Source: Roseiflexus sp. | Lineage (GTDB): Bacteria; Chloroflexota; Chloroflexia; Chloroflexales; Roseiflexaceae | Length of the DNA: 64,000 nucleotides | Direction: 5' to 3' | Assembly (NCBI GenBank): GCA_017743475.1 | Contig: JAGHYV010000001.1 | Span: 1 to 64,000 of the forward strand | Part shown: one piece after another, positions 1 through 64,000 of the stretch | Numbering within the stretch: the stretch's first letter is position 1 | Layout of the letters: each line of letters opens with the position of its first letter | The notes under the pieces: model-generated | The model's input: the letters and a program-made list of their open reading frames with translations, nothing else | What the model was told of the DNA's origin: nothing | The model's database searches: none | Position numbers and translations under genes: made by a program

Positions 1-19
1 CACACCCAGCACCGCGTCT

Positions 20-116
20 GCGGGCGAGACGCCCGCGCTCCGGTGACACGTCACGATGCGGCATGCGGGCGGGACGCCCGCGCACCTAGCACAGCGTCTG
101 CGGGCGGGACGCCCGC
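20..116. repeat. Three copies of a 17-bp inverted repeat
   Basis: The near-perfect palindrome GCGGGCG-ggA-CGCCCGC (middle base variable) occurs at 20-36, 65-81 and 100-116. A fourth copy with the opposite-strand centre sits at 48956-48972. The copies form strong hairpins and lie in a spacer without a convincing gene, so they look like a dispersed REP-type element. The short ORFs drawn through here are repeat-derived. Confidence 0.8.
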
Positions 117-182
117 ACACCCGGCGCGCAGGCGGTTCAATTTTATTCCGCCGGGCACCTTTGCGATACGATGTCTCTACGT

Positions 183-475
183 GTCCACCCTTCAACTTTC
201 AACGGTCATAACCCCAATGTTCCAACGCTCAACCTTCAACCCTCAACCTTCAATCCTCGGTTCGCTTGTTTTCATACAAGGCTTCCTGATGCCATAAAAC
301 AAGAGTGTCCTCGCAGCCAGGTCGTTATTTGTCAAGTCGCAGATCGCATCAGGAAGTCATCCGTCAAAAAATGAGCGAACGGTGAGTTCAACGTTCAACG
401 TGCAACCTTCCAACCTTCAACCTTCCAACCTTCAACTTTCCAACCCTCAACCTTCAACCTTCAACGTCCCCTTCC
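183..475. repeat. Heptanucleotide tandem repeat blocks (TTCAACC/TTCAACG type)
   Basis: Two blocks, about 183-268 and 386-475, are built from 7-base units such as ttcaacc, ttcaacg and ttccaac, with single-base variation. The second block contains the stop codon of the cbiG-cbiH-cysG fusion at 454, so the last few codons of that gene are repeat-derived. Apart from these repeats and the hairpins at 20-116, I see nothing else in the first 453 bases. Confidence 0.85.
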
Positions 476-2865
476 CCCAGCCACTGTGCAAGCGCGTTGC
501 GCAGGGCAATGGCGCGCGCCGGAGCAACCCCGCCGCTGCTGACCGCAATCGTGATACCACCGGAACGGTGAACGGCGGGAACGTGGAAACTCCCCTCCTC
601 TGGTGCGTCAACAACGTTGCAGAGGATGCCTGCGGCAGCAGCATCACGCGCAATCTGTGAGTTGACATTGCGCCGATCGGTGGCAGCGAACACCAACCGT
701 GCGCCTGCGAGATCGCCCGGTTCGTATTCGCGCCGGTTCCACATGATCAGCCCGGCATTCGCCCAGGCTGCCAGGTAGGGTGTTGCAGTCGGACTAACCA
801 GGCGCACCGGTATGCCTGCGTTCAGCAATCCGCGCACCTTGCGTTCGCCCACGGCGCCACCGCCAATCACCACGGCAGACAGATCGCCCGGATTGATCAG
901 CGTCACCGGATAGTCACGCTGCGTTCCGGGGATCGGTGTATCACGTCGGTCAACTGCCGTCTCATCCAGAACGACCTGCTTCTTCCGTGCATACCCGCGT
1001 GGCGTCGCCATGCGGTTGCCAAGAATGTAACTCTGACTGCTTCCGATCAGCACAATGGTGAACATATCGGCGCATGATGGGTCTGCGGCTTCCAGGGTCG
1101 TCAGGATGATGCGTTCATCGGCGCGGGTAACGTTGCGCCCGAATGCGACCGGCGTCGTCGGTGGACGGTGGGTGCGCATGATGCTCAGAGCAGCATCGAG
1201 TTGCCAGTCGCGCCCGCGCGACCGCGGGTTGTACAGCGCGACGATAAAATCCGCCTGCGCTGCTGCCCGCAACCGGCGTTCGATCACATCCCAGGGTGTC
1301 AACAGATCGCTCAAGCTGATGATGCACATGTCGTGACCAATTGGTGCGCCGAGTCGCGCAGCGAGCGCCTGGAATGCGCTGATTCCTGGCACAACATCGA
1401 CTGCCGGATGATCGCCGGTCCACCCTTCGTCACGCAGTATCTCGAAAACAGGCGCAGCCATGGCGTAGATGCCAGCATCGCCGCTGCTGATCAGCGCCAC
1501 CCGGCGACCGGAGCGCGCAACCGCGATTGCCTGCCGCGCGCGTCCGATCTCGTCGCCCATCGCCGGGGTGACGATCACTTCCTGCCGGGGTTGTAACAGG
1601 GGACGGATCAGATCAATGTAGACATGATACCCCGCAACTACATCGGCATCGCGCAACGCTGCGTGCGCCGCATATGTAAGATGGCTCAGATCGCCGGGTC
1701 CGATGCCGACGAGGGTGAGAACGCCAGAGGGAGGCGCTGCTGGCACTGCTGTTGCGGTCGTCACAACACCTGATGACCGGTATGGCGCATCGTTCCGTAG
1801 CGCCACGGCAATGGTGCACCGCTGGAAGGTGCGCTTCGGAACGATCAGATCACCGCCGCCTGCAATCACAGCGCACGGCTCGGCAACACCCGGCAGGTCG
1901 ACGTGGGTGACGGCGGCGCTTGGGCTGAACCTTGCGGCGTCGAGGGCAGTAATCTCAGAGCGCGAGACCACGCGGAGCGGAATGTTGAGTCGACCGGCGA
2001 TCTCAACCAGTCCCGGCTCGTCGGCTTTGATGTCGGCAGTGGCGATCACCCCGATGCAGCGCGGATCCAGACCGGCATCGGCAAGTGTGACACGCAGCGC
2101 AGCGTGTAACTCGTTGACCGGCGTTCCCCGCCGACATCCGATCCCCACCGCCAGAACCGGTGGCAGGTAGCGCACACCCTTCGCCCGCAGCGCCTGCCAG
2201 AGATCGTCAATCTGGCGGTGCGTTACCAGGATTGCTGCCGCAAACCAGGGATCTGTCAGGCTCGCTGGATCATCAACATATTCGAGGTTCGCGCAATTGG
2301 CCCCCTCTTCGATCACCAACCGATGTGCGTCGGGGAGCGCTGGATCGACAAAGCACCCCACCAGGTCGCCGTTCACCAGGCACGCCATCGTATGCGTCAG
2401 CGCCGAGTCATTGGCGATTCGCCAGCCCCTGTCGCGTCCCAGCAGATCGAGTGCTGGAAGTCCGCGCGTATCACTGGCAGTGGTGATGGCAGCCTGTCCG
2501 CCAGTGATCACGGCGATCCGACGCGCCAGATCGTTCGCGCCCGCCTGGTGCCCGCCAAGCAGGGGAATGACAAACCTGCCGCTCTCATCGAGCACAACGA
2601 CCGCCGGATCGATGGTCTTGCGGGCAATGAGCGGAGCAATGGCGCGCACGGCGATGCCGCTCGCCATGATCAGCACCAGCGCACGATAGTTGCCCCAGCA
2701 GGTGCGCACTTCGTCCAGCAGTGCGGTGGTGTATGGCGTTGCGTCTGGCGCTTCAGCAGCGAATTTTGCTGGTACGTGCGCGGCGGCGCGCAGTTTCACC
2801 GCTAGGCGCGCCGCCAGGCGTGTTCCTGCGCGGGTAACGGCAATGATGACGGTGTCTGCATTCAC
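454..2865 (-). CDS. Triple fusion: CbiG, CbiH and precorrin-2 dehydrogenase (CysG-N/Met8-like)
   Basis: A cytoplasmic enzyme of corrin ring synthesis with three domains in one 803-aa chain. Residues 1-355 match CbiG (cobalt-precorrin-5A hydrolase, opening the lactone; note the PLLGGHQAGAN stretch). Residues about 380-630 match CbiH/CobJ (C17-methyltransferase and ring contraction; VGIGPGDL and SSGDAGIYAMA SAM-methylase motifs). Residues about 652-797 match the NAD-binding Met8/CysG N-domain (VVIGGGAVGERK), which oxidises precorrin-2 to sirohydrochlorin. The start overlaps the cbiF stop by 4 bp (ATGA). The stop codon falls inside a heptanucleotide repeat, so the last residues (GDVEG) are probably not ancestral. 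Domain calls are by recognisable motifs; the separate activities are known for the families, not shown here. Confidence 0.93.
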   Translation of the reverse strand: MNADTVIIAVTRAGTRLAARLAVKLRAAAHVPAKFAAEAPDATPYTTALLDEVRTCWGNYRALVLIMASGIAVRAIAPLIARKTIDPAVVVLDESGRFVIPLLGGHQAGANDLARRIAVITGGQAAITTASDTRGLPALDLLGRDRGWRIANDSALTHTMACLVNGDLVGCFVDPALPDAHRLVIEEGANCANLEYVDDPASLTDPWFAAAILVTHRQIDDLWQALRAKGVRYLPPVLAVGIGCRRGTPVNELHAALRVTLADAGLDPRCIGVIATADIKADEPGLVEIAGRLNIPLRVVSRSEITALDAARFSPSAAVTHVDLPGVAEPCAVIAGGGDLIVPKRTFQRCTIAVALRNDAPYRSSGVVTTATAVPAAPPSGVLTLVGIGPGDLSHLTYAAHAALRDADVVAGYHVYIDLIRPLLQPRQEVIVTPAMGDEIGRARQAIAVARSGRRVALISSGDAGIYAMAAPVFEILRDEGWTGDHPAVDVVPGISAFQALAARLGAPIGHDMCIISLSDLLTPWDVIERRLRAAAQADFIVALYNPRSRGRDWQLDAALSIMRTHRPPTTPVAFGRNVTRADERIILTTLEAADPSCADMFTIVLIGSSQSYILGNRMATPRGYARKKQVVLDETAVDRRDTPIPGTQRDYPVTLINPGDLSAVVIGGGAVGERKVRGLLNAGIPVRLVSPTATPYLAAWANAGLIMWNRREYEPGDLAGARLVFAATDRRNVNSQIARDAAAAGILCNVVDAPEEGSFHVPAVHRSGGITIAVSSGGVAPARAIALRNALAQWLGEGDVEG

Positions 2866-3680
2866 GCCTGATCTCCTCTCGTGTCGCTGCGACGAAAACG
2901 ATGCGTGTACGTCCGGTCGTAGAGACGACTCGCAGCTCGCCGCGGCGATCGTTTCAGCGCAGGATCGAGCGCCGGGCTGACCAGAATGAGCGCCTGGCGC
3001 GTGAAGCCAGCAGCTTTAACCTTTGCTGCAATATCACCCAGCGTTCCCTGGATGATCGTTTCGTCGGGCCAAGTGACGCGGTGCAGCACAACGACCGGCG
3101 TCTCGGGGGTGTACGCGCCGCCTGCCAGGAGTTCGTCCACCACGCGCTGCATGCGGGTGACGCTAAGGTAGATCGCCAGCGATACGCCGTGCGCCGCCAG
3201 ACGTTGCAGTTCTTCGCGCGGCGGCATAGGAGTGCGCCCGGCAGCACGGGTAAAAATGATAGTCTGCACCACGTCGGGGACTGTCAGTTCGACGCCGAGA
3301 CGGGCAGCAGCGGCGAATGCTGCCGTGACCCCTGGAACGATCTCGTAGGGAATGCCACGTTCGTCGAGCGCCGCCATTTGCTCGTGAATGGCACCATAAA
3401 GCGATGGATCGCCGCTATGTAGGCGAGCAACTACCTTCCCGGCACGCGCAGCGTCGCTCATCAGGGCAACGATCTGTTCCAGATGCATGTCCGCCGTGCC
3501 GATAATTTGGGCATCAGGACGGGCGTAGGCAGCGGGCAGGGCAACATCCACCAGACTGTCGGCGTAGAGGATCAGATCAGCCTGTGTCAGCAGGTCACGC
3601 CCACGCACCGTGATCAGATCAGGCGCGCCGGGTCCTGCGCCGATGAAATAGACGGTTCCGGCGACGGCAGCGTACATCAT
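2862..3680 (-). CDS. cbiF: Cobalt-precorrin-4 C11-methyltransferase
   Basis: SAM-dependent methyltransferase (CbiF/CobM) that methylates C11 of cobalt-precorrin-4 in the cytoplasm. The 272-aa product is of usual family length and has the tetrapyrrole methylase signatures: an N-terminal GAGPGAPDLIT, HSGDPSLYGAIHEQ in the middle and PGVTAAFAAAA after it. A basic tail of about 25 residues (KRSPRRAASRLYDR...) extends past the fold. Start and stop overlap both neighbours by 4 bp (ATGA), indicating translational coupling with cbiL upstream and the CbiG fusion downstream. Confidence 0.95.
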   Translation of the reverse strand: MMYAAVAGTVYFIGAGPGAPDLITVRGRDLLTQADLILYADSLVDVALPAAYARPDAQIIGTADMHLEQIVALMSDAARAGKVVARLHSGDPSLYGAIHEQMAALDERGIPYEIVPGVTAAFAAAARLGVELTVPDVVQTIIFTRAAGRTPMPPREELQRLAAHGVSLAIYLSVTRMQRVVDELLAGGAYTPETPVVVLHRVTWPDETIIQGTLGDIAAKVKAAGFTRQALILVSPALDPALKRSPRRAASRLYDRTYTHRFRRSDTRGDQA

Positions 3681-4405
3681 ACACGGTCTCCACGGCGAAT
3701 GATTACCAGCGAAAGATAGGGGCGCCGCTGTAGGTCGAGTGTGCGCAGGTCACGCACGATCAATTCTTCCGGCATCCCGACACGCTCGGCGTACAGCGCA
3801 TGGGCGAGCAGGTCGAGTTCGGTGAGCGCCGCCACGATTGCCGGCAGTGCTGAACCCGCTTTCATCAGCACAATCGTCTCGAAGTCGGTCAACAGTCGTC
3901 GCAGCGTTGCTGCGTCCGTTTCGTAACTGGCGGGCATGATGATCATGCGCTCATCACCCATCGCCAGCGGAATGCCAGCCGTTGCTGCCGCTGCCGCAAA
4001 CGATGTCACGCCGGGGATGATCGCGACCGTCACCGGCGCCTGAATGGCCGCCAGTTCGCGCCAGAGATAGACGAAGGTGCCGTAGAGCAGCGGATCGCCC
4101 AGCAGCAGATATGCTCCCCGGCGATGCCCGTTCAGTTCGGTCACAATCGTTTCGGCGGCAGCGCGCCATGCTGGGCGCAACTGTCCGGCGTCGCGGGTCA
4201 TCGGCAGCGGCAATGCAACGACCGTTTGACGAGCGCGGTCGATCCAGGGTTCGGCGATGCGCAATGCCAGGCTCTGATCGCCGTCGCGGCTCTGGGGAAC
4301 GAAGATGACATCCGCCGCCTGGAGCGCACGTAGTCCTTTGAGGGTGATCAATTCTGGATCGCCCGGTCCCATGCCAATGGCGATCAATGTTGCAGGTTCA
4401 GTCAT
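3677..4405 (-). CDS. cbiL: Precorrin-2/cobalt-factor II C20-methyltransferase
   Basis: SAM-dependent methyltransferase (CbiL/CobI) adding the C20 methyl group that is later lost with ring contraction. Motifs include GMGPGDPELITLKG near the start, LLLGDPLLYGTFVYL and IIPGVTSFAAAAA. The ORF track starts at 4486, but the extra 27 residues are arginine/serine-rich and lie inside the upstream gene. The ATG at 4405 gives the family-like start MTEPATLIAIG and overlaps the cbiET stop by 8 bp. The stop overlaps the cbiF start (ATGA). Confidence 0.94.
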   Translation of the reverse strand: MTEPATLIAIGMGPGDPELITLKGLRALQAADVIFVPQSRDGDQSLALRIAEPWIDRARQTVVALPLPMTRDAGQLRPAWRAAAETIVTELNGHRRGAYLLLGDPLLYGTFVYLWRELAAIQAPVTVAIIPGVTSFAAAAATAGIPLAMGDERMIIMPASYETDAATLRRLLTDFETIVLMKAGSALPAIVAALTELDLLAHALYAERVGMPEELIVRDLRTLDLQRRPYLSLVIIRRGDRV

Positions 4406-5624
4406 GCCGGTTCTCTTTCTGCCATGCGATGATGAAGACGGGATTGAGCGCTTCCAGACGCAGCGACGACTGGATCGGCGCGCCACGATTGATCTGCGCC
4501 TGGACGACCCGCGCTTCGGGGAGCAGTACAGTCACCTGATGCACATGATCTAGCGTGACCAGGTTCAAGACCAGGCGACCATGCGGTTTGAGACGTTGCT
4601 GCACCATGCTAACGATTTCCTTCAGGCGTCCGCCACTTCCGCCAATGAAGATAGCGTGCGGATCGGGAAGACCGACGCAGGCTTCCGGCGCTTCACCGTG
4701 GATGACCCGCAGGTTCGGCGCCGGGAAGCGCTGAAGATTTTCTCGCACATGCGCAATAAATCGTTCACGTCGCTCGATGGCATACACCCGCGCAGTCGGG
4801 CAGGCGCGCGCCGCTTCGATGCCAACCGAACCGCTCCCTGCACCGATGTCCCACAACGTCTCGCCCGGTTGCAGCGCAAGTTCCGCCAGGCTCAGCAGGC
4901 GCACTTCGCGTTTGGTGATCTGTCCGGCTTCAGTGCTAAACGCTTCGTCGGGTAAACCGGGCGGCACGGCAGTCTGGCGGGCGACGTCATCATTCCAGAC
5001 CACGAACACATTGAGCGTCGCAAAGGTTTGATCCGCTGCGTCACGGAGCGTTGTGCGCACCACTCGTTGTGCAGGACCGCCCAGGTGCTCGCAAATAGCG
5101 CAGCGTGTGGTTGGTGACAGACCGGCTTCCAGCAGCGCAGTCGCAATCCGGGCAGGCGTATGCTGCTGATCGGTCAGAATGGCAGCTTTCGGTGCGTGCA
5201 GTACGCCGGAAATCACCGCATCGAGCGGGCGCCCATGGGCGCTGAGAAGCACTGCATCGTGCCAGGGTTCCGCCAGCGCCGCGAATGCCAGTTGCGCCGA
5301 TGTCGGCGCCGGGATAATGTCGAGCGCATCAGGTGGCAGCGCACGCCGCAGTGAGACGCCGATCCCATACCATAGAGGATCGCCCGACGCGAGCACGACC
5401 GCTGCTTCGCCACGTTCCCACGCCAGTTTCAGGCGCTCCAGCGCTGGTTCGACCTTGGCGCCGATGACCAGTCGCTCTCCAGTGTATGCCGGGAATGCTG
5501 CCAGGTGGCGTTGCCCGCCGACGAGCAGCGTTGCCTGGACGATCCGCTCGTACAGGGCGGAAGGCAGCCCCGCAGCGCCAGCATCGGTCATTCCCACCAC
5601 CAGAATCGGGCGACGCGCCGTCAT
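4398..5624 (-). CDS. cbiET: Precorrin-6Y C5,15-methyltransferase (decarboxylating), CbiE-CbiT fusion
   Basis: This 408-aa protein joins CbiE (C5 methylation; residues about 1-205, with VVLASGDPLWYGIG) to CbiT (C15 methylation and decarboxylation of the acetate side chain; residues about 215-400, with the class I SAM motif WDIGAGSGSVGIE). The fused arrangement corresponds to CobL of the aerobic pathway but is common in cbi clusters too. The start overlaps the cbiD stop by 4 bp and the stop overlaps the cbiL start by 8 bp. The C-terminal half includes IFIGGSGGRLKEI, a typical CbiT substrate-site stretch. Confidence 0.95.
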   Translation of the reverse strand: MTARRPILVVGMTDAGAAGLPSALYERIVQATLLVGGQRHLAAFPAYTGERLVIGAKVEPALERLKLAWERGEAAVVLASGDPLWYGIGVSLRRALPPDALDIIPAPTSAQLAFAALAEPWHDAVLLSAHGRPLDAVISGVLHAPKAAILTDQQHTPARIATALLEAGLSPTTRCAICEHLGGPAQRVVRTTLRDAADQTFATLNVFVVWNDDVARQTAVPPGLPDEAFSTEAGQITKREVRLLSLAELALQPGETLWDIGAGSGSVGIEAARACPTARVYAIERRERFIAHVRENLQRFPAPNLRVIHGEAPEACVGLPDPHAIFIGGSGGRLKEIVSMVQQRLKPHGRLVLNLVTLDHVHQVTVLLPEARVVQAQINRGAPIQSSLRLEALNPVFIIAWQKENRHD

Positions 5625-6862
5625 GACTCCTCCAGCATCTCGTCATCGTCATCGGCACCGAACGGAGCAGCGGCGAGCCGCTCAATCAGCGGACGGGTGT
5701 CGCCAACAGGAGCACTGGCGCGCGGGGGTCTGGGAACGCTGGCGCGAGCAATCACGCTGCCGTCAAAATCGACCAGAATGGTCTCGAACCCCATTGCACC
5801 GCCCTGCGCTTCAATAAACCGCAGGCAACTCGCCAGCGCCAGTTCGACGATGCGCTGAAGCGGCGCAGTCTGACCGTACTCCTGGCAGAGTTCCAGAAAG
5901 TGTCGCCCGGTGTTGGCATGCGCAACCGCCTCGACCAGTGCGTCAGGCGCACCAACATCGCGGCAGACCTGCGCCAGGAATCCGAAATCGACCTGATTCC
6001 CCGCCACGTGGGTCCGCATGTGTCCCTGAGCCGTTTTGACCATTTTGCCGATCATGCCGACAAATACGGCTTCTTCAACGCCGCATGCAACACAGGTTTT
6101 CAGCGCGTCGCCGGTAAAGACGCTCAACTCAACAAACGCCAGTTCCGGTAGTTCGGGGAAGATGCGCATGGCAAACTTCTCCGAGCGACCACCAGTACAC
6201 AGCACAACCTTTGATACGTGGTTGCGCGCTGCCATTTCAACTGCCTGAACGACACTGGCGCGCCAGGATGCGGTACTGTATGGAAAGACCTTGCCGGTCG
6301 TGCCAAGGATGCTGATTCCGCCAATGATCCCCAGGCGCGGGTTGAGTGTTTTCTGCGCCAGGCGTTCGCCGTCAGGCACGCTGATGATGATCTCCAACCC
6401 ATTGCGTTCAAGGAAGGCTTCACCGTCAGGCGCACACTCACGAACCGCGTCGCGCACATTGTCGGTGATCTGCTGGCGTGGCACCGGATTGATTGCCGGA
6501 CCGCCGACCGGCAATCCGAGACCTGGCAGTGTCACCCGTCCTACCCCGACACCGCCATCGATGGAAATGCCTGCACCCGTCACACGCCGCACCTGCGCGC
6601 AGATCAGTGCGCCATGCGTCACATCCGGATCATCGCCGCCATCCTTGACCATGCAGCAGAAAGCCCAATCCTCGCCCTGCCGCATCTCGACCGGCGTCAT
6701 GGTTGCGGTTTCGCCGATTGGCAGCGTAATGGTTACCTGTGGGGGCCACTGACCGGTCAGCAGAGCAATGGTCGCGGCTTTCGCGGCAGCTGCGGCATTG
6801 CTGCCGGTGGTGTAGCCAGTGCGGAGTCCACGTTTGTTGCGCGGCGGAACAGTGTCACTCAT
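5621..6862 (-). CDS. cbiD: Cobalt-precorrin-5B C1-methyltransferase
   Basis: CbiD methylates C1 in the anaerobic (early-cobalt) pathway; it is unrelated to the other ring methylases and is a marker for that pathway. The 413-aa product begins with the family hallmark LRTGYTTGSNAAAAAKAA, followed by LPIGETATM and the stretch KDGGDDPDVTHGA. The C-terminus after about residue 370 is a proline-rich then acidic tail (ADDDDEMLEES). The start shares one base with the cbiC stop, and the stop overlaps the cbiET start by 4 bp. Confidence 0.95.
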   Translation of the reverse strand: MSDTVPPRNKRGLRTGYTTGSNAAAAAKAATIALLTGQWPPQVTITLPIGETATMTPVEMRQGEDWAFCCMVKDGGDDPDVTHGALICAQVRRVTGAGISIDGGVGVGRVTLPGLGLPVGGPAINPVPRQQITDNVRDAVRECAPDGEAFLERNGLEIIISVPDGERLAQKTLNPRLGIIGGISILGTTGKVFPYSTASWRASVVQAVEMAARNHVSKVVLCTGGRSEKFAMRIFPELPELAFVELSVFTGDALKTCVACGVEEAVFVGMIGKMVKTAQGHMRTHVAGNQVDFGFLAQVCRDVGAPDALVEAVAHANTGRHFLELCQEYGQTAPLQRIVELALASCLRFIEAQGGAMGFETILVDFDGSVIARASVPRPPRASAPVGDTRPLIERLAAAPFGADDDDEMLEES

Positions 6863-7530
6863 CAGTAGACGGCTGTGTTATCGACTCCGGCAGCAAGACG
6901 CAGGAGTGCATTCACAATTGCAGCGGCGACGGTTGACCCGCCCTTGCGCCCAACCGTCACAATCCAGTGTGTATCGGTACGCGCCATCAGCGCCTCTTTA
7001 CTCTCAACGGCATGCACAAAACCGACCGGTACGCCAATAACCAGCGCTGGACGCGCGCCACTGTTGATCAGGCGCAACAGCTCATACAGTGCAGTCGGGG
7101 CATTGCCGATAGCGACGACCGCGCCGTCGAGCAGGCCATTCGCATGGGCAACGCGAATGCCAGCCGCGCTGCGGGTCAACCCATCATCGTCAGCAATCGA
7201 CAGCGCCTCACGCGAGTCGTTCAGGCAGTGCAGCGCACCGCCGAACTCGCGCACCCGCCGCTCGTTAATACCAGCACGTACCATATGCACATCGGCAAGC
7301 ACGTGACATCCGCGACGCAGCGCTGCAACCCCGGCTTCAACAGCGCCAGGACTGGCGCGCGTGATGGTTGCAAACTCGAAATCCGCTGTGCTGTGAATGA
7401 TCCGTTCGACGACCGCGCTGAGCGGCGCTTCGATATGGAAACCACGCTGCTCGAGTTCGGCGCGAATAATCGCAAACGACCGCGCAGCAATTTTAGCAGC
7501 GGTCAGCGTTTCAGCAGGAAATTCACTCAT
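6862..7530 (-). CDS. cbiC: Precorrin-8X methylmutase
   Basis: CbiC/CobH moves the C11 methyl to C12, giving cobyrinic (hydrogenobyrinic) acid. The family sequence ERIIHSTADFEFA carries the catalytic histidine, followed by LADVHMVRAGI and the C-terminal VTVGRKGGSTVAAAIVNALL. The track uses a TTG at 7542; the ATG at 7530 gives MSEFPAETLT and overlaps the upstream stop as TGATG, which I prefer. This makes 222 aa, close to the family norm. Confidence 0.94.
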   Translation of the reverse strand: MSEFPAETLTAAKIAARSFAIIRAELEQRGFHIEAPLSAVVERIIHSTADFEFATITRASPGAVEAGVAALRRGCHVLADVHMVRAGINERRVREFGGALHCLNDSREALSIADDDGLTRSAAGIRVAHANGLLDGAVVAIGNAPTALYELLRLINSGARPALVIGVPVGFVHAVESKEALMARTDTHWIVTVGRKGGSTVAAAIVNALLRLAAGVDNTAVY

Positions 7531-8048
7531 CACTCCTCCCAACCCTTCATGCGGGACGCAACGCGCGCGACACGGCGACCCAGCGCACGTGCCTGCGCGA
7601 GATCCTCTTCCGTCAAAACGCCAACAGCCGTTGCACCGTAGTACGAACCGGCGCGTTCCATCGTTGGACTCCAGGGGAGACCGACGATGATCATCCCTGA
7701 ACCCAGGAACCAGTGCAGCACATTCAGCAACGTAAACTCTGTACCAGAATGACGCCCAGCGCTACTGGTGAATGCCGCGCCGACTTTGCCCGCCAGGCTG
7801 CCCTCTTCCCACAGATCGCCGGTGGTGTCGAGCCAGCGCTTCAACGTTCCTTTGATGCCAGTCCAGTTCGGTGTTCCGATTATGATCGCATCCGCCTCCA
7901 GCAGATCGCTCTTCTCCGCCCTGGTTGGCTGTTTAATCGTCACAGTGACGCCAGGCACGCTGGCAGCGCCCTCAGCGATGGCCTGCGCCAGCGCCGCAAC
8001 CTGATTCCCGACATCATGCAGAATGAATACGTGACAGGAAGCAGTCAT
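7530..8048 (-). CDS. Flavodoxin-like NAD(P)H:quinone/FMN oxidoreductase
   Basis: A 172-aa flavodoxin-fold protein in the middle of the cobalamin operon. GTPNWTGIKGTLKRWLDTTGDLW and FTSSAGRHSGTEFTLLNVL resemble the FMN-binding loops of WrbA-type quinone oxidoreductases. The ORF track begins at 8099, but the ATG at 8048 has a strong ribosome site (gtgaggagactggcgATG) and starts directly with the fold (MTASCHVFILHD). Its stop is coupled to cbiC by TGATG. Cobalamin synthesis needs reductases (precorrin-6A reductase, Co(II) reduction before adenosylation) and no cbiJ is in the window, so a redox role in the pathway is plausible but only inferred. Confidence 0.75.
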   Translation of the reverse strand: MTASCHVFILHDVGNQVAALAQAIAEGAASVPGVTVTIKQPTRAEKSDLLEADAIIIGTPNWTGIKGTLKRWLDTTGDLWEEGSLAGKVGAAFTSSAGRHSGTEFTLLNVLHWFLGSGMIIVGLPWSPTMERAGSYYGATAVGVLTEEDLAQARALGRRVARVASRMKGWEE

Positions 8049-8131
8049 CGCCAGTCTCCTCACATAACCCGGAACGACAGGGAAGCGTCGATTGTGCAAC
8101 GGGGATGGTCTTTCTCATTATACCGCACAGA

Positions 8132-9547
8132 TCATCCCAGGACATGCTCTTTCCAGTAGTGATGGGTCTTGGCGACAGCAGTGATGACATTCTTGATCTC
8201 CCCGTCCAGCCGGAAGTCGGGTCCGGCAGGGAGATAAAGAGTCGTTCCTTCGCGGCGCACACTCACATTTTCGACAACAATCGCGCGCAGCAACCAGATT
8301 GCCATCTCTTCGCTGTCGCAGACAATCCCGATCCATCCAGGTGCGCCATCGGTCACGACAGGCAACCCGGTGACCATCCGCAGACCACGGGCGAGTTCCG
8401 CAACAACGTCCCGGTATCGCTCCGGATTGGCAGCCACCGATTGGGGATCAACCGGCTCCAGCAATGTGCCACGGTGCGGAGGGCCGCCAGCCAGCGCTAG
8501 TTCGCAGAATGGATTGTTCGGGTCGTCCCTGCCCCACATACGATCCCATCCCACCCGTCCATCGTCATCGTAGATGAGCGGCGCAGAACCCATCGGTGCG
8601 GCACTTACCGGTGCGCCATTTCGGTAACGGGGCGGGAGAATTGCGGCAAGTCCCGGCGGAGGGTCGCTCGCCGTTCCACGCAAGCCGTGATGATGGTCGC
8701 TCATCTGTGGGTGACCGTACTCGTTCTCGAACCCCCGCATCAGCCGGCGATACTTGCACAGGTCGCAGTTGACCGTCGCCCTGCCATCGAGCGCTTCTTC
8801 GTAACGCTGCACGATGGCGTGCACAATACCCTCGTGCAATCCCAGATGTTGCGCCAGCAGGATGCGCGTCTCTGGATACTGGCGCCGCGCCTCGTCAACC
8901 TGCTGCGTTATGCGTTGATGAATGCGCCCGGTGAAGAGCAGGTAGGGAATGACGATGATCTGCTCTGCTCCCAACGCAACACAGTTTCGGATAGTGGTTG
9001 CAACGTTGGGACGGGTAATGCTGTAGAAACCGTACTCAACCCATCCAAATCCGCGCCCTTCCCACAGCAGACGCGCCATACGTGCAACATCGGAGTTGCT
9101 GTCCGGGTCGCTGCTCCCGCGCCCGATAAGTGCCAGCGCTGTCTTTTCGCGGGGAATGGTTGTGGCGACAGACGCATACGCCGTCTCGGTTCGCTCTGCA
9201 ACTGCCTGGAGCACCGTATACTGAACGCCCAGCGGCGCCCCATAGCGGATGTCGAGGTCTGGATAACGCATGCGCGCCTGATTGAGCGCCACCGGAATGT
9301 CATTCTTCTGGTGACCGGCAGCGCCAAGGAGCAACGGCAGCGCAACAATTTGCCGGAACCCCGCGCGCACACAGTTGTCGATTGCCTGCGCGATCGGCGG
9401 ATCGGCAAGTTCAAGAAAGCATAGTTGAACTACGGTGTTCAACCGCTCGCTAACCAGTGTCGCCATCTGGCGATACTCTGCCAGACCGGCAGGATCGTCG
9501 GTGCCATGACCGATTAGGAGAAGTGCAGTGTGATCGGAGTTAGACAT
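8132..9547 (-). CDS. cbiX: Sirohydrochlorin cobaltochelatase, double CbiX domain with extra C-terminal domain
   Basis: Inserts Co2+ into sirohydrochlorin, the committing step of the anaerobic route. Two CbiX repeats are visible: residues 1-125 with LLIGHGTDDP and GAAGHQKNDIP, and 135-250 with LIGRGSSDPDSNSD and PYLLFTGRIHQRI. These are followed by CDLCKYR (about 261-267), a histidine patch MSDHHHGLRG, and an uncharacterised domain (about 330-471: WDRMWGRDDPNNPFCELALAGGPPHRG). The start has a near-perfect Shine-Dalgarno (aaaggaggt, 7 nt before ATG). It overlaps the 3' end of cbiB by 34 bp. The CxxC and histidine patch could hold metal or an Fe-S cluster; that is inference. Confidence 0.92.
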   Translation of the reverse strand: MSNSDHTALLLIGHGTDDPAGLAEYRQMATLVSERLNTVVQLCFLELADPPIAQAIDNCVRAGFRQIVALPLLLGAAGHQKNDIPVALNQARMRYPDLDIRYGAPLGVQYTVLQAVAERTETAYASVATTIPREKTALALIGRGSSDPDSNSDVARMARLLWEGRGFGWVEYGFYSITRPNVATTIRNCVALGAEQIIVIPYLLFTGRIHQRITQQVDEARRQYPETRILLAQHLGLHEGIVHAIVQRYEEALDGRATVNCDLCKYRRLMRGFENEYGHPQMSDHHHGLRGTASDPPPGLAAILPPRYRNGAPVSAAPMGSAPLIYDDDGRVGWDRMWGRDDPNNPFCELALAGGPPHRGTLLEPVDPQSVAANPERYRDVVAELARGLRMVTGLPVVTDGAPGWIGIVCDSEEMAIWLLRAIVVENVSVRREGTTLYLPAGPDFRLDGEIKNVITAVAKTHHYWKEHVLG

Positions 9548-10494
9548 GCTAACGACCTCCTTTGTGAGAACTGCGTTATAACTCTATAACGTTGAACGTT
9601 GAACGTTACGAGCAGAACGCCGCCCGCCAGCAGCAGCGGCACGATACGCGCAATCCGGCGCGCCTCGCCGATCATGGCGGCGTCGGGCAGGCGCGAACCG
9701 CTTCCGAGAATGTAGTGCCCGCGTTTAGTAAGGGTCGTGTCGAGCGCACCTGCCATCGCCGCCATAGGCCACCCTGCATTCGGCGACGCAGTACGCCCGG
9801 CGTCACGGTGCGCAATCTGCCACGCGATCATCCCCCGTCCACACACAATCTGCGCAGCTACAGCAATGAGCGCCGCCGTAAGACGCGCTGGCAACAGGTT
9901 GAGCGCGTCGTCGAGCCGTGCCGCCGCCTTGCCCAGGTATTCGTAGCGCTCGTTCCGATACCCCCACATCGCGTCAGCCGTGTTCGACAGGCGGTAGACG
10001 GCGATGCCGGGTAACCCCCCAGCGAGAAGCGCCAGCGCTGGTGCAACCAGACTATCGCTCAGGTTCTCCGCCAGCGACTCGATCGCCGCACCTGCCACTT
10101 CATCGGCGCGGAGATCGGCAGTCGGGCGGCTCACCAGGTGCCACCCTAGCAGACGCCGCGCCTCTACCAGATCGCCGTGCTCCAGTGCTGCCTGCACCTC
10201 GCCGACTGCCCGATCCAGCCCACGGTATGCCATCAGGGTCGAGGCCGCCAGTCCCTGCACGACCGGATGACCCGGCAGCAGCGCCGCGACTGATCCGGTT
10301 GCTGCTGCGCCTGCTGCCAGCCACATCCCGCCCCACAGCATACGCGCTGTTGCGCCCTGGGGGGCAAACCGCTCACCCAGATGCATCCAGCGCCCCATGA
10401 GCGCCACCGGATGCCAGACATTCGGCGGATCGCCGAGCAATGCATCGGCAATCAACGCGATCAGGAGCGTTTGACTTCGGTGTGATAGATACAT
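9514..10494 (-). CDS. cbiB: Adenosylcobinamide-phosphate synthase
   Basis: Polytopic membrane protein joining the aminopropanol arm to adenosylcobyric acid. Typical CbiB/CobD features: IADALLGDPPNVWHPVALMGRW near the N-terminus, and SPNAGWPMAAMAGAL late in the chain. The track start at 10617 adds an arginine-rich stretch overlapping cbiO; the ATG at 10494 (MYLSHRSQTLLIALIAD) is the sensible start. The C-terminus after LLAGGVLLV runs through heptanucleotide repeats (TFNVQRY...) and across the first 34 bp of cbiX, so the last ~35 residues look acquired. Confidence 0.93.
   Translation of the reverse strand: MYLSHRSQTLLIALIADALLGDPPNVWHPVALMGRWMHLGERFAPQGATARMLWGGMWLAAGAAATGSVAALLPGHPVVQGLAASTLMAYRGLDRAVGEVQAALEHGDLVEARRLLGWHLVSRPTADLRADEVAGAAIESLAENLSDSLVAPALALLAGGLPGIAVYRLSNTADAMWGYRNERYEYLGKAAARLDDALNLLPARLTAALIAVAAQIVCGRGMIAWQIAHRDAGRTASPNAGWPMAAMAGALDTTLTKRGHYILGSGSRLPDAAMIGEARRIARIVPLLLAGGVLLVTFNVQRYRVITQFSQRRSLACLTPITLHFS
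9585..9612. repeat. Heptanucleotide repeat at the cbiB 3' end
   Basis: Units tataacg-ttgaacg-ttgaacg-ttacgag read on the plus strand, immediately upstream of the cbiX ribosome binding site. The same ttgaacg unit recurs at the ends of cobN and of the CbiG fusion. Confidence 0.8.
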
Positions 10495-10520
10495 TGTTTT
10501 ATCATGCAACGACCTGTACA

Positions 10521-10550
10521 GGCGCAGCAGCGCTGCGCCCCTACGGCGCC
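10521..10550. repeat. GTAGGGGCGCAGC hairpin element, copy 1
   Basis: On the minus strand this reads cgtaggggcgcagcgctgctgcgcc, a strong hairpin between cbiO and cbiB. Related copies lie at 20642-20665 and 23664-23688. The TAG stop codon of cbiO is part of the element's conserved GTAGGGGCGC edge. Confidence 0.75.
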
Positions 10551-11269
10551 GGGCCCAACAATGCCTGCAGATCGGGATCAGCGAAAACCTGCACCGGCGG
10601 CGCGGACGCAACCACACGCCCTTCGTGCATCACCACAACGGTATCAGCCCATTGCCGCGCTACGGTGAGATCATGCGTGGTGAGCAGTACCGTCACACCT
10701 TGTTCAACTAGTCGATCAAAGATCGCAAAGATCTGATAGCGCATCCACGGGTCCAGTCCGGATGTTGTTTCGTCTACCAGAAGAATGCGCGGCGCCATCG
10801 CCAGCACCCCTGCAAGCGCCACCAGCGACTTCTGCCCGCTGCTCAAGGCGTGGGTCGGGCGGTCGAGCAGATTGCTGATGCCGCATAGGTCTGCAGCTTC
10901 TGCCACCCGGCGACGCACGTCGGCGATGCTTAGCCCCAGGTTCATTGGACCAAAGCTGATGTCCTGAAGAACACTGGCGCTGAAGAGTTGATCATCGGGG
11001 TTCTGAAAGACCAGCCCCACCTGACGACGCACACGCAACAGACCGCGACGGGTATACTCCAATGGCGCGCCATCCAGACGCACCTGACCCTTCGCAGGGC
11101 GGAGAATGCCGTTGGCGTGCAGCAGAAGCGTGCTCTTACCAGCGCCGTTGCGCCCCGTCAGGGCGATACGCTGCCCGGTCGCAATCGACAGCGATGCGCC
11201 GCGCAGCGCCGGGATGGCGCTTCCGGGAAAGGCATAGTGCACGTCATCGAATTCGAGCAGCGCACTCAT
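10541..11269 (-). CDS. cbiO: Cobalt ECF transporter ATPase
   Basis: ATP-binding subunit of the CbiMNQO energy-coupling-factor transporter, located on the cytoplasmic face of the membrane and driving Co2+ uptake. The 242-aa protein has Walker A GRNGAGKST, the Q-loop VFQNPDDQLF typical of ECF ATPases, signature LSSGQKSLVALAG, and Walker B ILLVDETTSGLDP followed by the H-loop TTHD. Its start overlaps the cbiQ stop by 4 bp. The stop is supplied by the edge of an intergenic hairpin element. Confidence 0.95.
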   Translation of the reverse strand: MSALLEFDDVHYAFPGSAIPALRGASLSIATGQRIALTGRNGAGKSTLLLHANGILRPAKGQVRLDGAPLEYTRRGLLRVRRQVGLVFQNPDDQLFSASVLQDISFGPMNLGLSIADVRRRVAEAADLCGISNLLDRPTHALSSGQKSLVALAGVLAMAPRILLVDETTSGLDPWMRYQIFAIFDRLVEQGVTVLLTTHDLTVARQWADTVVVMHEGRVVASAPPVQVFADPDLQALLGPAP

Positions 11270-12036
11270 GCAATCATTCTCGCCAGCACCAGGCTAAGCG
11301 TCAGACCGACGCCGATCTGCCACATGCGCGGATCTCGCCGATAATCGAGCGGCAGAACCCGCAATGAACCATCAAACCCTCGGCTCTCCAGCGCCGTCTG
11401 AATCTGTTGACTGCGCCGGTAGGCATCAAGGAACAGACAACTGCCGATCAACGCTGCGCTACGCATCGCCGCGTGCAGTGTGTGATATCCCAGGCGCGCA
11501 TCCTGCGCTGTCACCATCCGCTCCAGACTGTCCAGCAGAACAAAGATCGCACGGTAGGTAAGCGCCATGATGTCGATCAACCCTTCCGGCAGCCGCATGC
11601 GCCGAAGCATCTCGATCAGATCGACCAGCGGCGTCGTCAGGATCAGAAAATTGAGCGCGGCAGCCGATCCCAGGGTGCGTGTCAGGACGTGCGCGGCCAG
11701 CATTAGCGACTTGTGCGTGGCGCTCACCCAGATCGGACCAAACTGCCACGCAAAGACCGGCGCTTCCGGCACGCTGCTGGCAACACTCAGGGCGATGCCG
11801 GCGACCGACAGACCTAGAAATGCGCCTTCAGTCAGCAGCACACTGGCAAATACACGCAGCGGCGTGCGCGCCCGCCACGTTGTGAGCGCCAGCATCCAGA
11901 CCAACGTGAGTATGCCGACTGCGGGATGATCCAGCGCCAGGCACAGGATGATTGCCAGCAACGCCAGCGCGCCTTTCTGTGACGGATCAACATCGCGCAG
12001 CGCATTCCCGAACGCATACCGATCAATGACACGCAT
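11266..12036 (-). CDS. cbiQ: Cobalt ECF transporter transmembrane subunit
   Basis: Membrane coupling (T) component of the cobalt ECF transporter. The sequence starts with the family-typical IDRYAFGNALRDVDPSQKG, has several hydrophobic helices, and contains the cytoplasmic coupling region RRMRLPEGLIDIMALTYRAIFVLLDSLERM with arginine-rich ends. The track uses a TTG at 12045; the ATG three codons later (12036) fits better. It lies 15 bp after cbiN and overlaps cbiO by 4 bp. Confidence 0.93.
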   Translation of the reverse strand: MRVIDRYAFGNALRDVDPSQKGALALLAIILCLALDHPAVGILTLVWMLALTTWRARTPLRVFASVLLTEGAFLGLSVAGIALSVASSVPEAPVFAWQFGPIWVSATHKSLMLAAHVLTRTLGSAAALNFLILTTPLVDLIEMLRRMRLPEGLIDIMALTYRAIFVLLDSLERMVTAQDARLGYHTLHAAMRSAALIGSCLFLDAYRRSQQIQTALESRGFDGSLRVLPLDYRRDPRMWQIGVGLTLSLVLARMIA

Positions 12037-12051
12037 CACAATCAACGCCTG

Positions 12052-12348
12052 CTAATCGCGGCGACGGCGCTCGCCATGTTTGAGACCGAAAAAGTAGCCG
12101 ATCAATCCGGCGCCAAGCCCCGCCTGGAGCGCAAACAGCAGGCTCTCCGTCTCACCGCCCGGCGGCTCGAAGATCGGCGCAAACCACGGCTCGTAATCCG
12201 GTGCAACTTCGGTGATCGCCGTTTCAGCAATGGTATCTGCGCCAGCAAACTCCGAGTCGCGGACTATCAACAATGGAACAATCGCCAGCACAACGACGAC
12301 CAGCAGCAGGATCAGTGACGTCGTCAACCCAAACGGTTTGCTGCTCAT
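12052..12348 (-). CDS. cbiN: Cobalt ECF transporter accessory subunit
   Basis: Small (98-aa) two-helix membrane subunit. The N-terminal helix (residues about 8-30), the extracellular segment [23 protein letters not shown] and the second helix [23 protein letters not shown] match CbiN, which is required for CbiM to load Co2+. The start overlaps the cbiM stop by 4 bp. Confidence 0.93.
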
Positions 12349-13094
12349 GCCTGCGCTCCTTTCAGCACACCGAGCGATTGCAGTTCCTTCTGCGCGTTTG
12401 CCTGCAATGCGTTGAAGATGAGCACCGTCAGGATGCCCTCACTGATCGCCAGTGGAATCTGCGTGACGGCGAAGATCGCGCCGAACCTGGCGAATGATGC
12501 CGTAAATCCCCCAACCGCATCGGGGTATGCCAGCGCCAGTTGCGCCGACGTGACCACGTAGGTGAAGAGATCCGCCAGCGCAGCCGCGAGAAAGACCGTC
12601 AGCCAGATAGGTGCGCGATCCTCCAACCCTTTCCAGATCAACCACGCCACGAACGGACCAACGACCGCCATACTGAATGCATTCGCGCCCAGCGTGGTCA
12701 GACCGCCGTGAGCGATAAGGAGCGCCTGGAAAAGAAGAACGATGCTCCCCAGCACACTCATCACCAGCGGACCGAACAGGATCGTCCCTAGACCGACACC
12801 GGTCGGATGACTGCTCGAACCGGTGACGCTTGGTATCTTCAGCGCGCTCAACACGAAGGCGAAGGCGGCGGCAAATCCGAGCAACAGGCGTGTCTCCGGC
12901 TTCTCGGCGATCAGGCGGTTGATCCGGCGCAGACCAAGCACCCAGAATGGGAGAACAACGATGAACCAGAACCCTGCCCAAACGGGCGGCAGAAAGCCTT
13001 CCATGATGTGCATGGCATATGCCGCACGCGACTCGAAGATGATGAGCAGCGCAGCGCCGATGACAACCGGCAGCCAGCGGTGCAGTGGTTTCAT
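12345..13094 (-). CDS. cbiM: Cobalt ECF transporter substrate-binding subunit
   Basis: Membrane protein that binds Co2+ outside the cell through its extreme N-terminus. A signal-like hydrophobic stretch of about 27 residues precedes [15 protein letters not shown], the conserved MHIMEGFLP metal-binding start of the mature protein. [19 protein letters not shown] is the second family signature. The track start at 13154 is rejected because the ATG at 13094 has a clear ribosome site (gagaggagtgctgtATG). The 117-bp gap to cobT includes a heptamer repeat, and I see no second riboswitch there. Confidence 0.94.
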
Positions 13095-13198
13095 ACAGCA
13101 CTCCTCTCTGCGATAACCTGTACTTGCCTCGCAAGGGCAGGGTTTTGCAGTCACGAAGCCTTCAAGACTTTCGCCTTGAATAAAAGTATGCTCCTGAT

Positions 13199-13219
13199 CG
13201 GTTCTCGGTTCTTAGTTCT
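13199..13219. repeat. Heptanucleotide repeat over the cobT stop codon
   Basis: Three units cggttct-cggttct-tagttct. The TAA stop of cobT (13212-13214, minus strand) lies within the repeat, as for cobN and the CbiG fusion, although the unit sequence here is different. Confidence 0.7.
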
Positions 13220-14273
13220 CGACCTTCCCCGACACTCCTGCCTCGCCGAATGTTGCCATCTCGTCGAGAATCTTGCACGCTGCCTGGCAGAGCGACATGC
13301 CAAGCACCGCGCCGGTCCCTTCGCCGAGACGCATCCCAAGGTCGAAGAGCGGTACAAGATCGAGACGGGTGAAGACCGCTTCATGCCCCCGTTCGACCGA
13401 ACGGTGTGCAGCGATCAGGTATGGTTGAACCGCTGGCGCCAGCGTCCAGGCGATGAGCGCCGCCGCCCCGGAGATGAACCCATCAATGACGACCGGCACG
13501 CGCCGCGCTGCGGCACCCAGCATAACTCCCGCCAACCCGCCGATCTCGAAACCGCCGACCTTCGCCAGCACATCCAGTCCATCGTTTGGGTTGGGGCGGT
13601 GGAGCGCCAGCGCCTGCTCGATCACCGCAATTTTGCGCGCAAGACCGGCATCATCGACACCGGTGCCGCGTCCGGTGACATCGGCGACCGGACGACCGGT
13701 AATTGCGGCAACGACTGCACTCGATGCAGTGGTGTTGCCAATGCCCATATCGCCGGTTGCCAGAAGATCAACGCCAGCATCGATGGCATCATGTGCGCAC
13801 GCGATGCCAGCCTCGACCGCCTGTTGCGCCTGCGTGCGGCTCATTGCCGGTTCGACCGAGAAATCCGCCGTGCCCATGCCCATTTTGCGGTTGATCAGTT
13901 CGGGATGCGACGGCAGGTTGGCCGCGACTCCCATATCCACTACAATCACACGCGCACCGACGTGACGGGCAAGCACGTTGATCGCCGCGCCGCCGTTGAG
14001 AAAGTTCAACACCATCTGCGCCGTGACTTCTGACGGATATGCGCTCACCCCACGACGCGCAACGCCGTGATCGGCAGCCATCACAATGACTGCCGGGTTG
14101 GTCAACCGTGGACGTTGCCTGCCGGTGATCCCCGCAATCTGGACCGACAACGCCTCCAGGCGCCCCAGCGCGCCCTGCGGCTTGGTCAGCACATCCTGCC
14201 GCGCCTGCGCCGCTGCTGCCGCAGCATCATCGAGTGGACCGATCCGTGCGATTGTTTCGGACAGCAGACTCAT
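13212..14273 (-). CDS. cobT: Nicotinate-nucleotide-dimethylbenzimidazole phosphoribosyltransferase
   Basis: Activates the lower-ligand base (dimethylbenzimidazole or a related base) as its alpha-ribotide. Motifs are typical: KPQGALGRLE near the N-terminus, VMAADHGVARRGVSAYP, TGDMGIGNTTASSA, and LGEGTGAVLG with the catalytic glutamate near the C-terminus. The track begins at 14432 with a segment derived from the spacer; the ATG at 14273 (MSLLSETIARIG) is preceded by aaaggag 10 nt upstream and gives 353 aa, the family norm. It lies between cobN and cbiM in the same orientation. Confidence 0.95.
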   Translation of the reverse strand: MSLLSETIARIGPLDDAAAAAAQARQDVLTKPQGALGRLEALSVQIAGITGRQRPRLTNPAVIVMAADHGVARRGVSAYPSEVTAQMVLNFLNGGAAINVLARHVGARVIVVDMGVAANLPSHPELINRKMGMGTADFSVEPAMSRTQAQQAVEAGIACAHDAIDAGVDLLATGDMGIGNTTASSAVVAAITGRPVADVTGRGTGVDDAGLARKIAVIEQALALHRPNPNDGLDVLAKVGGFEIGGLAGVMLGAAARRVPVVIDGFISGAAALIAWTLAPAVQPYLIAAHRSVERGHEAVFTRLDLVPLFDLGMRLGEGTGAVLGMSLCQAACKILDEMATFGEAGVSGKVEN

Positions 14274-14420
14274 GGGGTATGGTCTCCTTTCTTTTCTTTT
14301 GGTGGCGGACGAAGGGATTCGGGGCAATAAGACGCTCCAACCGACGAGTGCAGTGCGCCCCTGCGTGACGTTGGTTCCACCTCGCACCTTCCTGTACAGC
14401 AATTGGAACCTTCCTACCTT

Positions 14421-14500
14421 CCCGACGTTCAACGTTCAACCTTGCCACGTTCACCCCTCTCCCGACGTTCAACGTTCAACCCTGCTACGTTCAATCCCTC
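14421..14500. repeat. Two 40-bp direct repeats with internal heptamers
   Basis: cccgacgttcaacgttcaac... occurs at 14421-14460 and again at 14461-14500 with few differences. The repeats encode the last ~24 residues of CobN (GLNVAGLNVERRERGERGKVER) and supply its stop codon. Confidence 0.85.
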
Positions 14501-17500
14501 CCGCCACGCATCACCCTGATCCAGAAGCGCCTCCAGGGTTGCACGGGCTTCGGGAGACGGATTCGCCCACATCCCACGTCCAATCGCCTCGTACAGACGT
14601 TCAGCCATTGCCTGCAACGCCCAGGGGTTGACCTGTTCCAGCCATTGTTGCACAGCCGGATCACGCAGATAGCATGCGGTCACCTGCTCGTACATCCAGT
14701 CATCAAGCACCTCAGCAGTTGCATCGTAGCCGAAGAGATAATCAACCGTGGCGGCGAGTTCCAGCCCGCCTTTGTAACCGTGGCGTTGCATACTGGCAAT
14801 CCACTTTGGGTTCGTCACCCGCGCGCGAAAGACGCGACGCGCCTCCTCGCGCAGATCGCGGGTGCGCGGACGCGCCGGGTCGCTGCTGTCGCCAAAGTAG
14901 CGCGCCGGATTCTTTCCCGTGAGGGCGCGGATGGTTGCGATCATCCCGCCGTGAAATTGCAGGTAGTCATCGCTGTCGAAGATGTCATGCTCGCGCGTGT
15001 CCTGGTTTTTTGTCGCAACTTGAACCTTGCTCAGCGCTGCAGCAAACGCCGTTTCGGCGGGAGTTCCCTGCTCGCTGGCGGTGTAAGCATACCCGCCCCA
15101 TGCAAGATACACACGGGCGAAGTCGGTGTCGCGCTCCCAATTCTGGGCATCGATCAGCGGCAGAATGCCGGCGCCGTAACTGCCCGGCTTGCTGCCGAAA
15201 ATGCGGTAGGCAGCCTCACGTCGCGCCTCCTCGACCGTCTTCCCGGCTGACTGAAGCGCCTGCGCCGTCTCCAGCGCATGTTTGCGCGGGAAATTCATCT
15301 CTGGCGGCTCGTCGAGCGCAAGAACCGCCTGCACTGCCTGATCGATCAGGGCGATCAGGTGCGGAAAGGCGTCACGGAAGAACCCGGAAATGCGGCAGAC
15401 CACGTCGATGCGTGGGCGCCCCAACTCTTCCAGCGGCACGATGTCGATTCCGACCACACGCCGATTCTCGCGCTGCCAGCGCGGACGCACGCCGAGCAAT
15501 GCCAGCGCCTGCGCAATATCATCGCCTGCCGTGCGAATGGCGCTCGTTCCCCAGATGCTCAGCCCGACACTTTCGGGGATTTGCCCATACTCGCGTTGGT
15601 AGCGGGCGATCAGGTCGCGCGCCAACCTCTCGCCAGTCTGCCATGCAGCGACGCTGGGAAGCGCGCGCGGATCGATGCCGTAGAAGTTGCGCCCGGTCGG
15701 CAACACATGCGCCATGCCGCGCGTCGGCGCGCCGCTCGGCCCCGGCGGCACAAAACGCCCCTCCAGAGCCGCGAGCAGGTGTGCAATCTCGTCGTGCGCG
15801 CTCTGCCGCAGATTCGGCACGAGTGTGTCGCATGCGTACCGCAATGCCGCAGCGATGCGCGCGTCCGGTTGTGCAGGACATATCCCGGCGACCAACTGCT
15901 CAATCGCCTCAGAATGCCAGTCAAGCGCTTCCAGGCGTCGCAGCAACTCTTTGCTCAACGCCTCGATATGCGCAATCATGTCGGCATTCGTCTGGAATAC
16001 TGCACCGGCGTCATCGTCCGACGTGCTCTTATTCCGTTCCCGCCGCGCGCCGGGACGCTCCCGCAGAGCGTTCCAGTCTTCGCCCAGCGCTGCGGCAACG
16101 CTCTCCGGCAAACTGGGAGCATCCAGGTTTGGCAAACGCAGCAGGTGGTAGATCAGTTCCACCAACTGCTCACCGGCTGGCATCTCGCCGAGAATGTGCA
16201 ACCCATCGCGGATCTGCGCACCGGTGAGTTCGCACAGATACCCCTCGATATCTTCCAGCAGATGCGCCACCTCGCGCCCCTCCATTTCTGCCAGAATGGT
16301 CGGCGTGCCGTCTTCGAGAAAACTGCCATCCCACTCGTGCCGGTGGTCACCATGGTCTGCCTGCACGATGTAGCGCAGGTCGTCATCCAAGTGCGAGCGC
16401 TGCAACGCTTCCCAGATCTGACGCTGGAGTAGCGGCAGTTTCCCCGGATCGAGATGCTCGGTGCGGTAGTATTCATCCACCAGGTGCGCCAGTTCCGCCA
16501 GATCTCCATATGCTCCGGCGCTAGTCATTGGCGGGGTCAGGTGATCGACAATGATGGCGTGCGCCCGACGCTTCGCCTGCATCCCTTCGCCGGGATCATT
16601 GATGATGAAAGGATAGATGAGCGGCAGATCGCCGAGAAACTGATCGGGGAAGCATGTCGCGCCAAGCCCCACACCTTTGCCCGGCAACCATTCGAGCGTG
16701 CCATGCTTGCCGAGATGCACAATCGCATCCGCCTGCCACTCATCGCGCAACCAGCGGTAGAGGGCGTAATAATTGTGCGGCGGCGGTAGATCAGGGCGAT
16801 GGTAGATCGCGTTTGGGTCCATGTCGTAACCGCGCGGCGGTTGCAACGCCACGAACACATTGCCGTACTCCAGCCCGGCAAGCGCCAGATCGCCGTTGTG
16901 GACATACGCCGCGCCCGGTGGTTGACCCCACTGCCGGATCATCGCGTCCTGGAGCGCACCCGGCAGATCGGCGAACCAGCGCTTGTACTGCGCCCCGGGG
17001 ACACGGTACGCCTGGATCAGTTGCTCGGTCGTCAACCAGGTTTCGTCGTACGAACAGCGCGCAATCAGGTCGGCAATCAACCGGTCGCCAGAATCGGGCG
17101 GATCGCCTATCCGATAACCGGCAGCATGCATCGCCCGGAGGATGCGCATCAGCGAAGCAGGTGCGTCAAGACCGACCGCGTTGCCAATGCGCTGCGCTTT
17201 GGCGCTGCTATTGGTGAAAATGAAGGCGATTCGTTTCTCCGCGTTCGGTTTGTGGCGCAGTCGCGCGAGGCGACGGGCAAGCCCCGCGAGACGTTCCATC
17301 CGCTCTTCGTCGGCAACCGAGCGCGCCGGTGCTTCACCCTGCTGCTCTTTGAATGCGACCGGCACACCGATGATCCGCCCGTCGAACTCTGGGATCGCCA
17401 CATTCATCGCCGTGTCGAGTGGACCAAGCCCTCGACCGTTGCGCAGCCACTCGTCACGCGACGTGCTGCTCACTAGCGCCTGGATCACCGGAACGTCGAG

Positions 17501-18721
17501 GGTCGCAAAGGGGTGAGGATCGGTTTCGCCAAGCGCAAAACTCAGCGTACTGATCACGACGTCCACCGGTCCCGTGTCGGCGAGCACCCGCAGCGCTTCG
17601 GGACCACGACCACCAGCTGCGTCCTTGAGCGATTGGCTATATACGACGCGAACGCGCATTCCCTGGTTGTGGAGCGCCGTAATCAGCGTGTCGATGAATG
17701 CGGTATTGCCGCTCACCATGTGCGCCCGGTAGAAGAGCACTCCGGCAACCGGACGTTTGTCATCGGGTGCATCAGCGCAGCATGACGATAAGGTCGGCGT
17801 GTAGACGCCGTGCATCGGCAGTTCCACCGGCGGCTCATACCCCCACCCGCTTAGCAGGAGGTGATCGCTGAGACACCGAAGTCCGCTGGCGAGGTTCACC
17901 GGTCCGCCGTACTGGAAATAGGCGCTGACGAGCAACGCAAGCGGCACGCCGACCGTCGAACGCGCCATTAGATCCGGGTCGAGCGCTTCGACGGCGGGAA
18001 TACAGAGCAAAAAGCCGCCGGTTGTCGCAGCCCACTCCTGGAGTCGCTCCAGACCATACGCAAATGCGCTGGCACTATGGAGACGCGCGACAACGACCGC
18101 CACGCCTGGCAGGGCTTCGCGCAGGAGACGATCAACTGCCGCTTCATCCGCCAGGCGCCCGACGTGCGCCGCCCGCAGCGGTGCAAACCCATCGGGCAGT
18201 AGCGCACGCGCCTGTTCGAGCGCCAGCAGGTCGGTATCCGCCTGGCTGAGCACCAGAATCCCATCGCCGATCATGGCCGGCAGCGGCTCGCGGCGTTGCG
18301 TGAGTGAACCACCGCCATCCCAGGCGAAACCGTTGAACATCAGCGGCGCCAGTGCTGGCGGCGGCGCGAGATCATGGTCGGCGGCGAGCAGCGCCTCAAT
18401 ATAGTCGTAGAGAATGGGAACGAGCGCCTCGTCGTTGAGCGAATGAAACCAGTAGGGTCGACCATCGAGAAGCAAAAGCGCGACATTCGCAAGCGGGCAT
18501 GGACCCAGACATCCGCCCTGGCTCAAATGCACCTGATTGCGCAATTTGCGCCGTTCCCACTCCTGATGGTAGCGCCAGGTTGGAACGGGGGCGAAGCCGC
18601 GTTCGGTATGACCACAGCAGCACCCGGTTGCGCAGACGATCAGCATACCGCGGCGCGCGCCAGCGTTGACCATCCGCCCATCGATACGCTGAACCATGTT
18701 GCGTTTGAGCCGTTCTGCCAT
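14429..18721 (-). CDS. cobN: Cobaltochelatase CobN-type large subunit with N-terminal [2Fe-2S] domain
   Basis: Large porphyrin/corrin-binding chelatase subunit of the CobN/BchH/ChlH family. Residues about 25-110 form a thioredoxin-like ferredoxin domain (VCATGCCCGHTERGF then GGCLGPC, four plausible cluster cysteines), followed by the long CobN fold with the highly conserved HLGKHGTLEWLPGKGVGLG and YGAGILPLIDAQNWE. The ATG at 18721 has aaggaa 8 nt upstream; the track start (18808) adds 29 residues without support. The last ~24 residues are repeat-encoded. CobN normally works with CobS/CobT or ChlI/ChlD AAA+ partners on hydrogenobyrinate diamide, yet this operon also has CbiX; the division of labour is unclear. 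BchH is a less likely alternative given the neighbours. Confidence 0.9.
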   Translation of the reverse strand: MAERLKRNMVQRIDGRMVNAGARRGMLIVCATGCCCGHTERGFAPVPTWRYHQEWERRKLRNQVHLSQGGCLGPCPLANVALLLLDGRPYWFHSLNDEALVPILYDYIEALLAADHDLAPPPALAPLMFNGFAWDGGGSLTQRREPLPAMIGDGILVLSQADTDLLALEQARALLPDGFAPLRAAHVGRLADEAAVDRLLREALPGVAVVVARLHSASAFAYGLERLQEWAATTGGFLLCIPAVEALDPDLMARSTVGVPLALLVSAYFQYGGPVNLASGLRCLSDHLLLSGWGYEPPVELPMHGVYTPTLSSCCADAPDDKRPVAGVLFYRAHMVSGNTAFIDTLITALHNQGMRVRVVYSQSLKDAAGGRGPEALRVLADTGPVDVVISTLSFALGETDPHPFATLDVPVIQALVSSTSRDEWLRNGRGLGPLDTAMNVAIPEFDGRIIGVPVAFKEQQGEAPARSVADEERMERLAGLARRLARLRHKPNAEKRIAFIFTNSSAKAQRIGNAVGLDAPASLMRILRAMHAAGYRIGDPPDSGDRLIADLIARCSYDETWLTTEQLIQAYRVPGAQYKRWFADLPGALQDAMIRQWGQPPGAAYVHNGDLALAGLEYGNVFVALQPPRGYDMDPNAIYHRPDLPPPHNYYALYRWLRDEWQADAIVHLGKHGTLEWLPGKGVGLGATCFPDQFLGDLPLIYPFIINDPGEGMQAKRRAHAIIVDHLTPPMTSAGAYGDLAELAHLVDEYYRTEHLDPGKLPLLQRQIWEALQRSHLDDDLRYIVQADHGDHRHEWDGSFLEDGTPTILAEMEGREVAHLLEDIEGYLCELTGAQIRDGLHILGEMPAGEQLVELIYHLLRLPNLDAPSLPESVAAALGEDWNALRERPGARRERNKSTSDDDAGAVFQTNADMIAHIEALSKELLRRLEALDWHSEAIEQLVAGICPAQPDARIAAALRYACDTLVPNLRQSAHDEIAHLLAALEGRFVPPGPSGAPTRGMAHVLPTGRNFYGIDPRALPSVAAWQTGERLARDLIARYQREYGQIPESVGLSIWGTSAIRTAGDDIAQALALLGVRPRWQRENRRVVGIDIVPLEELGRPRIDVVCRISGFFRDAFPHLIALIDQAVQAVLALDEPPEMNFPRKHALETAQALQSAGKTVEEARREAAYRIFGSKPGSYGAGILPLIDAQNWERDTDFARVYLAWGGYAYTASEQGTPAETAFAAALSKVQVATKNQDTREHDIFDSDDYLQFHGGMIATIRALTGKNPARYFGDSSDPARPRTRDLREEARRVFRARVTNPKWIASMQRHGYKGGLELAATVDYLFGYDATAEVLDDWMYEQVTACYLRDPAVQQWLEQVNPWALQAMAERLYEAIGRGMWANPSPEARATLEALLDQGDAWREGLNVAGLNVERRERGERGKVER

Positions 18722-19058
18722 GTACGTTCCTTCAGCCGATCGCAAGTAACAACCAGTCAGCGACGCTTCACCCACCATAATGACGTGATCTGTCCGGAGC
18801 GCTGTCACGCCAGTGTCATACCGGATCTTGATCGACAGGAAGCATTCTCGCCGGGGCGACCCCTGGTCGTTTTGGAATGTTCCTGGCGCGCTGGAACGCT
18901 GCGCATCCCTTCACGGTCTGGACGCACGGACGTCGCGCCCGCACGCAGCAATGTGACCTGCCACGGGAGTGAAAGCAGCTTGCCCTCGGACGCTCTCGCT
19001 CCGTGGCTATCAATGCAGATTGGGAACGAACGCTGATGGACTGCGCATCGTGTGCTAC
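18722..19058. other. 337-bp spacer between btuR and cobN, with a diverged repeat
   Basis: No gene or riboswitch signature was found. Bases about 18867-18905 (tggtcgttttggaatgttcctggcgc...) resemble 48677-48707 (tggtcgttcctggatgttcctggcgc...), so the spacer carries a degenerate copy of a dispersed repeat. Confidence 0.5.
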
Positions 19059-19739
19059 TCAGTACTCTATGCCCTTTTGCGCACGGATGCCCTGATCACG
19101 GAACGGATGCTTCACCTCGCGCATCTCCGTCACCAGATCGGCAAAATCGATCAGCGCCTGCGGCGCGTTCCGCCCGGTGATGATCAGGTGGAGCATCGGC
19201 GGCTTGTGCTGACGCAACCAGTCGATCACGTCGGTCGTATCAACCCAGCCATAGTTCAGCACATACGTGAATTCGTCCAGCAGGAAAATGTCATACGCAC
19301 CACTGGCAATCCGCACTTTTGCTGTTTCCCAGCCATGGACCGCCTTTGCCTGAGTTTCATCGAGATCACGGCTCGTCCAGGTAAAACCGTCTCCCATTGG
19401 CGTCAGTTCGATCCCCATGCGCTTCAGTGCGCGCAGTTCGCCATAGTTCGCGTTTTCGTGCTTCAGGAACTGAATTCCTCCCACGCGCATATCGCGGCCC
19501 CACGCGCGCAGCAGGATGCCCAGCGCTGCGGTTGTTTTCCCCTTGCCGTTCCCGGTATTGACAATGACCAGCCCTTTCTGCACACGATTGGCGCGGGCTG
19601 CCTTCCGCCGATCCTGTGCTTCGGGCGTTGAGCCGGGACTCTGCACCGCGCCGGTTGATGTGTCAGTCTGCTCATCACCGTTCGAAGCATCGTTTGCAGC
19701 TTCTGGGGTCTGCTGACTCAGGTGTTCTTCAGAAGACAT
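19059..19739 (-). CDS. btuR: Cob(I)yrinic acid a,c-diamide adenosyltransferase
   Basis: CobO/BtuR/CobA-type enzyme attaching the 5'-deoxyadenosyl group of ATP to Co(I) corrinoid in the cytoplasm. The P-loop is [14 protein letters not shown] (residues 61-74), followed by [15 protein letters not shown] and [15 protein letters not shown] (Walker B-like) as in the family. The first ~48 residues are a Ser/Thr/Glu/Gln-rich extension without a predicted fold. It is the first gene after the cobalamin riboswitch and so probably the most directly regulated. Confidence 0.94.
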
Positions 19740-19859
19740 CGTGCAAACCTTTCAACCCATCGGCGCATTCGTGAATCCTCAACATACACACGAATGCGTC
19801 TCTCTGCTGCTCCGCTGAAACGCCATCCCGGAGCAAGTATGCACATGCGCCATCCAACC

Positions 19860-19890
19860 AAAAACCCCGGCCTCTTTCGAGAACCGGGGC
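19860..19890 (-). terminator. Intrinsic terminator in the btuR leader
   Basis: On the minus strand CCCCGG-tt-CTC-GAAA-GAG-g-CCGGGG is followed by TTTTTgg. It sits downstream of the cobalamin aptamer and about 120 bp before the btuR start, where a riboswitch expression platform is expected. Ligand binding would be expected to favour termination. Confidence 0.8.
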
Positions 19891-19927
19891 GACAGAGCAT
19901 CTTGCGATCCAAAAGGAACGCGCATTC

Positions 19928-19961
19928 TGTTCACCCTCCCTGGCTCGAGAAGGGCTGAACA
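19928..19961 (-). promoter_or_regulatory. Second leader hairpin between aptamer and terminator
   Basis: Inverted repeat TGTTCACCCT ... AGGGcTGAACA with a 13-base loop. It lies between the aptamer and the terminator and could be part of the switching structure; no competing pairing with the terminator was worked out. Confidence 0.45.
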
Positions 19962-19968
19962 ACATACA

Positions 19969-20086
19969 TCGCGGCAGGCATCCTGGCTTCCGGCACTACG
20001 AACCGGTTACAGTTGCGGCACAGCGCTGGACTTGCACCAGCTTCCACCTTTACGCCCTGGCATCCGGGCCATCCGGGTCACCGCGA
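19969..20086 (-). ncRNA. Cobalamin riboswitch (aptamer core)
   Basis: The minus strand reads ggtggaagctggtgcaagtcc, then gccgcaactgtaacc and gccaggatgcctgc, the three conserved stretches of the AdoCbl riboswitch class. The closing P1 stem is TCGCGG (20081-20086) pairing with CCGCGA (19969-19974). It controls the btuR/cobN/cbi block downstream. Confidence 0.93.
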
Positions 20087-20180
20087 CGGTTATTGGATTG
20101 GACATGTGCACGCACCGAACTCTGCCGATGCGTCTGGCGAGATAGACGCTGTGTGGCATTCCAGAGTCATGTGCGGGGAT

Positions 20181-20186
20181 ATTATA
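20181..20186 (-). promoter_or_regulatory. -10 element for the cobalamin leader
   Basis: TATAAT on the minus strand (gtgcTATAATatcc), about 95 nt before the aptamer. No good -35 hexamer was found at 16-18 bp, so an activator or extended -10 recognition is possible. Confidence 0.6.
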
Positions 20187-20329
20187 GCACAACGCAACCA
20201 CCAGACTGTGCAGCGAACGAAAGCGATTCGGCTTCACATGGGAGTAAGGGCATCTCGCCCTGGTAGACGCGACGAGAGCGTCCCGCCCTCGCTTTGCGCG
20301 TGTGTTCCTCCAGATGTGAACAGCGCTGC

Positions 20330-20584
20330 TCACGAATCGTTCAGCACAATGACGCGCGGACCTGCGGTGCTGAAGACGCAACCCTCCGGATACGCGCCGC
20401 AGGTGCATCCGCGCCTGTGGCCAGCGCACCCGCTAACCGCGATATTCTTCAGACGACCCTTACGCACCCAGAATGCAATCATGCCTTTGAGCGCGCCCGG
20501 TTCGATCTGCAACTGCCGACTCAATTCATTGAGCGACACCAAACCGTTTGCCGCTTCAAGCGCTTCGAGAATTTGGTAGAGCAT
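20330..20584 (-). CDS. feoC: FeoC-like winged-helix protein
   Basis: An 84-aa protein with an N-terminal winged helix (SLNELSRQLQIEPGALKGMIAFWVRKGRLKN) and a cysteine cluster CAGHRRGCTCGAYPEGC, as in FeoC proteins that may bind an Fe-S cluster and modulate FeoB or its proteolysis. It is the last gene of the feo group, 130 bp after feoB. The spacing contains a hairpin repeat, so coupling to feoB is uncertain. Confidence 0.85.
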   Translation of the reverse strand: MLYQILEALEAANGLVSLNELSRQLQIEPGALKGMIAFWVRKGRLKNIAVSGCAGHRRGCTCGAYPEGCVFSTAGPRVIVLNDS

Positions 20585-20641
20585 CCTTGTTCACCTGTAA
20601 CCTGCAATGTGCTCCTTGGAACCTCGCCTCGCTGCCGGGCA

Positions 20642-20712
20642 GGCGCAGCGCTGCTGCGCCCCTACTGCACCCTGCCGCCGGACGGGCGCTGCGCTGCCAC
20701 GCCCCTATTGCG
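20642..20712. repeat. GTAGGGGCGCAGC hairpin element, copy 2 and a diverged copy
   Basis: ggcgcagcgctgctgcgcccctac at 20642-20665 matches the element at the end of cbiO. A second, imperfect copy (gggcgctgcgctgccacgccccta) follows at about 20684-20707. Both sit between feoB and feoC. Confidence 0.7.
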
Positions 20713-20714
20713 AC

Positions 20715-22451
20715 CTACCCCTGCATCCCCAGCAGCACTCCGCCCTGGAACACGACAAACGCCGCCAGCCACGCAATGGCGAACTGCCCCAGCAGACTGA
20801 CCAGCATCCAGGATGTACCAAACTCATGCCGATTTGCCGCGAGCGCCGCGACGCACGGGGTGTAGAGCAGCACGAAGACCATAAATGCCAGCGCCGCCAG
20901 TGTGCTGTGACCGCCGCTGCTCGCTGCGAAGCCAGTCCGAATGGCAGCTGCCAGTCCTTCCACCACAGGTTCTTCTTCTGCATGGACCAGGTTGATGCCA
21001 ACGATCCCTGGTAGGGCGCGCAGCGCAGCGCCAATTGCTTCACCGAAACCATTGACGATGCTGGTCAGATCATCGGCGAGCGTCGCCGGTTCGTCGCCTG
21101 GAGTACTGCTCTCCTCCGCAGCGCTGCCATAGACCTGCATTAGCGTGCCGACGACCACTTCCTTGGCGATTAGACCGGTCACCAGCGCACCACTCGTTTC
21201 CCAGCGCCCAAAACCAAGAGGCGCAAACACCGGCGTTGCGGCGTTCGCAACGGCAGCAAATGCGCTCTGATCGACCGGCGTTTCGGCGAACGATCCCTCA
21301 CCGATGGGAATGGCGAGCAACAACCAGACGACGATACTGGTTGCCAGAATAATTGTTCCCGCCTTGCGCACAAAGGACGACGTGCGCTCCCACATCTGCC
21401 GCCAGACGCCGCGCAACGTCGGCATCCGGTACGGCGGCAATTCCAAGACGAATGGCGCCTGCGGCTGGCGGCGGAACAGCGTCTGCCGCAGCAACGCACC
21501 CATTCCAACCGCCACCACAATGCCGGTGAGATACAACCCGAAGATTACCTGGCCTGCAGAGGTGGGGAAGAAGACCATCGCAATCAGCACATACACTGGC
21601 AGACGCGCGCTGCAACTCATAAATGGCACTAAAAGACCGGTCAGTATCCGGTCACGACGGCTATCGAGCGTCCGGGTGGCATAGATTGCTGGCACAGAGC
21701 ATCCGAACCCGACGATCATCGGCAGAAAACTCTTGCCATGCAGACCGAGCGTGCGCATCAACCGGTCCATCACGAACGCCGCGCGCGCCATGTACCCGGA
21801 GTCTTCCAGTAGCGCGAGAGCAAAATAGAGCGACAGCAGCACTGGCACGAATGCCAGCACCCCGCCGACGCCAGCAATGACGCCATCGACCAGCAGCGAC
21901 TCGACCCACCCGCCATCCGCGCCGACCATCGCCAGCAGCGCAACCGTCCAGCGACTGACCGGACCGCTCAACACCCCGTCGAGCCAGTCCACAAACGGCG
22001 CAGCAACGTCGGTGGTCAACTTGAATACTACCCACATCACTGCCAGGAAGATCGGGATGCCCAGCCAGCGATGCGTCACTACACGGTCGATGCGATCAGA
22101 GAGAGTCACCGGCGCCTCAACTGGACGACGCACTGCCTGCGCGGCGATTGTGTGGACAAAACGATACCGCTGGTCAACAAGAGCAACATCCAGATCATCT
22201 CCGTAGATCTCGTGCAGTCGTTCCAGGCTCGCATCCAGCGCCGCCGCAACCGCAGGACCGCCAAGTTCACGGATGTCGTTCAGCAGCGACTCGTCTCCTT
22301 CGAGCGCCTGGATCGCCAGCCAGCGCGGCGGATACACTGCCAGTGCAGGCGTTTGCGCGAACAGTTCCGCCAGATGGCTCAGTTCCGTCTCGATTGGTGA
22401 CGGATAACGGAATGGCGCCTGATTGATGAACATCTCGACTGTTGTCATCAT
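20715..22451 (-). CDS. feoB: FeoB membrane (permease) part, separate from its G domain
   Basis: The 578-aa protein lacks a GTPase domain. After an N-terminal soluble helical region (about residues 1-135, corresponding to the FeoB spacer helices), it has the Nucleoside-recognition/FeoB core: [57 protein letters not shown] and the second half with [17 protein letters not shown] and [14 protein letters not shown]. The gene starts with two ATGs that overlap the stop of the G-domain gene (ATGATGA), so the two are translationally coupled. It transports Fe2+ across the cytoplasmic membrane. Confidence 0.93.
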
Positions 22452-22978
22452 GCCACCTTTCGTACTGTCTGACGAACCGCCAGCCCTTCAATCAGCGTCG
22501 CCATTGTCGCTTTCAGCGCCGCCATCCCTTCGTTCTTGCTGGCGACCAGCGACACAACCGGCACACCCAATCCCCTGGCAAGGGCATCGGGGTTGAGTGT
22601 CATCCCCCGCGCTGCCGCGACATCAATCATGTTCAAGGCAACCAGAAGACGCGCACCGGTTTCGAGCAGTTGCGCCGTCAAATATAGGTTGCGCTCCAGA
22701 TTGGCGGCATCCACGACATTGATCACGAGATCGGGGCGGTCGCGCACAATGAAATCACGTGCGATCTGTTCTTCCAGCGAACGCGCCGCCAGACTGTACG
22801 CGCCGGGAAGATCAACAATCGTCACCACACGACCATTGAGTGTCAGTTGACCCTCTTTCCGCTCGACGGTTTTGCCAGGCCAGTTGCCGACGTGCTGCCG
22901 CAGACCAGTCAACGCATTGAAGATGGTGCTCTTGCCGACATTCGGATTACCGGCGAGTGCAACGATCACGTTTTTCAT
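22448..22978 (-). CDS. feoB: FeoB GTPase domain encoded as a separate protein
   Basis: The 176-aa protein is the FeoB N-terminal G domain alone: G1 GNPNVGKST, switch region [13 protein letters not shown]3 DLPGAYSL, G4 NMID. In most bacteria this domain is fused to the membrane part; here a stop codon separates them with a 4-bp overlap. The reading frame is intact up to the stop and the membrane gene has its own start, so this looks like a stable split rather than a fresh frameshift. The start overlaps the upstream feoA by 4 bp. Confidence 0.92.
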
Positions 22979-23232
22979 CGAGAACTCCCCTTCTCCGGGA
23001 TGGCGACAAGCAATGCCTGTGCCAGTGGATACCCAAGCGCCATGCGTGTATTGCCGACGGTAACCATTAACGCGCTGCCGCTATCGGCGACGACCGACAC
23101 TTCAACGCCGGGAACGAAGCCAAGTTCTGCCAGGCGATGCGCCGTGCGCTGGCTGCCGTTGATGCCGACCAGTCGCGTGCGCACCCCCTGACCGACGAAC
23201 ATCAGAGGAATAGAGTGATTATGCAGTTGCAT
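22975..23232 (-). CDS. feoA: FeoA-domain protein, second copy
   Basis: 85-aa SH3-like FeoA protein: [69 protein letters not shown] shows the usual order of the fold ([16 protein letters not shown] equals the family's RRLLDLGFVPGT region). FeoA proteins bind FeoB's cytoplasmic side. It overlaps both the other feoA (14 bp) and the FeoB G-domain gene (4 bp). Confidence 0.88.
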
Positions 23233-23473
23233 TGATCGGCTCCACCTGAATACAACATGCGTCGCTCTTCCGCAGTGACAGATGATACCCTTTGACAGTC
23301 AGTTCGAGCGGATCGCCGAGCGGCGCCAGCCTTGTTAACGTTACTGTTTCACCGTGAACAAGCCCCATATCGAGCAATCGTCGCCGCAACGCACGGTCAC
23401 CGCCAATCCGCACAATGATTGCACTGCGACCACAGGGAAGCTGGTCAAGGGTCACAGGAGTTCTATCGGACAT
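23219..23473 (-). CDS. feoA: FeoA-domain protein, first copy
   Basis: 84 aa from the ATG at 23473 (MSDRTPVTLDQLPCGRSAII), which has aaaggaa upstream; the longer track start is not supported. The core ALRRRLLDMGLVHGETVTLTRLAPLGDPLELTVKGYHLSLRKSDA is typical FeoA. It is the first gene after the feo promoter and palindrome, so it should be the best expressed member of the iron-uptake group. Confidence 0.9.
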   Translation of the reverse strand: MSDRTPVTLDQLPCGRSAIIVRIGGDRALRRRLLDMGLVHGETVTLTRLAPLGDPLELTVKGYHLSLRKSDACCIQVEPINATA

Positions 23474-23527
23474 TTGCGTTTCCTTTGCCAGGAATGTTCT
23501 GGCATTCCTCATCGAAGTCGCGTGAAT

Positions 23528-23547
23528 AGTTAGGGTACACCTTAACT
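23528..23547. promoter_or_regulatory. 20-bp palindrome at the feo start site, candidate DtxR/IdeR-type operator
   Basis: AGTTAgGGTacACCtTAACT is a near-perfect inverted repeat resembling iron-box operators (TTAGG...CCTAA type). It lies just downstream of the -10 element and so covers the transcription start of the feo genes. The DtxR-family gene next door is the obvious candidate to bind it. Confidence 0.7.
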
Positions 23548-23550
23548 TTC

Positions 23551-23579
23551 GTTATACAGACTCACTCTCACGACTGCAA
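23551..23579 (-). promoter_or_regulatory. feo operon promoter
   Basis: On the minus strand TTGCAG (23574-23579), a 17-bp spacer, then TATAAC (23551-23556). The palindrome at 23528-23547 follows immediately. Confidence 0.75.
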
Positions 23580-23874
23580 GTGGAAAACACACAACCAGAA
23601 GGAAAGAAAAGGTGACAAGGGGCAAGAGGGGAGAGGCGAGAGGGGGCAGGGAGGCGGGGCACCGTAGGGGCGCAGCGGCGCTGCGCCCAAACCGACTGCG
23701 CGGATGCACCCAAACCAACTGCGCGGCGGTGCCCTCACTGGCAGCCATGGGAAAGTCACAGGGCATCACAATTATATCGACAGTGCGTGGGTCAACCGAC
23801 TGACGTCGTCCATTCGCCTGGCAGTGACTGTCACATTTGTCGGGATCATCAGTGTGCGTTACTTCCTTCCCCAA
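23580..23874. other. Spacer between dtxR-type gene and feo promoter, with hairpin element copy 3
   Basis: The stretch contains a purine-rich section (gaaaggaaagaaaagg...) and the hairpin ccgtaggggcgcagcggcgctgcgccc at about 23662-23688. No gene is supported. Confidence 0.55.
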
Positions 23875-24639
23875 TCACGGTGTCGTCAGTACTGAGGCGG
23901 ACGATTCCAGCGAGTCGTTTATCGGGCACACATGCGGTTCGCCGCGCATACACGACCAAAAGACGCTGCAACGTCGCCAGGCAGCATGGCGTGCGGCGTG
24001 CAGCGCGGCGTTGTCATCAAGTGTAATCCGATTGGCAAGCGACGGCGCCAGCGCAACCTGTTGTGTCCCAATCTGGAGCAACACTGCATGATCGGCGCCA
24101 ACCGCCAGCACTTCAGCGTCGGCGCCTGGCACAATTCCCTGCCGTGCCAGGAATGTCGCCGCTGCCGGTTCAACATCAACAGCTGCAATGACGCCACGTG
24201 TCCCTGCAGTGCAGGCGGTGAGCGGTCGTGGCGAAGCAGAAGAAGACGCCGGTTCGAGCGGCGCACGGGCATCAGGGGTGCGCTCCAGAAAGGCTCTGAG
24301 CGCCGCAACCAGACGATCCGAAGTGATGTGTTCGAGCTGGCATGCCAGATCATCAGCTTCTTCCGGGTCAATGCCCAGATTCTCGACCAAAAAGATGACC
24401 CATAGCCGACGGCGCGAGAGAATGCATTGCGCCCATTCCTCGCCGTCTGGCGTGAGCGTTACGCCCTTGTAGGGCTGGTACAACAGTAACCCTCGCTCTT
24501 CCAGCCGGTGACACATCTCATTCGCCGATACCTGTGAGACTCCAAGTTTGTTCGCCAGCAATGACAGCGGCACCGGTTGATCCGGCGCACTGCGCAGGAG
24601 CGCAGTCATCACCAGGTACATTTCGACGCTTTCGCTCAC
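23875..24639 (-). CDS. DtxR/MntR-family metal-dependent regulator with FeoA-like C-terminal domain
   Basis: 254 aa from a GTG start at 24639, which has GGAGG 5 nt upstream and begins with the family-typical (V)SESVEMYLVMTALL. The longer track start is excluded because the promoter (-35 TTGACA, -10 TATGCT at 24683) would lie inside it. Residues 1-65 are the winged helix (LLANKLGVSQVSANEMCHRLEERGLL), 65-125 the dimerisation and metal region (DLACQLEHITSDRLVAAL), and about 165-225 an FeoA/SH3-like domain. An unusual tail carries cysteines (CSVFWSCMRGEPHVC). It probably senses Fe2+ or Mn2+ and represses the neighbouring feo genes. Confidence 0.88.
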   Translation of the reverse strand: MSESVEMYLVMTALLRSAPDQPVPLSLLANKLGVSQVSANEMCHRLEERGLLLYQPYKGVTLTPDGEEWAQCILSRRRLWVIFLVENLGIDPEEADDLACQLEHITSDRLVAALRAFLERTPDARAPLEPASSSASPRPLTACTAGTRGVIAAVDVEPAAATFLARQGIVPGADAEVLAVGADHAVLLQIGTQQVALAPSLANRITLDDNAALHAARHAAWRRCSVFWSCMRGEPHVCPINDSLESSASVLTTP

Positions 24640-24682
24640 ACGCGCCTCCGGCAATGTTTGGGTATGCCATAAATCTACGTGT

Positions 24683-24711
24683 AGCATACGACGGCGAGCG
24701 CAGGCTGTCAA
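24683..24711 (-). promoter_or_regulatory. Promoter of the DtxR-type gene
   Basis: TTGACA (24706-24711), 17-bp spacer, TATGCT (24683-24688) on the minus strand. It fixes the GTG at 24639 as the start. Confidence 0.7.
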
Positions 24712-24748
24712 CCCGACCTGAAAACTACTCTGTCACTCCATACGGCGT

Positions 24749-24777
24749 TTGCATTTTCTCCTCCTCTATGCTATAAT
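24749..24777 (+). promoter_or_regulatory. Promoter of tRNA-Gly(GCC)
   Basis: TTGCAT (24749-24754), 17-bp spacer, TATAAT (24772-24777), 13 bp before the mature tRNA. Confidence 0.8.
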
Positions 24778-24790
24778 CTTCTGCGTCGAT

Positions 24791-24866
24791 GCGGGAGTGG
24801 CTCAGCTGGTAGAGCGATACCTTGCCAAGGTATAGGTCGCGGGTTCGAATCCCGTCTCCCGCTCCA
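24791..24866 (+). tRNA. tRNA-Gly (anticodon GCC)
   Basis: Acceptor stem GCGGGAG/CTCCCGC, D arm GCTC-AGCTGGTAGA-GAGC, anticodon stem ATACC/GGTAT around TTGCCAA (GCC), T arm CGGGTTCGAATCCCG and an encoded CCA. Confidence 0.97.
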
Positions 24867-24870
24867 ACAA

Positions 24871-24895
24871 AGCCGCTCAAACGAGCGGCTTTTGA
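24871..24895 (+). terminator. Terminator after tRNA-Gly(GCC)
   Basis: AGCCGCTC-aaac-GAGCGGCT followed by TTTgagTTTC. It lies between the tRNA and moaC. Confidence 0.8.
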
Positions 24896-24915
24896 GTTTC
24901 TTCTCTCCGCTGTGT

Positions 24916-25392
24916 ATGAACGACCTTACCCATCTCGACGAATCAGGACGCGCGCGGATGGTCGATGTCGGCGCGAAAGATGATACATTGCGCGAGGCGG
25001 TAGCGCGCGGCGAGGTGCGGATGCGCCCCGAAACGTTGCAGCGCCTTGCAACAGGCAATACGCCCAAAGGCGATGTGCTTGCCACGGCGCGGATCGCCGG
25101 TATTATGGCCGCCAAGCGCACTCCGGACCTAATTCCGCTCTGTCACCCCCTGTTGCTCACCCACGTCACTGTTGATGCGCATCTTGATGTCGCAACCTCA
25201 ACAGTTCAGATCGAAGCAACAGTGCGCACCGTTGGCAAGACAGGTGTAGAAATGGAAGCACTGACCGCAGTAAGTGTCGCGGCGCTCACGATCTACGACA
25301 TGTGCAAAGCGATTGATCGCGAGATGCAGATTAGTGCAATCCGTCTTGTGCGCAAAAGCGGCGGGCGAAGCAGTGACTTCGTGAGCGATTAG
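24916..25392 (+). CDS. moaC: Cyclic pyranopterin monophosphate synthase accessory protein
   Basis: MoaC forms cyclic pyranopterin monophosphate from the product of MoaA in molybdenum cofactor synthesis. The ATG at 24916 ([18 protein letters not shown]) is the family-like start; the track's TTG at 24892 lies in the tRNA terminator. Key motifs are [16 protein letters not shown] and [24 protein letters not shown], and the length (158 aa) is normal. No moaA or other mo genes are adjacent. No good ribosome site is visible. It converges with the SDR gene with a 4-bp overlap of the stop codons. Confidence 0.95.
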
Positions 25393-26117
25393 CGCAAAAG
25401 ATGCCCCCCATCAACCGGGAGTGTCACACCAGTTACATACCCGGCCTGTGCCAGGAAGATCACCGCATCGGCAATATCATCAGGGCTACCGATGCGCTGC
25501 AGCAGGGTGGTGCGTGCGACCCGTTCTGCCTGTTCAGCGCTCCAATCGTCAGGAAGCAGGACTGGACCCGGCGCAATCGCATTGACCCGAATTTCGGGCG
25601 CTAGGTCTTTTGCCAGCGCTCTGGTAAGTGTCACCACACCACCCTTGCTGATCAGGTACGGCGTGTGATTGCGCCACGGTCGTTCCACGCCCGCGTCGGC
25701 GATGTTGATAATTGCGCCATGCGATACGCGCAGGGCGTCAGCAGCACGTTGCGCGACGAAAAACATGCTGCGCAGGTTCGTGTTCAGCAACTCATTCCAA
25801 CGTTCTTCCGTCACGCTCCCAACCGGCGTTGATCCCCAAATGCCAGCATTGTTCACCAGAAGATCAAGCCGACCCCACTGTTCCAGCGTTGCGTCCACTA
25901 CACGCTCACAGTCAGCGACCCGGCTTAAGTCGCCGGGAATGGCGATACACTCCACGCCATACGTGCGCATTTCTAACATCACTTCTTCCGCTGACGCCGC
26001 AGATGTATGATAATGAATTGCAACCCGCATACCGGCGCGACCGAGCGCTAACGCGATCGCTCGCCCCAGTCGTCGCGCCCCGCCGGTGACCAGCGCAGCC
26101 TTGCCGTGAAGTCCCAT
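25389..26117 (-). CDS. Short-chain dehydrogenase resembling pteridine reductases
   Basis: 242 aa from the ATG at 26117. The Rossmann motif is TGGARRLG (residues 11-18), the TGxxxRxG form seen in FolM/PTR1-type pteridine reductases, and NNAG is at about 89-92. The catalytic serine is replaced by aspartate: IINIAD141 with Y154 and K158, again as in PTR1. A tetrahydrobiopterin/dihydrofolate-type substrate is therefore more likely than a simple ketone, although general SDR activity cannot be excluded. The track's 66 extra residues upstream are unsupported. Confidence 0.85.
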
Positions 26118-26217
26118 GGTATGTCTTGCGCCTCCTGTCGTCCACGAAGAAACGAATCGATCAACGCACGAGCGAAAGCGCCAGCAAACGTGCGAATGAG
26201 ACAGCGAATCAAAGAAT

Positions 26218-27069
26218 TTACATAGATGATCGCGCCGCGGCAACGAACCGCCGCACCCGTTCAACATCCACACGATTTTCGATCCGACCGTCTTCTTTAA
26301 TGCTCGACCCGACAATCACGCCGTCTGCCACGTCCATAAAGGCAGCGATGTTGCGCTCATTGGCGCCACTGCCGATCAGAAGTGGGCGATCACCAGACAA
26401 CGCTTTCGCCTGTCGCACCTTCTCCAGATCGGGCGCATCACCGGTCATGCGCCCGGAAACGATCAACGCATCCGCGCCGCAGAAGCACGTCCACTCGATA
26501 TGGGTCGCCAGATCGATTCCTGGGAAGCGCACCGAATGCTTCTTATCGACATCGGCGAAGATTTTGATATGTTCGGCGTGCAGTTCCTTGCGTCGGCGCA
26601 TCAGGTCGGCAGCGCACCCCTCGTCCCACGCACCCGTATCCCATACTCCTGACCCGGTGAACATGCAGACGCGAATGAAACTGGCGCCGGCAGCAAGAGC
26701 AATCCCCAGGAGCGCGACACCGCCATTGTGCACTAGATTGATGCCAAGCGGCAGATCGATTGCGCGGCGAACGGCATGCGCCGCGACAGCATGGGCTGCG
26801 ATACTCTCCGGTTGCACATTCGGACCAGCACGAAATGGAATATCCCACATATTCTCGACGATTACCCCATCGACGCCGCCTTCAGCCAGAGCGTGGGCAT
26901 CGTAGAGCGCCTGATCAATGATCGTCTGCATTCCGTAGCCAGTATACGCTGGCGCACCCGGCAGGGGCCAGAGATGCACCATGCCGATAATCGGCTTCGG
27001 CGTGCGAAAGATTGCGCTCAAATCACGGATCCGCAGCGCATCGAGATGCTGTTTCCAGGGAGGTGTCAT
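26218..27069 (-). CDS. BtpA/SgcQ-family TIM-barrel protein
   Basis: 283 aa. PKPIIGMVHLWPLPGAPAYTGYGMQTIIDQALYDAHALAEGGVDGVIVENMWDIPF is the BtpA-family signature, and GADALIVSGRMTGDAPDLEKVRQAKA plus IGSGANERNIAAFMDVADGVIVGSSIKEDG form the C-terminal phosphate-site half of the barrel. In cyanobacteria BtpA is needed for photosystem I stability, while SgcQ-type homologues occur in sugar gene clusters; the biochemical activity is unknown. A likely promoter (TTGAAG, 16 bp, TATACC at 27078-27083) ends only ~10 bp before the ATG and no ribosome site is seen, so the mRNA may be nearly leaderless. Confidence 0.88.
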   Translation of the reverse strand: MTPPWKQHLDALRIRDLSAIFRTPKPIIGMVHLWPLPGAPAYTGYGMQTIIDQALYDAHALAEGGVDGVIVENMWDIPFRAGPNVQPESIAAHAVAAHAVRRAIDLPLGINLVHNGGVALLGIALAAGASFIRVCMFTGSGVWDTGAWDEGCAADLMRRRKELHAEHIKIFADVDKKHSVRFPGIDLATHIEWTCFCGADALIVSGRMTGDAPDLEKVRQAKALSGDRPLLIGSGANERNIAAFMDVADGVIVGSSIKEDGRIENRVDVERVRRFVAAARSSM

Positions 27070-27798
27070 GGTTTGTCGGTATAAAATTCTTTACGAATGC
27101 TTCAATGATAACAGGCGGAGGGGAGGGATGTCAACGAAACGTGTTGGAGAGGTTGAACAATGAAGGACGCACGGTACACGGGATAATGTCTCTCTCGGAG
27201 GGAGCGTTCCGGGGAACGATCACCGGTTTGCCGCACTCTGCCATGCGTTTGCCCCCTCATTCCCCCAACCCCCACAGGGAGAGAAGGGGGAGTTTGAGCA
27301 TCCTGATGCCTGAAACGGGGGAAGAAACGCAATTGCCGTGGGGCTTATGGAGATTGAGAATTAAATCCGCTATACCGAACGAGCCGTGGGGCTGAAGCCC
27401 TCGGCTACGCAGGGCGACGCCCGCCTGCGCGGGCGAGAGCGGAGTAATTGTTCAAAGACTATAAGCCCTCGGCTACGCGGTGCGAAGCTCGCCTGCGCGG
27501 AACGCGAACTCCAATGGTGACCCTCCCGACCATCGGCTATCGGCTACGAGAAGCCCTCGGCTATGCAGAGCAAAGCCTGCCTGCGCAGACTAGAGCGGAT
27601 TATGTATCCAAGGCCCATAATTTCGATCTACGAGAGAAGCGACCGAGCTAGAAGCGGACGCCTCGCGCAATGCGGTAGGCGCAGATAGGGGTCAACGTAA
27701 TCTGAGAACTGCTACAACCCTACACCGCGCTGCGGAAGTAGTCGCCGGGTAGCAATGTTTTGCTATTTGGCAGGGGATTGATTGCGACTGCTATGACC
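27070..27798. repeat. 729-bp spacer with repeated GCCCTCGGCTAC elements and a remnant of the small gene
   Basis: About 27396-27600 holds three imperfect copies of gccctcggctacgc(a/g)g(a/g)gc(g/a)a(c/a)gcccgcctgcgcgggcgaga, about 70-85 bp apart. The same element occurs in reverse orientation at 62405-62550. A further motif (ggggct...atggagattgagaattaaatccgctata, 27342-27375) is shared with 49255-49275 and 62560-62620. Bases 27703-27745 duplicate the 3' end of the gene at 27799. ORFs here are repeat artefacts. Confidence 0.7.
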
Positions 27799-27963
27799 CT
27801 ACGCTGCATTGCGGAAGTAGTCGCCGCTCATCAGCTCGAAGATCAACTGATCAAGCGTGATCTCAGCTTCGTGGTAGGTCCGCGCGAAACCAACGAGTTC
27901 TCCGTCCAGGTACATCGCGTAGTCGTGTGTTTCGTGGTCGTAGACGATTTCTTTCCGGTACAT
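27799..27963 (-). CDS. 54-aa conserved-looking small protein (not in ORF track)
   Basis: The minus strand encodes MYRKEIVYDHETHDYAMYLD, then GELVGFARTYHEAEITLDQ and LIFELMSGDYFRNAA, 54 residues. Support is strong for such a short ORF: gggggaca 4-11 nt before the ATG as ribosome site, and a promoter TTGACA (28020-28025)/16 bp/TATACT (27998-28003) directly upstream. The protein is acidic and polar with no membrane segment or signal. A second, truncated copy of its 3' end lies just downstream. I think similar small proteins are common in Chloroflexota, but no function is known to me. Confidence 0.75.
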   Translation of the reverse strand: MYRKEIVYDHETHDYAMYLDGELVGFARTYHEAEITLDQLIFELMSGDYFRNAA

Positions 27964-27997
27964 GCTTGTCCCCCTTTTTTGTTTGTATCCCGTGTCT

Positions 27998-28025
27998 AGT
28001 ATAGCACAAACGTTCTAAATGTCAA
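27998..28025 (-). promoter_or_regulatory. Promoter of the 54-aa gene
   Basis: TTGACA at 28020-28025, 16-bp spacer, TATACT at 27998-28003 on the minus strand; close to both consensus hexamers. It lies in the short divergent region shared with the GT39-like gene. Confidence 0.75.
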
Positions 28026-28056
28026 GCATGACTTGCAGCGTGTGCTTCCCTGGAGT

Positions 28057-30675
28057 ATGATGGCGTGTCGCTGCGGCTTTTGCTGGTATGGAAACCGGTC
28101 TGTGCGCTGGCTTTACCTGCAATATGATCGTGTTACTGTTCCGGCTGCGCCCGGCAGCGTCGTTCTGCTGGCGCTGGTAATCCTGTCGCTGGTGCTGGGT
28201 GCACGCATAGCGCAGCTGGATCAACGTCTGACGGTTGATGACCCGGATGCATGGCGCGCGCTGGTAGGTTTTTATGATGTCGAGCGCAATCCGACTGACG
28301 TTTTTCGCTGGTCGCGCCCGGAGGCGGCGTTGTTCCTGTTTGGCTTCGATGGGCGCCCGGCACAGGTGATGCTGCGCATCGCTGCGCCACGGAGCGATGC
28401 CGATCCGTCGGTGCTTTCGGTGAGCATGCGCGGGCGCGCTGTTGGAACCTTCTCCGTCGCACCCGGCTGGCGACGCTACTACCTGCTCGCTCCAACCGAT
28501 CCGGCAGGTGATACGCCGCTGTTGCTGCGCACCGCTGTCTACCGTCCGCCTGGCGATGGGCGCGATCTTGGGGTGGTTCTCACGGAGTTCGTAGCGCGTC
28601 CATTGACCGAAGCAGCATGGTTCCCGCCGCCAGTGCGCGCGATTTTTCTTGCGTCATTCCCTGTGCTTGGCTGGCTTGCACTGATCCAGCGCGCGCTACG
28701 CCAGGCGCCGGAACGCCGACTATTGCACTTGCGCTGGATTGGCGTGGCACTCCTGGTACTCCTGGCAGGCGCTGCTGCTGCGTTTCCGCGTGTATCAGGG
28801 TACTGGCTTCCAACCATTGGATGGCCCTGGTGGCCCTTGCTGCCTCTGATACTTATTGTCGCCTGGCAACCAATGCGCCCACTGGTGGTGCGTAGCGTTG
28901 CCCGACTGCACGCTCTGGGGCCACTGGCGCTGTGGGGCGGCGCCGTTCTTGCGGTGGTTCTGGTCGTAGCGCTGCGCCTTGGCCTGTTGCCAGTAATCGG
29001 AATGAGCGGACTGATGGCTGCCGTGACGCTGGTGGTCGTAGCGGCCGGTGCATATGCCGGGCCGAATGACGCGGACGACCGGTTAGATCGCCGCACCGAG
29101 GCGCTTGCGCTGGTTGCAATCACGGCTGTGGCGCTGGCGTTGCGCCTCTACCGCCTCGACGATCTACCCGCCGGTATGTGGCGTGATGAGGCGCGTCACG
29201 GGATGCAGGCGCTGCGAATCTGGAATGACCCGACCTACCGTCCGGTCTATGTGGTGGGTGGCGCCGATCTGCCAGCGCTGCTCTTCTACCTGATGGCGCC
29301 GGTGCTGGCGATTGCAGGACCGGGCGCAGGATCAGTGCGGTTGGTCAGCGCCCTGGCGGGTGCGTTCATGCCGCTGGCGCTCTGGTGGGCGGCGCAACCG
29401 ATCCTTGGGACGCGGGCGGCAGTGTACGGCGCGGCATTCCTTGCCTGGGCTTCGTGGGGCTTGAGCATGAGTCGCTGGGCATTTCCTGCGACCCTTGATC
29501 ATCTGCTGGAACTTGCGGCGATTGGGGTGATGTGGCGGGCACTGGGGCAACCCACACGCTGGCGCGCACTGGCTGGCATGGCGCTGGCGGGCGCGCTGGC
29601 AGCGCTGGCGGCATACGCCTACCATACAGGTCGCCTTGCACCGATCGTGTTTGCTCTCCTCACCGCGCTGCGTCTCGGTCGTGACACGACGGCATGGCGA
29701 CGGGCGCTGCCTGGACTGGCGGCTGCTGCCGTTGCGGGAATGATTGTGCTCCTGCCGCTCCTGTGGTTCATCACCGGTGACTTCGAGGGGTACAACCGCC
29801 GCACAGGAGCGGTTGCGATCAGCAACAGTCAGAGCCTGGAGAAACGCACGATAGCGCTGGTGCTGGATAATGTCGCTCGTTACATGGGGATGTGGCACAT
29901 TGCTGGTGATCCAAACGGGCGGCACCACGCTCCTGGCGCGCCGATGCTCGATCCGCTGGCAGGCGCGTGCTTCGCTGTCGGGGTTGGGCTAGCAGTCGCG
30001 CGATGGCGAACGCGCGCGTGCATTCCGCTCGTATGGCTGGCGCTGGCACTCATTCCGGGCATTTTTAGCACGAATGCGCCACATGCCATGCGTTCGCTCG
30101 GTGCGCTCGCACCCTCCTGTATGCTAGCGGGAATGGCGCTTGACGCTCTGGTTGGATCTGCACGAAATGCTGCTTCAGAGCGACGGCGACGGGTCGTTCC
30201 CGCAATCGTTGCAGGAACGCTGGCTCTCAGCTTGGGGTTTAATGTCTGGCTCTACTTCGTTCATATGCCGCGCAATCCGGCAGTCTACCACGAGTTCGAC
30301 CTCACCGAAACGGCAGCCGGTCGGGTGGCGCGCGCAACGGCGCTGGCAGATGATCCGCGTCTGCGTGCGGTGCAGGTGTTCCTGGATCGACGGTTGATCG
30401 CCCAGGACACGGTGCGCTTTCTGACCTTAGATGTGACGGTTGGCACATTCGATGGGGTGCGGTTGTCGGAAGCGGTGGATGGCGATGTGTTGCTGATCCT
30501 GCCTCCGGGTGCGTCTGACAATGAACGCGCGGCAGCGCTGGCAGCGCTCGGTCCTGCAGCGCGTGAACTGGAAGCGCCGCTTCTGCCAAACGGTGAAGCG
30601 CCGCTGTTCCTGGCGTATGGCGTCGGCGACGGAGCGCAGCGATTACTGGAGGCAACGTTTTTCCGGGGTCAGTAG
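28057..30675 (+). CDS. GT39/PMT-like polytopic membrane glycosyltransferase
   Basis: A large (~870-aa) integral membrane protein. An N-terminal helix (about 40 residues in) and a soluble beta-rich region (about 60-190) precede roughly a dozen hydrophobic helices. The first periplasmic loop motif RLDDLPAGMWRDEARHGMQALRIW carries the Asp-Glu pair typical of GT-C enzymes that use polyprenyl-phosphate sugars. A soluble C-terminal region of ~130 residues ends the protein. It probably transfers sugar to a lipid or protein on the outer face of the membrane; substrate unknown. The start is uncertain: the track's TTG at 28033, ATGs at 28057/28060 and later GTGs are all possible and none has an ideal ribosome site. 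Confidence 0.8.
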   Translation: MMACRCGFCWYGNRSVRWLYLQYDRVTVPAAPGSVVLLALVILSLVLGARIAQLDQRLTVDDPDAWRALVGFYDVERNPTDVFRWSRPEAALFLFGFDGRPAQVMLRIAAPRSDADPSVLSVSMRGRAVGTFSVAPGWRRYYLLAPTDPAGDTPLLLRTAVYRPPGDGRDLGVVLTEFVARPLTEAAWFPPPVRAIFLASFPVLGWLALIQRALRQAPERRLLHLRWIGVALLVLLAGAAAAFPRVSGYWLPTIGWPWWPLLPLILIVAWQPMRPLVVRSVARLHALGPLALWGGAVLAVVLVVALRLGLLPVIGMSGLMAAVTLVVVAAGAYAGPNDADDRLDRRTEALALVAITAVALALRLYRLDDLPAGMWRDEARHGMQALRIWNDPTYRPVYVVGGADLPALLFYLMAPVLAIAGPGAGSVRLVSALAGAFMPLALWWAAQPILGTRAAVYGAAFLAWASWGLSMSRWAFPATLDHLLELAAIGVMWRALGQPTRWRALAGMALAGALAALAAYAYHTGRLAPIVFALLTALRLGRDTTAWRRALPGLAAAAVAGMIVLLPLLWFITGDFEGYNRRTGAVAISNSQSLEKRTIALVLDNVARYMGMWHIAGDPNGRHHAPGAPMLDPLAGACFAVGVGLAVARWRTRACIPLVWLALALIPGIFSTNAPHAMRSLGALAPSCMLAGMALDALVGSARNAASERRRRVVPAIVAGTLALSLGFNVWLYFVHMPRNPAVYHEFDLTETAAGRVARATALADDPRLRAVQVFLDRRLIAQDTVRFLTLDVTVGTFDGVRLSEAVDGDVLLILPPGASDNERAAALAALGPAARELEAPLLPNGEAPLFLAYGVGDGAQRLLEATFFRGQ

Positions 30676-30676
30676 G

Positions 30677-30700
30677 GCGCCCACGAGGGGCGCTTCTCTC
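30677..30700 (+). terminator. Weak terminator after the GT39-like gene
   Basis: GCGCCC-acgag-GGGCGC followed by ttctctc, starting right after the stop codon. The T tract is poor. Confidence 0.5.
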
Positions 30701-30783
30701 ATATCACGGGGTGCTGGAAAATTCCATCCCTGCAAGGAAGCGCCCCGGTCATATGGCTATCGCCTTCGACCCCAGGGCAGCAT

Positions 30784-32667
30784 CTACCTGCGCGCGGCGG
30801 CTTCCATCAACGCCTGAATGCGCCCAACCATATCAGCGGGGTTGGGGTGCAATCCTTCGAGCAACAGTGCACTGTCGTACATCTGCTCGATCAGGTGTCG
30901 CACCAGCGTCGCATCGTTCCCCGACTCCACCAGGCGCGCCAGATCGACGATCAGTGGATGACCGCGATTCAGTTCGACAATCTTCGGCGGAACTTTAAAA
31001 TCGCGGTCCAGAATGCGCTGAACGCGCGCCATCTCGCGGTTGTACTGCTGATCCTCTGGCGACACCAGACGCAACGGGTTGTGACGCAGCACATTCGACG
31101 CGCGTACCGACACGATACGGTCGCCGAGTGTTTCCTTGAAGGCATTCACCAGTCTGGTGAATTGTTCATCACTGATCGAAACCTCAGGCGCTGGCGCTTC
31201 ACCCGGCAGCGAAAGGTTAGGATCGTCCACATTGCGCAGTTTCAACCCCTGGTACTCGCGCAACCCGTTGAGCATAAAACTATCCATCACATCATAGAGC
31301 AACAGCGCTTCGATCCCGCGATCGGTCAGGGCGTCGAGATGCGGACTGCGACGCGCGCTCTCCAGGTCGGCGGCGAGCACGTAGTAGATTTCCTTCTGCC
31401 CCTCAACCATTCGCTCCTTGTATTCAGCAAGCGACGCCAGTTGATCACCCGATCTGGTGGTGTGGAAACGCAGCAGCGGCAACAGGTCGTCACGCGCCAG
31501 CGGGTCAGTTGCGATCCCTTCTTTGATGAACGGGCTGAACTCATTCCAAAAGGTCGCGTACTTTTGCGCATCCTTTTCCGCCAGTTCGACCAGTTCCTTC
31601 GTCAGGCGGTTGGTCAGCGACTTCTTGATCCGCTGCAACATCGGGTCGCGGTTCGGTCCAACATCGCGCTGCACGCTTTCACGCGACACATTGAGCGGCA
31701 GATCCTCGCTGTCCACCACACCCTCGACGAAACGGAAGTATGGCGGAAGCACGTCTTTCGCGTCTTCCTGGATCAGTACCTTGCGTGAGTAGAGACGGAT
31801 CTTCCCTTCCATCCGCCGTTCAATCAGACCACGCTCGCGCTTCGCAGGCACAAACAGGATGGCGTGCAGATCGAGCGGCGCTTCGGATGAGAAATGCACT
31901 GCCAGGAGCGGATCTTCGTAATCGAAGGTCATCTGACGGTAGAAATCGTTGTACTGCGACTGCTCAACGCTGCGCGGCTGTTGCCGCCAGAGGGCGGTCG
32001 ACTCATTCACGCGCTCGTTACCGATGTAGATCGGGAAAGCAATGTAATTCGAGTGGCGGCGAACGATCTGCCGCAGGCGCCACTCATCGGCAAACTCGTG
32101 CGCCTCTTCTTTCAGTTTGAGGATGATCGTTGTACCGCGCTGCGCACGTTCCGCAGTATCAACGATGAAACTCTCACCGCCGCGCGAACGCCAGAGCGCC
32201 GCTTCGGCGTCAGGACGGTAGGAGAGCGAAATGACAGTCACCTCATCTGCAACAACAAATGCGGAGTAGAAGCCGACGCCAAACTGACCGATGATATTCG
32301 AGCGTTGCGCTTCTTCGAGATGTTCGATCAGGGCGCGTGTACCGGAGTGCGCAATCGTTCCCAGATTCTCGATCAGTTCCTCACGGGTCATGCCAATGCC
32401 GGTGTCGCTGATCGTGATCGTTTTGGCGTCCTTATCGACACTGATCCGAATTTCGAGGTCAGCGTCTGGATCGCGCACCTGCTGATTGGTCACCATCTCG
32501 AACTGAACGCGATGGAGAGCGTCAGAGGCGTTCGAGATCAATTCGCGCAGAAAGATTTCGCGATCAGTATAGAGTGAATGCGCCAGAATGTTGAGCAACT
32601 GACGCACTTCGGCACGAAACGGCACTGCCGTGGGTGCATGGGTCGTGGCTTCAATTTCAGCAGTCAT
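30784..32667 (-). CDS. htpG: Hsp90-family chaperone
   Basis: Cytoplasmic ATP-dependent chaperone. From the ATG at 32667 (ggag 8 nt upstream) the product is 627 aa, a normal length. The GHKL ATPase domain shows the Hsp90 N-box ELISNASDALHRV, ISDTGIGMTREELIENLGTIAHSGT and GQFGVGFYSAFVVAD; the middle domain includes LPLNVSRESVQRD with the conserved arginine for ATP hydrolysis. The C-terminal dimerisation domain is complete and lacks an MEEVD tail, as expected for bacteria. The 21 extra residues of the track start are unsupported. Confidence 0.96.
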   Translation of the reverse strand: MTAEIEATTHAPTAVPFRAEVRQLLNILAHSLYTDREIFLRELISNASDALHRVQFEMVTNQQVRDPDADLEIRISVDKDAKTITISDTGIGMTREELIENLGTIAHSGTRALIEHLEEAQRSNIIGQFGVGFYSAFVVADEVTVISLSYRPDAEAALWRSRGGESFIVDTAERAQRGTTIILKLKEEAHEFADEWRLRQIVRRHSNYIAFPIYIGNERVNESTALWRQQPRSVEQSQYNDFYRQMTFDYEDPLLAVHFSSEAPLDLHAILFVPAKRERGLIERRMEGKIRLYSRKVLIQEDAKDVLPPYFRFVEGVVDSEDLPLNVSRESVQRDVGPNRDPMLQRIKKSLTNRLTKELVELAEKDAQKYATFWNEFSPFIKEGIATDPLARDDLLPLLRFHTTRSGDQLASLAEYKERMVEGQKEIYYVLAADLESARRSPHLDALTDRGIEALLLYDVMDSFMLNGLREYQGLKLRNVDDPNLSLPGEAPAPEVSISDEQFTRLVNAFKETLGDRIVSVRASNVLRHNPLRLVSPEDQQYNREMARVQRILDRDFKVPPKIVELNRGHPLIVDLARLVESGNDATLVRHLIEQMYDSALLLEGLHPNPADMVGRIQALMEAAARR

Positions 32668-32712
32668 ACTGTGTGCTCCAGTGTCTTTAGAAGATCGCAC
32701 GCACACTACCTC

Positions 32713-32730
32713 GTGCGGATCGCTCCGCAC
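32713..32730. promoter_or_regulatory. Hairpin in the htpG upstream region
   Basis: GTGCGGA-tcgc-TCCGCAC, a perfect 7-bp stem about 45 bp before the htpG start. It could influence translation or mRNA stability of the heat-shock gene, or simply be incidental. Confidence 0.35.
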
Positions 32731-32824
32731 TGGCAGCGCGCTCCACCAAACCGGAATGCTTATTCCATGATAATGGGAAGGGCGGCGCGCGCGCGCTAAT
32801 CTTTTGTTAGAGTTTAACGTAAAA

Positions 32825-32851
32825 AAGAGACGTTGCTTAGCAACGTCTCTT
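32825..32851 (-). terminator. Terminator of the RND efflux operon
   Basis: AAGAGACGTTGC-tta-GCAACGTCTCTT, a perfect 12-bp stem; on the minus strand it runs into TTTTac. It lies 24 bp after the adaptor gene. Confidence 0.88.
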
Positions 32852-32874
32852 CAGTAATGACGCGGAAAAACCCC

Positions 32875-34308
32875 TTATTCTAGAATTTCGACCCGCGCGC
32901 TCATGCCAGCGCGCAGCCCGGTGATGTCGTCCAGCGCGATGCGCACCCGATAACTGCGCGACAATCCCTGCACCGTTGCAGTTGGAGCAATGAACTCGAC
33001 CTTGCCAGTGTACTCGCGATCGGGAATGCTGCTGACCGACACCTTCGCCGGTTGCCCTTCACGCACCCGAACAATATCCACGTCGCTAATCTGGACATCG
33101 ACGTACAGGCTGCTCATATCGACGATCTGGATCGCTGGCAGCCCCTGGGTGACACTTGGGTCGCCAGGGTCGATGGAGACGATCGAGATGATGCCATCGA
33201 ACGGCGCACGCAGTTCAGCACGTTCGCGGTTGATCTGCGCCAGCGTCAGCGCTGCCTGCGCCTGTTCCACGGCTGCGCGCGCTGCGGCTTTCTGCGATTC
33301 ACGCGGATCAGGAATAATGCGCGCTTCCTGGGCGCGTGCCTGCGCCAGCGCCGCCCTGGCTGCCGCAAGCCGGTCCGGGTCAGGCGGCAACCGGAGTTTT
33401 TCGAGAGACAGGCGCGCCTGTTCGACCTGCGCTTCTGCCGCCTGAATGCCGGTCACCTCTGCCTGGCGCGCGCTCTCAGCGCCCTTTATCGCCAGTTCGA
33501 GCGCCTTTTCTGCCTGGCGCAATCCGGCTTCTGCCTGAACGAATTGGGCGTAGTAGTTTTCGCGTTGCCCATCGCTCAGTTTGTTGGGCACACGCTGACC
33601 GTTGGGCGCTGTCACTTCGGGAGCGATCGGGTCATTGCCGGTGTCGCGCGCATACTCCCAGTTGTACTTCGCCTGCGCATACCGCGCCTGCGCCTGTGTC
33701 AGCGCTGCCGCCGCCTGTTCCATCTGGATTTCAGCCTGGGTCTTGGCGAACGAGAGACGGTCGCGGGTGGCTTGCAGATTGGCTTCGGCTGCCGCTAGCG
33801 CCGCTTCCGCCATGCGAATATCCTGCTCCTTTGGTCCACGCTGCAACGCCTCGAGTGCTGCCTGTGCCTGCGCGACTGCGGCGCGCGCTGCGTTGAGCTC
33901 CGCCTGGCGTGGCGCTTCGGTCAGCGCTGCTTCCTGCGCCAGCGCATTGGCAAGCGCCGCCTTCGCCTGCTCCAGTTGCTGATCGAACGCACGCGTGTCG
34001 AGAATGGCAAGCAGATCGCCCTTTTTGACAATATCGCCTTCCTTGACGAACACCTGCGCCACTGTGCCCTGTACCTGGAACGACAGGTTGGCATCCTGCG
34101 CACTCTTGACTTCGCCGATGCCGGTGACGCCTAACTGGATCGGTTGACTGGTCGGCAACGGCACGAGCGTCGGCACAACGACGGTTGGCGCGACCGCCGT
34201 CGGTGCACCAACGGTCGGTGAAGGCATAGCGGACTGCGCGCCGCACGCCGCTAGAACCAGAGCGGTCAAACCTACTACGACGCCTGTGATCACACGATCA
34301 CGTTTCAC
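32875..34308 (-). CDS. RND efflux membrane-fusion (HlyD/AcrA-type) lipoprotein
   Basis: A 477-aa periplasmic-side adaptor. It starts with GTG (gaggag 9 nt upstream) and has a lipoprotein signal ending in LVLAAC22. A proline/valine/threonine linker is followed by the biotinyl-lipoyl half VKEGDIVKKGDLLAILDTRAFDQQLEQAKAAL, a very long alanine/glutamine-rich coiled coil (about 115-360), the second lipoyl half AELRAPFDGIISIVSIDPGDPSV and a beta-barrel domain (VDVQISDVDIVRVREGQPAKV). It couples to the permease gene 79 bp upstream. No outer-membrane factor gene is adjacent. Confidence 0.92.
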   Translation of the reverse strand: MKRDRVITGVVVGLTALVLAACGAQSAMPSPTVGAPTAVAPTVVVPTLVPLPTSQPIQLGVTGIGEVKSAQDANLSFQVQGTVAQVFVKEGDIVKKGDLLAILDTRAFDQQLEQAKAALANALAQEAALTEAPRQAELNAARAAVAQAQAALEALQRGPKEQDIRMAEAALAAAEANLQATRDRLSFAKTQAEIQMEQAAAALTQAQARYAQAKYNWEYARDTGNDPIAPEVTAPNGQRVPNKLSDGQRENYYAQFVQAEAGLRQAEKALELAIKGAESARQAEVTGIQAAEAQVEQARLSLEKLRLPPDPDRLAAARAALAQARAQEARIIPDPRESQKAAARAAVEQAQAALTLAQINRERAELRAPFDGIISIVSIDPGDPSVTQGLPAIQIVDMSSLYVDVQISDVDIVRVREGQPAKVSVSSIPDREYTGKVEFIAPTATVQGLSRSYRVRIALDDITGLRAGMSARVEILE

Positions 34309-34387
34309 GGTACGATTCTCCTCTTACGTGGACTGGATTGATCTCTTCCCTGACGCCACTGAAACCTGCGCAAGGAACAATCTGGAA

Positions 34388-37300
34388 CTATCGTTCTTCG
34401 GTTCGTGGCGAACTCAACGGTTCGTATCCGTTCTGCTCGCCAGCAGTGGCGTGGTTTGTCGGCGCGATGACCGATCCACCATTCGGAACGGCCAGCGCGA
34501 CTGCCGGAGCGCTACCGTTGACGGGAACCAGGCTTTCTGCCGCAAGCGCCGCCTGTTCTTCTGCCCATCCTTCGGGATCGAAGCGGCGACGGAACCAGGT
34601 CGATACCCGTTCAGTAAACGATTCCATCAGACTGTACGCCGTCGGCACAACCAGGAGCGTCAGCAGCATCGAGGTCATCAACCCGCCGATCAGCACGGTC
34701 GCCAGCCCTTTGCGGAACTCACCGCCCTCGCCGGTTCCAACCAGGTGAATACCCATAGCCACCGGCAAAGCGCCCGCCACTAGCGACAGCGTGGTCATCA
34801 GAATAGGGCGAAGACGGATAGCACCGGCCAGTTCGAGCGCCGCGTGCTTGTCAAGACCGGCGCGCCGCAGACGGTTGGTGAAGTCCACCAGCAGGATCGA
34901 GTTCTTCACTACCAGACCAAGCAGCATGATCAGACCAATCATGCCGGTGATGTCCAGATCGACGTTGATCAGACGCAGCCCCAGGAAGGCACCGATGAAA
35001 CTGAACGGCATTGCCACCATGATCACCAGCGGTTGGGTAAATGACCCAAACTGCGACGCTAGCACCATATACACGAAGATCACCGACAGGAGCATCGCCA
35101 GCAGGAGCGACTCGAACCCTTCCGTCTGCTGTTGCGCCAGGCCGGTGAACTCAGCGAACACGGTCGGCGGAATAAGCCCTTTCGCATCGAGGCGCTGCTG
35201 GAGTTCAGCCTGCACCTCACCGAGGTTGCGCCCCTGGAGGTTCGCGCCAATAATGACCTGGTTGAGTTTGTTGTAGCGTCGGATCGTCTGCGGCGTTGAC
35301 GCCAGTTCGATTGTGCCGAGCGACGTAAGCGGAACCATGCCGCTGCGAGTCGGAATGGCGATATTCTGGAGCGCAGCCGGGGTGGCGCGGTCTTCGGGGC
35401 GGAGACGCACCACAATATCAACATCCTGCCCTGCCTGCCGCAGCACCGTGGCGCGGTCGCCGTTCACCAGCGCACGCACCGACGCAGCGATCTCATCGTT
35501 GGTGATACCCAGATCGCCAATGCGCTCCGGGTCGGCAACGAAGCGCAGTTCCGGCTTACCGGGGCGGTAGCTGGTGTCAATATCGACAACACCGGGAATG
35601 GCTGCCATTTCCGCCTTGATCTGCTCGATCAGCGGCACCAGGTTTTGCACCGGTTCGGTCGTTTGCAGGCTCAACTGCAACTGCCGCCCGGTAACGCCAG
35701 TGCTGGTCGGCACACCGACCGATGGCAAGCCGAAGGTCAGGTTCGGCAGGAACGCCAGTTGCGGGCGCAGGCGCTCTTCTACCTTACGGGTGGGAACATC
35801 GTCCTTCAGGCGCACGAAGAACTCAGCCCGCTCCGGTGCGCCGGAAAAGCCTACCGTGCTGATGACCGACTCGACATCAGGATCGGCGAGCAGAACTTCC
35901 TCTGCCAGACGCGCCAGGCGGTCAGTCTCGACGAGCGCCGTGCCGGGGGACAACTCGAACCCGACCAGAAACTCACCCGCGTCCTGTTGCGGGAAGAAAC
36001 TGAACTTCAACCCGCTGGCCACTATCACGCTCAGCACCAGCACAATAACGGCGGTAGCGATGACGATCAGGCGATTGCGCAGGCTGCTCAGGCTCCAGGA
36101 GAGGATGCGTTCGTAGAAGCGTCCCAGCGGGCCGGGATCTTCTTCCGCTTCGTGGAGCAGACTGGCATCCGCCTGGTTCGGATCGATGCCGCGCAAACGG
36201 CGTGCCGCGCGACCAATATCGCCGGCATGTGAATGCGCCTCGTCGTGCGGATGGGGTTGCACCTTCTGGCGCCGGAAGAGATTGGCGGAGAGCATCGGCG
36301 CGAACATGAATGCTTCCACCAGCGAGAGCAGAATAGCAACCGCAATCGTGATACCAAACGACTTGAAGATGATGCCGGTAGTGCCCGATGTAAACGTCAC
36401 CGGCACAAACACAGCGACCACCGTCAGCGTCATCGCCACAACCGAGAGCGCCACCTCTGCAGTGCCCTTGCTTGCGGCGACACGCGGCGTCTCACCGCGT
36501 TGCGTGTGACGGAAGATGTTCTCACGCACCACAATCGCATCGTCGATCACCAGACCGACGCACAGCGCTAGTGCCAGCAGCGTAACCAGGTTGATCGACA
36601 ACCCGAAGAGCGGCATCAACGCAAAGGTGCCCATCAAAATAATCGGCAGACCGGCCATCGTCACCAGCGTGTTGCGGTCGCGCACAAAGGTGAGCACCAC
36701 CAGCAAACCGATGGCAATTGCCAGGACAATCACCTTATCGACCGGGACGCCGAGCGCGGGCAGGATGACGAGACCAACGAGCGCAATTGCGGCAGGAACA
36801 GCAGCAGTAACGAGCATATTGCGCACGCCGCTGAAGAACATCATCACCACCAGCAGTGCTGCAACCGAGGCATAGATCAGTTCTTCGAGCGAACTGATCG
36901 TCGACTGGCGCACAGCTTCAGAAGCGTCGCGCGGCACAATGTAGGTGAGATCGCTGCGGGAGCCAAGCGCGCGCTCAAGCGCCGCCTTCGCATTATCGGC
37001 CACAGCAACGGTATTAGCGCCGCTCTGCTTGCGCACATCGATAATAATGGCTTCGACCCCGTTGAGACGGGTAAAACTCCTCTTCTCCGCCACACCATCT
37101 TCGATAGTAGCCACATCACCGATGCGGTATGGCGTGCCGGTGATTTGAATCCTGGCAATATCGTCTGGTGTTTGCAACAGCGAAGGCGCGCGCAGGTTGA
37201 TCTCCTGCGCCCCGGCGTCGATTGTACCGAGCCCGAGGTTGACATTTGCCTGCTGCAACGAGCGCGTAATCTGAACCGGAAGAATGCCGTAAGCGCGCAG

Positions 37301-37915
37301 CTTCTCCAGATCCATCAACACGTTAATCTGCCGTTGCAGACCGCCAGAGACCTGTACCGAGCCAACGCCTTCAGCACGCTGGATGATCGGTGCAATGTCG
37401 TTATCCACAATGCGGCGCACCTCAAGCGGCGACAGGTTCTGCGTGCTGGCGATGGCGAATGAAATAATCGGCGCTGCGTTCGGGTCAAATTTCTGGAAGA
37501 TCGGGTCGCGGATATCGCGTGGCAGCGTTGGGCGAATGGCATTTACCTTTTCGCGCACATCCTGCTCGGCGCGGTTGACATCGGTACCCTCTTTGAATTC
37601 GAGTAAGATCAGCGCCACTCCTTCGCTGGCATTGGTGGTAATGTTCTCGATCCCCTCAATGGTGTTGACCGCGTCTTCGATTGGTTTGGCCACCTGATCG
37701 GCAACGCTTTCTGGACCGGCACCGGGGTAGGGAACGGTGACCGCGATCACCGGCACCTCGAAATCGGGAAAGAGATTGACAGGCAGCGAGCGGAATGACA
37801 GGATACCGAACACGACCGTCAGCAGCATGAGCATGGTGACGAACACCGGCTGACGGATCGAGGTATCGGAAATCGGCATACCATTGAGCTTCTCTTCACG
37901 TCGTTGAATAGCCAT
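34388..37915 (-). CDS. RND family efflux permease
   Basis: Proton-driven multidrug-type pump of the AcrB/SwrC family, about 1175 aa from the ATG at 37915 (cggagg upstream). It has the expected plan: TM1 after SIRQPVFVTMLMLLTVVFGILSFRSLPVNLFPD, a first large extracellular domain, TM2-6 containing the proton-relay pair GLVIDDAIVVREN, a second large domain and TM7-12. The central cytoplasmic loop contains a histidine-rich insert (HPHDEAHSHAGD). The C-terminal ~60 residues are a low-complexity tail. It faces the TetR gene across a 238-bp divergent region. Confidence 0.94.
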   Translation of the reverse strand: MAIQRREEKLNGMPISDTSIRQPVFVTMLMLLTVVFGILSFRSLPVNLFPDFEVPVIAVTVPYPGAGPESVADQVAKPIEDAVNTIEGIENITTNASEGVALILLEFKEGTDVNRAEQDVREKVNAIRPTLPRDIRDPIFQKFDPNAAPIISFAIASTQNLSPLEVRRIVDNDIAPIIQRAEGVGSVQVSGGLQRQINVLMDLEKLRAYGILPVQITRSLQQANVNLGLGTIDAGAQEINLRAPSLLQTPDDIARIQITGTPYRIGDVATIEDGVAEKRSFTRLNGVEAIIIDVRKQSGANTVAVADNAKAALERALGSRSDLTYIVPRDASEAVRQSTISSLEELIYASVAALLVVMMFFSGVRNMLVTAAVPAAIALVGLVILPALGVPVDKVIVLAIAIGLLVVLTFVRDRNTLVTMAGLPIILMGTFALMPLFGLSINLVTLLALALCVGLVIDDAIVVRENIFRHTQRGETPRVAASKGTAEVALSVVAMTLTVVAVFVPVTFTSGTTGIIFKSFGITIAVAILLSLVEAFMFAPMLSANLFRRQKVQPHPHDEAHSHAGDIGRAARRLRGIDPNQADASLLHEAEEDPGPLGRFYERILSWSLSSLRNRLIVIATAVIVLVLSVIVASGLKFSFFPQQDAGEFLVGFELSPGTALVETDRLARLAEEVLLADPDVESVISTVGFSGAPERAEFFVRLKDDVPTRKVEERLRPQLAFLPNLTFGLPSVGVPTSTGVTGRQLQLSLQTTEPVQNLVPLIEQIKAEMAAIPGVVDIDTSYRPGKPELRFVADPERIGDLGITNDEIAASVRALVNGDRATVLRQAGQDVDIVVRLRPEDRATPAALQNIAIPTRSGMVPLTSLGTIELASTPQTIRRYNKLNQVIIGANLQGRNLGEVQAELQQRLDAKGLIPPTVFAEFTGLAQQQTEGFESLLLAMLLSVIFVYMVLASQFGSFTQPLVIMVAMPFSFIGAFLGLRLINVDLDITGMIGLIMLLGLVVKNSILLVDFTNRLRRAGLDKHAALELAGAIRLRPILMTTLSLVAGALPVAMGIHLVGTGEGGEFRKGLATVLIGGLMTSMLLTLLVVPTAYSLMESFTERVSTWFRRRFDPEGWAEEQAALAAESLVPVNGSAPAVALAVPNGGSVIAPTNHATAGEQNGYEPLSSPRTEER

Positions 37916-38036
37916 GCACGTCTGCCTCCGGGTTATTGCACAAATGTCACAGATATGAGCGGGCAACGAAAACGTGGCAAAGGACATCATTCCGACGCCT
38001 GCGCCGCGTTGCGCGTTGCGCCTTTACAACAAGACT

Positions 38037-38065
38037 ACTATACAGTAAAATATCTTTACGCGCAA
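38037..38065 (-). promoter_or_regulatory. Promoter of the RND efflux genes
   Basis: TTGCGC (38060-38065), 17-bp spacer, TATAGT (38037-38042) on the minus strand, about 120 bp before the permease start. Confidence 0.65.
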
Positions 38066-38103
38066 GTAGGAATTTTTACCCGTCGGTAGGTTTTCTGTTT
38101 CAC

Positions 38104-38125
38104 CTTGACAGTACGCACCGGTGCG
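38104..38125 (+). promoter_or_regulatory. -35 hexamer and CGCACCGGTGCG palindrome before the TetR gene
   Basis: TTGACA at 38104-38109 is followed by the perfect 12-bp palindrome CGCACCGGTGCG (38114-38125) in the promoter spacer. Its position suits autoregulation by the TetR protein; the -10 is weak. Confidence 0.5.
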
Positions 38126-38153
38126 CATGCTGGATGTTGCACAGAGGACGATT

Positions 38154-38753
38154 ATGACCCTGACACTTCGTGAGCGTCAGAAACAGGCGCTGCGTGAGGA
38201 AATTATGAACGCCGCCCAGGAACTGGTGGCGGAAAAGGGGTACGGCGCCATGTCGATGGACGAACTGGCTGCCCGGGTCGGCATTTCCAAGCCGACGCTC
38301 TACACGCATTTTGCCACCAAGGAAGAACTGGTTGTTGAGGCAGCGACACGCGAGATGAAGCAGATAATCGCGCTGATCGAGTCCCAGGCTGACCGGTCGC
38401 CCATGGATCAGTTATGTTTCATCATGCGTCAGATTCTGCAACGTCAGGTGCAGATGCACACGCTGGGCATCGGTCCGTGGCCCGAGATCTTTCGGCTGCT
38501 CTGCGCGCACGACGAGGCACTGGGGTATATTCAGCGCATCAGTGGCGACATTGCGGCGCTGGTACAGCGGGGGATTGCGGAAGGGGAGATCGACCCTGCG
38601 CTTGATCCAGAAGCGGTAGTGCGCGCCTTTTTCGGGCTGGCAAGCACGTTGCACAAGTGGTATGTCGCGGCGCCCAGTCCCAGCGATCCGCAGCGCGCCG
38701 CTGACAGTCTGGTGGAGATCTTTATGCGCGGCGTGCGTCGACGTGATCGTTGA
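38154..38753 (+). CDS. TetR-family transcriptional regulator
   Basis: 199 aa from the ATG at 38154, with gagga 5 nt upstream; the earlier GTG at 38121 lies in the palindrome and is rejected. The N-terminal HTH is EIMNAAQELVAEKGYGAMSMDELAARVGISKPTLYTHFATKEELVVEA. The C-terminal ligand domain includes IFRLLCAHDEALGYIQRI and ends GVRRRDR, like the TetR_C 'AefR/AcrR' groups. Divergent orientation to the efflux genes suggests it represses them and itself. Confidence 0.92.
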   Translation: MTLTLRERQKQALREEIMNAAQELVAEKGYGAMSMDELAARVGISKPTLYTHFATKEELVVEAATREMKQIIALIESQADRSPMDQLCFIMRQILQRQVQMHTLGIGPWPEIFRLLCAHDEALGYIQRISGDIAALVQRGIAEGEIDPALDPEAVVRAFFGLASTLHKWYVAAPSPSDPQRAADSLVEIFMRGVRRRDR

Positions 38754-38822
38754 TTCGCAACGTGGGGAATGCTTTCCGCTGCCTCTATCAACCTGACAAT
38801 CTCCACACGTAAGGTGTCGATC

Positions 38823-40178
38823 ATGTGCCAATCGTCTACATGCCCGCACTGTGGCAAACCTCTCCGTCTCTCGGCCAGATTCTGTGGTATGTGTGGAAAG
38901 CCGCTTCCTCGCCGGGCACAATCATCTCTCAACGCACTCAAACACCGCTCCCGCGTTCTGGGCGGCAAGATTTTGCCTGGCCTGATCAGCTTAGCGCTCA
39001 TATGTTTTGCTCTCACTATCATCAATCCGGTGCGTCAGAATTTGCTCGCTGCCATCGGTTGGGACGAGAGCAATGCCTTACCAATCAATACGGCAACGGC
39101 AACCATAACGACTTTTGAGGTTAGAGAAACAAATGACAGCCTATCGACGCCGACGGTTGCCGTTGCGCCCCCTTCACCAACGACACATGCTGTAGCAGAA
39201 TCGAGCGATAAATCGCTCCTAGAAGTCCATGTCATCGATGTCGGGCAGGGCGATAGTATCCTGATCCGGACGCCAGAAGGGAAGACTGCTCTGATTGACG
39301 GCGGATATGACAACGGGAGAGCACTCGCGTATCTGCAGGCGGAAGGCGTAACACGTATTGATGTGATGGTCGCATCGCATCCCCACGCTGACCATATTGG
39401 TGGTTTAGTAGAAGTCCTGACAGCGCTATCAGTCGGTGAGGTCTGGACATCCGGCGCGACCCACACAACTGGCACATATGAGCGCTTTTTGGACGCGATC
39501 ATAGCAGCGAAGGTGCCGTACTACGAGGCGCGTCGAGGCGATGCTATTCCTCTCGGTAGCCTGAACTTGAACATCCTGCATAGTGATCCGAATGCAAGTG
39601 AACTGAATAACACTTCAGTTGTGTTGCGCCTGGCCTATGGTCGTATTTCGTTTCTCTTCACCGGTGACGCTGAGCACGCTGCTGAGTACGAGATGCTCGC
39701 AACCGTCCGCGATCAACTCAGCGCTACAGTTCTGAAAGTTGCTCATCACGGATCGTATACCTCATCATCGCCAGAGTTCCTTGCCGCTGTTCAACCGGCA
39801 GTTGCTATTTATTCAGCTGGCCGCGATAATACCTACGGGCACCCGCACCCTGGAACAATCCAGGCTCTCCGGCGCATAGGCGCAACAGTTTACGGAACAG
39901 ACGAACACGGTACTATTGTTATCACCACCGATGGTAAAAACTATCATGTACAGACTGAGTATGATCGTCCCCCCATCCAGGCGCCGCCAACTGATACCTG
40001 GCACGACTCAATATCCCTTATCCCCGGATCGAACCTGTCAATCGCAGATAGGGATTGTAGCGACTTCACAACTCAGGCCGAAGCACAGGCATTCTTCCTT
40101 GCCAATGGTGGACCTGGCCGTGATCCACACAGGTTAGACGGAGACAACGATGGCATTGCCTGTGAAAGGCTGCCCTGA
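38823..40178 (+). CDS. Membrane-anchored ComEC-type metallo-beta-lactamase protein with zinc ribbon and excalibur domain
   Basis: A 451-aa protein with an unusual domain order. Residues 1-30 form a zinc ribbon (CPHC...CGMC), about 49-70 a transmembrane helix, about 130-390 a ComEC/Rec2-like metallo-beta-lactamase domain (VIDVGQGDSILI, HPHADHIGG at about 184-192, LFTGDAEHAAE, LKVAHHGS), and 408-451 an excalibur calcium-binding domain (DCSDFTTQAEAQAFF...DGDNDGIACE). The topology would put the zinc ribbon inside and the hydrolase outside. It may be an extracytoplasmic nuclease or phosphodiesterase; substrate unknown. The start at 38823 has aaggtg upstream. Codon choice looks more AT-rich than in the neighbours. 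Confidence 0.88.
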   Translation: MCQSSTCPHCGKPLRLSARFCGMCGKPLPRRAQSSLNALKHRSRVLGGKILPGLISLALICFALTIINPVRQNLLAAIGWDESNALPINTATATITTFEVRETNDSLSTPTVAVAPPSPTTHAVAESSDKSLLEVHVIDVGQGDSILIRTPEGKTALIDGGYDNGRALAYLQAEGVTRIDVMVASHPHADHIGGLVEVLTALSVGEVWTSGATHTTGTYERFLDAIIAAKVPYYEARRGDAIPLGSLNLNILHSDPNASELNNTSVVLRLAYGRISFLFTGDAEHAAEYEMLATVRDQLSATVLKVAHHGSYTSSSPEFLAAVQPAVAIYSAGRDNTYGHPHPGTIQALRRIGATVYGTDEHGTIVITTDGKNYHVQTEYDRPPIQAPPTDTWHDSISLIPGSNLSIADRDCSDFTTQAEAQAFFLANGGPGRDPHRLDGDNDGIACERLP

Positions 40179-40199
40179 TCAATGATAAGGAAGTGTACT

Positions 40200-40469
40200 A
40201 TGGAAGAATCGAGCTATGAGCCTGCTGTTATCGATCGTTTCGAAGGCGAATATGCCGTCATTTTGGTCGGCGAGATGCAACGACCATACGATATACTGCG
40301 CCACCGTCTGCCACCAGCTGCTCGTGAAGGAGATTGGTTGCGGATTGAACGTATTGACAATCAGATTATAACCGTTCAACTTGACCCCGAAGCCACCGCA
40401 GCAGCTCGACAACGCATTCTTTCCAAGTTAGAGCGTTTGCGTAGAGGTGAGCATCTCAGGGATGCGTAA
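40200..40469 (+). CDS. DUF3006-like small protein
   Basis: 89 aa from the ATG at 40200 (aagga 8 nt upstream); the in-frame ATG at 40182 is less well placed. The sequence YEPAVIDRFEGEYAVILVGEMQRPYDILRHRLPPAAREGDWLRI resembles the DUF3006 family of small beta-rich proteins, which are often encoded next to ComEC-like beta-lactamase proteins, as here. The C-terminus is a charged helix. It lies 21 bp after the hydrolase gene and is probably co-transcribed. Confidence 0.8.
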   Translation: MEESSYEPAVIDRFEGEYAVILVGEMQRPYDILRHRLPPAAREGDWLRIERIDNQIITVQLDPEATAAARQRILSKLERLRRGEHLRDA

Positions 40470-40470
40470 C

Positions 40471-40620
40471 ATGATGTCGCTGCAAAAAGACTACATTCTT
40501 TTACAGATTTTAGTAGAAGACGACTATACCAAACTGTTCGGCAGAGTTCGGGTCGAAAGTGACTTACCACGTTTAGACCCACACTCCTGGAATACCGATA
40601 GCGTGCACCACTTTATATAG
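40471..40620 (+). CDS. Possible 49-aa third gene of the hydrolase group (not in ORF track)
   Basis: An ORF starting 1 bp after the DUF3006 stop, with aggga 8 nt before the ATG, encodes MMSLQKDYILLQILVEDDYT and continues to ...SVHHFI. The tight spacing is operon-like, and its stop overlaps the convergent acyl-CoA dehydrogenase gene by 8 bp. No family is recognised; chance ORF remains possible. Confidence 0.4.
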   Translation: MMSLQKDYILLQILVEDDYTKLFGRVRVESDLPRLDPHSWNTDSVHHFI

Positions 40621-42289
40621 GTGTGTCGTCCGCCAGCGCGGTGTCGTCGCAGTCGTCATCGTCAATCAGATCAATAGGTGTACGGGCAAAACGTAGCGCT
40701 GCCGCACGCGCCCGTCCATCGCGCTCCTCCGCAAGCGACCAGGTTGCATGGGAGATCAGGAGCGCCAGTTCCAGGCTGCGCCCGATCGTCAGCGCCAGGC
40801 GACGCGCGCCGCGTTCCAGGCGCCCCCGGTCGTGCGCTTCGCCGAACCAGCGTCGGGCATGGTCGAGCGCATTGCGCACACGCACGCCTGCTCTGACGAG
40901 GCTGCTGTCGTTAACGCCCTCCATCAGTTCGTCTGCCAGACTCAGGATGGCTTCCCATGTCCCCGGTTGCGCCAGTGCGCGCAGCGTGTCAAGCGCGAGC
41001 ACATTGGTCGTGCCCTCCCAGATCGGGAGCACGTGCGCGTCGCGCAGCAATGTCGGCAGACCAGTGTCCTCCACATATCCGGCCCCGCCGAACGCCTCGA
41101 TCACTTCGCTCATCACATCGACTGCCTGCCGTCCAGTTGTCAGTTTTGTGATCGAGGTCAGAACACGCAGCAGATGTCGCTGACGCTCATCGGCGACGCC
41201 GGTTTCTTCGGCACCCAACAATCCGGCGGTCAGAAAACTCAGGTGGAATGCGCCCTCGAATTCTGCCTGCAACGTTGCCAGGGTTTCGGTATGGAGCGGT
41301 TGCCGGTTCAGTGGCGCATCGAAGGCAACGCGCCGACGGGCGTAATCGCGCGCCAGGGCAATGCCCCGGCGCATGAACGACGCTGCCGAGACGCTGTTCC
41401 AGATACGGGTGACCTGGAGCATCGGCACAATCGCGCGCACTCCACCGTTCGGCGCACCGACCAGTCGCGCTGGCGTCCCTTCCAGGCTCAATTCGGCGGT
41501 CGGCACCTTGCGCGTGCCGAGTTTGTCCTTCAAACGATTGACACGAATTCCCTGGAGACGCCCCTCGTCGTCACGCAGTTCGATGTAGAAGAGCGCCAGC
41601 CCGCGACTGCCAGGCGGGTTGCCATCGGGTCGCGCCAGCGCCAATGCCATCTGCCCGGTCGTTGCCGAGGTGAACCATTTTCTGCCGAACAATCGCCAGA
41701 TGCCATCAAAACCCGGACGGGCGATGGTTTCGGTGCGACTGACATCGGAACCGCCGGGGAGTTCGGTCATCCACTGCCCACTCGTCCAGCAGCGATCCGG
41801 GTCACGACTGATCAGGCGCGGCAGGGCGCGGTCGATCAGGGTAGCGTCCCCCGCTTCCACCAGGGTGCGCGCTGCGCCGTCACTCATCGCCAGCGGGCAG
41901 GTGTACACATCGGTCGAGGGGTGGAACAGGTATACGAGCGCAAACTGCACGATCCGTGAGAGTGCGCCATAGGTTCGTTCATAAGGCAGCGCGACCAGCC
42001 CATATTGGGCGGCGAGCCTCGCGGCGTGCTTCCAGAGCGGCGATACCTCAATGTGGTCGATACGTTCACCCCAGGCGTCCCACTGCGTCAGTATCGGCTC
42101 GTTGAGGCGGTCAGCCAGGTGCAGGCGGTACAGTTCACCCCCTGCCAGTTCGCCCATCGTTGTCAGATCGGGTTCAACCTGTGCCAGCACATCACGCGGC
42201 AATGCGCGGCGCAGGAACGACCGGAGCACCCGGTCGTCGGTGTACTGGTTCCCCAACGATGGGGGTTGCTGATGGAACAGTTCGATCAT
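40613..42289 (-). CDS. AidB-like acyl-CoA dehydrogenase
   Basis: 558 aa from the ATG at 42289 (MIELFHQQPPSLGNQYTDDRVL, ggaa 8 nt upstream). The start, and the motifs TELPGGSDVSRTETIA, GRKWFTSATTG and EAFGGAGYVEDTGLPTLLRDAHVLPIWEGTTNVLALD, match the AidB/ACAD11-type branch of FAD-dependent acyl-CoA dehydrogenases, which are longer than fatty-acid enzymes. The physiological substrate is not evident. The track's N-terminal 112 residues run back into the divergent promoter and are rejected. Good -10 (TATAAT) at 42329-42334. Confidence 0.9.
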   Translation of the reverse strand: MIELFHQQPPSLGNQYTDDRVLRSFLRRALPRDVLAQVEPDLTTMGELAGGELYRLHLADRLNEPILTQWDAWGERIDHIEVSPLWKHAARLAAQYGLVALPYERTYGALSRIVQFALVYLFHPSTDVYTCPLAMSDGAARTLVEAGDATLIDRALPRLISRDPDRCWTSGQWMTELPGGSDVSRTETIARPGFDGIWRLFGRKWFTSATTGQMALALARPDGNPPGSRGLALFYIELRDDEGRLQGIRVNRLKDKLGTRKVPTAELSLEGTPARLVGAPNGGVRAIVPMLQVTRIWNSVSAASFMRRGIALARDYARRRVAFDAPLNRQPLHTETLATLQAEFEGAFHLSFLTAGLLGAEETGVADERQRHLLRVLTSITKLTTGRQAVDVMSEVIEAFGGAGYVEDTGLPTLLRDAHVLPIWEGTTNVLALDTLRALAQPGTWEAILSLADELMEGVNDSSLVRAGVRVRNALDHARRWFGEAHDRGRLERGARRLALTIGRSLELALLISHATWSLAEERDGRARAAALRFARTPIDLIDDDDCDDTALADDTPI

Positions 42290-42328
42290 AGCGTTTCCAT
42301 TCACAATACGCCGATCATCGCTGCGACT

Positions 42329-42334
42329 ATTATA
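42329..42334 (-). promoter_or_regulatory. -10 element for the acyl-CoA dehydrogenase gene
   Basis: TATAAT on the minus strand, 40 bp before the start; the -35 is weak. Confidence 0.5.
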
Positions 42335-42439
42335 CGAATTTTGCCAGTCACGGATAATGCCAGATCGTTGAACCTTTGTGATGTACAATATATCTGCACA
42401 TAGCGGAGCGCAGCCACGATTGATTTGGGGTAATGACGT

Positions 42440-43357
42440 ATGTCGTATCCGGCGTACCTGGATCTCTACGATCGGGGAGTGCTGCACGAACGTGCTGCCA
42501 TCGCGCAAGAGCGACTGGCGTCCTGCACGCTCTGCCCGCTGGCGTGTCGCGCTGATCGCCTGCACGACGAGGCGGGAGAGTGCCGCATCGGGCGGGAGGC
42601 GATTGTTGCGTCGTTCGGTCCGCATTTTGGCGAGGAAGATGTGCTGCGCGGCTGGCGCGGCTCCGGGACGGTGTTCTTCAGCGGGTGTAACCTACGTTGC
42701 GTCTACTGCCAGAACTATGACATCAGCCAGTTCGTCAGCGGGCATGCGGTTGATGCTGCGCGTCTGGCGGACATCTTTCTCGACATCCAGCGCGATGGGT
42801 GCCATAATCTCAATCTGGTGACGCCAACCCACGTGATTGCGCAGATCCTGGAAGCGCTGACGATCGCCATTCCGCGCGGTCTGCGCCTGCCCATTGTCTA
42901 CAACACATCCGGGTACGACTCGGTTGCAGCGTTGCGGCTCCTCGACGGTATAGTGGACATCTATATGCCAGACGTCAAGTACAGCGACTCGGCAATCGGT
43001 CAGCAGTACTCAGGCATTCCCCACTACTGGGAAGTGGTGCGTCCGGCGCTGCGCGAAATGCACCGCCAGGTTGGCGACCTGCGTATCGAGCGCGGGCTGG
43101 CAGTGCGCGGGCTGCTGATCCGCCATCTGGTGCTGCCGGGGCGACTCGCCGGTTCACAGGAGGTGCTCCGCTTTATTGCCGAAGAGATTTCGCGCGATTC
43201 GTGGATCAATCTGATGGATCAGTACTATCCGGCGTATCGCGCCTTTGGCTATCGTGAGTTGACGCGGCGCCTGACACCGAACGAATATGCTGAGGTCGTT
43301 GCCTGTGCCCGTTCACTTGGGTTGCACCGCGGCATTCCGCTGGACACGACCCGATGA
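42440..43357 (+). CDS. PflA/PflX-like radical SAM protein
   Basis: 305 aa. The radical SAM cluster motif is CNLRCVYC (C83, C87, C90) and SGC precedes it as in pyruvate-formate-lyase activases. An extra N-terminal cysteine set (CTLCPLAC...GECRIG, C29/C32/C36/C48) precedes it, as in the COG1313 (PflX) group. PDVKYSDSAIGQQYSGIPHYWE is also group-typical. It may activate a glycyl radical enzyme or modify a partner; none is encoded nearby. The stop overlaps the next gene by 4 bp (ATGA). Confidence 0.88.
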   Translation: MSYPAYLDLYDRGVLHERAAIAQERLASCTLCPLACRADRLHDEAGECRIGREAIVASFGPHFGEEDVLRGWRGSGTVFFSGCNLRCVYCQNYDISQFVSGHAVDAARLADIFLDIQRDGCHNLNLVTPTHVIAQILEALTIAIPRGLRLPIVYNTSGYDSVAALRLLDGIVDIYMPDVKYSDSAIGQQYSGIPHYWEVVRPALREMHRQVGDLRIERGLAVRGLLIRHLVLPGRLAGSQEVLRFIAEEISRDSWINLMDQYYPAYRAFGYRELTRRLTPNEYAEVVACARSLGLHRGIPLDTTR

Positions 43358-43848
43358 GCAGCGATAGTTACGACATCCTACGGCGCGCTGTGGTCGAGGC
43401 GCTCGGTCCACGCGCAACACCCGAACGCCGACGTCAGATTGCGGCAGAACTGCGTGCGCTCGCTGAACAACAGGAACGTATGGCGCAACGTGCGGAGAAT
43501 CAAGCGGCACCTGGCGAATCCGCGCGCCGCGCTGATCGTGCTGTCGGGATGTACATCCGTATTCGTCATGAACCCGACCCACACACCGGGGCGCGCCGTA
43601 TCCGCCTTCTGTTTGGCAAGCAGATCTGGTTTGACCTTGGCAGCCCGGAGCAGATCATCATCCAGCGTGTTGGCACGGAGATCTGGATCACTGCCTCCAA
43701 AGGCGCGGGTGGTCTGCGCGTCGAAACAGATGTGGGATTGCCGGGGTGCATCGTTCCCGATGGTACACCACTCGACCAGCTGGCGCCAGGGCGCTATGCT
43801 GCAATGTTGCGCGCCGGGGCGCTGGTTATTGGGGCGCGTAGTGGGTAG
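43354..43848 (+). CDS. Hypothetical protein coupled to the PflX-like gene
   Basis: 164 aa, no recognised family. Residues 1-60 are a helical, Arg/Glu/Gln-rich region (ERRRQIAAELRALAEQQERMAQRAENQ), and 62-164 look like a beta-rich domain (MYIRIRHEPDPHTGARRIRLLFGKQIWFDLGSPEQIIIQRVGTEIWI). The 4-bp overlap suggests the protein is made together with the radical SAM protein and may be its partner or substrate. Confidence 0.75.
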   Translation: MSSDSYDILRRAVVEALGPRATPERRRQIAAELRALAEQQERMAQRAENQAAPGESARRADRAVGMYIRIRHEPDPHTGARRIRLLFGKQIWFDLGSPEQIIIQRVGTEIWITASKGAGGLRVETDVGLPGCIVPDGTPLDQLAPGRYAAMLRAGALVIGARSG

Positions 43849-43915
43849 CGTGGTTGTTCCACCTGTCTGCAGTACGGCATCCACATAACGATGCACGCCT
43901 AGCCACGCGCAGGCA

Positions 43916-44968
43916 CTACGTTTGTTCAGGGTCGTCGATGAATCCACTGATGTTGATTGCCAGCAACTGTCCGGGGTCTGGTTCAGCGCGCGCTTCGATC
44001 AGCGTCAACCATTTGACCCACACGAACCCGCGTTCGCCGGGCGCCACGAGGCGGGCAGGCGCACCATGACCATGACTGAGCAGTTCGTCGCCGACCCGCA
44101 CAGCAATCAACGCTTCCCGCGCCTGCGCCAGCGGCAGACTCCAGCGGTACCCGGTGATCGATACGAAGCGTATCCAGCGCGTCTCCGGCAGAATCCCCGC
44201 CCGGTCGAGTAATGCACCCACCCGCATACCGCTCCAGCGCTGAGTGGTGTAGAAGCCGCCAGTGCAGTCGAGGGTCGCAATCAACTCGTCACGGACGTCG
44301 AGTTCATCGCGGGTTGCGGCATATGGTGTGGCAACCAGTCCGGCAATGCGCAACCTCCAGGTCGCCACGTCGAGTGGCGCCGGACGATCCGCCATCCAGC
44401 TGACGACCGGAAAGGCATTCCCGCTGAAACTTGCCACTTCGCGCGAGCCGGTAAAACGTCGCTGTGCGCCTGCCATCCCCAACCCGCCGATGAGTCGCTC
44501 CTGAATGGGCCAGATCAGCGCTGCGCCAAGCGCAAACGCTCCTGCGCGCAACGCCTGCCGCCGGGTGCGATCCGTCGGACGCAAGGGTTTGGCACGGATG
44601 ACCATGTGCGCGGATAGAGCGACGGTCAGCACGATGCCGAGCAGAATGTGCCAGTTCAGGAGGTTGTATCCGAGGATTACGAGATCGCCGCCGCCGATCC
44701 AGGCGATGCCGCAGAGGATCGTCAGCACAGCCAGGAGGGTTGTCGTCAATCCCGCCCAGGCGCGTGGATCACGCATGCCCGGCAGCATGCGCCTGCCGAC
44801 ACGCGCCAGTTTGGGGAACAGTAACAACAGTACCAGGTAACCGGTCGCGCCGTGCAGCGCAAAAACCCACCATCCCTCCGGTCGCCCGACGGTAAGAGTC
44901 CAGAGACCAGTGGCGAAAGCGGCGCCGGTTGCCAGCGCCAGACTCCAATCGGTTGCTCGCGGTCGCAT
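43916..44968 (-). CDS. Cytochrome b-like membrane domain fused to a sulfite-oxidase-type molybdopterin domain
   Basis: 350 aa. Four transmembrane helices (about 8-28, 33-52, 72-92, 105-123) with histidines in helix 2 (H39), helix 4 (H107) and just after (H121) resemble a di-haem cytochrome b. A Tat-like motif DRTRRQALRAGAFALG (about 133-148) with a further hydrophobic stretch precedes the oxidoreductase domain (about 190-350), whose LDCTGGFYTTQRW holds the likely Mo-ligand cysteine (C235). The plan resembles a single-chain MsrPQ: an extracytoplasmic Mo enzyme fused to its quinol-side haem anchor. The reaction is unknown. Confidence 0.85.
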   Translation of the reverse strand: MRPRATDWSLALATGAAFATGLWTLTVGRPEGWWVFALHGATGYLVLLLLFPKLARVGRRMLPGMRDPRAWAGLTTTLLAVLTILCGIAWIGGGDLVILGYNLLNWHILLGIVLTVALSAHMVIRAKPLRPTDRTRRQALRAGAFALGAALIWPIQERLIGGLGMAGAQRRFTGSREVASFSGNAFPVVSWMADRPAPLDVATWRLRIAGLVATPYAATRDELDVRDELIATLDCTGGFYTTQRWSGMRVGALLDRAGILPETRWIRFVSITGYRWSLPLAQAREALIAVRVGDELLSHGHGAPARLVAPGERGFVWVKWLTLIEARAEPDPGQLLAINISGFIDDPEQT

Positions 44969-44995
44969 ATAGATTTGGTTCCCGTGTTCACCAGG

Positions 44996-45001
44996 ATTAT
45001 A
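44996..45001 (-). promoter_or_regulatory. -10 element of the molybdo-protein gene inside a short inverted repeat
   Basis: TATAAT on the minus strand, flanked by CACCA...TGGTG arms (44989-45009). The inverted repeat around the -10 could be an operator. Confidence 0.5.
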
Positions 45002-45166
45002 GCATGGTGCGCCTGTTTTGGAAGGCGGCAGCTCTGGTTATGTAGCCCCAAAAACCGCACCCTGCGATGTGGGAAGGGGGAGTCCTGAAAGGCGCGTCTG
45101 ATGCCATAAGAAGCGGATCGCCCTTTTTGTGGTGTGATAAGAGAACACAATCCAATATCTAGGATT

Positions 45167-45197
45167 CTATCCACAGTTATCCACAATTTGTGCATAA
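45167..45197. promoter_or_regulatory. Cluster of three DnaA-box-like sequences
   Basis: ctatccaca (45167-45175) and ttatccaca (45177-45185) run in one direction and ttatgcaca (45189-45197, minus strand) in the other, all within 31 bp of an AT-rich spacer. Two fit TTATNCACA exactly and one differs at the first base. Confidence 0.55.
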
Positions 45198-45208
45198 CGA
45201 TGACGATT

Positions 45209-46336
45209 CTATGACAGATTCGATGAGTCCTGCCGCCCCACGGTGCGGGTCATGGCGCGCTGCAGCGCCGAACCAAGGTCGCTGAACACTTCGACATCAC
45301 GCAGATGCACACCGAGTGCAACGATTGTTTGTGCGACTTCCGGGCGCACCCCCACCAGGGCGACATTTGCGCCAAGCAGCCGCAGCCCCTGGACGAGATC
45401 CATCAATCCCCGCGCGACATGCGCATCGATCATCGGGACGCCGGTGACATCCAGGATGAGCAGGCGGGCGCGCGTGCGTTCTACCTGTTTCAGAACCTGA
45501 CTCTGCAACTGCTGCATCCGCTCCTGATCCAGCGCCCCAACCAGCGGCGCCACCAGCACCTCATGTCCTACCGGCAGGATGGGCAGGCTGAGATCGCGAA
45601 TCACCTCGCGCTGCCCGGCGATTTCTTTCAGCAACTGATCCTGACGCAGCGTCTTCTGTTCGAGTTCCCGCAGCATTTGCTGAAGTGCCTCGGTTTGCAT
45701 TTCAACGCGCCGGTCGAGTTCTTCATTGAGCGCCTTCAGTTCAGCGTTCGCTTGATTGGCACGCTTTACTTCGTCGCGCAACTGGCGCTGGAGATGAGTG
45801 TGACCAACACTGATCAGCGTGCCGATCAGCGCAGTGAACATGATGATCAGTCCGTTAGCCACAAACATCGCCAACCGTAGCGCGGCAATCGACTCGGATA
45901 AGGGCCTTGACAGTGGCATCGTATAGATAAGCTCCATTCCTGTCAGGACTCCGACAAGCGCAACGATCATCCAGACCGGTCGCAGCGCGGCGGATGCCAT
46001 CAGCAGCGGGGTTAGAAGAAACATCGGCGTGATGAAAGAATCGTTGTTGAAGATCGCACTGCCAGTGAGACCGACAATCGCCATACCGACGAGTATTCCC
46101 CCTGCCAGATCGATAGAACCTCTTCGCGTCAGAACGATCACGATCGTCTGGACGATGAGACTGATAGCGACCGGTATGAGAACCTGTGGCGACAGACGCC
46201 CGACAAAACCAACATAGATCGTCAGCAGGAGCGCCATAATTTGCAGCCCGGCTGCCATCAGGATGATGTTGAAACCTCTCCGCTGTGCGTCTTCATCGGC
46301 ATGGCGGACACGTATCATCTTTGATACATGGTGCAT
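45209..46336 (-). CDS. Membrane protein with C-terminal STAS domain (RsbR-like)
   Basis: 375 aa from the ATG at 46336 (gagga about 10 nt upstream). Several transmembrane helices (about residues 20-190), then a coiled coil (QRQLRDEVKRANQANAELKALNEELDRRVEMQTEALQQMLRELEQKTL), then a STAS domain (about 245-355: LPILPVGHEVLVAPLVGALDQERMQQLQSQVLKQVERTRARLLILDVTGVPMID). This is the layout of sensory RsbR-type anti-sigma antagonists in stressosome pathways. No sigma factor or kinase is next to it. Confidence 0.88.
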   Translation of the reverse strand: MHHVSKMIRVRHADEDAQRRGFNIILMAAGLQIMALLLTIYVGFVGRLSPQVLIPVAISLIVQTIVIVLTRRGSIDLAGGILVGMAIVGLTGSAIFNNDSFITPMFLLTPLLMASAALRPVWMIVALVGVLTGMELIYTMPLSRPLSESIAALRLAMFVANGLIIMFTALIGTLISVGHTHLQRQLRDEVKRANQANAELKALNEELDRRVEMQTEALQQMLRELEQKTLRQDQLLKEIAGQREVIRDLSLPILPVGHEVLVAPLVGALDQERMQQLQSQVLKQVERTRARLLILDVTGVPMIDAHVARGLMDLVQGLRLLGANVALVGVRPEVAQTIVALGVHLRDVEVFSDLGSALQRAMTRTVGRQDSSNLS

Positions 46337-46480
46337 GGTGTGTCTTCCTCTTTTTTGAGCGATGACAGGAACGAAAGAGAGTATGCAAGGTTGGTGTTGC
46401 CTGATCTCCCGCTTGTTCGTCACGCAACCATTGACATTGACCGCTGCACGTATTGCACAGCGGTCAACTTCAAAAAGCGT

Positions 46481-47233
46481 CTACATCCCTAACCCGCGCA
46501 GGTACTCATAACTCATCCGCACGCTTTCGAGCGGCGGGCGCTGACAGACATCCTGCTCGACGACGAACCATTGTGCGCCAGTGTTGTGCGCAGCGTTCAG
46601 GATCGCGGGGATATCCAGCGTTCCAGAGCCAACTTCGGCGAATGTGCGGCTGCCGGGCGCCATGTCCTTCAAATGAATCAGCGGCGCGCGTCCGGCGAAC
46701 TCGCCGATCAACTGCACCGGATCGACGCTAGCATACGCTGCCCAGTACACATCGATCTCGAACGCCACGTGACGCGGATCGCACTCGTGCAACAGGATGT
46801 GCAGCCCGGTGGTGTCGTCACGTGGGTGCAACTCAAAGTCGTGGTGATGGTAACAGAAGGTCAACCCGGCGCGACTGACCCTTTCGCCGATGCCACTGAG
46901 AACGCGCGCCAGCGCACGGTAGTCGTCGGCGCTGCTGCGGCGCTCTGGCGGCATCCAGGGGCAGATGAGATACGGCGCGCCAAGCGTCTGCATGTCTGCA
47001 AGAACGGTGTCAAGTTGACTCTCCAGCGCCTGGATTGGCACGTGAGCGCCTGACACGATCAACCCGATTGCGTCGAGTTCGCGGCGCAGTTCTGCTGCAC
47101 CCATGCTGCCGATGCCCGCCACTTCGACGGCGCCATACCCGATCTCTTTCACCTTCTTCAGCGTCCCGACATAATCGACGGATACCAGGTCGCGCAGGGT
47201 GTACATCTGAAGCGATAGCGGGTTCGTAGCCAT
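46481..47233 (-). CDS. Sugar phosphate isomerase/epimerase-like TIM barrel
   Basis: 250 aa of the AP-endonuclease-2/xylose-isomerase-like family. Candidate metal ligands fall at the usual places: FCYHHHDFEL, VAFEIDVYWA, LIHLKDM and WFVVEQDVC. LQMYTLRD near the start is typical. A sugar or inositol-type substrate is likely but cannot be named; no catabolic genes flank it. Confidence 0.87.
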   Translation of the reverse strand: MATNPLSLQMYTLRDLVSVDYVGTLKKVKEIGYGAVEVAGIGSMGAAELRRELDAIGLIVSGAHVPIQALESQLDTVLADMQTLGAPYLICPWMPPERRSSADDYRALARVLSGIGERVSRAGLTFCYHHHDFELHPRDDTTGLHILLHECDPRHVAFEIDVYWAAYASVDPVQLIGEFAGRAPLIHLKDMAPGSRTFAEVGSGTLDIPAILNAAHNTGAQWFVVEQDVCQRPPLESVRMSYEYLRGLGM

Positions 47234-47314
47234 ACCGTGTATCCTTATGGACTATAATGTGCTATATCCGTCAATGGTTTCACTTATTGTCAGTTTTGTC
47301 AAACGAGCGCTACT

Positions 47315-48592
47315 ATGCATGTGCTGATTGTTGGCGCAGGCCTTGCAGGGTTGACCTGTGGCCGCATTCTTGACTCGCTTGGGGTGAATGTCACGATTGT
47401 TGAAGCCGGTGACGGTATCGGTGGGCGCGTGCGCTCCGACTACGCCGACGGTTTTACGTTCGACCGGGGGTTTCAGGTCTTGTTCGAAGCGTATCCGGCA
47501 GCGCGCCGCCATCTTGATATGGAAGCGTTGCATCTGCGGCGTTTTGATCCGGGCGCGATCATTTGTCTCCACGGCAGACGTTTTGTTCTGACCGATCCAT
47601 TGCGTGATCTGACGGCAGCCATTGATGCGGCGCTTGCTCCAATTATCCCGCCGTTCGATAAACTGCGCGTCCTGCTGCTCGCACAGCGCCTGCGTCGTCA
47701 GTCGATCGATGCAGTGCTGGCAGGCGATGACGAAACAACGCTGGCGTATCTCCGGCGCTGCGGTTTGAGCGAACAGACGATCAACGTTTTCTTTCGACCG
47801 TTCTACGGCGGCATTTTTCTCGACCGCAGCCTGCGCACCAGTGCCAAATGCTTTCGGTTCGACTTCAAGATGCTCAGCGAGGGATCGGCGGCGCTGCCAG
47901 CGCATGGCATGGGTGCGATTGCAGAACAACTGGGCGCCCCGCTGCGCGAACGTGGTCTGATCCGATTGCACGCTCCGGTCGCCGCACTCATCGACGCCAA
48001 CGGGCGGGTGACTGGCGTGCGACTGGCATCAGGGGAGGAACTGTCTGCCGATGCGGTGGTGGTCGCCACGCCAGCGCCGGAAGCGGCGCGGTTGAGCGGT
48101 TTGCCGATGCCGCAAGGCGCGTTGCAGACGATCACGCTCTACTTCGGCGGCAATCAACCTGTCTATCAGGGACGCAAGATCGCCCTCAACGCCGCTTCTG
48201 ATGCGCTGGTCAACAATGCGCAGATGCTCAGCAATGTCGCGCCGGAGTACGCCCCGCCCGGTCGTCACCTGCTCAGCGTTTCAGTGCTTGGCGCGAGTTC
48301 GCTGAGCGATGAGGATCTCTCCCACGCGGCGCTTGCCGATCTGCGGCGCATGTTTGCCGGTGATGCCGCTGCGCTGGCAGCGCTCGAAGGGTATCAACTG
48401 CTACGCATCTATCGTATTTCTTATGCACAGTTTCCCCAGGCGCCGGGCATTCATCCCCTCCTGCCGGACAATCGGAGCGGGCGACCGGGACTGTACTTCG
48501 CGGGTGAGTTTACCGAGGCGAGCAGCCTGAATGCTGCGATGATTAGTGGTGAAAAATGTGCGGCTGCAGTGATGGAAGACCAGCGGGCATAA
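47315..48592 (+). CDS. FAD-dependent amine-oxidase/phytoene-desaturase-like protein
   Basis: 425 aa. The N-terminal dinucleotide site VLIVGAGLAGLTCGRILDSLGVNVTIVEAGDGIGGRVRSDYADGFTFDRGFQV and the C-terminal GLYFAGEFTEASSLNAAMISGEKCAAAV are those of the flavin amine oxidase superfamily. The middle (FFRPFYGGIFLDRSL) recalls carotenoid-type desaturases/oxidases. A carotenoid or other hydrophobic substrate is a reasonable guess in a phototroph but is not demonstrated. The overlapping minus ORF is a shadow. Confidence 0.87.
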   Translation: MHVLIVGAGLAGLTCGRILDSLGVNVTIVEAGDGIGGRVRSDYADGFTFDRGFQVLFEAYPAARRHLDMEALHLRRFDPGAIICLHGRRFVLTDPLRDLTAAIDAALAPIIPPFDKLRVLLLAQRLRRQSIDAVLAGDDETTLAYLRRCGLSEQTINVFFRPFYGGIFLDRSLRTSAKCFRFDFKMLSEGSAALPAHGMGAIAEQLGAPLRERGLIRLHAPVAALIDANGRVTGVRLASGEELSADAVVVATPAPEAARLSGLPMPQGALQTITLYFGGNQPVYQGRKIALNAASDALVNNAQMLSNVAPEYAPPGRHLLSVSVLGASSLSDEDLSHAALADLRRMFAGDAAALAALEGYQLLRIYRISYAQFPQAPGIHPLLPDNRSGRPGLYFAGEFTEASSLNAAMISGEKCAAAVMEDQRA

Positions 48593-49420
48593 ACCGGGAA
48601 GAACCCAGGAGCGGGCTGGTAGAGCGATATGATGCTAGATCTTGTTCGATAGGATACCCTTCCTGCCAGGGCAACCTATGGTCGTTCCTGGATGTTCCTG
48701 GCGCAACCTGGGAGCACAGGCGTCTTGCCCACATACGCCGGAGGTTTTCGCCCCTATATCGCGTGAGAGATTACCGCTGCACATCTTGCCTGCGCGCGCC
48801 AGAGGTTTTCGCCGACTAAGCGTTGTTGGCGTTGTCATACAACGTCTCGCCCATGTGCATCGGGGTTCTCGCACAACCTTGGAGCGCGCGTCTCGCACAG
48901 CCTGGGAGCGCACGTCTCGCCCATGTGCACTGAGGTCCTCATACAACCTGGGAACGCGGGCGTCTCGCCCGCGTGCTGCGATGTAACCCATTACGGGCAC
49001 GGGGGCATCGAAGATAAACCGGTACTCGTCCTGGCACCTGCTTACAAGGGTAGGTTTCTTGGAGGCCTCTGCGTTCCTTCTCGCGTTTTGGGACTAAAGA
49101 CACCCCAACTCCATCTCCTCCCCTTGTGGCAGAAGAGAGGTTGTAAGGATGAAGGGCAAAAGTGCACGAGAACGCAGAAAACCGCTCATCTCTCCCAAGA
49201 ACTCTACCTCTGAGAGCCTAGCGTCTGGCGGCTCATCCAGTATACTGAACCGGCCATGGGGCTAATGAAGATTGAGCTTTCATTTGTAGCATTTCTCAGA
49301 TACGTTGACCACCGTCCGGTTTTGTCGTGTCGTACAAGGCGCCCGCTTCCAGTGGAAATTTCAACACTGTCTAACAGGTCCAAACTCTACGAGAACTGCG
49401 GTAGGAGATTGCTTTGCTCC
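48593..49420. repeat. 828-bp repeat-rich spacer
   Basis: About 48677-48985 is a degenerate array of a ~60-bp unit (ctgggagcgc..cgtctcgcccatgtgcac..gaggtcctcatacaac), ending with the perfect 17-bp hairpin GCGGGCGTCTCGCCCGC at 48956-48972. The unit is related to sequences at 18867, 20240 and 60695. About 49240-49275 has the ggggct-aatgaagattgag motif shared with 27342 and 62590. No gene is supported. Confidence 0.7.
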
Positions 49421-51619
49421 CTATGACTCCCGTGGTACGTTATCCGAATGAACGGCATGATCGACAACACTATTGTCGGGATGCAGCGGCAAGAGACGCA
49501 ACGCTAGCAGACGATACGCAAATGGTGCTAGCGTTATCGACAATGCCGCCAGATCATCGCGCCGAAGCGCACCAGTTGAGTTCTGCGTCGGATCGTCACC
49601 GAGCAGATCACTGATAAGGTAGTCGCCATCCGGCAGGTCTGCAAGCAGCAATGCAAGCGTCACTCGACGACGTATGGGACTGACGTTCAGAAGTGTGACG
49701 ACACACTCTTCTGGATGTCGTCGCAGGACTGCAAAGACTGCCGGGTCGTCGCAACGCACGCCGTTTGGATCGATCACACCGCGGCGCAACGCGATGCTGC
49801 GCGCCCGCGCGTGGAGCAGGCGGGTGATGCTGTCACGGTCGCCCGGTTCCTGTTCCTGACCAGCGCGGATCAACGGTACATAGCCACACCCTACCATGCC
49901 AGCAAGGATCATGCGTGCCGGGCGCGAGCCTCGAAGTGCATCAGCCAGCGGATTGCTCACGCATGAATGATGGCTTTCCGTGAAGCATGCGCGTAGCCCT
50001 CCCAAATTGCCGATTGCCAGATTGTCAATCAGCCACTCCTGCATTTCAGCCGCGCCAAGCATCCCGATCGCCAGATAGGTAAACATATGGTGCGCCGATT
50101 TGTCGATGATCAGATTCCGAAAGGGCGCAGGCAACGGTCCTGCTAGGTCGGTAACCAGCGCCGCGTCGGGTCGAATCTGGCGCATTGCGGTGTATAACAT
50201 CTCGATTAGACGCACCACGCCCATACTGGTGCTGCCGCCGATTGCCGCGCCGAGAGGCCATCCTGGCGGCACATCGCGTGCGACCAGCACCCGAAAACCG
50301 TCGATGCCAGTCTGTTCCATTAGCGTCATTAGTTCACTGACAGCATGGGTGCGCAGGGCATTATTTCGCCAGTCGAAATAGAAGGTATCGACTTCCCCCG
50401 CGAAGCGAATAAACTGTCCGCTCTGATCAAGACAGAACCAGTCCGGATGTTCTGCGACGTAGGGCGAGTCGGCAGCGCACCCGGAGAGGGGCAGATCAAG
50501 GATCACCCGCATGCCGCGCGCATGAGCGGCAGCCACAATATCGCGCAATCCTTCGATCCCTCCGATCTCCGGCGCCAGCATCGCAAACGAACGCAGTGCA
50601 TAGAGGTCCTCTGGTTGCGCTGGAGACCATTCTTCTGTGTACTGATGCGGTGCAGCAATATCATGAACTGGCAGGAGGCAGAGCGCCGTGCAACCCAGGC
50701 ACTGAATTGCGTCAAGCGCGTCGACTAATCCACAGGCACCCCCGAAATGCGCCGGATGCGTTACAAACACAGCTGCGTCTGCCACCCATTCGGGCGGTGT
50801 TGCAGGGTTTGCCTGGCTGCGCGTCATCACCTGATAGATCCGTGGCAGGGCGTCGTGCCAGGGCGCGCGCTCCAGTAGCAGCGCCTGTACCCCAACGGAT
50901 AGCGCTACTTCGACCCGCAGGCGCTCCGCAATGCGAATGTCGTGAAACAGCGTGACAGAGTTGCCATCACTTTCCACTCGCGGACGCGCCGGGTTAGATG
51001 GGTCTTCGTACCAGCATGCCAGCGTTTCTCCGACCATGTCGTTATGCAGAGCGAGCAAACCGGGTGCATCGGCGGGCGCCAGCGCAAATGCTGGAATCTC
51101 CAGCGCTGATGTATCCGACCAGTGACGGTGGTGCGGGTCGCCGCGCAGGCGGGCAATCGGCAGACGGGGACGGATAACATTTGCTGGCGCTTCGAAGCGA
51201 CAGCGTTCTGGCATACCAACGCACGCGCTGCTGATCGCCAAGCGCACTCCACACAACGCCAGTTCATCGTCGCCGGTATTTTCGATACTGATACGGCGTG
51301 TTATGAACGAACCGACTACACGGTAGCGGTCGTAGATCTTCAGCGGACCAAGACCGACGACGATTACGATTTCAACGCCGCCAGGAATGTCGTAGAGGAA
51401 ATGGTTGAGGTAGCGAGCAAACGAACGTTGGGTCAACCAGCCGGTTTCTGCGAGCGAGACATCAACGCCTGTACGCGGTGCACCACGCCCGACCACATCC
51501 GGTCCGCCCGGTCGGCGCAGCGCTCGTAACCCGCCATCGTCGAGAGAGAACTCAAGTTCGAGTTCCGCCAGGGTCACAATTAGTGCATGGCGGGTAGAAC
51601 GCAGGGTGAAAGTAGCCAT
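49421..51619 (-). CDS. GH13-like protein lacking the catalytic residues
   Basis: 732 aa. An N-terminal beta domain (1-240) precedes an alpha-amylase-type barrel (about 260-610) and a C-terminal beta domain. The fold is recognisable: MRVILDLPLSGCAADSPYVAEHPDWFC equals GH13 region I, GIDGFRVLVARDVP region II and FTESHHSCVSNP region IV. In each the key residues are changed: region I lacks the NH pair, region II has Leu where the nucleophile Asp should follow Arg-Val, and region IV lacks the HD pair. No clear acid/base Glu is seen. It is probably not a hydrolase; a binding or regulatory role is inferred. It lies 31 bp after the prenyl-synthase-like gene. Confidence 0.82.
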   Translation of the reverse strand: MATFTLRSTRHALIVTLAELELEFSLDDGGLRALRRPGGPDVVGRGAPRTGVDVSLAETGWLTQRSFARYLNHFLYDIPGGVEIVIVVGLGPLKIYDRYRVVGSFITRRISIENTGDDELALCGVRLAISSACVGMPERCRFEAPANVIRPRLPIARLRGDPHHRHWSDTSALEIPAFALAPADAPGLLALHNDMVGETLACWYEDPSNPARPRVESDGNSVTLFHDIRIAERLRVEVALSVGVQALLLERAPWHDALPRIYQVMTRSQANPATPPEWVADAAVFVTHPAHFGGACGLVDALDAIQCLGCTALCLLPVHDIAAPHQYTEEWSPAQPEDLYALRSFAMLAPEIGGIEGLRDIVAAAHARGMRVILDLPLSGCAADSPYVAEHPDWFCLDQSGQFIRFAGEVDTFYFDWRNNALRTHAVSELMTLMEQTGIDGFRVLVARDVPPGWPLGAAIGGSTSMGVVRLIEMLYTAMRQIRPDAALVTDLAGPLPAPFRNLIIDKSAHHMFTYLAIGMLGAAEMQEWLIDNLAIGNLGGLRACFTESHHSCVSNPLADALRGSRPARMILAGMVGCGYVPLIRAGQEQEPGDRDSITRLLHARARSIALRRGVIDPNGVRCDDPAVFAVLRRHPEECVVTLLNVSPIRRRVTLALLLADLPDGDYLISDLLGDDPTQNSTGALRRDDLAALSITLAPFAYRLLALRLLPLHPDNSVVDHAVHSDNVPRES

Positions 51620-51650
51620 AGGAGAGCGTCTCGATTAACCTAATTTAGTA

Positions 51651-52604
51651 TCACATAGCGGCAACCTGATCCGCAAGCGCCGCAAGTGCGTCACGAGTGT
51701 CACCTGGCGGCAGCGCTGTCAACGTCTCAATCGCCCGTCGCACATAATGCTGCATTCTGGTGCGGGCAGGCGGAACGCCGTCACGTCGCACCTGTGCAAT
51801 AACTTCTGCTGCGCGGCGTGCATCGAGCGGGTGCTGATCGATCACCGTCGCCAGTCCGGCGCCACCCTCTGCGTGCACGGCATAGATCAACGGCAGCGTG
51901 ATTCGTCCAGCACGCAGGTCGTGGCCCGCCTTACTGCCCTCTATCTCATAATCACGCACTTCGATAGCAATATGGAGTGCCATACCAAGCGTTCGACCAA
52001 ACTGTCCCAGGAGATCGCCCAGTGCATCATCGCCGCTACCGCACACAACGCCGACACGCGCAGCGGCTTCGAGCAGCGCGGCAGTCCGGCTTTCTGCAAC
52101 AAACTCGTGCTGCGCCAGCGCCTGATCGAGCGGATCGATCACGGTAACTGGCGCCAGTTTTCCTTCACAGAACGTCATAACCACCCGCGAATACATCCCG
52201 ATGATTCGCGCATCCGGCGCCAGCGCCATCTCAGCAGCGGCCAGTGCCAGCAGATAGTCGCCCGACATCAATGCCACATCACCATTCCAATGCTGATCAC
52301 CAACCGGCTTCCCACGGCGGCGGGCTGCTTCGTTGATCAGGCTGTCGTGAACAGTTGTGGCGCTGTGGATAAGTTCGGCGGCAGCGGCGGCGTGAACAAC
52401 CCGGCGCGCGTCATAGCGACCAAGACGTGCTGCCAGTATCACAAGCGCAGCGCGCAGGCACAGTTTATCTGCGTCGCGCATGGCTGCGTTCGCAGTCTGA
52501 GCGACGATCGGGCGGGCATTCATCCGCGCAGTAATGATCTGTTCTACTTCCGCGATATCCCTGGCAATGTCATCCGGCAGCGAGAGAGACGTTGCATGCG
52601 TCAT
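51651..52604 (-). CDS. Polyprenyl synthetase-like protein with degenerate Asp-rich motifs
   Basis: 317 aa with the isoprenyl diphosphate synthase fold (AAELIHSATTVHDSLINEA..RRGKPVGDQHWNGDVALMSGDYLLA; KAGHDLRAGRITLPLIYA). The first Asp-rich motif is VHDSLINE (85-92) instead of DDxxD, and the second is VRDYEIEG (216-223), so Mg-diphosphate binding is doubtful. It may be the non-catalytic subunit of a heterodimeric synthase or a pseudoenzyme. Same strand and close spacing to the GH13-like gene suggest one transcript. Confidence 0.83.
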   Translation of the reverse strand: MTHATSLSLPDDIARDIAEVEQIITARMNARPIVAQTANAAMRDADKLCLRAALVILAARLGRYDARRVVHAAAAAELIHSATTVHDSLINEAARRRGKPVGDQHWNGDVALMSGDYLLALAAAEMALAPDARIIGMYSRVVMTFCEGKLAPVTVIDPLDQALAQHEFVAESRTAALLEAAARVGVVCGSGDDALGDLLGQFGRTLGMALHIAIEVRDYEIEGSKAGHDLRAGRITLPLIYAVHAEGGAGLATVIDQHPLDARRAAEVIAQVRRDGVPPARTRMQHYVRRAIETLTALPPGDTRDALAALADQVAAM

Positions 52605-52870
52605 AGGTTTTTATGAGACCTGGTTATGCATCTTCAGAAGCATACCCCGAACGCATTCTGCTGTCAAACAAACGAACGATTTCTTAGCAGTTTCTCATAT
52701 GCCGAGGTGAGGAGCATTGGGGCAGGATCAGGCATAATGGATTATGACAGTTATTGGTCGATTGCTTCGCCGCAGATGGCGATTTGGGAAGATGCTGATC
52801 CTCCTGATGAACTGGCGCAGCGATGCGACGTGAAACCTTGCCTTTGAGCAAACCATAAGGAGAGTATGTG

Positions 52871-54298
52871 ATGCGTCGTCTTTCGATCCTGTTCCTTTTC
52901 CTGATTGCGGCGCTTGCTAGTTGCAATTCCGTCCCTGCCCACACGCCGCTTGCCGACCAACCGACAGGGACGTTGATCCCAACAGCAGCAACCACGCCTA
53001 TGCCACCTGGTCAACCGACAGTAGTCTCCACACCTGTGCTGCCCAGTCAACCGACAGCAGCAACCACGCCTGTGCCGCCTGGTCAACCGACGGTAGTCAC
53101 CACACCTGTGCCGCCTGGTCAACCGACAGCAGCAACCATGCCCATGCCGCCTGGTCGACCAACATCCATTCCGCCGACGCCTGATGCCGCACCATCGGCG
53201 CCGGTTGCCACCGTCTCGTCTGCGCCGCAACTGGCTGGGGCATTGCTCCCCACGATTGTGCTGCAACAGATAGCCGACGGGTTTGATCGTCCACTGCACA
53301 TAACGCACGCTGGTGACGGTAGCGGACGACTCTTTGTAGTGGAGAAGGTGGGGCGCATTAAGATTGTGCGCAACCGACAGGTGTTGCCCGAACCATTCCT
53401 GGATATTACTGATCGGGTAGGATCGCGCGCTAATGAACAGGGATTGCTGAGCGTCGCATTTCATCCTCGCTACCGCGAGAACGGCTGGATCTTCGTCAAT
53501 TACACCGATAACAATGGCGACACTGTCGTCTCGCGATTCAACGCAACTGGCGACCGCGCCGACCCGTTCAGTGAACAGGTCGTGTTGACGATTGAACAAC
53601 CCTTTCCCAATCACAATGGTGGATTGATTATTTTTGGTCCCGACGGAATGCTCTATATCGGGATGGGCGACGGCGGCAGCGCTGGCGATCCGCTTGGTGC
53701 AGGGCAGGATCGTTCAACGCTGCTTGGAAAGATACTGCGTATCAACGTTGAAGAGCTTCCGTACACCATTCCCCCCGACAATCCCTGGGCAGATGGTGTT
53801 GATGGTCGGCAGGAGAACTGGGTGATCGGCGTGCGCAATCCGTGGCGTTTCTCGTTCGACCGTGCAACTGGCGACCTGTTTGTTGCCGATGTTGGGCAGA
53901 ACCGGCTCGAAGAGGTGCACCTGCTGCGCGCCGGGCGGATTGCGGGCGCGAACCTGGGCTGGAATGTGATGGAAGGAAATGAGTGCTTCCGCCGCAACGA
54001 CTGTGACCGTAGCGCTTTCGATCTGCCGATCGACGTCTATCCGCATAGCCTGGGGTGCTCTGTTACAGGCGGACATGTCTACCGCGGCGTGGCTTTCCCT
54101 GCCTTGCAAGGAGTCTATATCTTCGGCGACTTTTGCAGCGGGCGCATCTGGGGGTTGCGTCCGTCTGGCGCGAGGTGGGAGCGCGTCGAACTCTTACGAT
54201 CCGGTTTACAGATCGCTTCATTCGGCGAAGACGAAGCCGGCGAATTGTACGTCGCCGGGTATAATAATGGCATCCTGTACCGGATCGTTGTAGAATAG
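52871..54298 (+). CDS. Glucose/sorbosone (PQQ-type) dehydrogenase-like lipoprotein
   Basis: 475 aa. The ATG at 52871 has aaggag about 8 nt upstream. A lipoprotein signal ends in ALASC18, followed by five copies of a 12-residue Pro/Thr repeat (TTPVPPGQPTAA type; residues about 40-100) as a surface linker. The rest is a six-bladed quinoprotein beta-propeller (LHITHAGDGSGRLFVVEKVGRI, NEQGLLSVAFHP, PFPNHNGGLIIFGPDGMLYIGMGDGG, ENWVIGVRNPWRFSFD). It probably oxidises sugars or aldoses on the outer face of the membrane, with PQQ as cofactor if the family assignment holds. The antisense ORF rich in Arg/Cys is a shadow of the repeat. Confidence 0.9.
   Translation: MRRLSILFLFLIAALASCNSVPAHTPLADQPTGTLIPTAATTPMPPGQPTVVSTPVLPSQPTAATTPVPPGQPTVVTTPVPPGQPTAATMPMPPGRPTSIPPTPDAAPSAPVATVSSAPQLAGALLPTIVLQQIADGFDRPLHITHAGDGSGRLFVVEKVGRIKIVRNRQVLPEPFLDITDRVGSRANEQGLLSVAFHPRYRENGWIFVNYTDNNGDTVVSRFNATGDRADPFSEQVVLTIEQPFPNHNGGLIIFGPDGMLYIGMGDGGSAGDPLGAGQDRSTLLGKILRINVEELPYTIPPDNPWADGVDGRQENWVIGVRNPWRFSFDRATGDLFVADVGQNRLEEVHLLRAGRIAGANLGWNVMEGNECFRRNDCDRSAFDLPIDVYPHSLGCSVTGGHVYRGVAFPALQGVYIFGDFCSGRIWGLRPSGARWERVELLRSGLQIASFGEDEAGELYVAGYNNGILYRIVVE
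52970..53160. repeat. 36-bp coding tandem repeat
   Basis: Five imperfect 36-bp units (accacgcctgtgccgcctgg...) encode the Pro/Thr linker of the quinoprotein lipoprotein. Confidence 0.85.
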
Positions 54299-54350
54299 AC
54301 GCGCAGACCCGATGTTCGAGGTCTGGCACACGACCGGCTGAGGTTGATCC

Positions 54351-55928
54351 ATGCCCCCTGTGACCGTTCAGGATGTCTTGCGCCTGGCATTGCCAGACGG
54401 TTCGGAAGTCGTTGCTGGCAATGCTGGTCTCAACCACCAGGTGAGCTGGGTGACGACGCCACGCGCCACGCCGCCAGCCTTTACCAATCTGCGCGGCGGC
54501 GAATGTGTGGTGGTGGCGACCAGCGTGCTGCGGGCGCTCGATGAACGTCTAACGCTCGCCAATCTGATTGAGCGTCTGGTGCAGGTGCCTGTAGCAGCCA
54601 TTGCGGTGCAGGGCGACATCCCTGATCAGGCGCGCACGACTGCTGAGAGTCTGCGTCTGCCGCTCATTCGGCTTCCCGACTCCTGCGACATTCGAGAAGT
54701 CGAGCGCGAGATTCAGCGTCTGATCAGCGACTATGATGCACAGATCGAGCGCCGCGCCGCTCAACTCGGCTCGGTGCTGACGCAGCGTTCGCTAGCAGGC
54801 GTCGGCGTCAATGGGTTGCTGGAAACGCTCGTCGAGCGCACCGGACGCAGCCTTGCGTACTACAGTCCAGCCGGAGAGGTGCGCGCGTTGCGGGCGCGTG
54901 GACCAGCGCGCGTCGCGTTACAGACGCTGCAACCGCGCACGACTGGCTCAGTCTCGCATTTGGGGCAGCATATCTGGGTGCAACAGATCGGGCAGATGTC
55001 ACCCGGCGACGCGGCAGGGCGCAACTTTGGCTACCTGGCACTCTGTGGTGATACACTCGACGACTGGGATCGACTGGCGGCACAGCAAGGCGCATCGGCG
55101 CTAGCGCTGGAACTGGCAAAAGAACAGGCAGTGCTGGCTGCTGAAGAGCGTCTGCGCGGCGATTTCGTGCAGGCAGTGCTCGTCGGCGCTGCAACTGACG
55201 ACAAAACGCTAGTGCAGCGCGGGCGCGAGTTGGGCTACGACTTACGGCAACCGCACGTTGCTATGCTCTGCGGCATCGTCGATGGGGATGATCGCACAAT
55301 CGCACGTATTGCCGATGCGCTCAGTGCCGCGCTCAACGCTCTTGGAGTCGCCGCACCGATGATGCGTCGAATTGATGATGTACTCTGCTACCTTCCGGCG
55401 GTCAGTCGTGGGCGACGGTTCCAAGAAGTGGCAGATCTGCTGCGCCAACGTTTGGTGAATGATGTCCCCGATGTACTGGTCGCAATCGGGCGCGAAGCAC
55501 CGACGCTCACCGCCTGGTCGCGTTCACTGCGCGAAGCCGAACAGGCGCTCCTGATCGGGCGGGAACTGGTGGGCAATGGGCGCGTGCTCGACTTCAGCGA
55601 TCTGGGGGTGTACCGCCTGCTCCTGCTGCTGCGCGAGTCGCCCGAACTGTGGGAGTTCTACCGCAGCACGCTTGCCACGCTCGTCGAGTATGACCGTGAC
55701 CAGCACGGTGAGTTGCTGAAGACGCTCGAAGCGTTCTTCGAGCACAACGGCAACCTGGCGCGCACCGCCGATGCGCTGCACATTCACCGCAATACACTCC
55801 TCTACCGCCTGACACGGATCAAAGAGATCAGTGGGCGCGACCCGGATGTTGCCGAAGACCGACTGGCGCTGTGGCTGGCGCTCAAGGCGCACCGCGTCCT
55901 CAAGACGATTACGGAGCCGGTTGGATAG
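54351..55928 (+). CDS. PucR-family transcriptional regulator
   Basis: 525 aa. The N-terminal PucR sensory domain (VTVQDVLRLALPDGSEVVAGNAGLNHQVSWVTTPRATPPAFTNLRGGECVVVATSVL) is followed by a long GAF/GGDEF-like middle and the C-terminal PucR helix-turn-helix (LKTLEAFFEHNGNLARTADALHIHRNTLLYRLTRIKEI). Such regulators control purine or amino-acid catabolism genes in other bacteria; the target here is unknown. It is convergent with pcrA (15 bp apart). Confidence 0.92.
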   Translation: MPPVTVQDVLRLALPDGSEVVAGNAGLNHQVSWVTTPRATPPAFTNLRGGECVVVATSVLRALDERLTLANLIERLVQVPVAAIAVQGDIPDQARTTAESLRLPLIRLPDSCDIREVEREIQRLISDYDAQIERRAAQLGSVLTQRSLAGVGVNGLLETLVERTGRSLAYYSPAGEVRALRARGPARVALQTLQPRTTGSVSHLGQHIWVQQIGQMSPGDAAGRNFGYLALCGDTLDDWDRLAAQQGASALALELAKEQAVLAAEERLRGDFVQAVLVGAATDDKTLVQRGRELGYDLRQPHVAMLCGIVDGDDRTIARIADALSAALNALGVAAPMMRRIDDVLCYLPAVSRGRRFQEVADLLRQRLVNDVPDVLVAIGREAPTLTAWSRSLREAEQALLIGRELVGNGRVLDFSDLGVYRLLLLLRESPELWEFYRSTLATLVEYDRDQHGELLKTLEAFFEHNGNLARTADALHIHRNTLLYRLTRIKEISGRDPDVAEDRLALWLALKAHRVLKTITEPVG

Positions 55929-55942
55929 CCACAGAGATAGGG

Positions 55943-58195
55943 TCAATCATCAGCGCGCTGGAGATTGGCAAAACTCGCCAGCAGACGTTTGACCCCTTTG
56001 CCCACAAAAGCGACTGTCACTTCTTCGTCGCCTTCGACCAGTTTTGAACTGACGACGATCCCCTCGCCGAACTGCGCGTGGCGCACTTTCTGCCCGGCAA
56101 AGAAGGTGACGTCGCGCGGTTCGGGCGCGGAACGGCGAGACGACTGTGTGCGTTCCTGGCGTTGCTCGCGCGCAATTGCCGCGCGATTGGTGAACAGCGA
56201 CGACTGCTGTGCGGTGTACCCACGTTTCGGCATGCGTTGCAGCAGGTCAGGCGGGATGTCGTGGAGAAAGCGCGACGGTGTGGCGATGTCAGCACGCCCA
56301 TAGGTGGTACGCCGGAAGGCGTGAAGCAGGTAGAGGCGCTCTTTTGCACGAGTTGCGCCGACGTAGAACAACCGGCGCTCCTCATCGAGCGCATCGCGGT
56401 CATCAGTCGAGCGGGCGTGCGGGAGCAACCCTTCTTCAAGACCGACCAGGAAGACGACTGGAAACTCCAACCCTTTCGCCTGATGCAGCGTAATGCAGGT
56501 GATGGCGTCGCGCTCTTCCTGAAGAGTATCAATATCGGAGACCAGCGCAACCTCTTCGAGGAATGTCGGCAACTGACTCTCAATCGGCAGCGTGGCATAG
56601 TTTTCGGCAACGTTACGCAATTCCTGCACATTGTTCCAGCGATCCTCCCCTTCCTCTTCACCATACTCACGCTGCAACGCTTCACGGAAACCCACCCGCA
56701 CGAACAGCCATTCCATCAATGCGCCAAGCGCCAGGCGCTGACGCTGGCTTATCATCTCATCGATCAGGGAAAGAAACCCGATCAGGGCATGTCGCACGCG
56801 CGATCCCGCCCCTCCACCAGTAGAAGGCGCTGGATCGGTTTCGGCAGTTAGCACCTGCAGCGCCACGTACAACGGCACAGAAGCCGCGCTTGCGCGCTGC
56901 TCTAGGTCCTCCTGCGTGCGCTGACCAATGCCGCGGGCAGGCCAGTTCAACACCCGACTCAGGCTGATGTCATCGAACGGGTTAAGCGCCAGACGCAGAT
57001 AGGCAAGCGCGTCTTTGATCTCCTTCCGCTCATAGAAGCGCGTACCGCCAACGATTACATAGCGCAACTGACGCGCAAGCAACGCTTCCTCAATAGCGCG
57101 CGACTGCGCGTTTGTGCGATACATGATGGCAATATCGCCTGGCTGATACGCACCGCTGGCAAGCAAACGGGCGATTTCCGCAGCAACCAGTTGCGCCTCT
57201 TCGTCCTGGTCGTACCCTTCAATTACCTGGACTTTCGCGCCCGCGCCATTATGCGTCCAGAGGCGTTTTTCGCGGCGCCGCTGTGCGCTTCGGTTGATGA
57301 CTGCCTGGGCGACATCGAGGATTGCCTGGGTGCTGCGATAATTCTGCTCCAGCAGAATGACCCGCGCATCGGGGTAATCTTGCTCGAACGAGAGAATATT
57401 CCGGATGTCGGCGCCGCGAAACGCATAGACCGACTGATCCTCGTCGCCAACGACAAAGATATTGCGATGCCGCGCTGCCAGTTGCTTCAGCAGAACATAC
57501 TGCGCCCGGTTCGTATCCTGGTACTCATCCGCCAGGAGGAAACGGTAGCGTTCCTGATAACGTTCGAGCACAGTCGGGTGCTGATCGAAGAGACGCACGG
57601 TTTCCACCAGCAGATCGTCGAAATCGAGCGCATTCGAGTCATGCAACAGTTCCTGATACCGCGCAAAACAACGTGCTGTCACCTCATCGAAGTACGAACG
57701 CGCATGGCGGCTATAGTCGGACGGAGTGATCAATTCATTCTTGGCGCGCGAAATGGCGGCATGGATAGAGCGCGGTGGATGTTTCTTCTCATCGAGGTTC
57801 AAATCACGCAGGACGCGCTTCATCACCCGCAGTTGATCATCAGTATCGTAGATCGCAAAATCGCGCTCCCGCCCCAGGTGAACAATGTCGCGGCGCAGAA
57901 AGCGCGCGCAGATACTGTGAAAGGTGCCGACTGTCAACGCTGCCGACTGTCCCGCGCCGATCAAAGCAACAAGGCGGTCGCGCATCTCACGCGCTGCCTT
58001 GTTGGTGAACGTCACTGCCAGAACCGCATGCGGATCGACACCCTGAATACCGATCAGATACGCAACACGATGGGTCAGCACGCGCGTCTTCCCGCTTCCC
58101 GGACCGGCAAGCACTAGTGTCGGACCAGGATCAGCCGTCACCGCCTGCTGCTGCGCCGGGTTCAACGCGCTCAGGATTACGGCAGGATCAGTCAT
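55943..58195 (-). CDS. pcrA: UvrD/PcrA-type ATP-dependent DNA helicase
   Basis: 750 aa from the ATG at 58195 (MTDPAVILSALNPAQQQAVTADPGPTLVLAGPGSGKTRVLTHR), a superfamily 1A helicase. Motif I GPGSGKT is at 30-36; later come LLADEYQDTNRAQY (motif II), VVGDEDQSVYAFRGADIRNI (III) and ITLHQAKGLEFPVVFLVGLEEGLLPH (V/VI region). The C-terminal VRHAQFGEGIVVSSKLVEGDEEVTVAF is the PcrA-type Tudor-like tail. It acts in nucleotide excision and mismatch repair and removal of blocked RNA polymerase. The 18 extra residues of the track start are unsupported. Confidence 0.95.
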   Translation of the reverse strand: MTDPAVILSALNPAQQQAVTADPGPTLVLAGPGSGKTRVLTHRVAYLIGIQGVDPHAVLAVTFTNKAAREMRDRLVALIGAGQSAALTVGTFHSICARFLRRDIVHLGRERDFAIYDTDDQLRVMKRVLRDLNLDEKKHPPRSIHAAISRAKNELITPSDYSRHARSYFDEVTARCFARYQELLHDSNALDFDDLLVETVRLFDQHPTVLERYQERYRFLLADEYQDTNRAQYVLLKQLAARHRNIFVVGDEDQSVYAFRGADIRNILSFEQDYPDARVILLEQNYRSTQAILDVAQAVINRSAQRRREKRLWTHNGAGAKVQVIEGYDQDEEAQLVAAEIARLLASGAYQPGDIAIMYRTNAQSRAIEEALLARQLRYVIVGGTRFYERKEIKDALAYLRLALNPFDDISLSRVLNWPARGIGQRTQEDLEQRASAASVPLYVALQVLTAETDPAPSTGGGAGSRVRHALIGFLSLIDEMISQRQRLALGALMEWLFVRVGFREALQREYGEEEGEDRWNNVQELRNVAENYATLPIESQLPTFLEEVALVSDIDTLQEERDAITCITLHQAKGLEFPVVFLVGLEEGLLPHARSTDDRDALDEERRLFYVGATRAKERLYLLHAFRRTTYGRADIATPSRFLHDIPPDLLQRMPKRGYTAQQSSLFTNRAAIAREQRQERTQSSRRSAPEPRDVTFFAGQKVRHAQFGEGIVVSSKLVEGDEEVTVAFVGKGVKRLLASFANLQRADD

Positions 58196-58334
58196 GAGTC
58201 GCCCGTACGCGCTGTACCGAGCTTGCGCATTTTCCGAACCATATTCCACGCGCGCACCATACTTATCTGATCAGATCCACCGCCATACCTGTCTTCCTTT
58301 CCGGCGTTGTAGATGCAAACGTGGCGTTCCACCA

Positions 58335-59051
58335 TTATACCAGCGCCCGCACCACTTCGATCCCGTTCATTGCCATATGGTGCAGGAACAGCACGTGGTG
58401 CAGATCGCCATCGTGCGCCTTGATATGCAGTTCGCGCGCCGTCGATACCGGTGTGTCGAACGTATCCACCGCATTGGCAGGTACAATGACACGTCGCCGG
58501 ATGCCGTGCGCATTCGCCTCCAGGCGCAGATGCATCGCGCCCTGATAGGTACAGAGATCGGTGCAATCGCCAACAACGATGAACCGATCAATCTGCGGGC
58601 GGGCGGCGATCCAGGCGCCCAGACCGGTGCCGATCATCGAACTAATCGAGTTCTTGGGAAAAACAGCAATATCGCCAAAGAACGGCAGCGCCTTCAACTC
58701 TTCGACGGTATCGCTCTCGGCGCTGCCAGCGATGCAGTGCGGCGGATATGCTTCGAACTCCGGCGTCTGCGGATCGTGGGCGTCCTGCGTCAACGCAAAG
58801 TTGCGCACCCCCAGCGCATAGGCATGCCTGAGCAGATCGGCGACCGGGCGCACAATCTGACCCACGCGCTCGCTCGCCAGCGGACCGCTCTTGCAGAAGC
58901 CGTTAATGACATCGATCGACAGCACGGCGACACGTTCGGGTTCACCGGCGACAACGTCCGCCAGCGGTATATCCTGTAACGCGCCGAACCACTCATCGAG
59001 ATACGCCAGGAATGGACGTGCGTGGTCAGCCAGGTTCATCCGGGCAGTCAT
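58335..59051 (-). CDS. Nicotinamidase-like isochorismatase-family hydrolase
   Basis: 238 aa from the ATG at 59051, which has gaggagg 5 nt upstream. The Asp-Lys-Cys catalytic triad of the family is present: D47 in VLSIDVINGFC, the lysine of VFPKNSIS and the cysteine of GDCTDLCTYQGAM. FALTQDAHDPQTPEFEAYPPHCIAGSAES resembles the nicotinamidase metal and substrate region. The gene 68 bp upstream encodes an NrtR-like NAD regulator, which favours nicotinamide to nicotinate conversion in NAD salvage over other isochorismatase-type activities. Confidence 0.85.
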   Translation of the reverse strand: MTARMNLADHARPFLAYLDEWFGALQDIPLADVVAGEPERVAVLSIDVINGFCKSGPLASERVGQIVRPVADLLRHAYALGVRNFALTQDAHDPQTPEFEAYPPHCIAGSAESDTVEELKALPFFGDIAVFPKNSISSMIGTGLGAWIAARPQIDRFIVVGDCTDLCTYQGAMHLRLEANAHGIRRRVIVPANAVDTFDTPVSTARELHIKAHDGDLHHVLFLHHMAMNGIEVVRALV

Positions 59052-59119
59052 AGGTTCCTCCTCAGGACGATGCACGTTTGCCGGGCTGCGGAGTGCACCC
59101 GGCGCAAACCGGTTCCATC

Positions 59120-59878
59120 TCACGACGACGGATGATGTTCCTGCGAATCATCTGCGTCGATGCGCGCCTCGCGCCAGCGGAAAACGAACTGCCCGTCGCC
59201 GCGATCACGGCGGAAGCGATAGAGCCGCGTCGGGCGACCGCGCCCCTCACGTAGCAGACCGGTCTCCTCCAGCACGCCGGCGTCTTTAATTTTACGATAG
59301 AAATTGCCTTTGTCCAGTTTTTCACCGAAAATTTGTTCGTAGATGTGTTTCAATTCCAGGATCGAAAAGACTTCCGGCAGCAGTTCAAACGCCAGGGTAG
59401 TATACTCCAGTTTTGAGCGCAACCGCGCCAGCGCTGTCGCCAGAATGCGGTCGTGGTCGAAGGCAAGCGGCGACGGAATCTCACGCACCGGGAACCAGCG
59501 CACATCAAGGCTTTCATCCGACACCCGCAGACGCTGCCGGTCGGCGCGAACCAGGGCAAAATAGGCGACACTGATCACCCGCGTGCGCGGATCGCGATCC
59601 GGATCGCCAAAGGTATACAACTGCTCGATATAGATGTCGCGCACCCCGGTTTCTTCTTCGAGTTCACGACGCGCAGCGTCCTCAAGCGACTCATGCATCT
59701 GCACAAAGCCGCCGGGGATCGCCCAGAACCCTTCGTAGGGCCAGCGTTTGCGCCGCACCAGCAGAACATGGAGTTCGCGGTCGATCAGGGTGAAGATCAC
59801 CACATCAACGGTGACGGAGGGGCGTTCGTAGCGCGCGGGGTCGTAGGTTTCGGCGGTTTCGTCAGTTGTGTCTGCCAT
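59120..59878 (-). CDS. nrtR: Nudix/winged-helix protein, NrtR-like regulator of NAD metabolism
   Basis: 252 aa. Residues about 20-150 are a Nudix domain with an intact Nudix box GGFVQMHESLEDAARRELEEETGV (about 56-79). Residues about 155-235 form a winged helix (LELKHIYEQIFGEKLDKGNFYRKIKDAGVLEETGLLREGRGRPTRLYRF), the NrtR arrangement in which ADP-ribose or NAD derivatives are sensed. It probably represses the nicotinamidase gene downstream. The complete Nudix box means some ADP-ribose pyrophosphatase activity may remain. Start supported by ttgaggtg 5 nt upstream. Confidence 0.87.
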   Translation of the reverse strand: MADTTDETAETYDPARYERPSVTVDVVIFTLIDRELHVLLVRRKRWPYEGFWAIPGGFVQMHESLEDAARRELEEETGVRDIYIEQLYTFGDPDRDPRTRVISVAYFALVRADRQRLRVSDESLDVRWFPVREIPSPLAFDHDRILATALARLRSKLEYTTLAFELLPEVFSILELKHIYEQIFGEKLDKGNFYRKIKDAGVLEETGLLREGRGRPTRLYRFRRDRGDGQFVFRWREARIDADDSQEHHPSS

Positions 59879-59956
59879 CGCCGCACCTCAATTAGTGTCA
59901 TTGCAACAATAACTATAGCGGCAGACGCAGGATTTGTCAAGGCAGGCGAATCGATC

Positions 59957-59985
59957 TTGACAGAAAACGCCGAAACTGTTACAGT
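59957..59985 (+). promoter_or_regulatory. Promoter of tRNA-Gly(CCC)
   Basis: TTGACA (59957-59962), 17-bp spacer, TACAGT (59980-59985), 10 bp before the tRNA. Confidence 0.75.
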
Positions 59986-59995
59986 ATCAATGCAC

Positions 59996-60070
59996 GCGGG
60001 AGTGGCGCAACGGTAGCGCATCTGCTTCCCAAGCAGAGGGCTGCGGGTTCGAATCCCGTCTCCCGCTCCA
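59996..60070 (+). tRNA. tRNA-Gly (anticodon CCC)
   Basis: Acceptor GCGGGAG/CTCCCGC, anticodon stem TCTGC/GCAGA around TTCCCAA (CCC), T arm CGGGTTCGAATCCCG, encoded CCA. The acceptor and T arms are identical to those of tRNA-Gly(GCC) at 24.8 kb. Confidence 0.97.
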
Positions 60071-60088
60071 CAAGGGCGGTACACCGGT

Positions 60089-60119
60089 AAACCTCGTCGC
60101 TCCTCCGGCGAGGTTTTTT
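60089..60119 (+). terminator. Terminator after tRNA-Gly(CCC)
   Basis: AAACCTCGtcg-ctcctc-cggCGAGGTTTTTTC: a GC-rich hairpin with a six-T tail, 20 bp after the tRNA. Confidence 0.85.
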
Positions 60120-60204
60120 CTTTTCTGAAAGACGCCATCTCCCGCACTATATCTGGTAGTCGGGCGCAACCGTGCAGTGGTCGCGCCGATCCGTCGATCT
60201 GCGT

Positions 60205-60381
60205 TTATCTCGTATTGTTCAGCAGCCAGACCAGTGCAACGATCAGGATGATCGCGCCACCGGCGCTCACGAGTGCGCCAATCAGGTTGATGAGCGCCTG
60301 GATGAGCACGCCGATCATCCAGCGCGCCGCTCCGATCAGAATGACGGCGAGGATGATCGTCAGCAGGATGTCGAGATCCAT
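60205..60381 (-). CDS. 58-aa hydrophobic membrane protein (not in ORF track)
   Basis: The minus strand encodes MDLDILLTIILAVILIGAA, RWMIGVLIQALINLIGALV and SAGGAIILIVALVWLLNNTR, 58 residues. It has a strong ribosome site (gggaggag 4 nt before the ATG) and two likely transmembrane helices separated by an Arg-Trp turn and amphipathic stretch. Glycine/isoleucine-rich small membrane proteins of this kind are often stress-related; no specific family can be claimed. The plus-strand ORFs through here are shadows. Confidence 0.75.
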   Translation of the reverse strand: MDLDILLTIILAVILIGAARWMIGVLIQALINLIGALVSAGGAIILIVALVWLLNNTR

Positions 60382-60831
60382 GGTTCTCCTCCCTTCCGTG
60401 ACGCCTGAGGGATTATTCCCTCGCTTGCAGCATACCGCGTCTGCGCCCCGTGCAACCTGCGACCTGGATGAGGAGTTGCCTGCGTTCTGGCATCGTGTTG
60501 TTCAGGGAAAGGAAGCACGCGGCTCACCAGAGGCTCACCGCTCGTCGTCGGATGGCGCCCTCTGTTTGTAGACGGGTAGACAGGCGCTAAAAATGGTGTA
60601 TAGTAGGCATATGCGCAATCTGCAAACCGCTCAGGAGCGTCTTCGCAGCTATGCCGCAGGTCTGACATCGACAGGTATGTGTTCACATTTCTCCTGGGAG
60701 CAAAGGCATCTTGCCCTTGTAGATGCACCAGGGTGGGATACTCTCGCTACCTGGCGCGTGTAGTATCTCAGGTGTGAACAGGTACGTCGGCAGGAGTTGC
60801 TTCGGGCGGAAATGAATGAGGGAGACGCACA
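60382..60831. other. 450-bp region before the radical SAM/SPASM gene, with a candidate promoter and leader ORF
   Basis: TAGACA (60577-60582), 16-bp spacer and TATAGT (60599-60604) form a plausible plus-strand promoter. It is followed at 60611-60763 by a 50-codon ORF (MRNLQTAQERLRSYAAGLTS...) without a ribosome site. Its second half runs through a degenerate copy of the dispersed cctgggagcaaaggcatcttgccc repeat. I do not call it a gene, but it is the only candidate leader or precursor ORF next to the maturase. Confidence 0.4.
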
Positions 60832-62394
60832 ATGAACAATGCTGTCGTTGCACCGATCCGCTCAACGCCGGTGATCCTGTGCGCGATGGATTTGGAGTCG
60901 CACATGGCGAATGCGGTCGAGACCGACTGTTTCGCGCTGCCGGAGACCGATTGCGCATGCCCGACCGACTGCGCTTCTCCACCGCTCACCGCCGACATCG
61001 ATCCGACGATTGCGTATGCCCTGCCGATGCTCCACACCGATGCCCTCCCAGGGGGATGGGTGCTGGCGTTCAACCCGCAAGGCGCTGCGGGCGTGGTCGT
61101 GCTCGATCGGGCGGCGTGGATGCTGCTCAGTCGGTTCCGCCAGCCCCGACGGCTGGTTGATGCCGCGAGTGAGGGCGATGACTTCTGGATGGTTCATCGC
61201 GGAGTGCTGCGCCTTGCCGGGTTGGGATTGATCCAGCGCGTTGATCGACCGTCAGGCGTCCGGCGCAGAGCATCCGAGACGCTGACCGCCTGGCTGCACA
61301 TAACGAATGCATGCAACCTGCGCTGCGACTACTGCTACATCAACAAGACGCCTGACTCAATGGATGAGGCGCGTGGACGGCAGGCGATTGATGCGGTGAT
61401 CCGCTCTGCTGTGGCGCACCGGTTTCGGCGGGTAAAACTGAAGTATGCCGGCGGCGAGGCAACCCTTAACCTGCCTCTTGTCATTGTGCTGCATCAGTAT
61501 GCGCGCGATTGCGTAGCGCAGCATAATCTTGCCCTCGATGGAGTGGTGCTCAGCAATGGTGTGGCACTCGGCGACCGCCAGATCCGTCAGATCCGCGACA
61601 GCGGGTTGCGCTTGATGATCTCGCTCGACGGCATCGGTGATCTGCACGATGCGCAACGGCGGTTCGTCAATGGACGCGGCTCGTTTGCCCACGTGGCGCG
61701 GACGCTCGACCGGCTGGCGCAGCATGGCGTGGTACCGTCACTCTCGATCACCCTGTCGCGCCGCAATCTCGCCGGACTTGCTGAAACAGTCGCGTATGCG
61801 CTAGATCGGAAGTTGCCGTTCTCGCTGAATTTTTACCGCGCGAATGACTATGCCGCCGCCTATGCCGACCTTGCATTCGACGAGGAGGAGATCATTGCGG
61901 CGATGAAAGCGGCATTTGCCGTGATCGAACAGCGCCTGCCGCCGTACCGTCTCTTCGACGCCCTGCTCGATCTGGTGCGGTTCGATGCACCGCACGACCA
62001 TTCCTGTGGTGTCGGCAGCTCGTATATGGTCATCGACCAGCGCGGCAGGGTGGCGAAGTGTCACATGGAGATCGAGCGCACGGTGACCGACGTTGATGCG
62101 CCTGATCCACTACGCCTGATCCGCGAAGACGCCACCGGCATTCAATACATTCCGGTTGACGCAAAGGAGGGGTGCCGGACATGCACATGGCGCTCCTGGT
62201 GTGCTGGTGGCTGTCCGGCGTTGACGTATCGCGTAACGGGGCGCTTCGATGTCCGGTCACCGAACTGTCGCATCTACCAGGCGCTCTTTCCCGAAGTGCT
62301 GCGGCTGGAGGGGTTGCGTTTGCTGCAGTACGCAGGCGGGAGTTGCCTCGAAGCGCCGGAAGCGAACACGGATTGGCACGGATATGAGAGATAA
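60832..62394 (+). CDS. Radical SAM/SPASM peptide-maturase-like protein with Cys-rich N-terminus
   Basis: 520 aa; start supported by gagggag 7 nt upstream. Residues 30-50 are cysteine-rich (ETDCFALPETDCACPTDCAS). About 60-145 may be a PqqD/RRE-like recognition domain (GGWVLAFNPQGAAGVVVLDRAAWMLLSRF). The radical SAM domain has CNLRCDYC (C161/C165/C168), KLKYAGGEATL and LMISLDGIGDLHDAQR. The SPASM domain has CGVGSSYMVIDQRGRVAKC and GCRTCTWRSWCAGGCPALTY..SPNC, for two auxiliary Fe-S clusters. Proteins of this layout modify ribosomal peptides or enzyme subunits. No substrate gene is certain nearby. Confidence 0.87.
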   Translation: MNNAVVAPIRSTPVILCAMDLESHMANAVETDCFALPETDCACPTDCASPPLTADIDPTIAYALPMLHTDALPGGWVLAFNPQGAAGVVVLDRAAWMLLSRFRQPRRLVDAASEGDDFWMVHRGVLRLAGLGLIQRVDRPSGVRRRASETLTAWLHITNACNLRCDYCYINKTPDSMDEARGRQAIDAVIRSAVAHRFRRVKLKYAGGEATLNLPLVIVLHQYARDCVAQHNLALDGVVLSNGVALGDRQIRQIRDSGLRLMISLDGIGDLHDAQRRFVNGRGSFAHVARTLDRLAQHGVVPSLSITLSRRNLAGLAETVAYALDRKLPFSLNFYRANDYAAAYADLAFDEEEIIAAMKAAFAVIEQRLPPYRLFDALLDLVRFDAPHDHSCGVGSSYMVIDQRGRVAKCHMEIERTVTDVDAPDPLRLIREDATGIQYIPVDAKEGCRTCTWRSWCAGGCPALTYRVTGRFDVRSPNCRIYQALFPEVLRLEGLRLLQYAGGSCLEAPEANTDWHGYER

Positions 62395-62399
62395 GCACG

Positions 62400-62640
62400 G
62401 ATGAAGGTTGGTCTGAAAGAGCCCGCGTAGGCGGGCGTTGCCTTGCCTAGCCGAGGGCATATGGTCATAATCCAGTATAGCCCGCGCAGGCGGGCTTCGC
62501 CTTGCCTAGCCGAGGGCTTCAGCCCGACGGCTAGCGCGGTATAGCGGATTTATTCCTCAATCTATAGCGGATTTATTTCTCGATCTCCATTAGCCCGACG
62601 GCTAGCGCAGTATACTCCATCAGCCCCACATTGCGTCCGA
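62400..62640. repeat. Repeat cluster (GCCCGCGCAGGCGGGC / GAGGGCTTCAGCCC family)
   Basis: Two copies of gcccgcg(t/c)aggcgggc(g/t)t(t/c)gccttgcctagccgagggc (62408 and 62479) are reverse complements of the elements at 27396-27600. tatagcggattTATT and gcccgacggctagcgc(g/a)gtata follow as further repeated units. The cluster fills the spacer between convergent genes. Confidence 0.75.
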
Positions 62641-62646
62641 CGGATG

Positions 62647-64000
62647 TTATTCAATCAGCAACGCACGACGTTCGAGGAGATCGCGCATCGCCGACCTGCC
62701 TACCGGATAGTCATGCTCAAAAGTGCGTACCGCCTGCGCGACGATGTCTAGTTCTTCGGCGCTCAAATCCTTCAGCCGGTTATACACGCTATCCTGTCCC
62801 CGCAACCCGCCTGGATCGCTGAGAGTGTGATAATGGGGATCACTGGTCATGTACACCCGATCATACTCGAATGCCAGCGCGTAGTGACGGACTGCATAGC
62901 GCAAACAATCATCGACCGTCCGAAAATCCGCAGATCTTTCATCGACGAACGACGCAGCGATCCTGGCATACTCCTGTGCGACATCTTTCGCGTTTCCCGC
63001 TGACCGGTCGGGACGCTGATAATGGGCGAAGAGGCGGTGGCCGATCAACATATGGATGCGCGCAAGCTGGTTGAACACCTGGGGATTCTGGATGCTCCGG
63101 TCTCTGGAAACTGGTATCCTATGACGGGTGATCAGATAGTGATCGGGGATCGCTTCACGTGCTGCGACCAGACCCTTCTCGATGATCTCCAGCCGTTCTC
63201 CGTTAGAACCGGCGTAGGCGATATTGACCCAGGCGTCCACCTGACGGAAGACATTGTTGGTCTGGCGTGCAAGGTCGGCGGCGCGTTCCAGCGCCTGCAC
63301 ACTCTGCTGCAGCAGCGTGTCGAGATCGTCTTTTAGCGACAACGGATGATCGCGCTTTATCCTGATGAGATCGCGCAGCGCATGTCCTTTTTCGATCAGC
63401 GATTCGATCTGGCGCGAACGATCACCTATCGCTGCGAAGCGTTCATAGGCAGCATGCGCATAGTCGTGCGCCTCGCGCAGAATCTGTATCCGTTCGGCGG
63501 GATCATCGTCGCGCCTCACCGACCGGCGCAGCACCTCGGCAAGGTTCCGCAGCGCCAGCCCCTGTCCCAGGCGGTACTCGACCGCCTGGAATAATCGCAG
63601 CGCACGCTCGGCATTGACCTGTGCAAGCGTGTAATTGCCAGCATAGACAAGGACGAGTGAGAGGGTGGCGTAACTTAAGCCGATCAATGCAGGTGCACCC
63701 AGTTTCTTGCGGATCGCAAGACTTTCCTCGACCAGCCTCTGGCCATCGGCAAAGCTTCCTTCCTCGCTCTCGACAAATCCGAGATTGTTCAGCGTCCATG
63801 CCAGACAGATCGGCACATCGACCTGTCTCCAGCGAGCAGCGGCACGACGGTAGGCGTCGATTGCCGGACGTACCTGCCCGCGCACCCGTAACCCGAATCC
63901 GCGGGCATGGTGCGCCAGCGCCAGCAGATTTCTGGCGTGCCAGCGTCGCACCTCTGATTTATCAGAAATGATTGGGCTCAGGATCTGTTCGGCTGTATCC
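62647..64000 (-). CDS. TPR-repeat protein, 5' part beyond the window
   Basis: The frame stays open to the window edge (the track's start at 63951 is only an internal GTG; upstream codons read DTAEQILSPIISDKSE), so the gene is partial. Several tetratricopeptide-like repeats are visible (ARGFGLRVRGQVRPAIDAYRRAAARWRQ, TLNNLGFVESEEGSFADGQRLVEESLAIRKKLG, SYATLSLVLVYAGNYTLAQVNAERALRLFQA, LRNLAEVLRRS). A helical C-terminal region contains HYALAFEYDRVYM. Such C-terminal TPR arrays are common in large STAND/AAA-type regulators, but the N-terminal domain cannot be seen. Confidence 0.8.
   Translation of the reverse strand, partial: DTAEQILSPIISDKSEVRRWHARNLLALAHHARGFGLRVRGQVRPAIDAYRRAAARWRQVDVPICLAWTLNNLGFVESEEGSFADGQRLVEESLAIRKKLGAPALIGLSYATLSLVLVYAGNYTLAQVNAERALRLFQAVEYRLGQGLALRNLAEVLRRSVRRDDDPAERIQILREAHDYAHAAYERFAAIGDRSRQIESLIEKGHALRDLIRIKRDHPLSLKDDLDTLLQQSVQALERAADLARQTNNVFRQVDAWVNIAYAGSNGERLEIIEKGLVAAREAIPDHYLITRHRIPVSRDRSIQNPQVFNQLARIHMLIGHRLFAHYQRPDRSAGNAKDVAQEYARIAASFVDERSADFRTVDDCLRYAVRHYALAFEYDRVYMTSDPHYHTLSDPGGLRGQDSVYNRLKDLSAEELDIVAQAVRTFEHDYPVGRSAMRDLLERRALLIE

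Follow-up and report, generated by a model that had tools for sequence, protein, structure and literature searches.

The window analyzed here covers the first 64,000 nucleotides (64 kb) of one contig of a Roseiflexus sp. genome (GCA_017743475.1) that is assembled in 206 contigs totalling 4.97 Mb, about 9% of which was read. Roseiflexus is a hot-spring bacterium, and the cobalamin genes of the window and the relatives found, among them a Roseiflexus MAG at 79% on CbiX, assign this genome to that genus or its vicinity. The window carries a cobalamin operon on the minus strand that was recovered by the home-made hexamer-model gene finder used to call genes. Pfam matches confirmed the gene identities given in a sequence-only reading of this DNA, namely a cbiG fusion gene joining CbiG to a tetrapyrrole methylase and an NAD-binding domain (454-2865; CbiG_N/mid/C, TP_methylase and NAD_binding_7), cbiB/cobD (9514-10497; CobD_Cbib), cobT (13212-14273; DBI_PRT) and cobN (14429-18808; CobN-Mg_chel). 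The gene cbiX (8132-9547, minus strand; CbiX) was also identified. A cobalamin riboswitch (RF00174, 58.9 bits) is present upstream of the operon at 19956-20100, also on the minus strand.

Tracts of 7-bp units were located from the sequence and with Tandem Repeats Finder (TRF) at 223-258, 387-469, 9588-9607, 13198-13221, 14425-14453 and 14465-14480, the last two being parts of a longer degenerate block at 14416-14494. The units are referred to as family A (GTTGAAN and variants), family B (GTTCTCA, GTTCTCG, GTTCCTG and GTTCTTG) and family C (GATAGCC). The cbiG fusion finishes inside a family A array (387-469, minus strand; TRF score 96-109) that reads (GTTGAAG)n with GTTGGAAG 8-mers in the sense direction, and one of the array's own TGA triplets (454-456) is the stop codon. 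A second and more degenerate family A array (191-258, minus strand) was seen farther downstream in the sequence and in an array scan, with TRF reporting 223-258. The cobT stop, TAA at 13212-13214, belongs to a family B array (13198-13221, plus strand) which reads GAACTAA GAACCGA GAACCGA in the cobT sense, while the cobN stop, TGA at 14429-14431, is supplied by the degenerate family A block (14416-14494, minus strand), which was delimited by a TRF period of 22 and by comparison of C-termini. These three in-repeat stops bear out the count given in the sequence-only reading; the fourth gene, cbiB, ends differently. The family A tract at this junction (9588-9607, plus strand; 100% match by TRF, and compared with the G002 junction described below) has an atypical orientation, such that the cbiB sense strand reads TTCAACG; as this sequence is open in all three frames, cbiB runs on past the tract and terminates at 9514, 34 nt within cbiX. 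A stop within (GTTGAAN)n or (GAACTGA)n is automatic, since any frame of those strands meets a TGA within 21 nt. The cbiB and cobN tracts are individually short (2-3 clean units) and taken singly are unremarkable; the same motifs were found at the orthologous junctions of both genes in the second genome, where the cbiG 3' junction carries an array of 20 units. Near the cbiG-distal array, positions 1-125 of the window hold extragenic repeats of another kind, which are GC-rich and in part palindromic (gtctgcgggcgggacgcccgcgc type).

The wider distribution of the arrays was analyzed in a complete genome of the same genus (G002; one contig of 5,801,598 bp), of which 2.4 Mb (41%) was sampled. In 1.6 Mb of this sequence 118 arrays with a lag of 7 were detected versus one in a Markov simulation; lags of 4, 5, 8, 10, 11, 13 and 16 gave 3-13 arrays, and lag 14, twice the unit, gave 89. 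Over the 2.4 Mb, arrays occupied 94 of 1273 codirectional junctions (about 7%), which bears out the idea of a systematic invasion of intercistronic junctions, with placement at gene boundaries far from uniform. Gene interiors held six arrays, compared with 150 distinct combinations of gap, family and strand in 130 gaps, and gaps shorter than 60 bp were nearly free of them (6 of 651). Families A and B were present in all six genomes of the genus. Most genomes from the rest of the order were without A or B arrays, the exceptions including G008, G009, G037, G038, G041 and G055; in G055 and G037, from another family of the order, TTCAACA arrays often formed inverted pairs about 30 bp apart, minus strand then plus strand. 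With arrays this widespread, a device specific to the cobalamin operon, as the sequence-only reading had framed it, was rejected. Enrichment in that operon is at most mild: at least 4 arrays among 13 junctions would arise with a probability of about 0.012, and among stretches of 13 junctions 2.8% have that many.

With respect to position and strand, each combination of gap, family and strand with an array within 50 bp of a gene boundary contributed a single count. The polarity hypothesis was formed on the 1.6 Mb of G002 and then counted on the 2.4 Mb, which include those 1.6 Mb. Family A lies on or just after stop codons with its sense strand, GTTGAAN, reading outward (55:10, or 42:5 with high-scoring flanking genes only). 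Family B lies just before start codons with GTTCYYN in the sense direction toward the start (29:0, or 17:0 with high-scoring flanks), and where it lies at stops it is mostly reversed, as GAACTGA (11:7, or 9:1 with high-scoring flanks). Family C reads GATAGCC outward at stops (12:1). The proposal that the arrays mark the 3' ends of genes is therefore right for family A and amounts to only half of the pattern, as family B is anchored at starts. Exceptions to the polarity of A were the ten A arrays near stops on the opposite strand, together with the cbiB tract of the window. In the window genome the corresponding counts were 22:2 for A at stops and 13:0 for B at starts; this genome is a partial and non-independent replicate of G002, the two being close relatives with some arrays common by descent. 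The gene starts are those of the home-made caller; an artefact of that caller is nevertheless an unlikely source of the polarity, since a stop-rich array beside a start would still have been counted as adjacent and none was seen among the 29. Reversed sequence could not be used as a control for families A and C, whose anchor words (GTTG, GATAG) are unchanged by reversal, and lag and permutation tests were used instead.

In gaps of at least 150 bp in G002, the distance between family A and the stop was at most 30 bp in 17 of 27 cases (3.9 expected) and no A array came that close to the start (0 of 27), while the distance between B and the start was at most 30 bp in 13 of 27 (3.3 expected); both excesses had p<=5e-5 against uniform placement, and boundary placement overall reached 3-8 times the uniform expectation. 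The density of A was 1.58 per kb near stops versus 0.03 mid-gap, and that of B 1.08 per kb near starts versus 0.04 mid-gap.

When both families shared one codirectional gap in G002, all 14 cases (3.4 co-occurrences expected) read stop, A in sense, B in sense, start. This ordered two-part layout appears to be previously undescribed. In about half of 28 cases, B ended 0-6 nt before a start codon that had no Shine-Dalgarno sequence, as in GTTCTCAGTTCTC followed directly by ATG; the genome-wide figure for a Shine-Dalgarno-like sequence, against which these 28 start-side cases are set, is 63%. Pattern counts in the six genus genomes gave 139 instances of ATG soon after sense B versus 56 of GTA. ATG was also frequent after antisense B (99 instances, 44 of them in G004), and the start-codon signal therefore rests on the gene-level analysis. 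The whole-genome pattern counts are supportive for G000 and G002 and, not being specific, were set aside as proof.

The window genome and G002 share 92% nucleotide identity, and 103 gaps could be matched between them. An array was present in G002 at 16 of these, and in nine of the 16 the window genome had one of the same family on the same strand. The difference in gap length between the two genomes had a median of 109-191 bp for gaps with arrays versus 1 bp for those without. The cobN protein ends in ...WREGLNVAGLNVERRERGERGKVER in the window and in ...WREGVERGSVERGGVER in G002, with about 20 and 13 extra non-conserved residues respectively, and its Chloroflexus homologues terminate earlier. 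The expectation that copy number would alter both C-termini and spacing was thus borne out, with the variation in copy number seen between species. On the two points that the sequence-only reading had itself named as able to overturn it, placement relative to gene ends proved non-random and distant homologues lacked array-encoded tails. The cobT protein by comparison ends in GK(V/I)EN in three Roseiflexus genomes (the window genome, G002 and L031), because its stop belongs to GAGAACTGAGAACC or GAGAACTAAGAACC; in all three the stop lies within GAGAAC[TGA/TAA]GAACC, whereas cobT of Chloroflexus ends in unrelated sequence. At the cobalamin junctions L031 has the cobT array in common with the others and a different repeat at cobN. 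Its cbiG has no array but ends, as GATGAACGT[TGA]A, in one similar word of about one A unit at the stop (GATGAACGTTGAA). Different simple repeats (AACGCAAAGGCGC and GCATCGCAACGCGAT types) were observed at gene ends at the cbiC, cbiE and cbiF junctions of Chloroflexus (L033-L038). The gap between the cobalt-transport ATPase gene and cbiB in G002 contains GC-rich tandem repeats of about 24 bp which are nearly absent from the window genome (G002:C1:700700-700900; L046, about 700-900).

RNA folding of the window tracts gave unremarkable results for three of four (z -0.85, +1.14 and +0.22), while the cbiB/cbiX junction folded better than shuffled sequence (z -2.93). When four A-B gaps of G002 were folded, two were no better or worse than shuffles, one was weakly better and one better. 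RNA structure was accordingly rejected as the purpose of the arrays. Neither intrinsic terminators nor sigma-70 promoters departed from chance numbers at the junctions.

Degenerate intergenic heptamer arrays with several unit families per genome are known from cyanobacteria as short tandemly repeated repetitive (STRR) sequences. The Roseiflexus arrays resemble them in all of these respects: they consist of several degenerate 7-bp units arranged head to tail, in many copies across the genome and largely outside genes. To our knowledge, neither boundary polarity nor an A-B order has been described for the cyanobacterial STRR. Heptanucleotides of this cyanobacterial kind are mentioned for Calothrix in PMC4692102. 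No description of the Roseiflexus arrays themselves was found in the openly accessible literature searched. Among other heptamers, GGGAATC or GGGGA(C/T)T repeats are known from Xanthomonas and Nostoc, where they lie within 50 bp of genes, downstream on the coding strand and upstream on the non-coding strand (PMC4692102). The latter share with the Roseiflexus arrays positions common to species and variable lengths. They consist, however, of one G-rich, quadruplex-forming unit in both places, whereas Roseiflexus has two main families with different boundary preferences and the order stop-A-B-start; GTTGAAN, GTTCYYN and GATAGCC contain no runs of three or more G and are not of the quadruplex type. 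The outward strands of B and C, and A at stops, fit the GGGAATC geometry, but A at starts does not. Direct repeats of TAACTGA occur in Beggiatoaceae and in some Cyanobacteria and Bacteroidetes; in Beggiatoaceae they have 2-6 units and end a few nucleotides before start codons, usually with no Shine-Dalgarno sequence (PMC4679880). TAACTGA and GAACTGA, the reversed B unit, differ by a single base, and in both cases 7-bp arrays lie close to starts that often lack a Shine-Dalgarno sequence. The Roseiflexus arrays are nevertheless not of the TAACTGA type, as the unit differs and lies on the opposite strand at starts (TCAGTTC, against TAACTGA on the sense strand in Beggiatoaceae). In addition, no stop-anchored partner family has been described for TAACTGA (PMC4679880), whereas Roseiflexus has one.

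Taken together, we favour an explanation in which arrays are seeded at gene boundaries and shaped by translation. The seeds would be short words already present at the boundary and containing the stop itself, for example GAG AAC TGA or CGT TGA A, from which arrays would expand and contract through slippage and unequal recombination; we infer this step from the sequences at two junctions, cobT in the three Roseiflexus genomes and cbiG in L031. Such seeding followed by slippage would account for the fixed strand, the boundary position and the changing copy number. Translation would then decide which arrays survive. A sense strand that offers TGA or TAG whatever the frame would, at 3' ends, terminate an invaded gene after a few codons and prevent read-through. 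The sense strand at 5' ends is pyrimidine-rich, without Shine-Dalgarno-like words and mostly stop-free, and for that reason B can abut a start codon; there it probably acts as a Shine-Dalgarno-independent leader or, failing that, leaves such a leader unimpeded. The rules of position, strand and order were observed directly, whereas seeding, slippage and a role of translation are inferred from them; to the explanation as a whole we give an even chance of being correct.

A serious rival, though one we consider rather improbable, is that the arrays are selected elements. B would bind S1 or another RNA-binding protein controlling translation start, A would have a part in termination, in the processing of mRNA 3' ends or in insulation, and copy number would tune the effect; a tuning role was the idea of the sequence-only reading, and of MacGregor for TAACTGA. 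The exact abutment of B on start codons without a Shine-Dalgarno sequence and the fixed order of the two families are what it would lead one to expect, as are array locations common to two species and the similar placement of TAACTGA in Beggiatoaceae (PMC4679880). Against this, arrays are confined to about 7% of codirectional junctions, one and the same junction can have very different copy numbers, the L031 cobalamin junctions differ in the presence of arrays, and three of the four window tracts gave ordinary folding scores. A related proposal, that the two arrays are intercistronic punctuation in which (GTTGAAN)n forms an all-frame stop tail, (GTTCYYN)n forms a Shine-Dalgarno-free leader, and copy number sets spacing and expression, seems to us doubtful.

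It is likewise unlikely that heptamers expand anywhere by slippage and merely survive in harmless non-coding gaps, with the link to gene ends a by-product. The near absence of arrays from gene interiors and from short gaps is consistent with such a neutral filter, as is the fast turnover of copy number, and in-array stops follow automatically from the unit sequence. Tolerance by itself, however, predicts arrays in the middle of gaps and on random strands. The opposite was observed: density and permutation tests place arrays in long gaps against the boundaries and rarely in the free middle, arrays keep to one strand, which one depending on family and boundary, and B occupies the ribosome-binding region, the most constrained part of the gap. 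Boundary seeding shaped by translation is favoured for this reason. The concentration of B in a region where a merely tolerated repeat should be rare fits positive selection or a directed process equally well.

Such a directed polar process, in which repair, end-joining or transcription-linked exposure of single strands at gene borders adds units with the same strand outward, is to our minds less probable still. Starts and stops agree in the outward-reading strand for both B and C (B 29:0 and 11:7, the latter 9:1 with strong flanks; C 12:1 and 3:0), the rule holds for both in convergent and divergent gaps as well, and GGGAATC of Xanthomonas and Nostoc has the same outward geometry (PMC4692102). 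Family A, on the other hand, breaks the rule at starts, and TAACTGA of Beggiatoaceae faces starts in the opposite sense. A reading of the arrays as borders of mobile gene cassettes, or as recombination breakpoints, is very improbable and found no support: junctions with only one flank mapped were somewhat commoner among array junctions (14 of 40, versus 37 of 183 mapped junctions), but contig ends, to which arrays may themselves give rise, confound this excess, and no array junction had both flanks mapped yet moved apart and no gene had B at both ends.

Bacterial heptamer repeats have so far been reported one case at a time, and no function has been assigned to them. Two families at opposite gene boundaries, with near-absolute strand rules, a fixed order and a partial match to repeats of unrelated phyla, make the question a testable one: the arrays are either a mutational product, seeded at gene borders by a general route, or a product of selection at the start and stop of translation. 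Annotation would be affected too, as open B arrays are easily taken for N-terminal extensions, and A or B arrays for C-terminal tails. Examples are open B arrays in G002 called as N-terminal peptides such as VLGSWFSVLGSRF, which are probably false extensions (G002:C1:1687819 and 2869698). Elsewhere in the window, a match to a CRISPR direct repeat (RF01356) was found at 27413-27436 on the plus strand, with a heptamer pair of family C type (ATCGGCT) about 100 bp away at 27532-27546, and a 36/72-bp tandem repeat of in-frame length (TRF score 289) was located inside an open reading frame at 52982-53164.

What the first reader, a model, noticed from the sequence alone, without database searches (positions are those of the whole stretch)
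60570..62394. SPASM maturase with a cysteine-rich N-terminus: candidate self-contained peptide-modification system
Residues 30-50 (CFALPETDCACPTDCAS) look like a RiPP core rather than part of an enzyme fold and precede a possible recognition domain and a full radical SAM/SPASM enzyme. No separate precursor with a ribosome site is adjacent; only a weak 50-codon ORF behind a promoter at 60577-60604. A maturase carrying its own substrate-like segment, or a precursor elsewhere, would be new.
Basis: partly seen in the sequence, partly recalled or inferred. Interest (0 to 1): 0.65.

Follow-up and report, generated by a model that had tools for sequence, protein, structure and literature searches.

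The report
Radical-SAM enzyme with built-in substrate-like tail
A bacterial peptide-modifying enzyme carries, on its own front end, a short conserved cysteine motif that looks like the substrate such enzymes modify, and it sits beside immune-type switch genes, so it may modify itself as part of a new kind of bacterial defence or cell-death circuit; none of this has been tested experimentally.

Summary
ORF 60832-62394 (+, 520 aa) is a radical SAM/SPASM enzyme with an RRE-like domain and an N-terminal Cys-rich tail (ETDCFALPETDCACPTDC). Among 52 homologous loci (Chloroflexota, some Actinomycetota) the tail varies freely, but an acidic-Cys motif persists: [DE]C in 51 of 52, and [DE]CxC in 39 of 52 against about 1 expected from shuffled tails. 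It occurs in 1-4 copies. No stand-alone gene carries the motif near the 52 loci, and none with a plausible ribosome site turned up at its 58 DNA matches in the window's genome. The upstream small ORF is interrupted in the closest relative. Best reading: an RRE-SPASM maturase whose RiPP-core-like tail is its own (cis or dimer-trans) substrate, inside a STAND-NTPase conflict system resembling FxSxx/FxsB systems. Fusion and conservation are shown; chemistry, self-modification and role are inferred. Main rival: the tail Cys is a permanent metal or cluster ligand.

The parts
60832..62394 (+). RRE-like/radical SAM/SPASM enzyme gene, 520 aa, including the N-terminal tail
   Evidence: homologues in 52 loci
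60818..60823 (+). ribosome-binding-site-like GAGGGA, 8 nt before the ATG
   Evidence: read directly
60868..60894 (+). residues 13-21 (PVILCAMDL), predicted short strand, leader-like
   Evidence: AF2 strand at 15-17 here and 12-14 in L010; L16 is the commonest residue in 79% of 52 sequences
60919..60972 (+). residues 30-47, Cys-rich core-like tail ETDCFALPETDCACPTDC
60949..60960 (+). residues 40-43, DCAC motif
   Evidence: invariant D, C, C in 12 homologues; position confirmed
61021..61239 (+). residues about 64-136, RRE-like winged-helix region
   Evidence: order of elements in two AF2 models and fold match to CteB; not detected by Pfam or NCBIfam
61312..61335 (+). residues 161-168, CxxxCxxC of the radical SAM cluster
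   Evidence: invariant; PF04055
62005..62268 (+). residues 392-479, seven-Cys SPASM region
   Evidence: Cys columns invariant or nearly so
62647..64000 (-). paired AAA_16/STAND-type NTPase with TPRs, C-terminal part; the 1081-aa gene continues to contig base 65892
   Evidence: family present in 49 of 52 loci

Best explanation
The gene encodes an RRE-SPASM radical SAM peptide maturase fused behind its own RiPP-like precursor. A short N-terminal strand (residues about 13-21) would act as a built-in leader docking on the RRE-like domain (about 64-136). The following disordered Cys tail (residues 30-47, with one to four acidic-Cys modules in homologues) would be the core, a Cys entering the active site next to Aux I and being cross-linked, most likely as a thioether, in cis or across a dimer. 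The modified tail, left attached or cut free, would then be read by the paired STAND-NTPase-TPR protein as a licensing or alarm signal that restrains or triggers its effectors (TIR, SIR2, nucleoside phosphorylase or CHAT protease, depending on the locus). Shown: fusion, motif conservation, copy-number variation, no separate motif-bearing gene in the places searched, intact rSAM and SPASM Cys motifs, partner genes. Inferred: leader docking, self-modification, thioether chemistry, signalling role.
For: Conserved acidic-Cys island in a variable tail, far above shuffled expectation. Copy number varies 1-4, with at least 12 changes among the classes 0/1/2+ on the rSAM-SPASM tree; in Roseiflexus relatives the tail shows tandem units such as ETNCFSSA-ETDCFISP-ETDCACPV, as in multi-core precursors. 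Between the window gene and its 90%-identical relative, residues 28-44 have 1 amino-acid change in 17 codons and residues 45-63 have 7 in 19. No motif-bearing gene in 52 neighbourhoods; no plausible small gene at the 58 DCAC matches in the own genome. rSAM and SPASM Cys conserved. Closest folds are CteB, an RRE-SPASM thioether maturase, and TigE. Two AF2 runs with different query proteins place a short N-terminal strand (block pLDDT 72-75), disorder over the Cys tail, then a beta-beta-beta-alpha-alpha-alpha unit. In CteB a substrate Cys ligates the open Aux I site (PMC6231123); this enzyme has the same seven-Cys SPASM set. Core-enzyme fusion has precedent in borosins (PMC8429565). STAND-TPR partner in 49/52 loci; TIR, SIR2, PNP and EAD7/CHAT proteins in subsets.
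Against: No modification has been observed. AF2 confidence is modest (mean pLDDT 64.7 and 67.5; 12-sequence alignments) and the output does not say what the N-terminal strand pairs with. Pfam and NCBIfam do not recognise the RRE-like region. The CxC form is absent in 13 loci (12 keep [DE]C; L059 is frameshifted), and L072/L075/L077/L080 keep a single NDC module. No dedicated protease or exporter was seen to be conserved. A substrate without the Cys motif, or encoded away from the searched neighbourhoods, is not excluded.
Confidence: 0.5

Rival explanations
1. The tail cysteines are a permanent ligand, not a substrate: they complete the open site of an auxiliary Fe-S cluster or bind another metal, or act as a redox sensor that gates the enzyme.
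For: CxC is a common metal-binding arrangement; the SPASM region has only the seven-Cys set, and in CteB a Cys from outside the enzyme fills Aux I (PMC6231123). A single NDC module, as in L080, would be enough for one ligand.
Against: Copy number varies from one to four modules and total tail Cys from 1 to 9; CxC is lost in 12 unbroken loci; the tail is predicted disordered.
Confidence: 0.25
2. The tail is a recognition or regulatory arm and the real substrate lies in trans, either a separate peptide without the motif or the paired STAND-NTPase-TPR protein.
For: Known RRE-SPASM maturases act on separate precursors, and the STAND-TPR gene is adjacent in nearly every locus.
Against: No motif-bearing candidate near 52 loci or at the 58 matches in the own genome; the motif scan found no hit conserved in the partner genes.
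Confidence: 0.2
3. The tail is a neutral extension or a start-site artefact.
For: Most of the tail sequence and its length vary; two loci, L052 and L059, are frameshifted in this region.
Against: Ribosome-site-like sequences precede the upstream starts in several loci; [DE]CxC and [DE]C are far above shuffled expectation; residues 28-44 are protected against change.
Confidence: 0.05

Closest known systems
FxSxx-COOH peptide systems with FxsB rSAM-SPASM enzyme, AP-ATPase-TPR and TIR-ATPase (Kaur et al. 2020, PMC7159879)
   Same: rSAM-SPASM enzyme beside an NTPase with TPRs and TIR-bearing NTPases; Actinomycetota members have TIR-NTPase, STAND-TPR and rSAM genes in a row.
   Different: There the peptide is a separate gene with a zincin peptidase; here the candidate peptide is fused to the enzyme. 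FxsB match is far below cut-off.
CteB / SCIFF thioether maturases (PDB 5WHY, 5WGG)
   Same: Best fold match; N-terminal RRE-type unit, rSAM barrel, SPASM.
   Different: Substrate CteA is a separate peptide; SCIFF NCBIfam model far below cut-off (94 of 425 bits).
PapB ranthipeptide maturase
   Same: Best NCBIfam match; acts on Cys and Asp/Glu (PMC9413430).
   Different: 129 bits against a cut-off of 340; PapA is separate; PapB did not link an Asp-first transposed motif.
Borosins types I-III (OphMA and relatives)
   Same: Core peptide and modifying enzyme in one chain, acting iteratively across a dimer (PMC8429565).
   Different: Methyltransferase, not radical SAM; core at the other end of the chain (the latter from general knowledge).

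Membership tests
PapB-family ranthipeptide maturase (NF047865) | Score above the curated NCBIfam cut-off (340 bits) | tested here: not met
   129.4 bits; L009 134.7 bits
SCIFF maturase (TIGR03974) | Score above the curated cut-off (425 bits) | tested here: not met
   94.2 bits
FxsB (TIGR04269) | Score above the curated cut-off (370 bits) | tested here: not met
   56.8 bits
FxSxx-type conflict system | NTPase-TPR and TIR-NTPase partners | tested here: met
   AAA_16/TPR partner in 49/52 loci; TIR_2-NTPase family in five loci, two scanned
FxSxx-type conflict system | Separate FxSxx-COOH peptide gene with a zincin peptidase | not tested
   Neighbourhoods were scanned for the Cys motif, not for FxSxx or peptidase profiles
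RRE-SPASM RiPP maturase | rSAM CxxxCxxC and seven-Cys SPASM | tested here: met
RRE-SPASM RiPP maturase | RRE domain | tested here: inconclusive
   Predicted order of elements and CteB fold match; no Pfam or NCBIfam match
RRE-SPASM RiPP maturase | Modifies a ribosomal peptide | not testable with these tools
   Needs biochemistry
Autocatalytic precursor-enzyme fusion (borosin-like logic) | Core and enzyme in one chain | tested here: inconclusive
   Fusion of a conserved core-like tail shown; that it is the core is not shown
Borosin | Alpha-N-methyltransferase domain | tested here: not met
   Only radical SAM-type Pfam matches
Known PADLOC defence system | Specific match of system proteins | tested here: not met
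   No match for the window-side NTPases beyond E 0.008; rSAM matches pVip by its rSAM domain only; effector-type matches (ThsB-like TIR) in other loci

The most novel reading that the evidence does not exclude
First radical SAM RiPP-type enzyme fused to its own core: an autocatalytic, self-cross-linking maturase whose modified Cys tail is a licensing signal read by a partner STAND-NTPase-TPR switch that controls TIR, SIR2, PNP or CHAT effectors, so that loss or change of the modification (for example when infection disturbs SAM, redox state or translation) fires the system.
Probability: 0.25. Interest if true: 0.88.

Novelty: new variant of a known kind. Interest (0 to 1): 0.7.

Why it matters
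If the tail is the substrate, this would be a radical SAM counterpart of borosins, with enzyme and core in one chain, giving a one-gene system for studying Cys cross-linking and the open Aux I site with a tethered substrate. The tight pairing with STAND-NTPase-TPR proteins and varying effectors would extend the FxSxx-type link between modified peptides and immune-like switches to Chloroflexota, and makes a testable question of what the modified peptide does there.

Tried and rejected
Separate precursor gene: a motif scan of all ORFs of 20 aa or more in 52 loci gave 13 hits, 12 overlapping large ORFs and one 25-codon ORF 5.4 kb away; all 58 DCAC-coding DNA matches in the own genome were read, and the only small ORFs with a ribosome-site-like sequence lie in a 155-codon open frame whose GDCACWGGIPA sequence resembles, from memory, a hydrogenase small subunit. 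Upstream 50-codon ORF as precursor: rejected, interrupted in L050. Membership in PapB, SCIFF, FxsB and other NCBIfam families: all far below their cut-offs. Viperin (PADLOC pVip, E 1.3e-12): taken as shared rSAM-domain similarity, since this protein also has a SPASM region and an N-terminal RRE-like region. Literature searches for a precursor fused to a radical SAM maturase found none in the open library, which omits most subscription journals.

Full report
OBSERVATION. The ORF at 60832-62394 (+) is 520 aa, starts at ATG 60832 behind GAGGGA, and matches PF04055 and many NCBIfam maturase models, best PapB at 129 bits against a cut-off of 340. Residues 30-49 read ETDCFALPETDCACPTDCAS. The window lies in G000, whose closest named relatives here include Roseiflexus MAGs.

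CONSERVATION. One scan of genome contigs gave 11 relatives in Chloroflexota and Actinomycetota. In the 12-sequence alignment D40, C41 and C43 are invariant while the surrounding tail differs in length and sequence. A whole-genome search found the subfamily (E <= 1e-80) in 43 of 400 Chloroflexota genomes, 20 of 224 genera. In Actinomycetota it is rare: 1 of 395 in one class sample and 3 of 251 in one family sample, all of them genomes already in hand.

In 52 loci, 51 tails hold [DE]C (shuffled mean 21.8, maximum 32) and 39 hold [DE]CxC (shuffled mean 1.15, maximum 5). Cys makes up 4.5% of tail residues against 0.8% of the RRE-like region. Copy number runs from 1 to 4; L057 has four, two of them between the RRE-like and rSAM domains. 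The classes 0, 1 and 2+ need at least 12 changes on a quick tree of the rSAM-SPASM part. One clade has NDC modules; another, largely from family f24, has NEC/DEC modules.

NO SEPARATE SUBSTRATE FOUND. No free small gene with the motif lies beside the enzyme in the 52 loci. All 58 DNA matches to DCAC in the window's genome were read; the only small ORFs with a ribosome-site-like sequence lie in L136, in a 155-codon open frame that looks, from memory, hydrogenase-like. This was a search for one motif: a substrate with another sequence would have been missed.

STRUCTURE. AF2 runs on two different query proteins (mean pLDDT 64.7 and 67.5, so modest) agree on a short N-terminal strand, a disordered Cys tail and a three-strand, three-helix unit before the rSAM barrel. 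The best solved match is CteB, then TigE, SkfB and ChlB. Pfam and NCBIfam do not detect the RRE-like region, so 'RRE' rests on the predicted order of elements and the CteB match. The SPASM region has the seven-Cys set with no conserved eighth Cys just upstream. [quoted passage not shown]

CONTEXT. A protein of about 800-1500 aa with an AAA_16/STAND-type domain and TPRs is present in 49 of 52 loci (some copies cut by contig ends). It is directly upstream and co-directional in most, and convergent in the Roseiflexus-type group including the window (62647 onward, to contig base 65892). Of the three without it, L006 and L058 end near contig edges and L081 is an exception. Other genes vary: a wHTH-NTPase and NTPases with weak similarity to Sll1717/DS41_1 anti-phage models; a TIR-NTPase family in five loci; SIR2-TIR and PNP-SIR2 proteins; EAD7-CHAT and CHAT proteins. 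In L061 the partner has a periplasmic-binding-protein-like domain before its TPRs. Kaur et al. 2020 (PMC7159879) describe FxSxx peptides with an rSAM-SPASM enzyme, an AP-ATPase with TPRs and a TIR-bearing ATPase. The logic is similar, but there the peptide is a separate gene with a metallopeptidase.

MECHANISM. The most economical reading is a leader-core-enzyme fusion. A purely structural or metal-binding tail would not be expected to vary from one acidic-Cys module (L080, one Cys) to four, whereas a substrate tail might. That is an argument, not a demonstration: a tethered Cys acting as an Aux I ligand also needs only one Cys, and is the strongest rival. PapB links Cys to a downstream Asp and failed on a transposed Asp-first motif (PMC9413430), so the Asp that precedes Cys here need not be the partner. 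The chemistry is open, and the link from tail to STAND switch to effector is inference from gene order alone.

CONCLUSION. Fusion, conservation and gene context are shown; self-modification (0.5) and the signalling role (0.25) are not. I file it as a new variant of a known kind: an RRE-SPASM-type maturase with a built-in core-like tail in a STAND-NTPase conflict-type neighbourhood.

Noticed in passing
window 62420-62614: Short direct repeats between the convergent rSAM and STAND-TPR genes: two 39-nt copies at 92% identity (62420, 62479) and two pairs of 23-nt copies.
   Followed up: no
window 59996-60070: tRNA-Gly (CCC) gene upstream of the rSAM region.
   Followed up: no
window 58335-59878: By eye from the ORF list: a cysteine-hydrolase/nicotinamidase-like ORF beside a Nudix-type ORF, on the minus strand. 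Possibly NAD metabolism, of interest only because many related loci carry TIR or SIR2 genes.
   Followed up: no
L061:3335-7201: The STAND-TPR partner here carries a Peripla_BP_4 sugar-binding-type domain before its TPRs, which may hint that the partner's sensor part is exchangeable.
   Followed up: no
L052 and L059, start of the rSAM gene: Apparent frameshifts between the leader-like strand and the Cys tail (L052) or near the start of the RRE-like region (L059); could be sequencing errors, pseudogenes or real.
   Followed up: partly
L057:2974-4566 (-): Four DCAC modules in one protein, two of them in the linker between the RRE-like and rSAM domains.
   Followed up: partly
L063:12848-15628 (-) and L066:858-3299 (+): NTPase proteins with CHAT protease domains (one with EAD7) directly upstream of the STAND-TPR/rSAM pair: candidate effectors or tail-cutting proteases.
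   Followed up: partly
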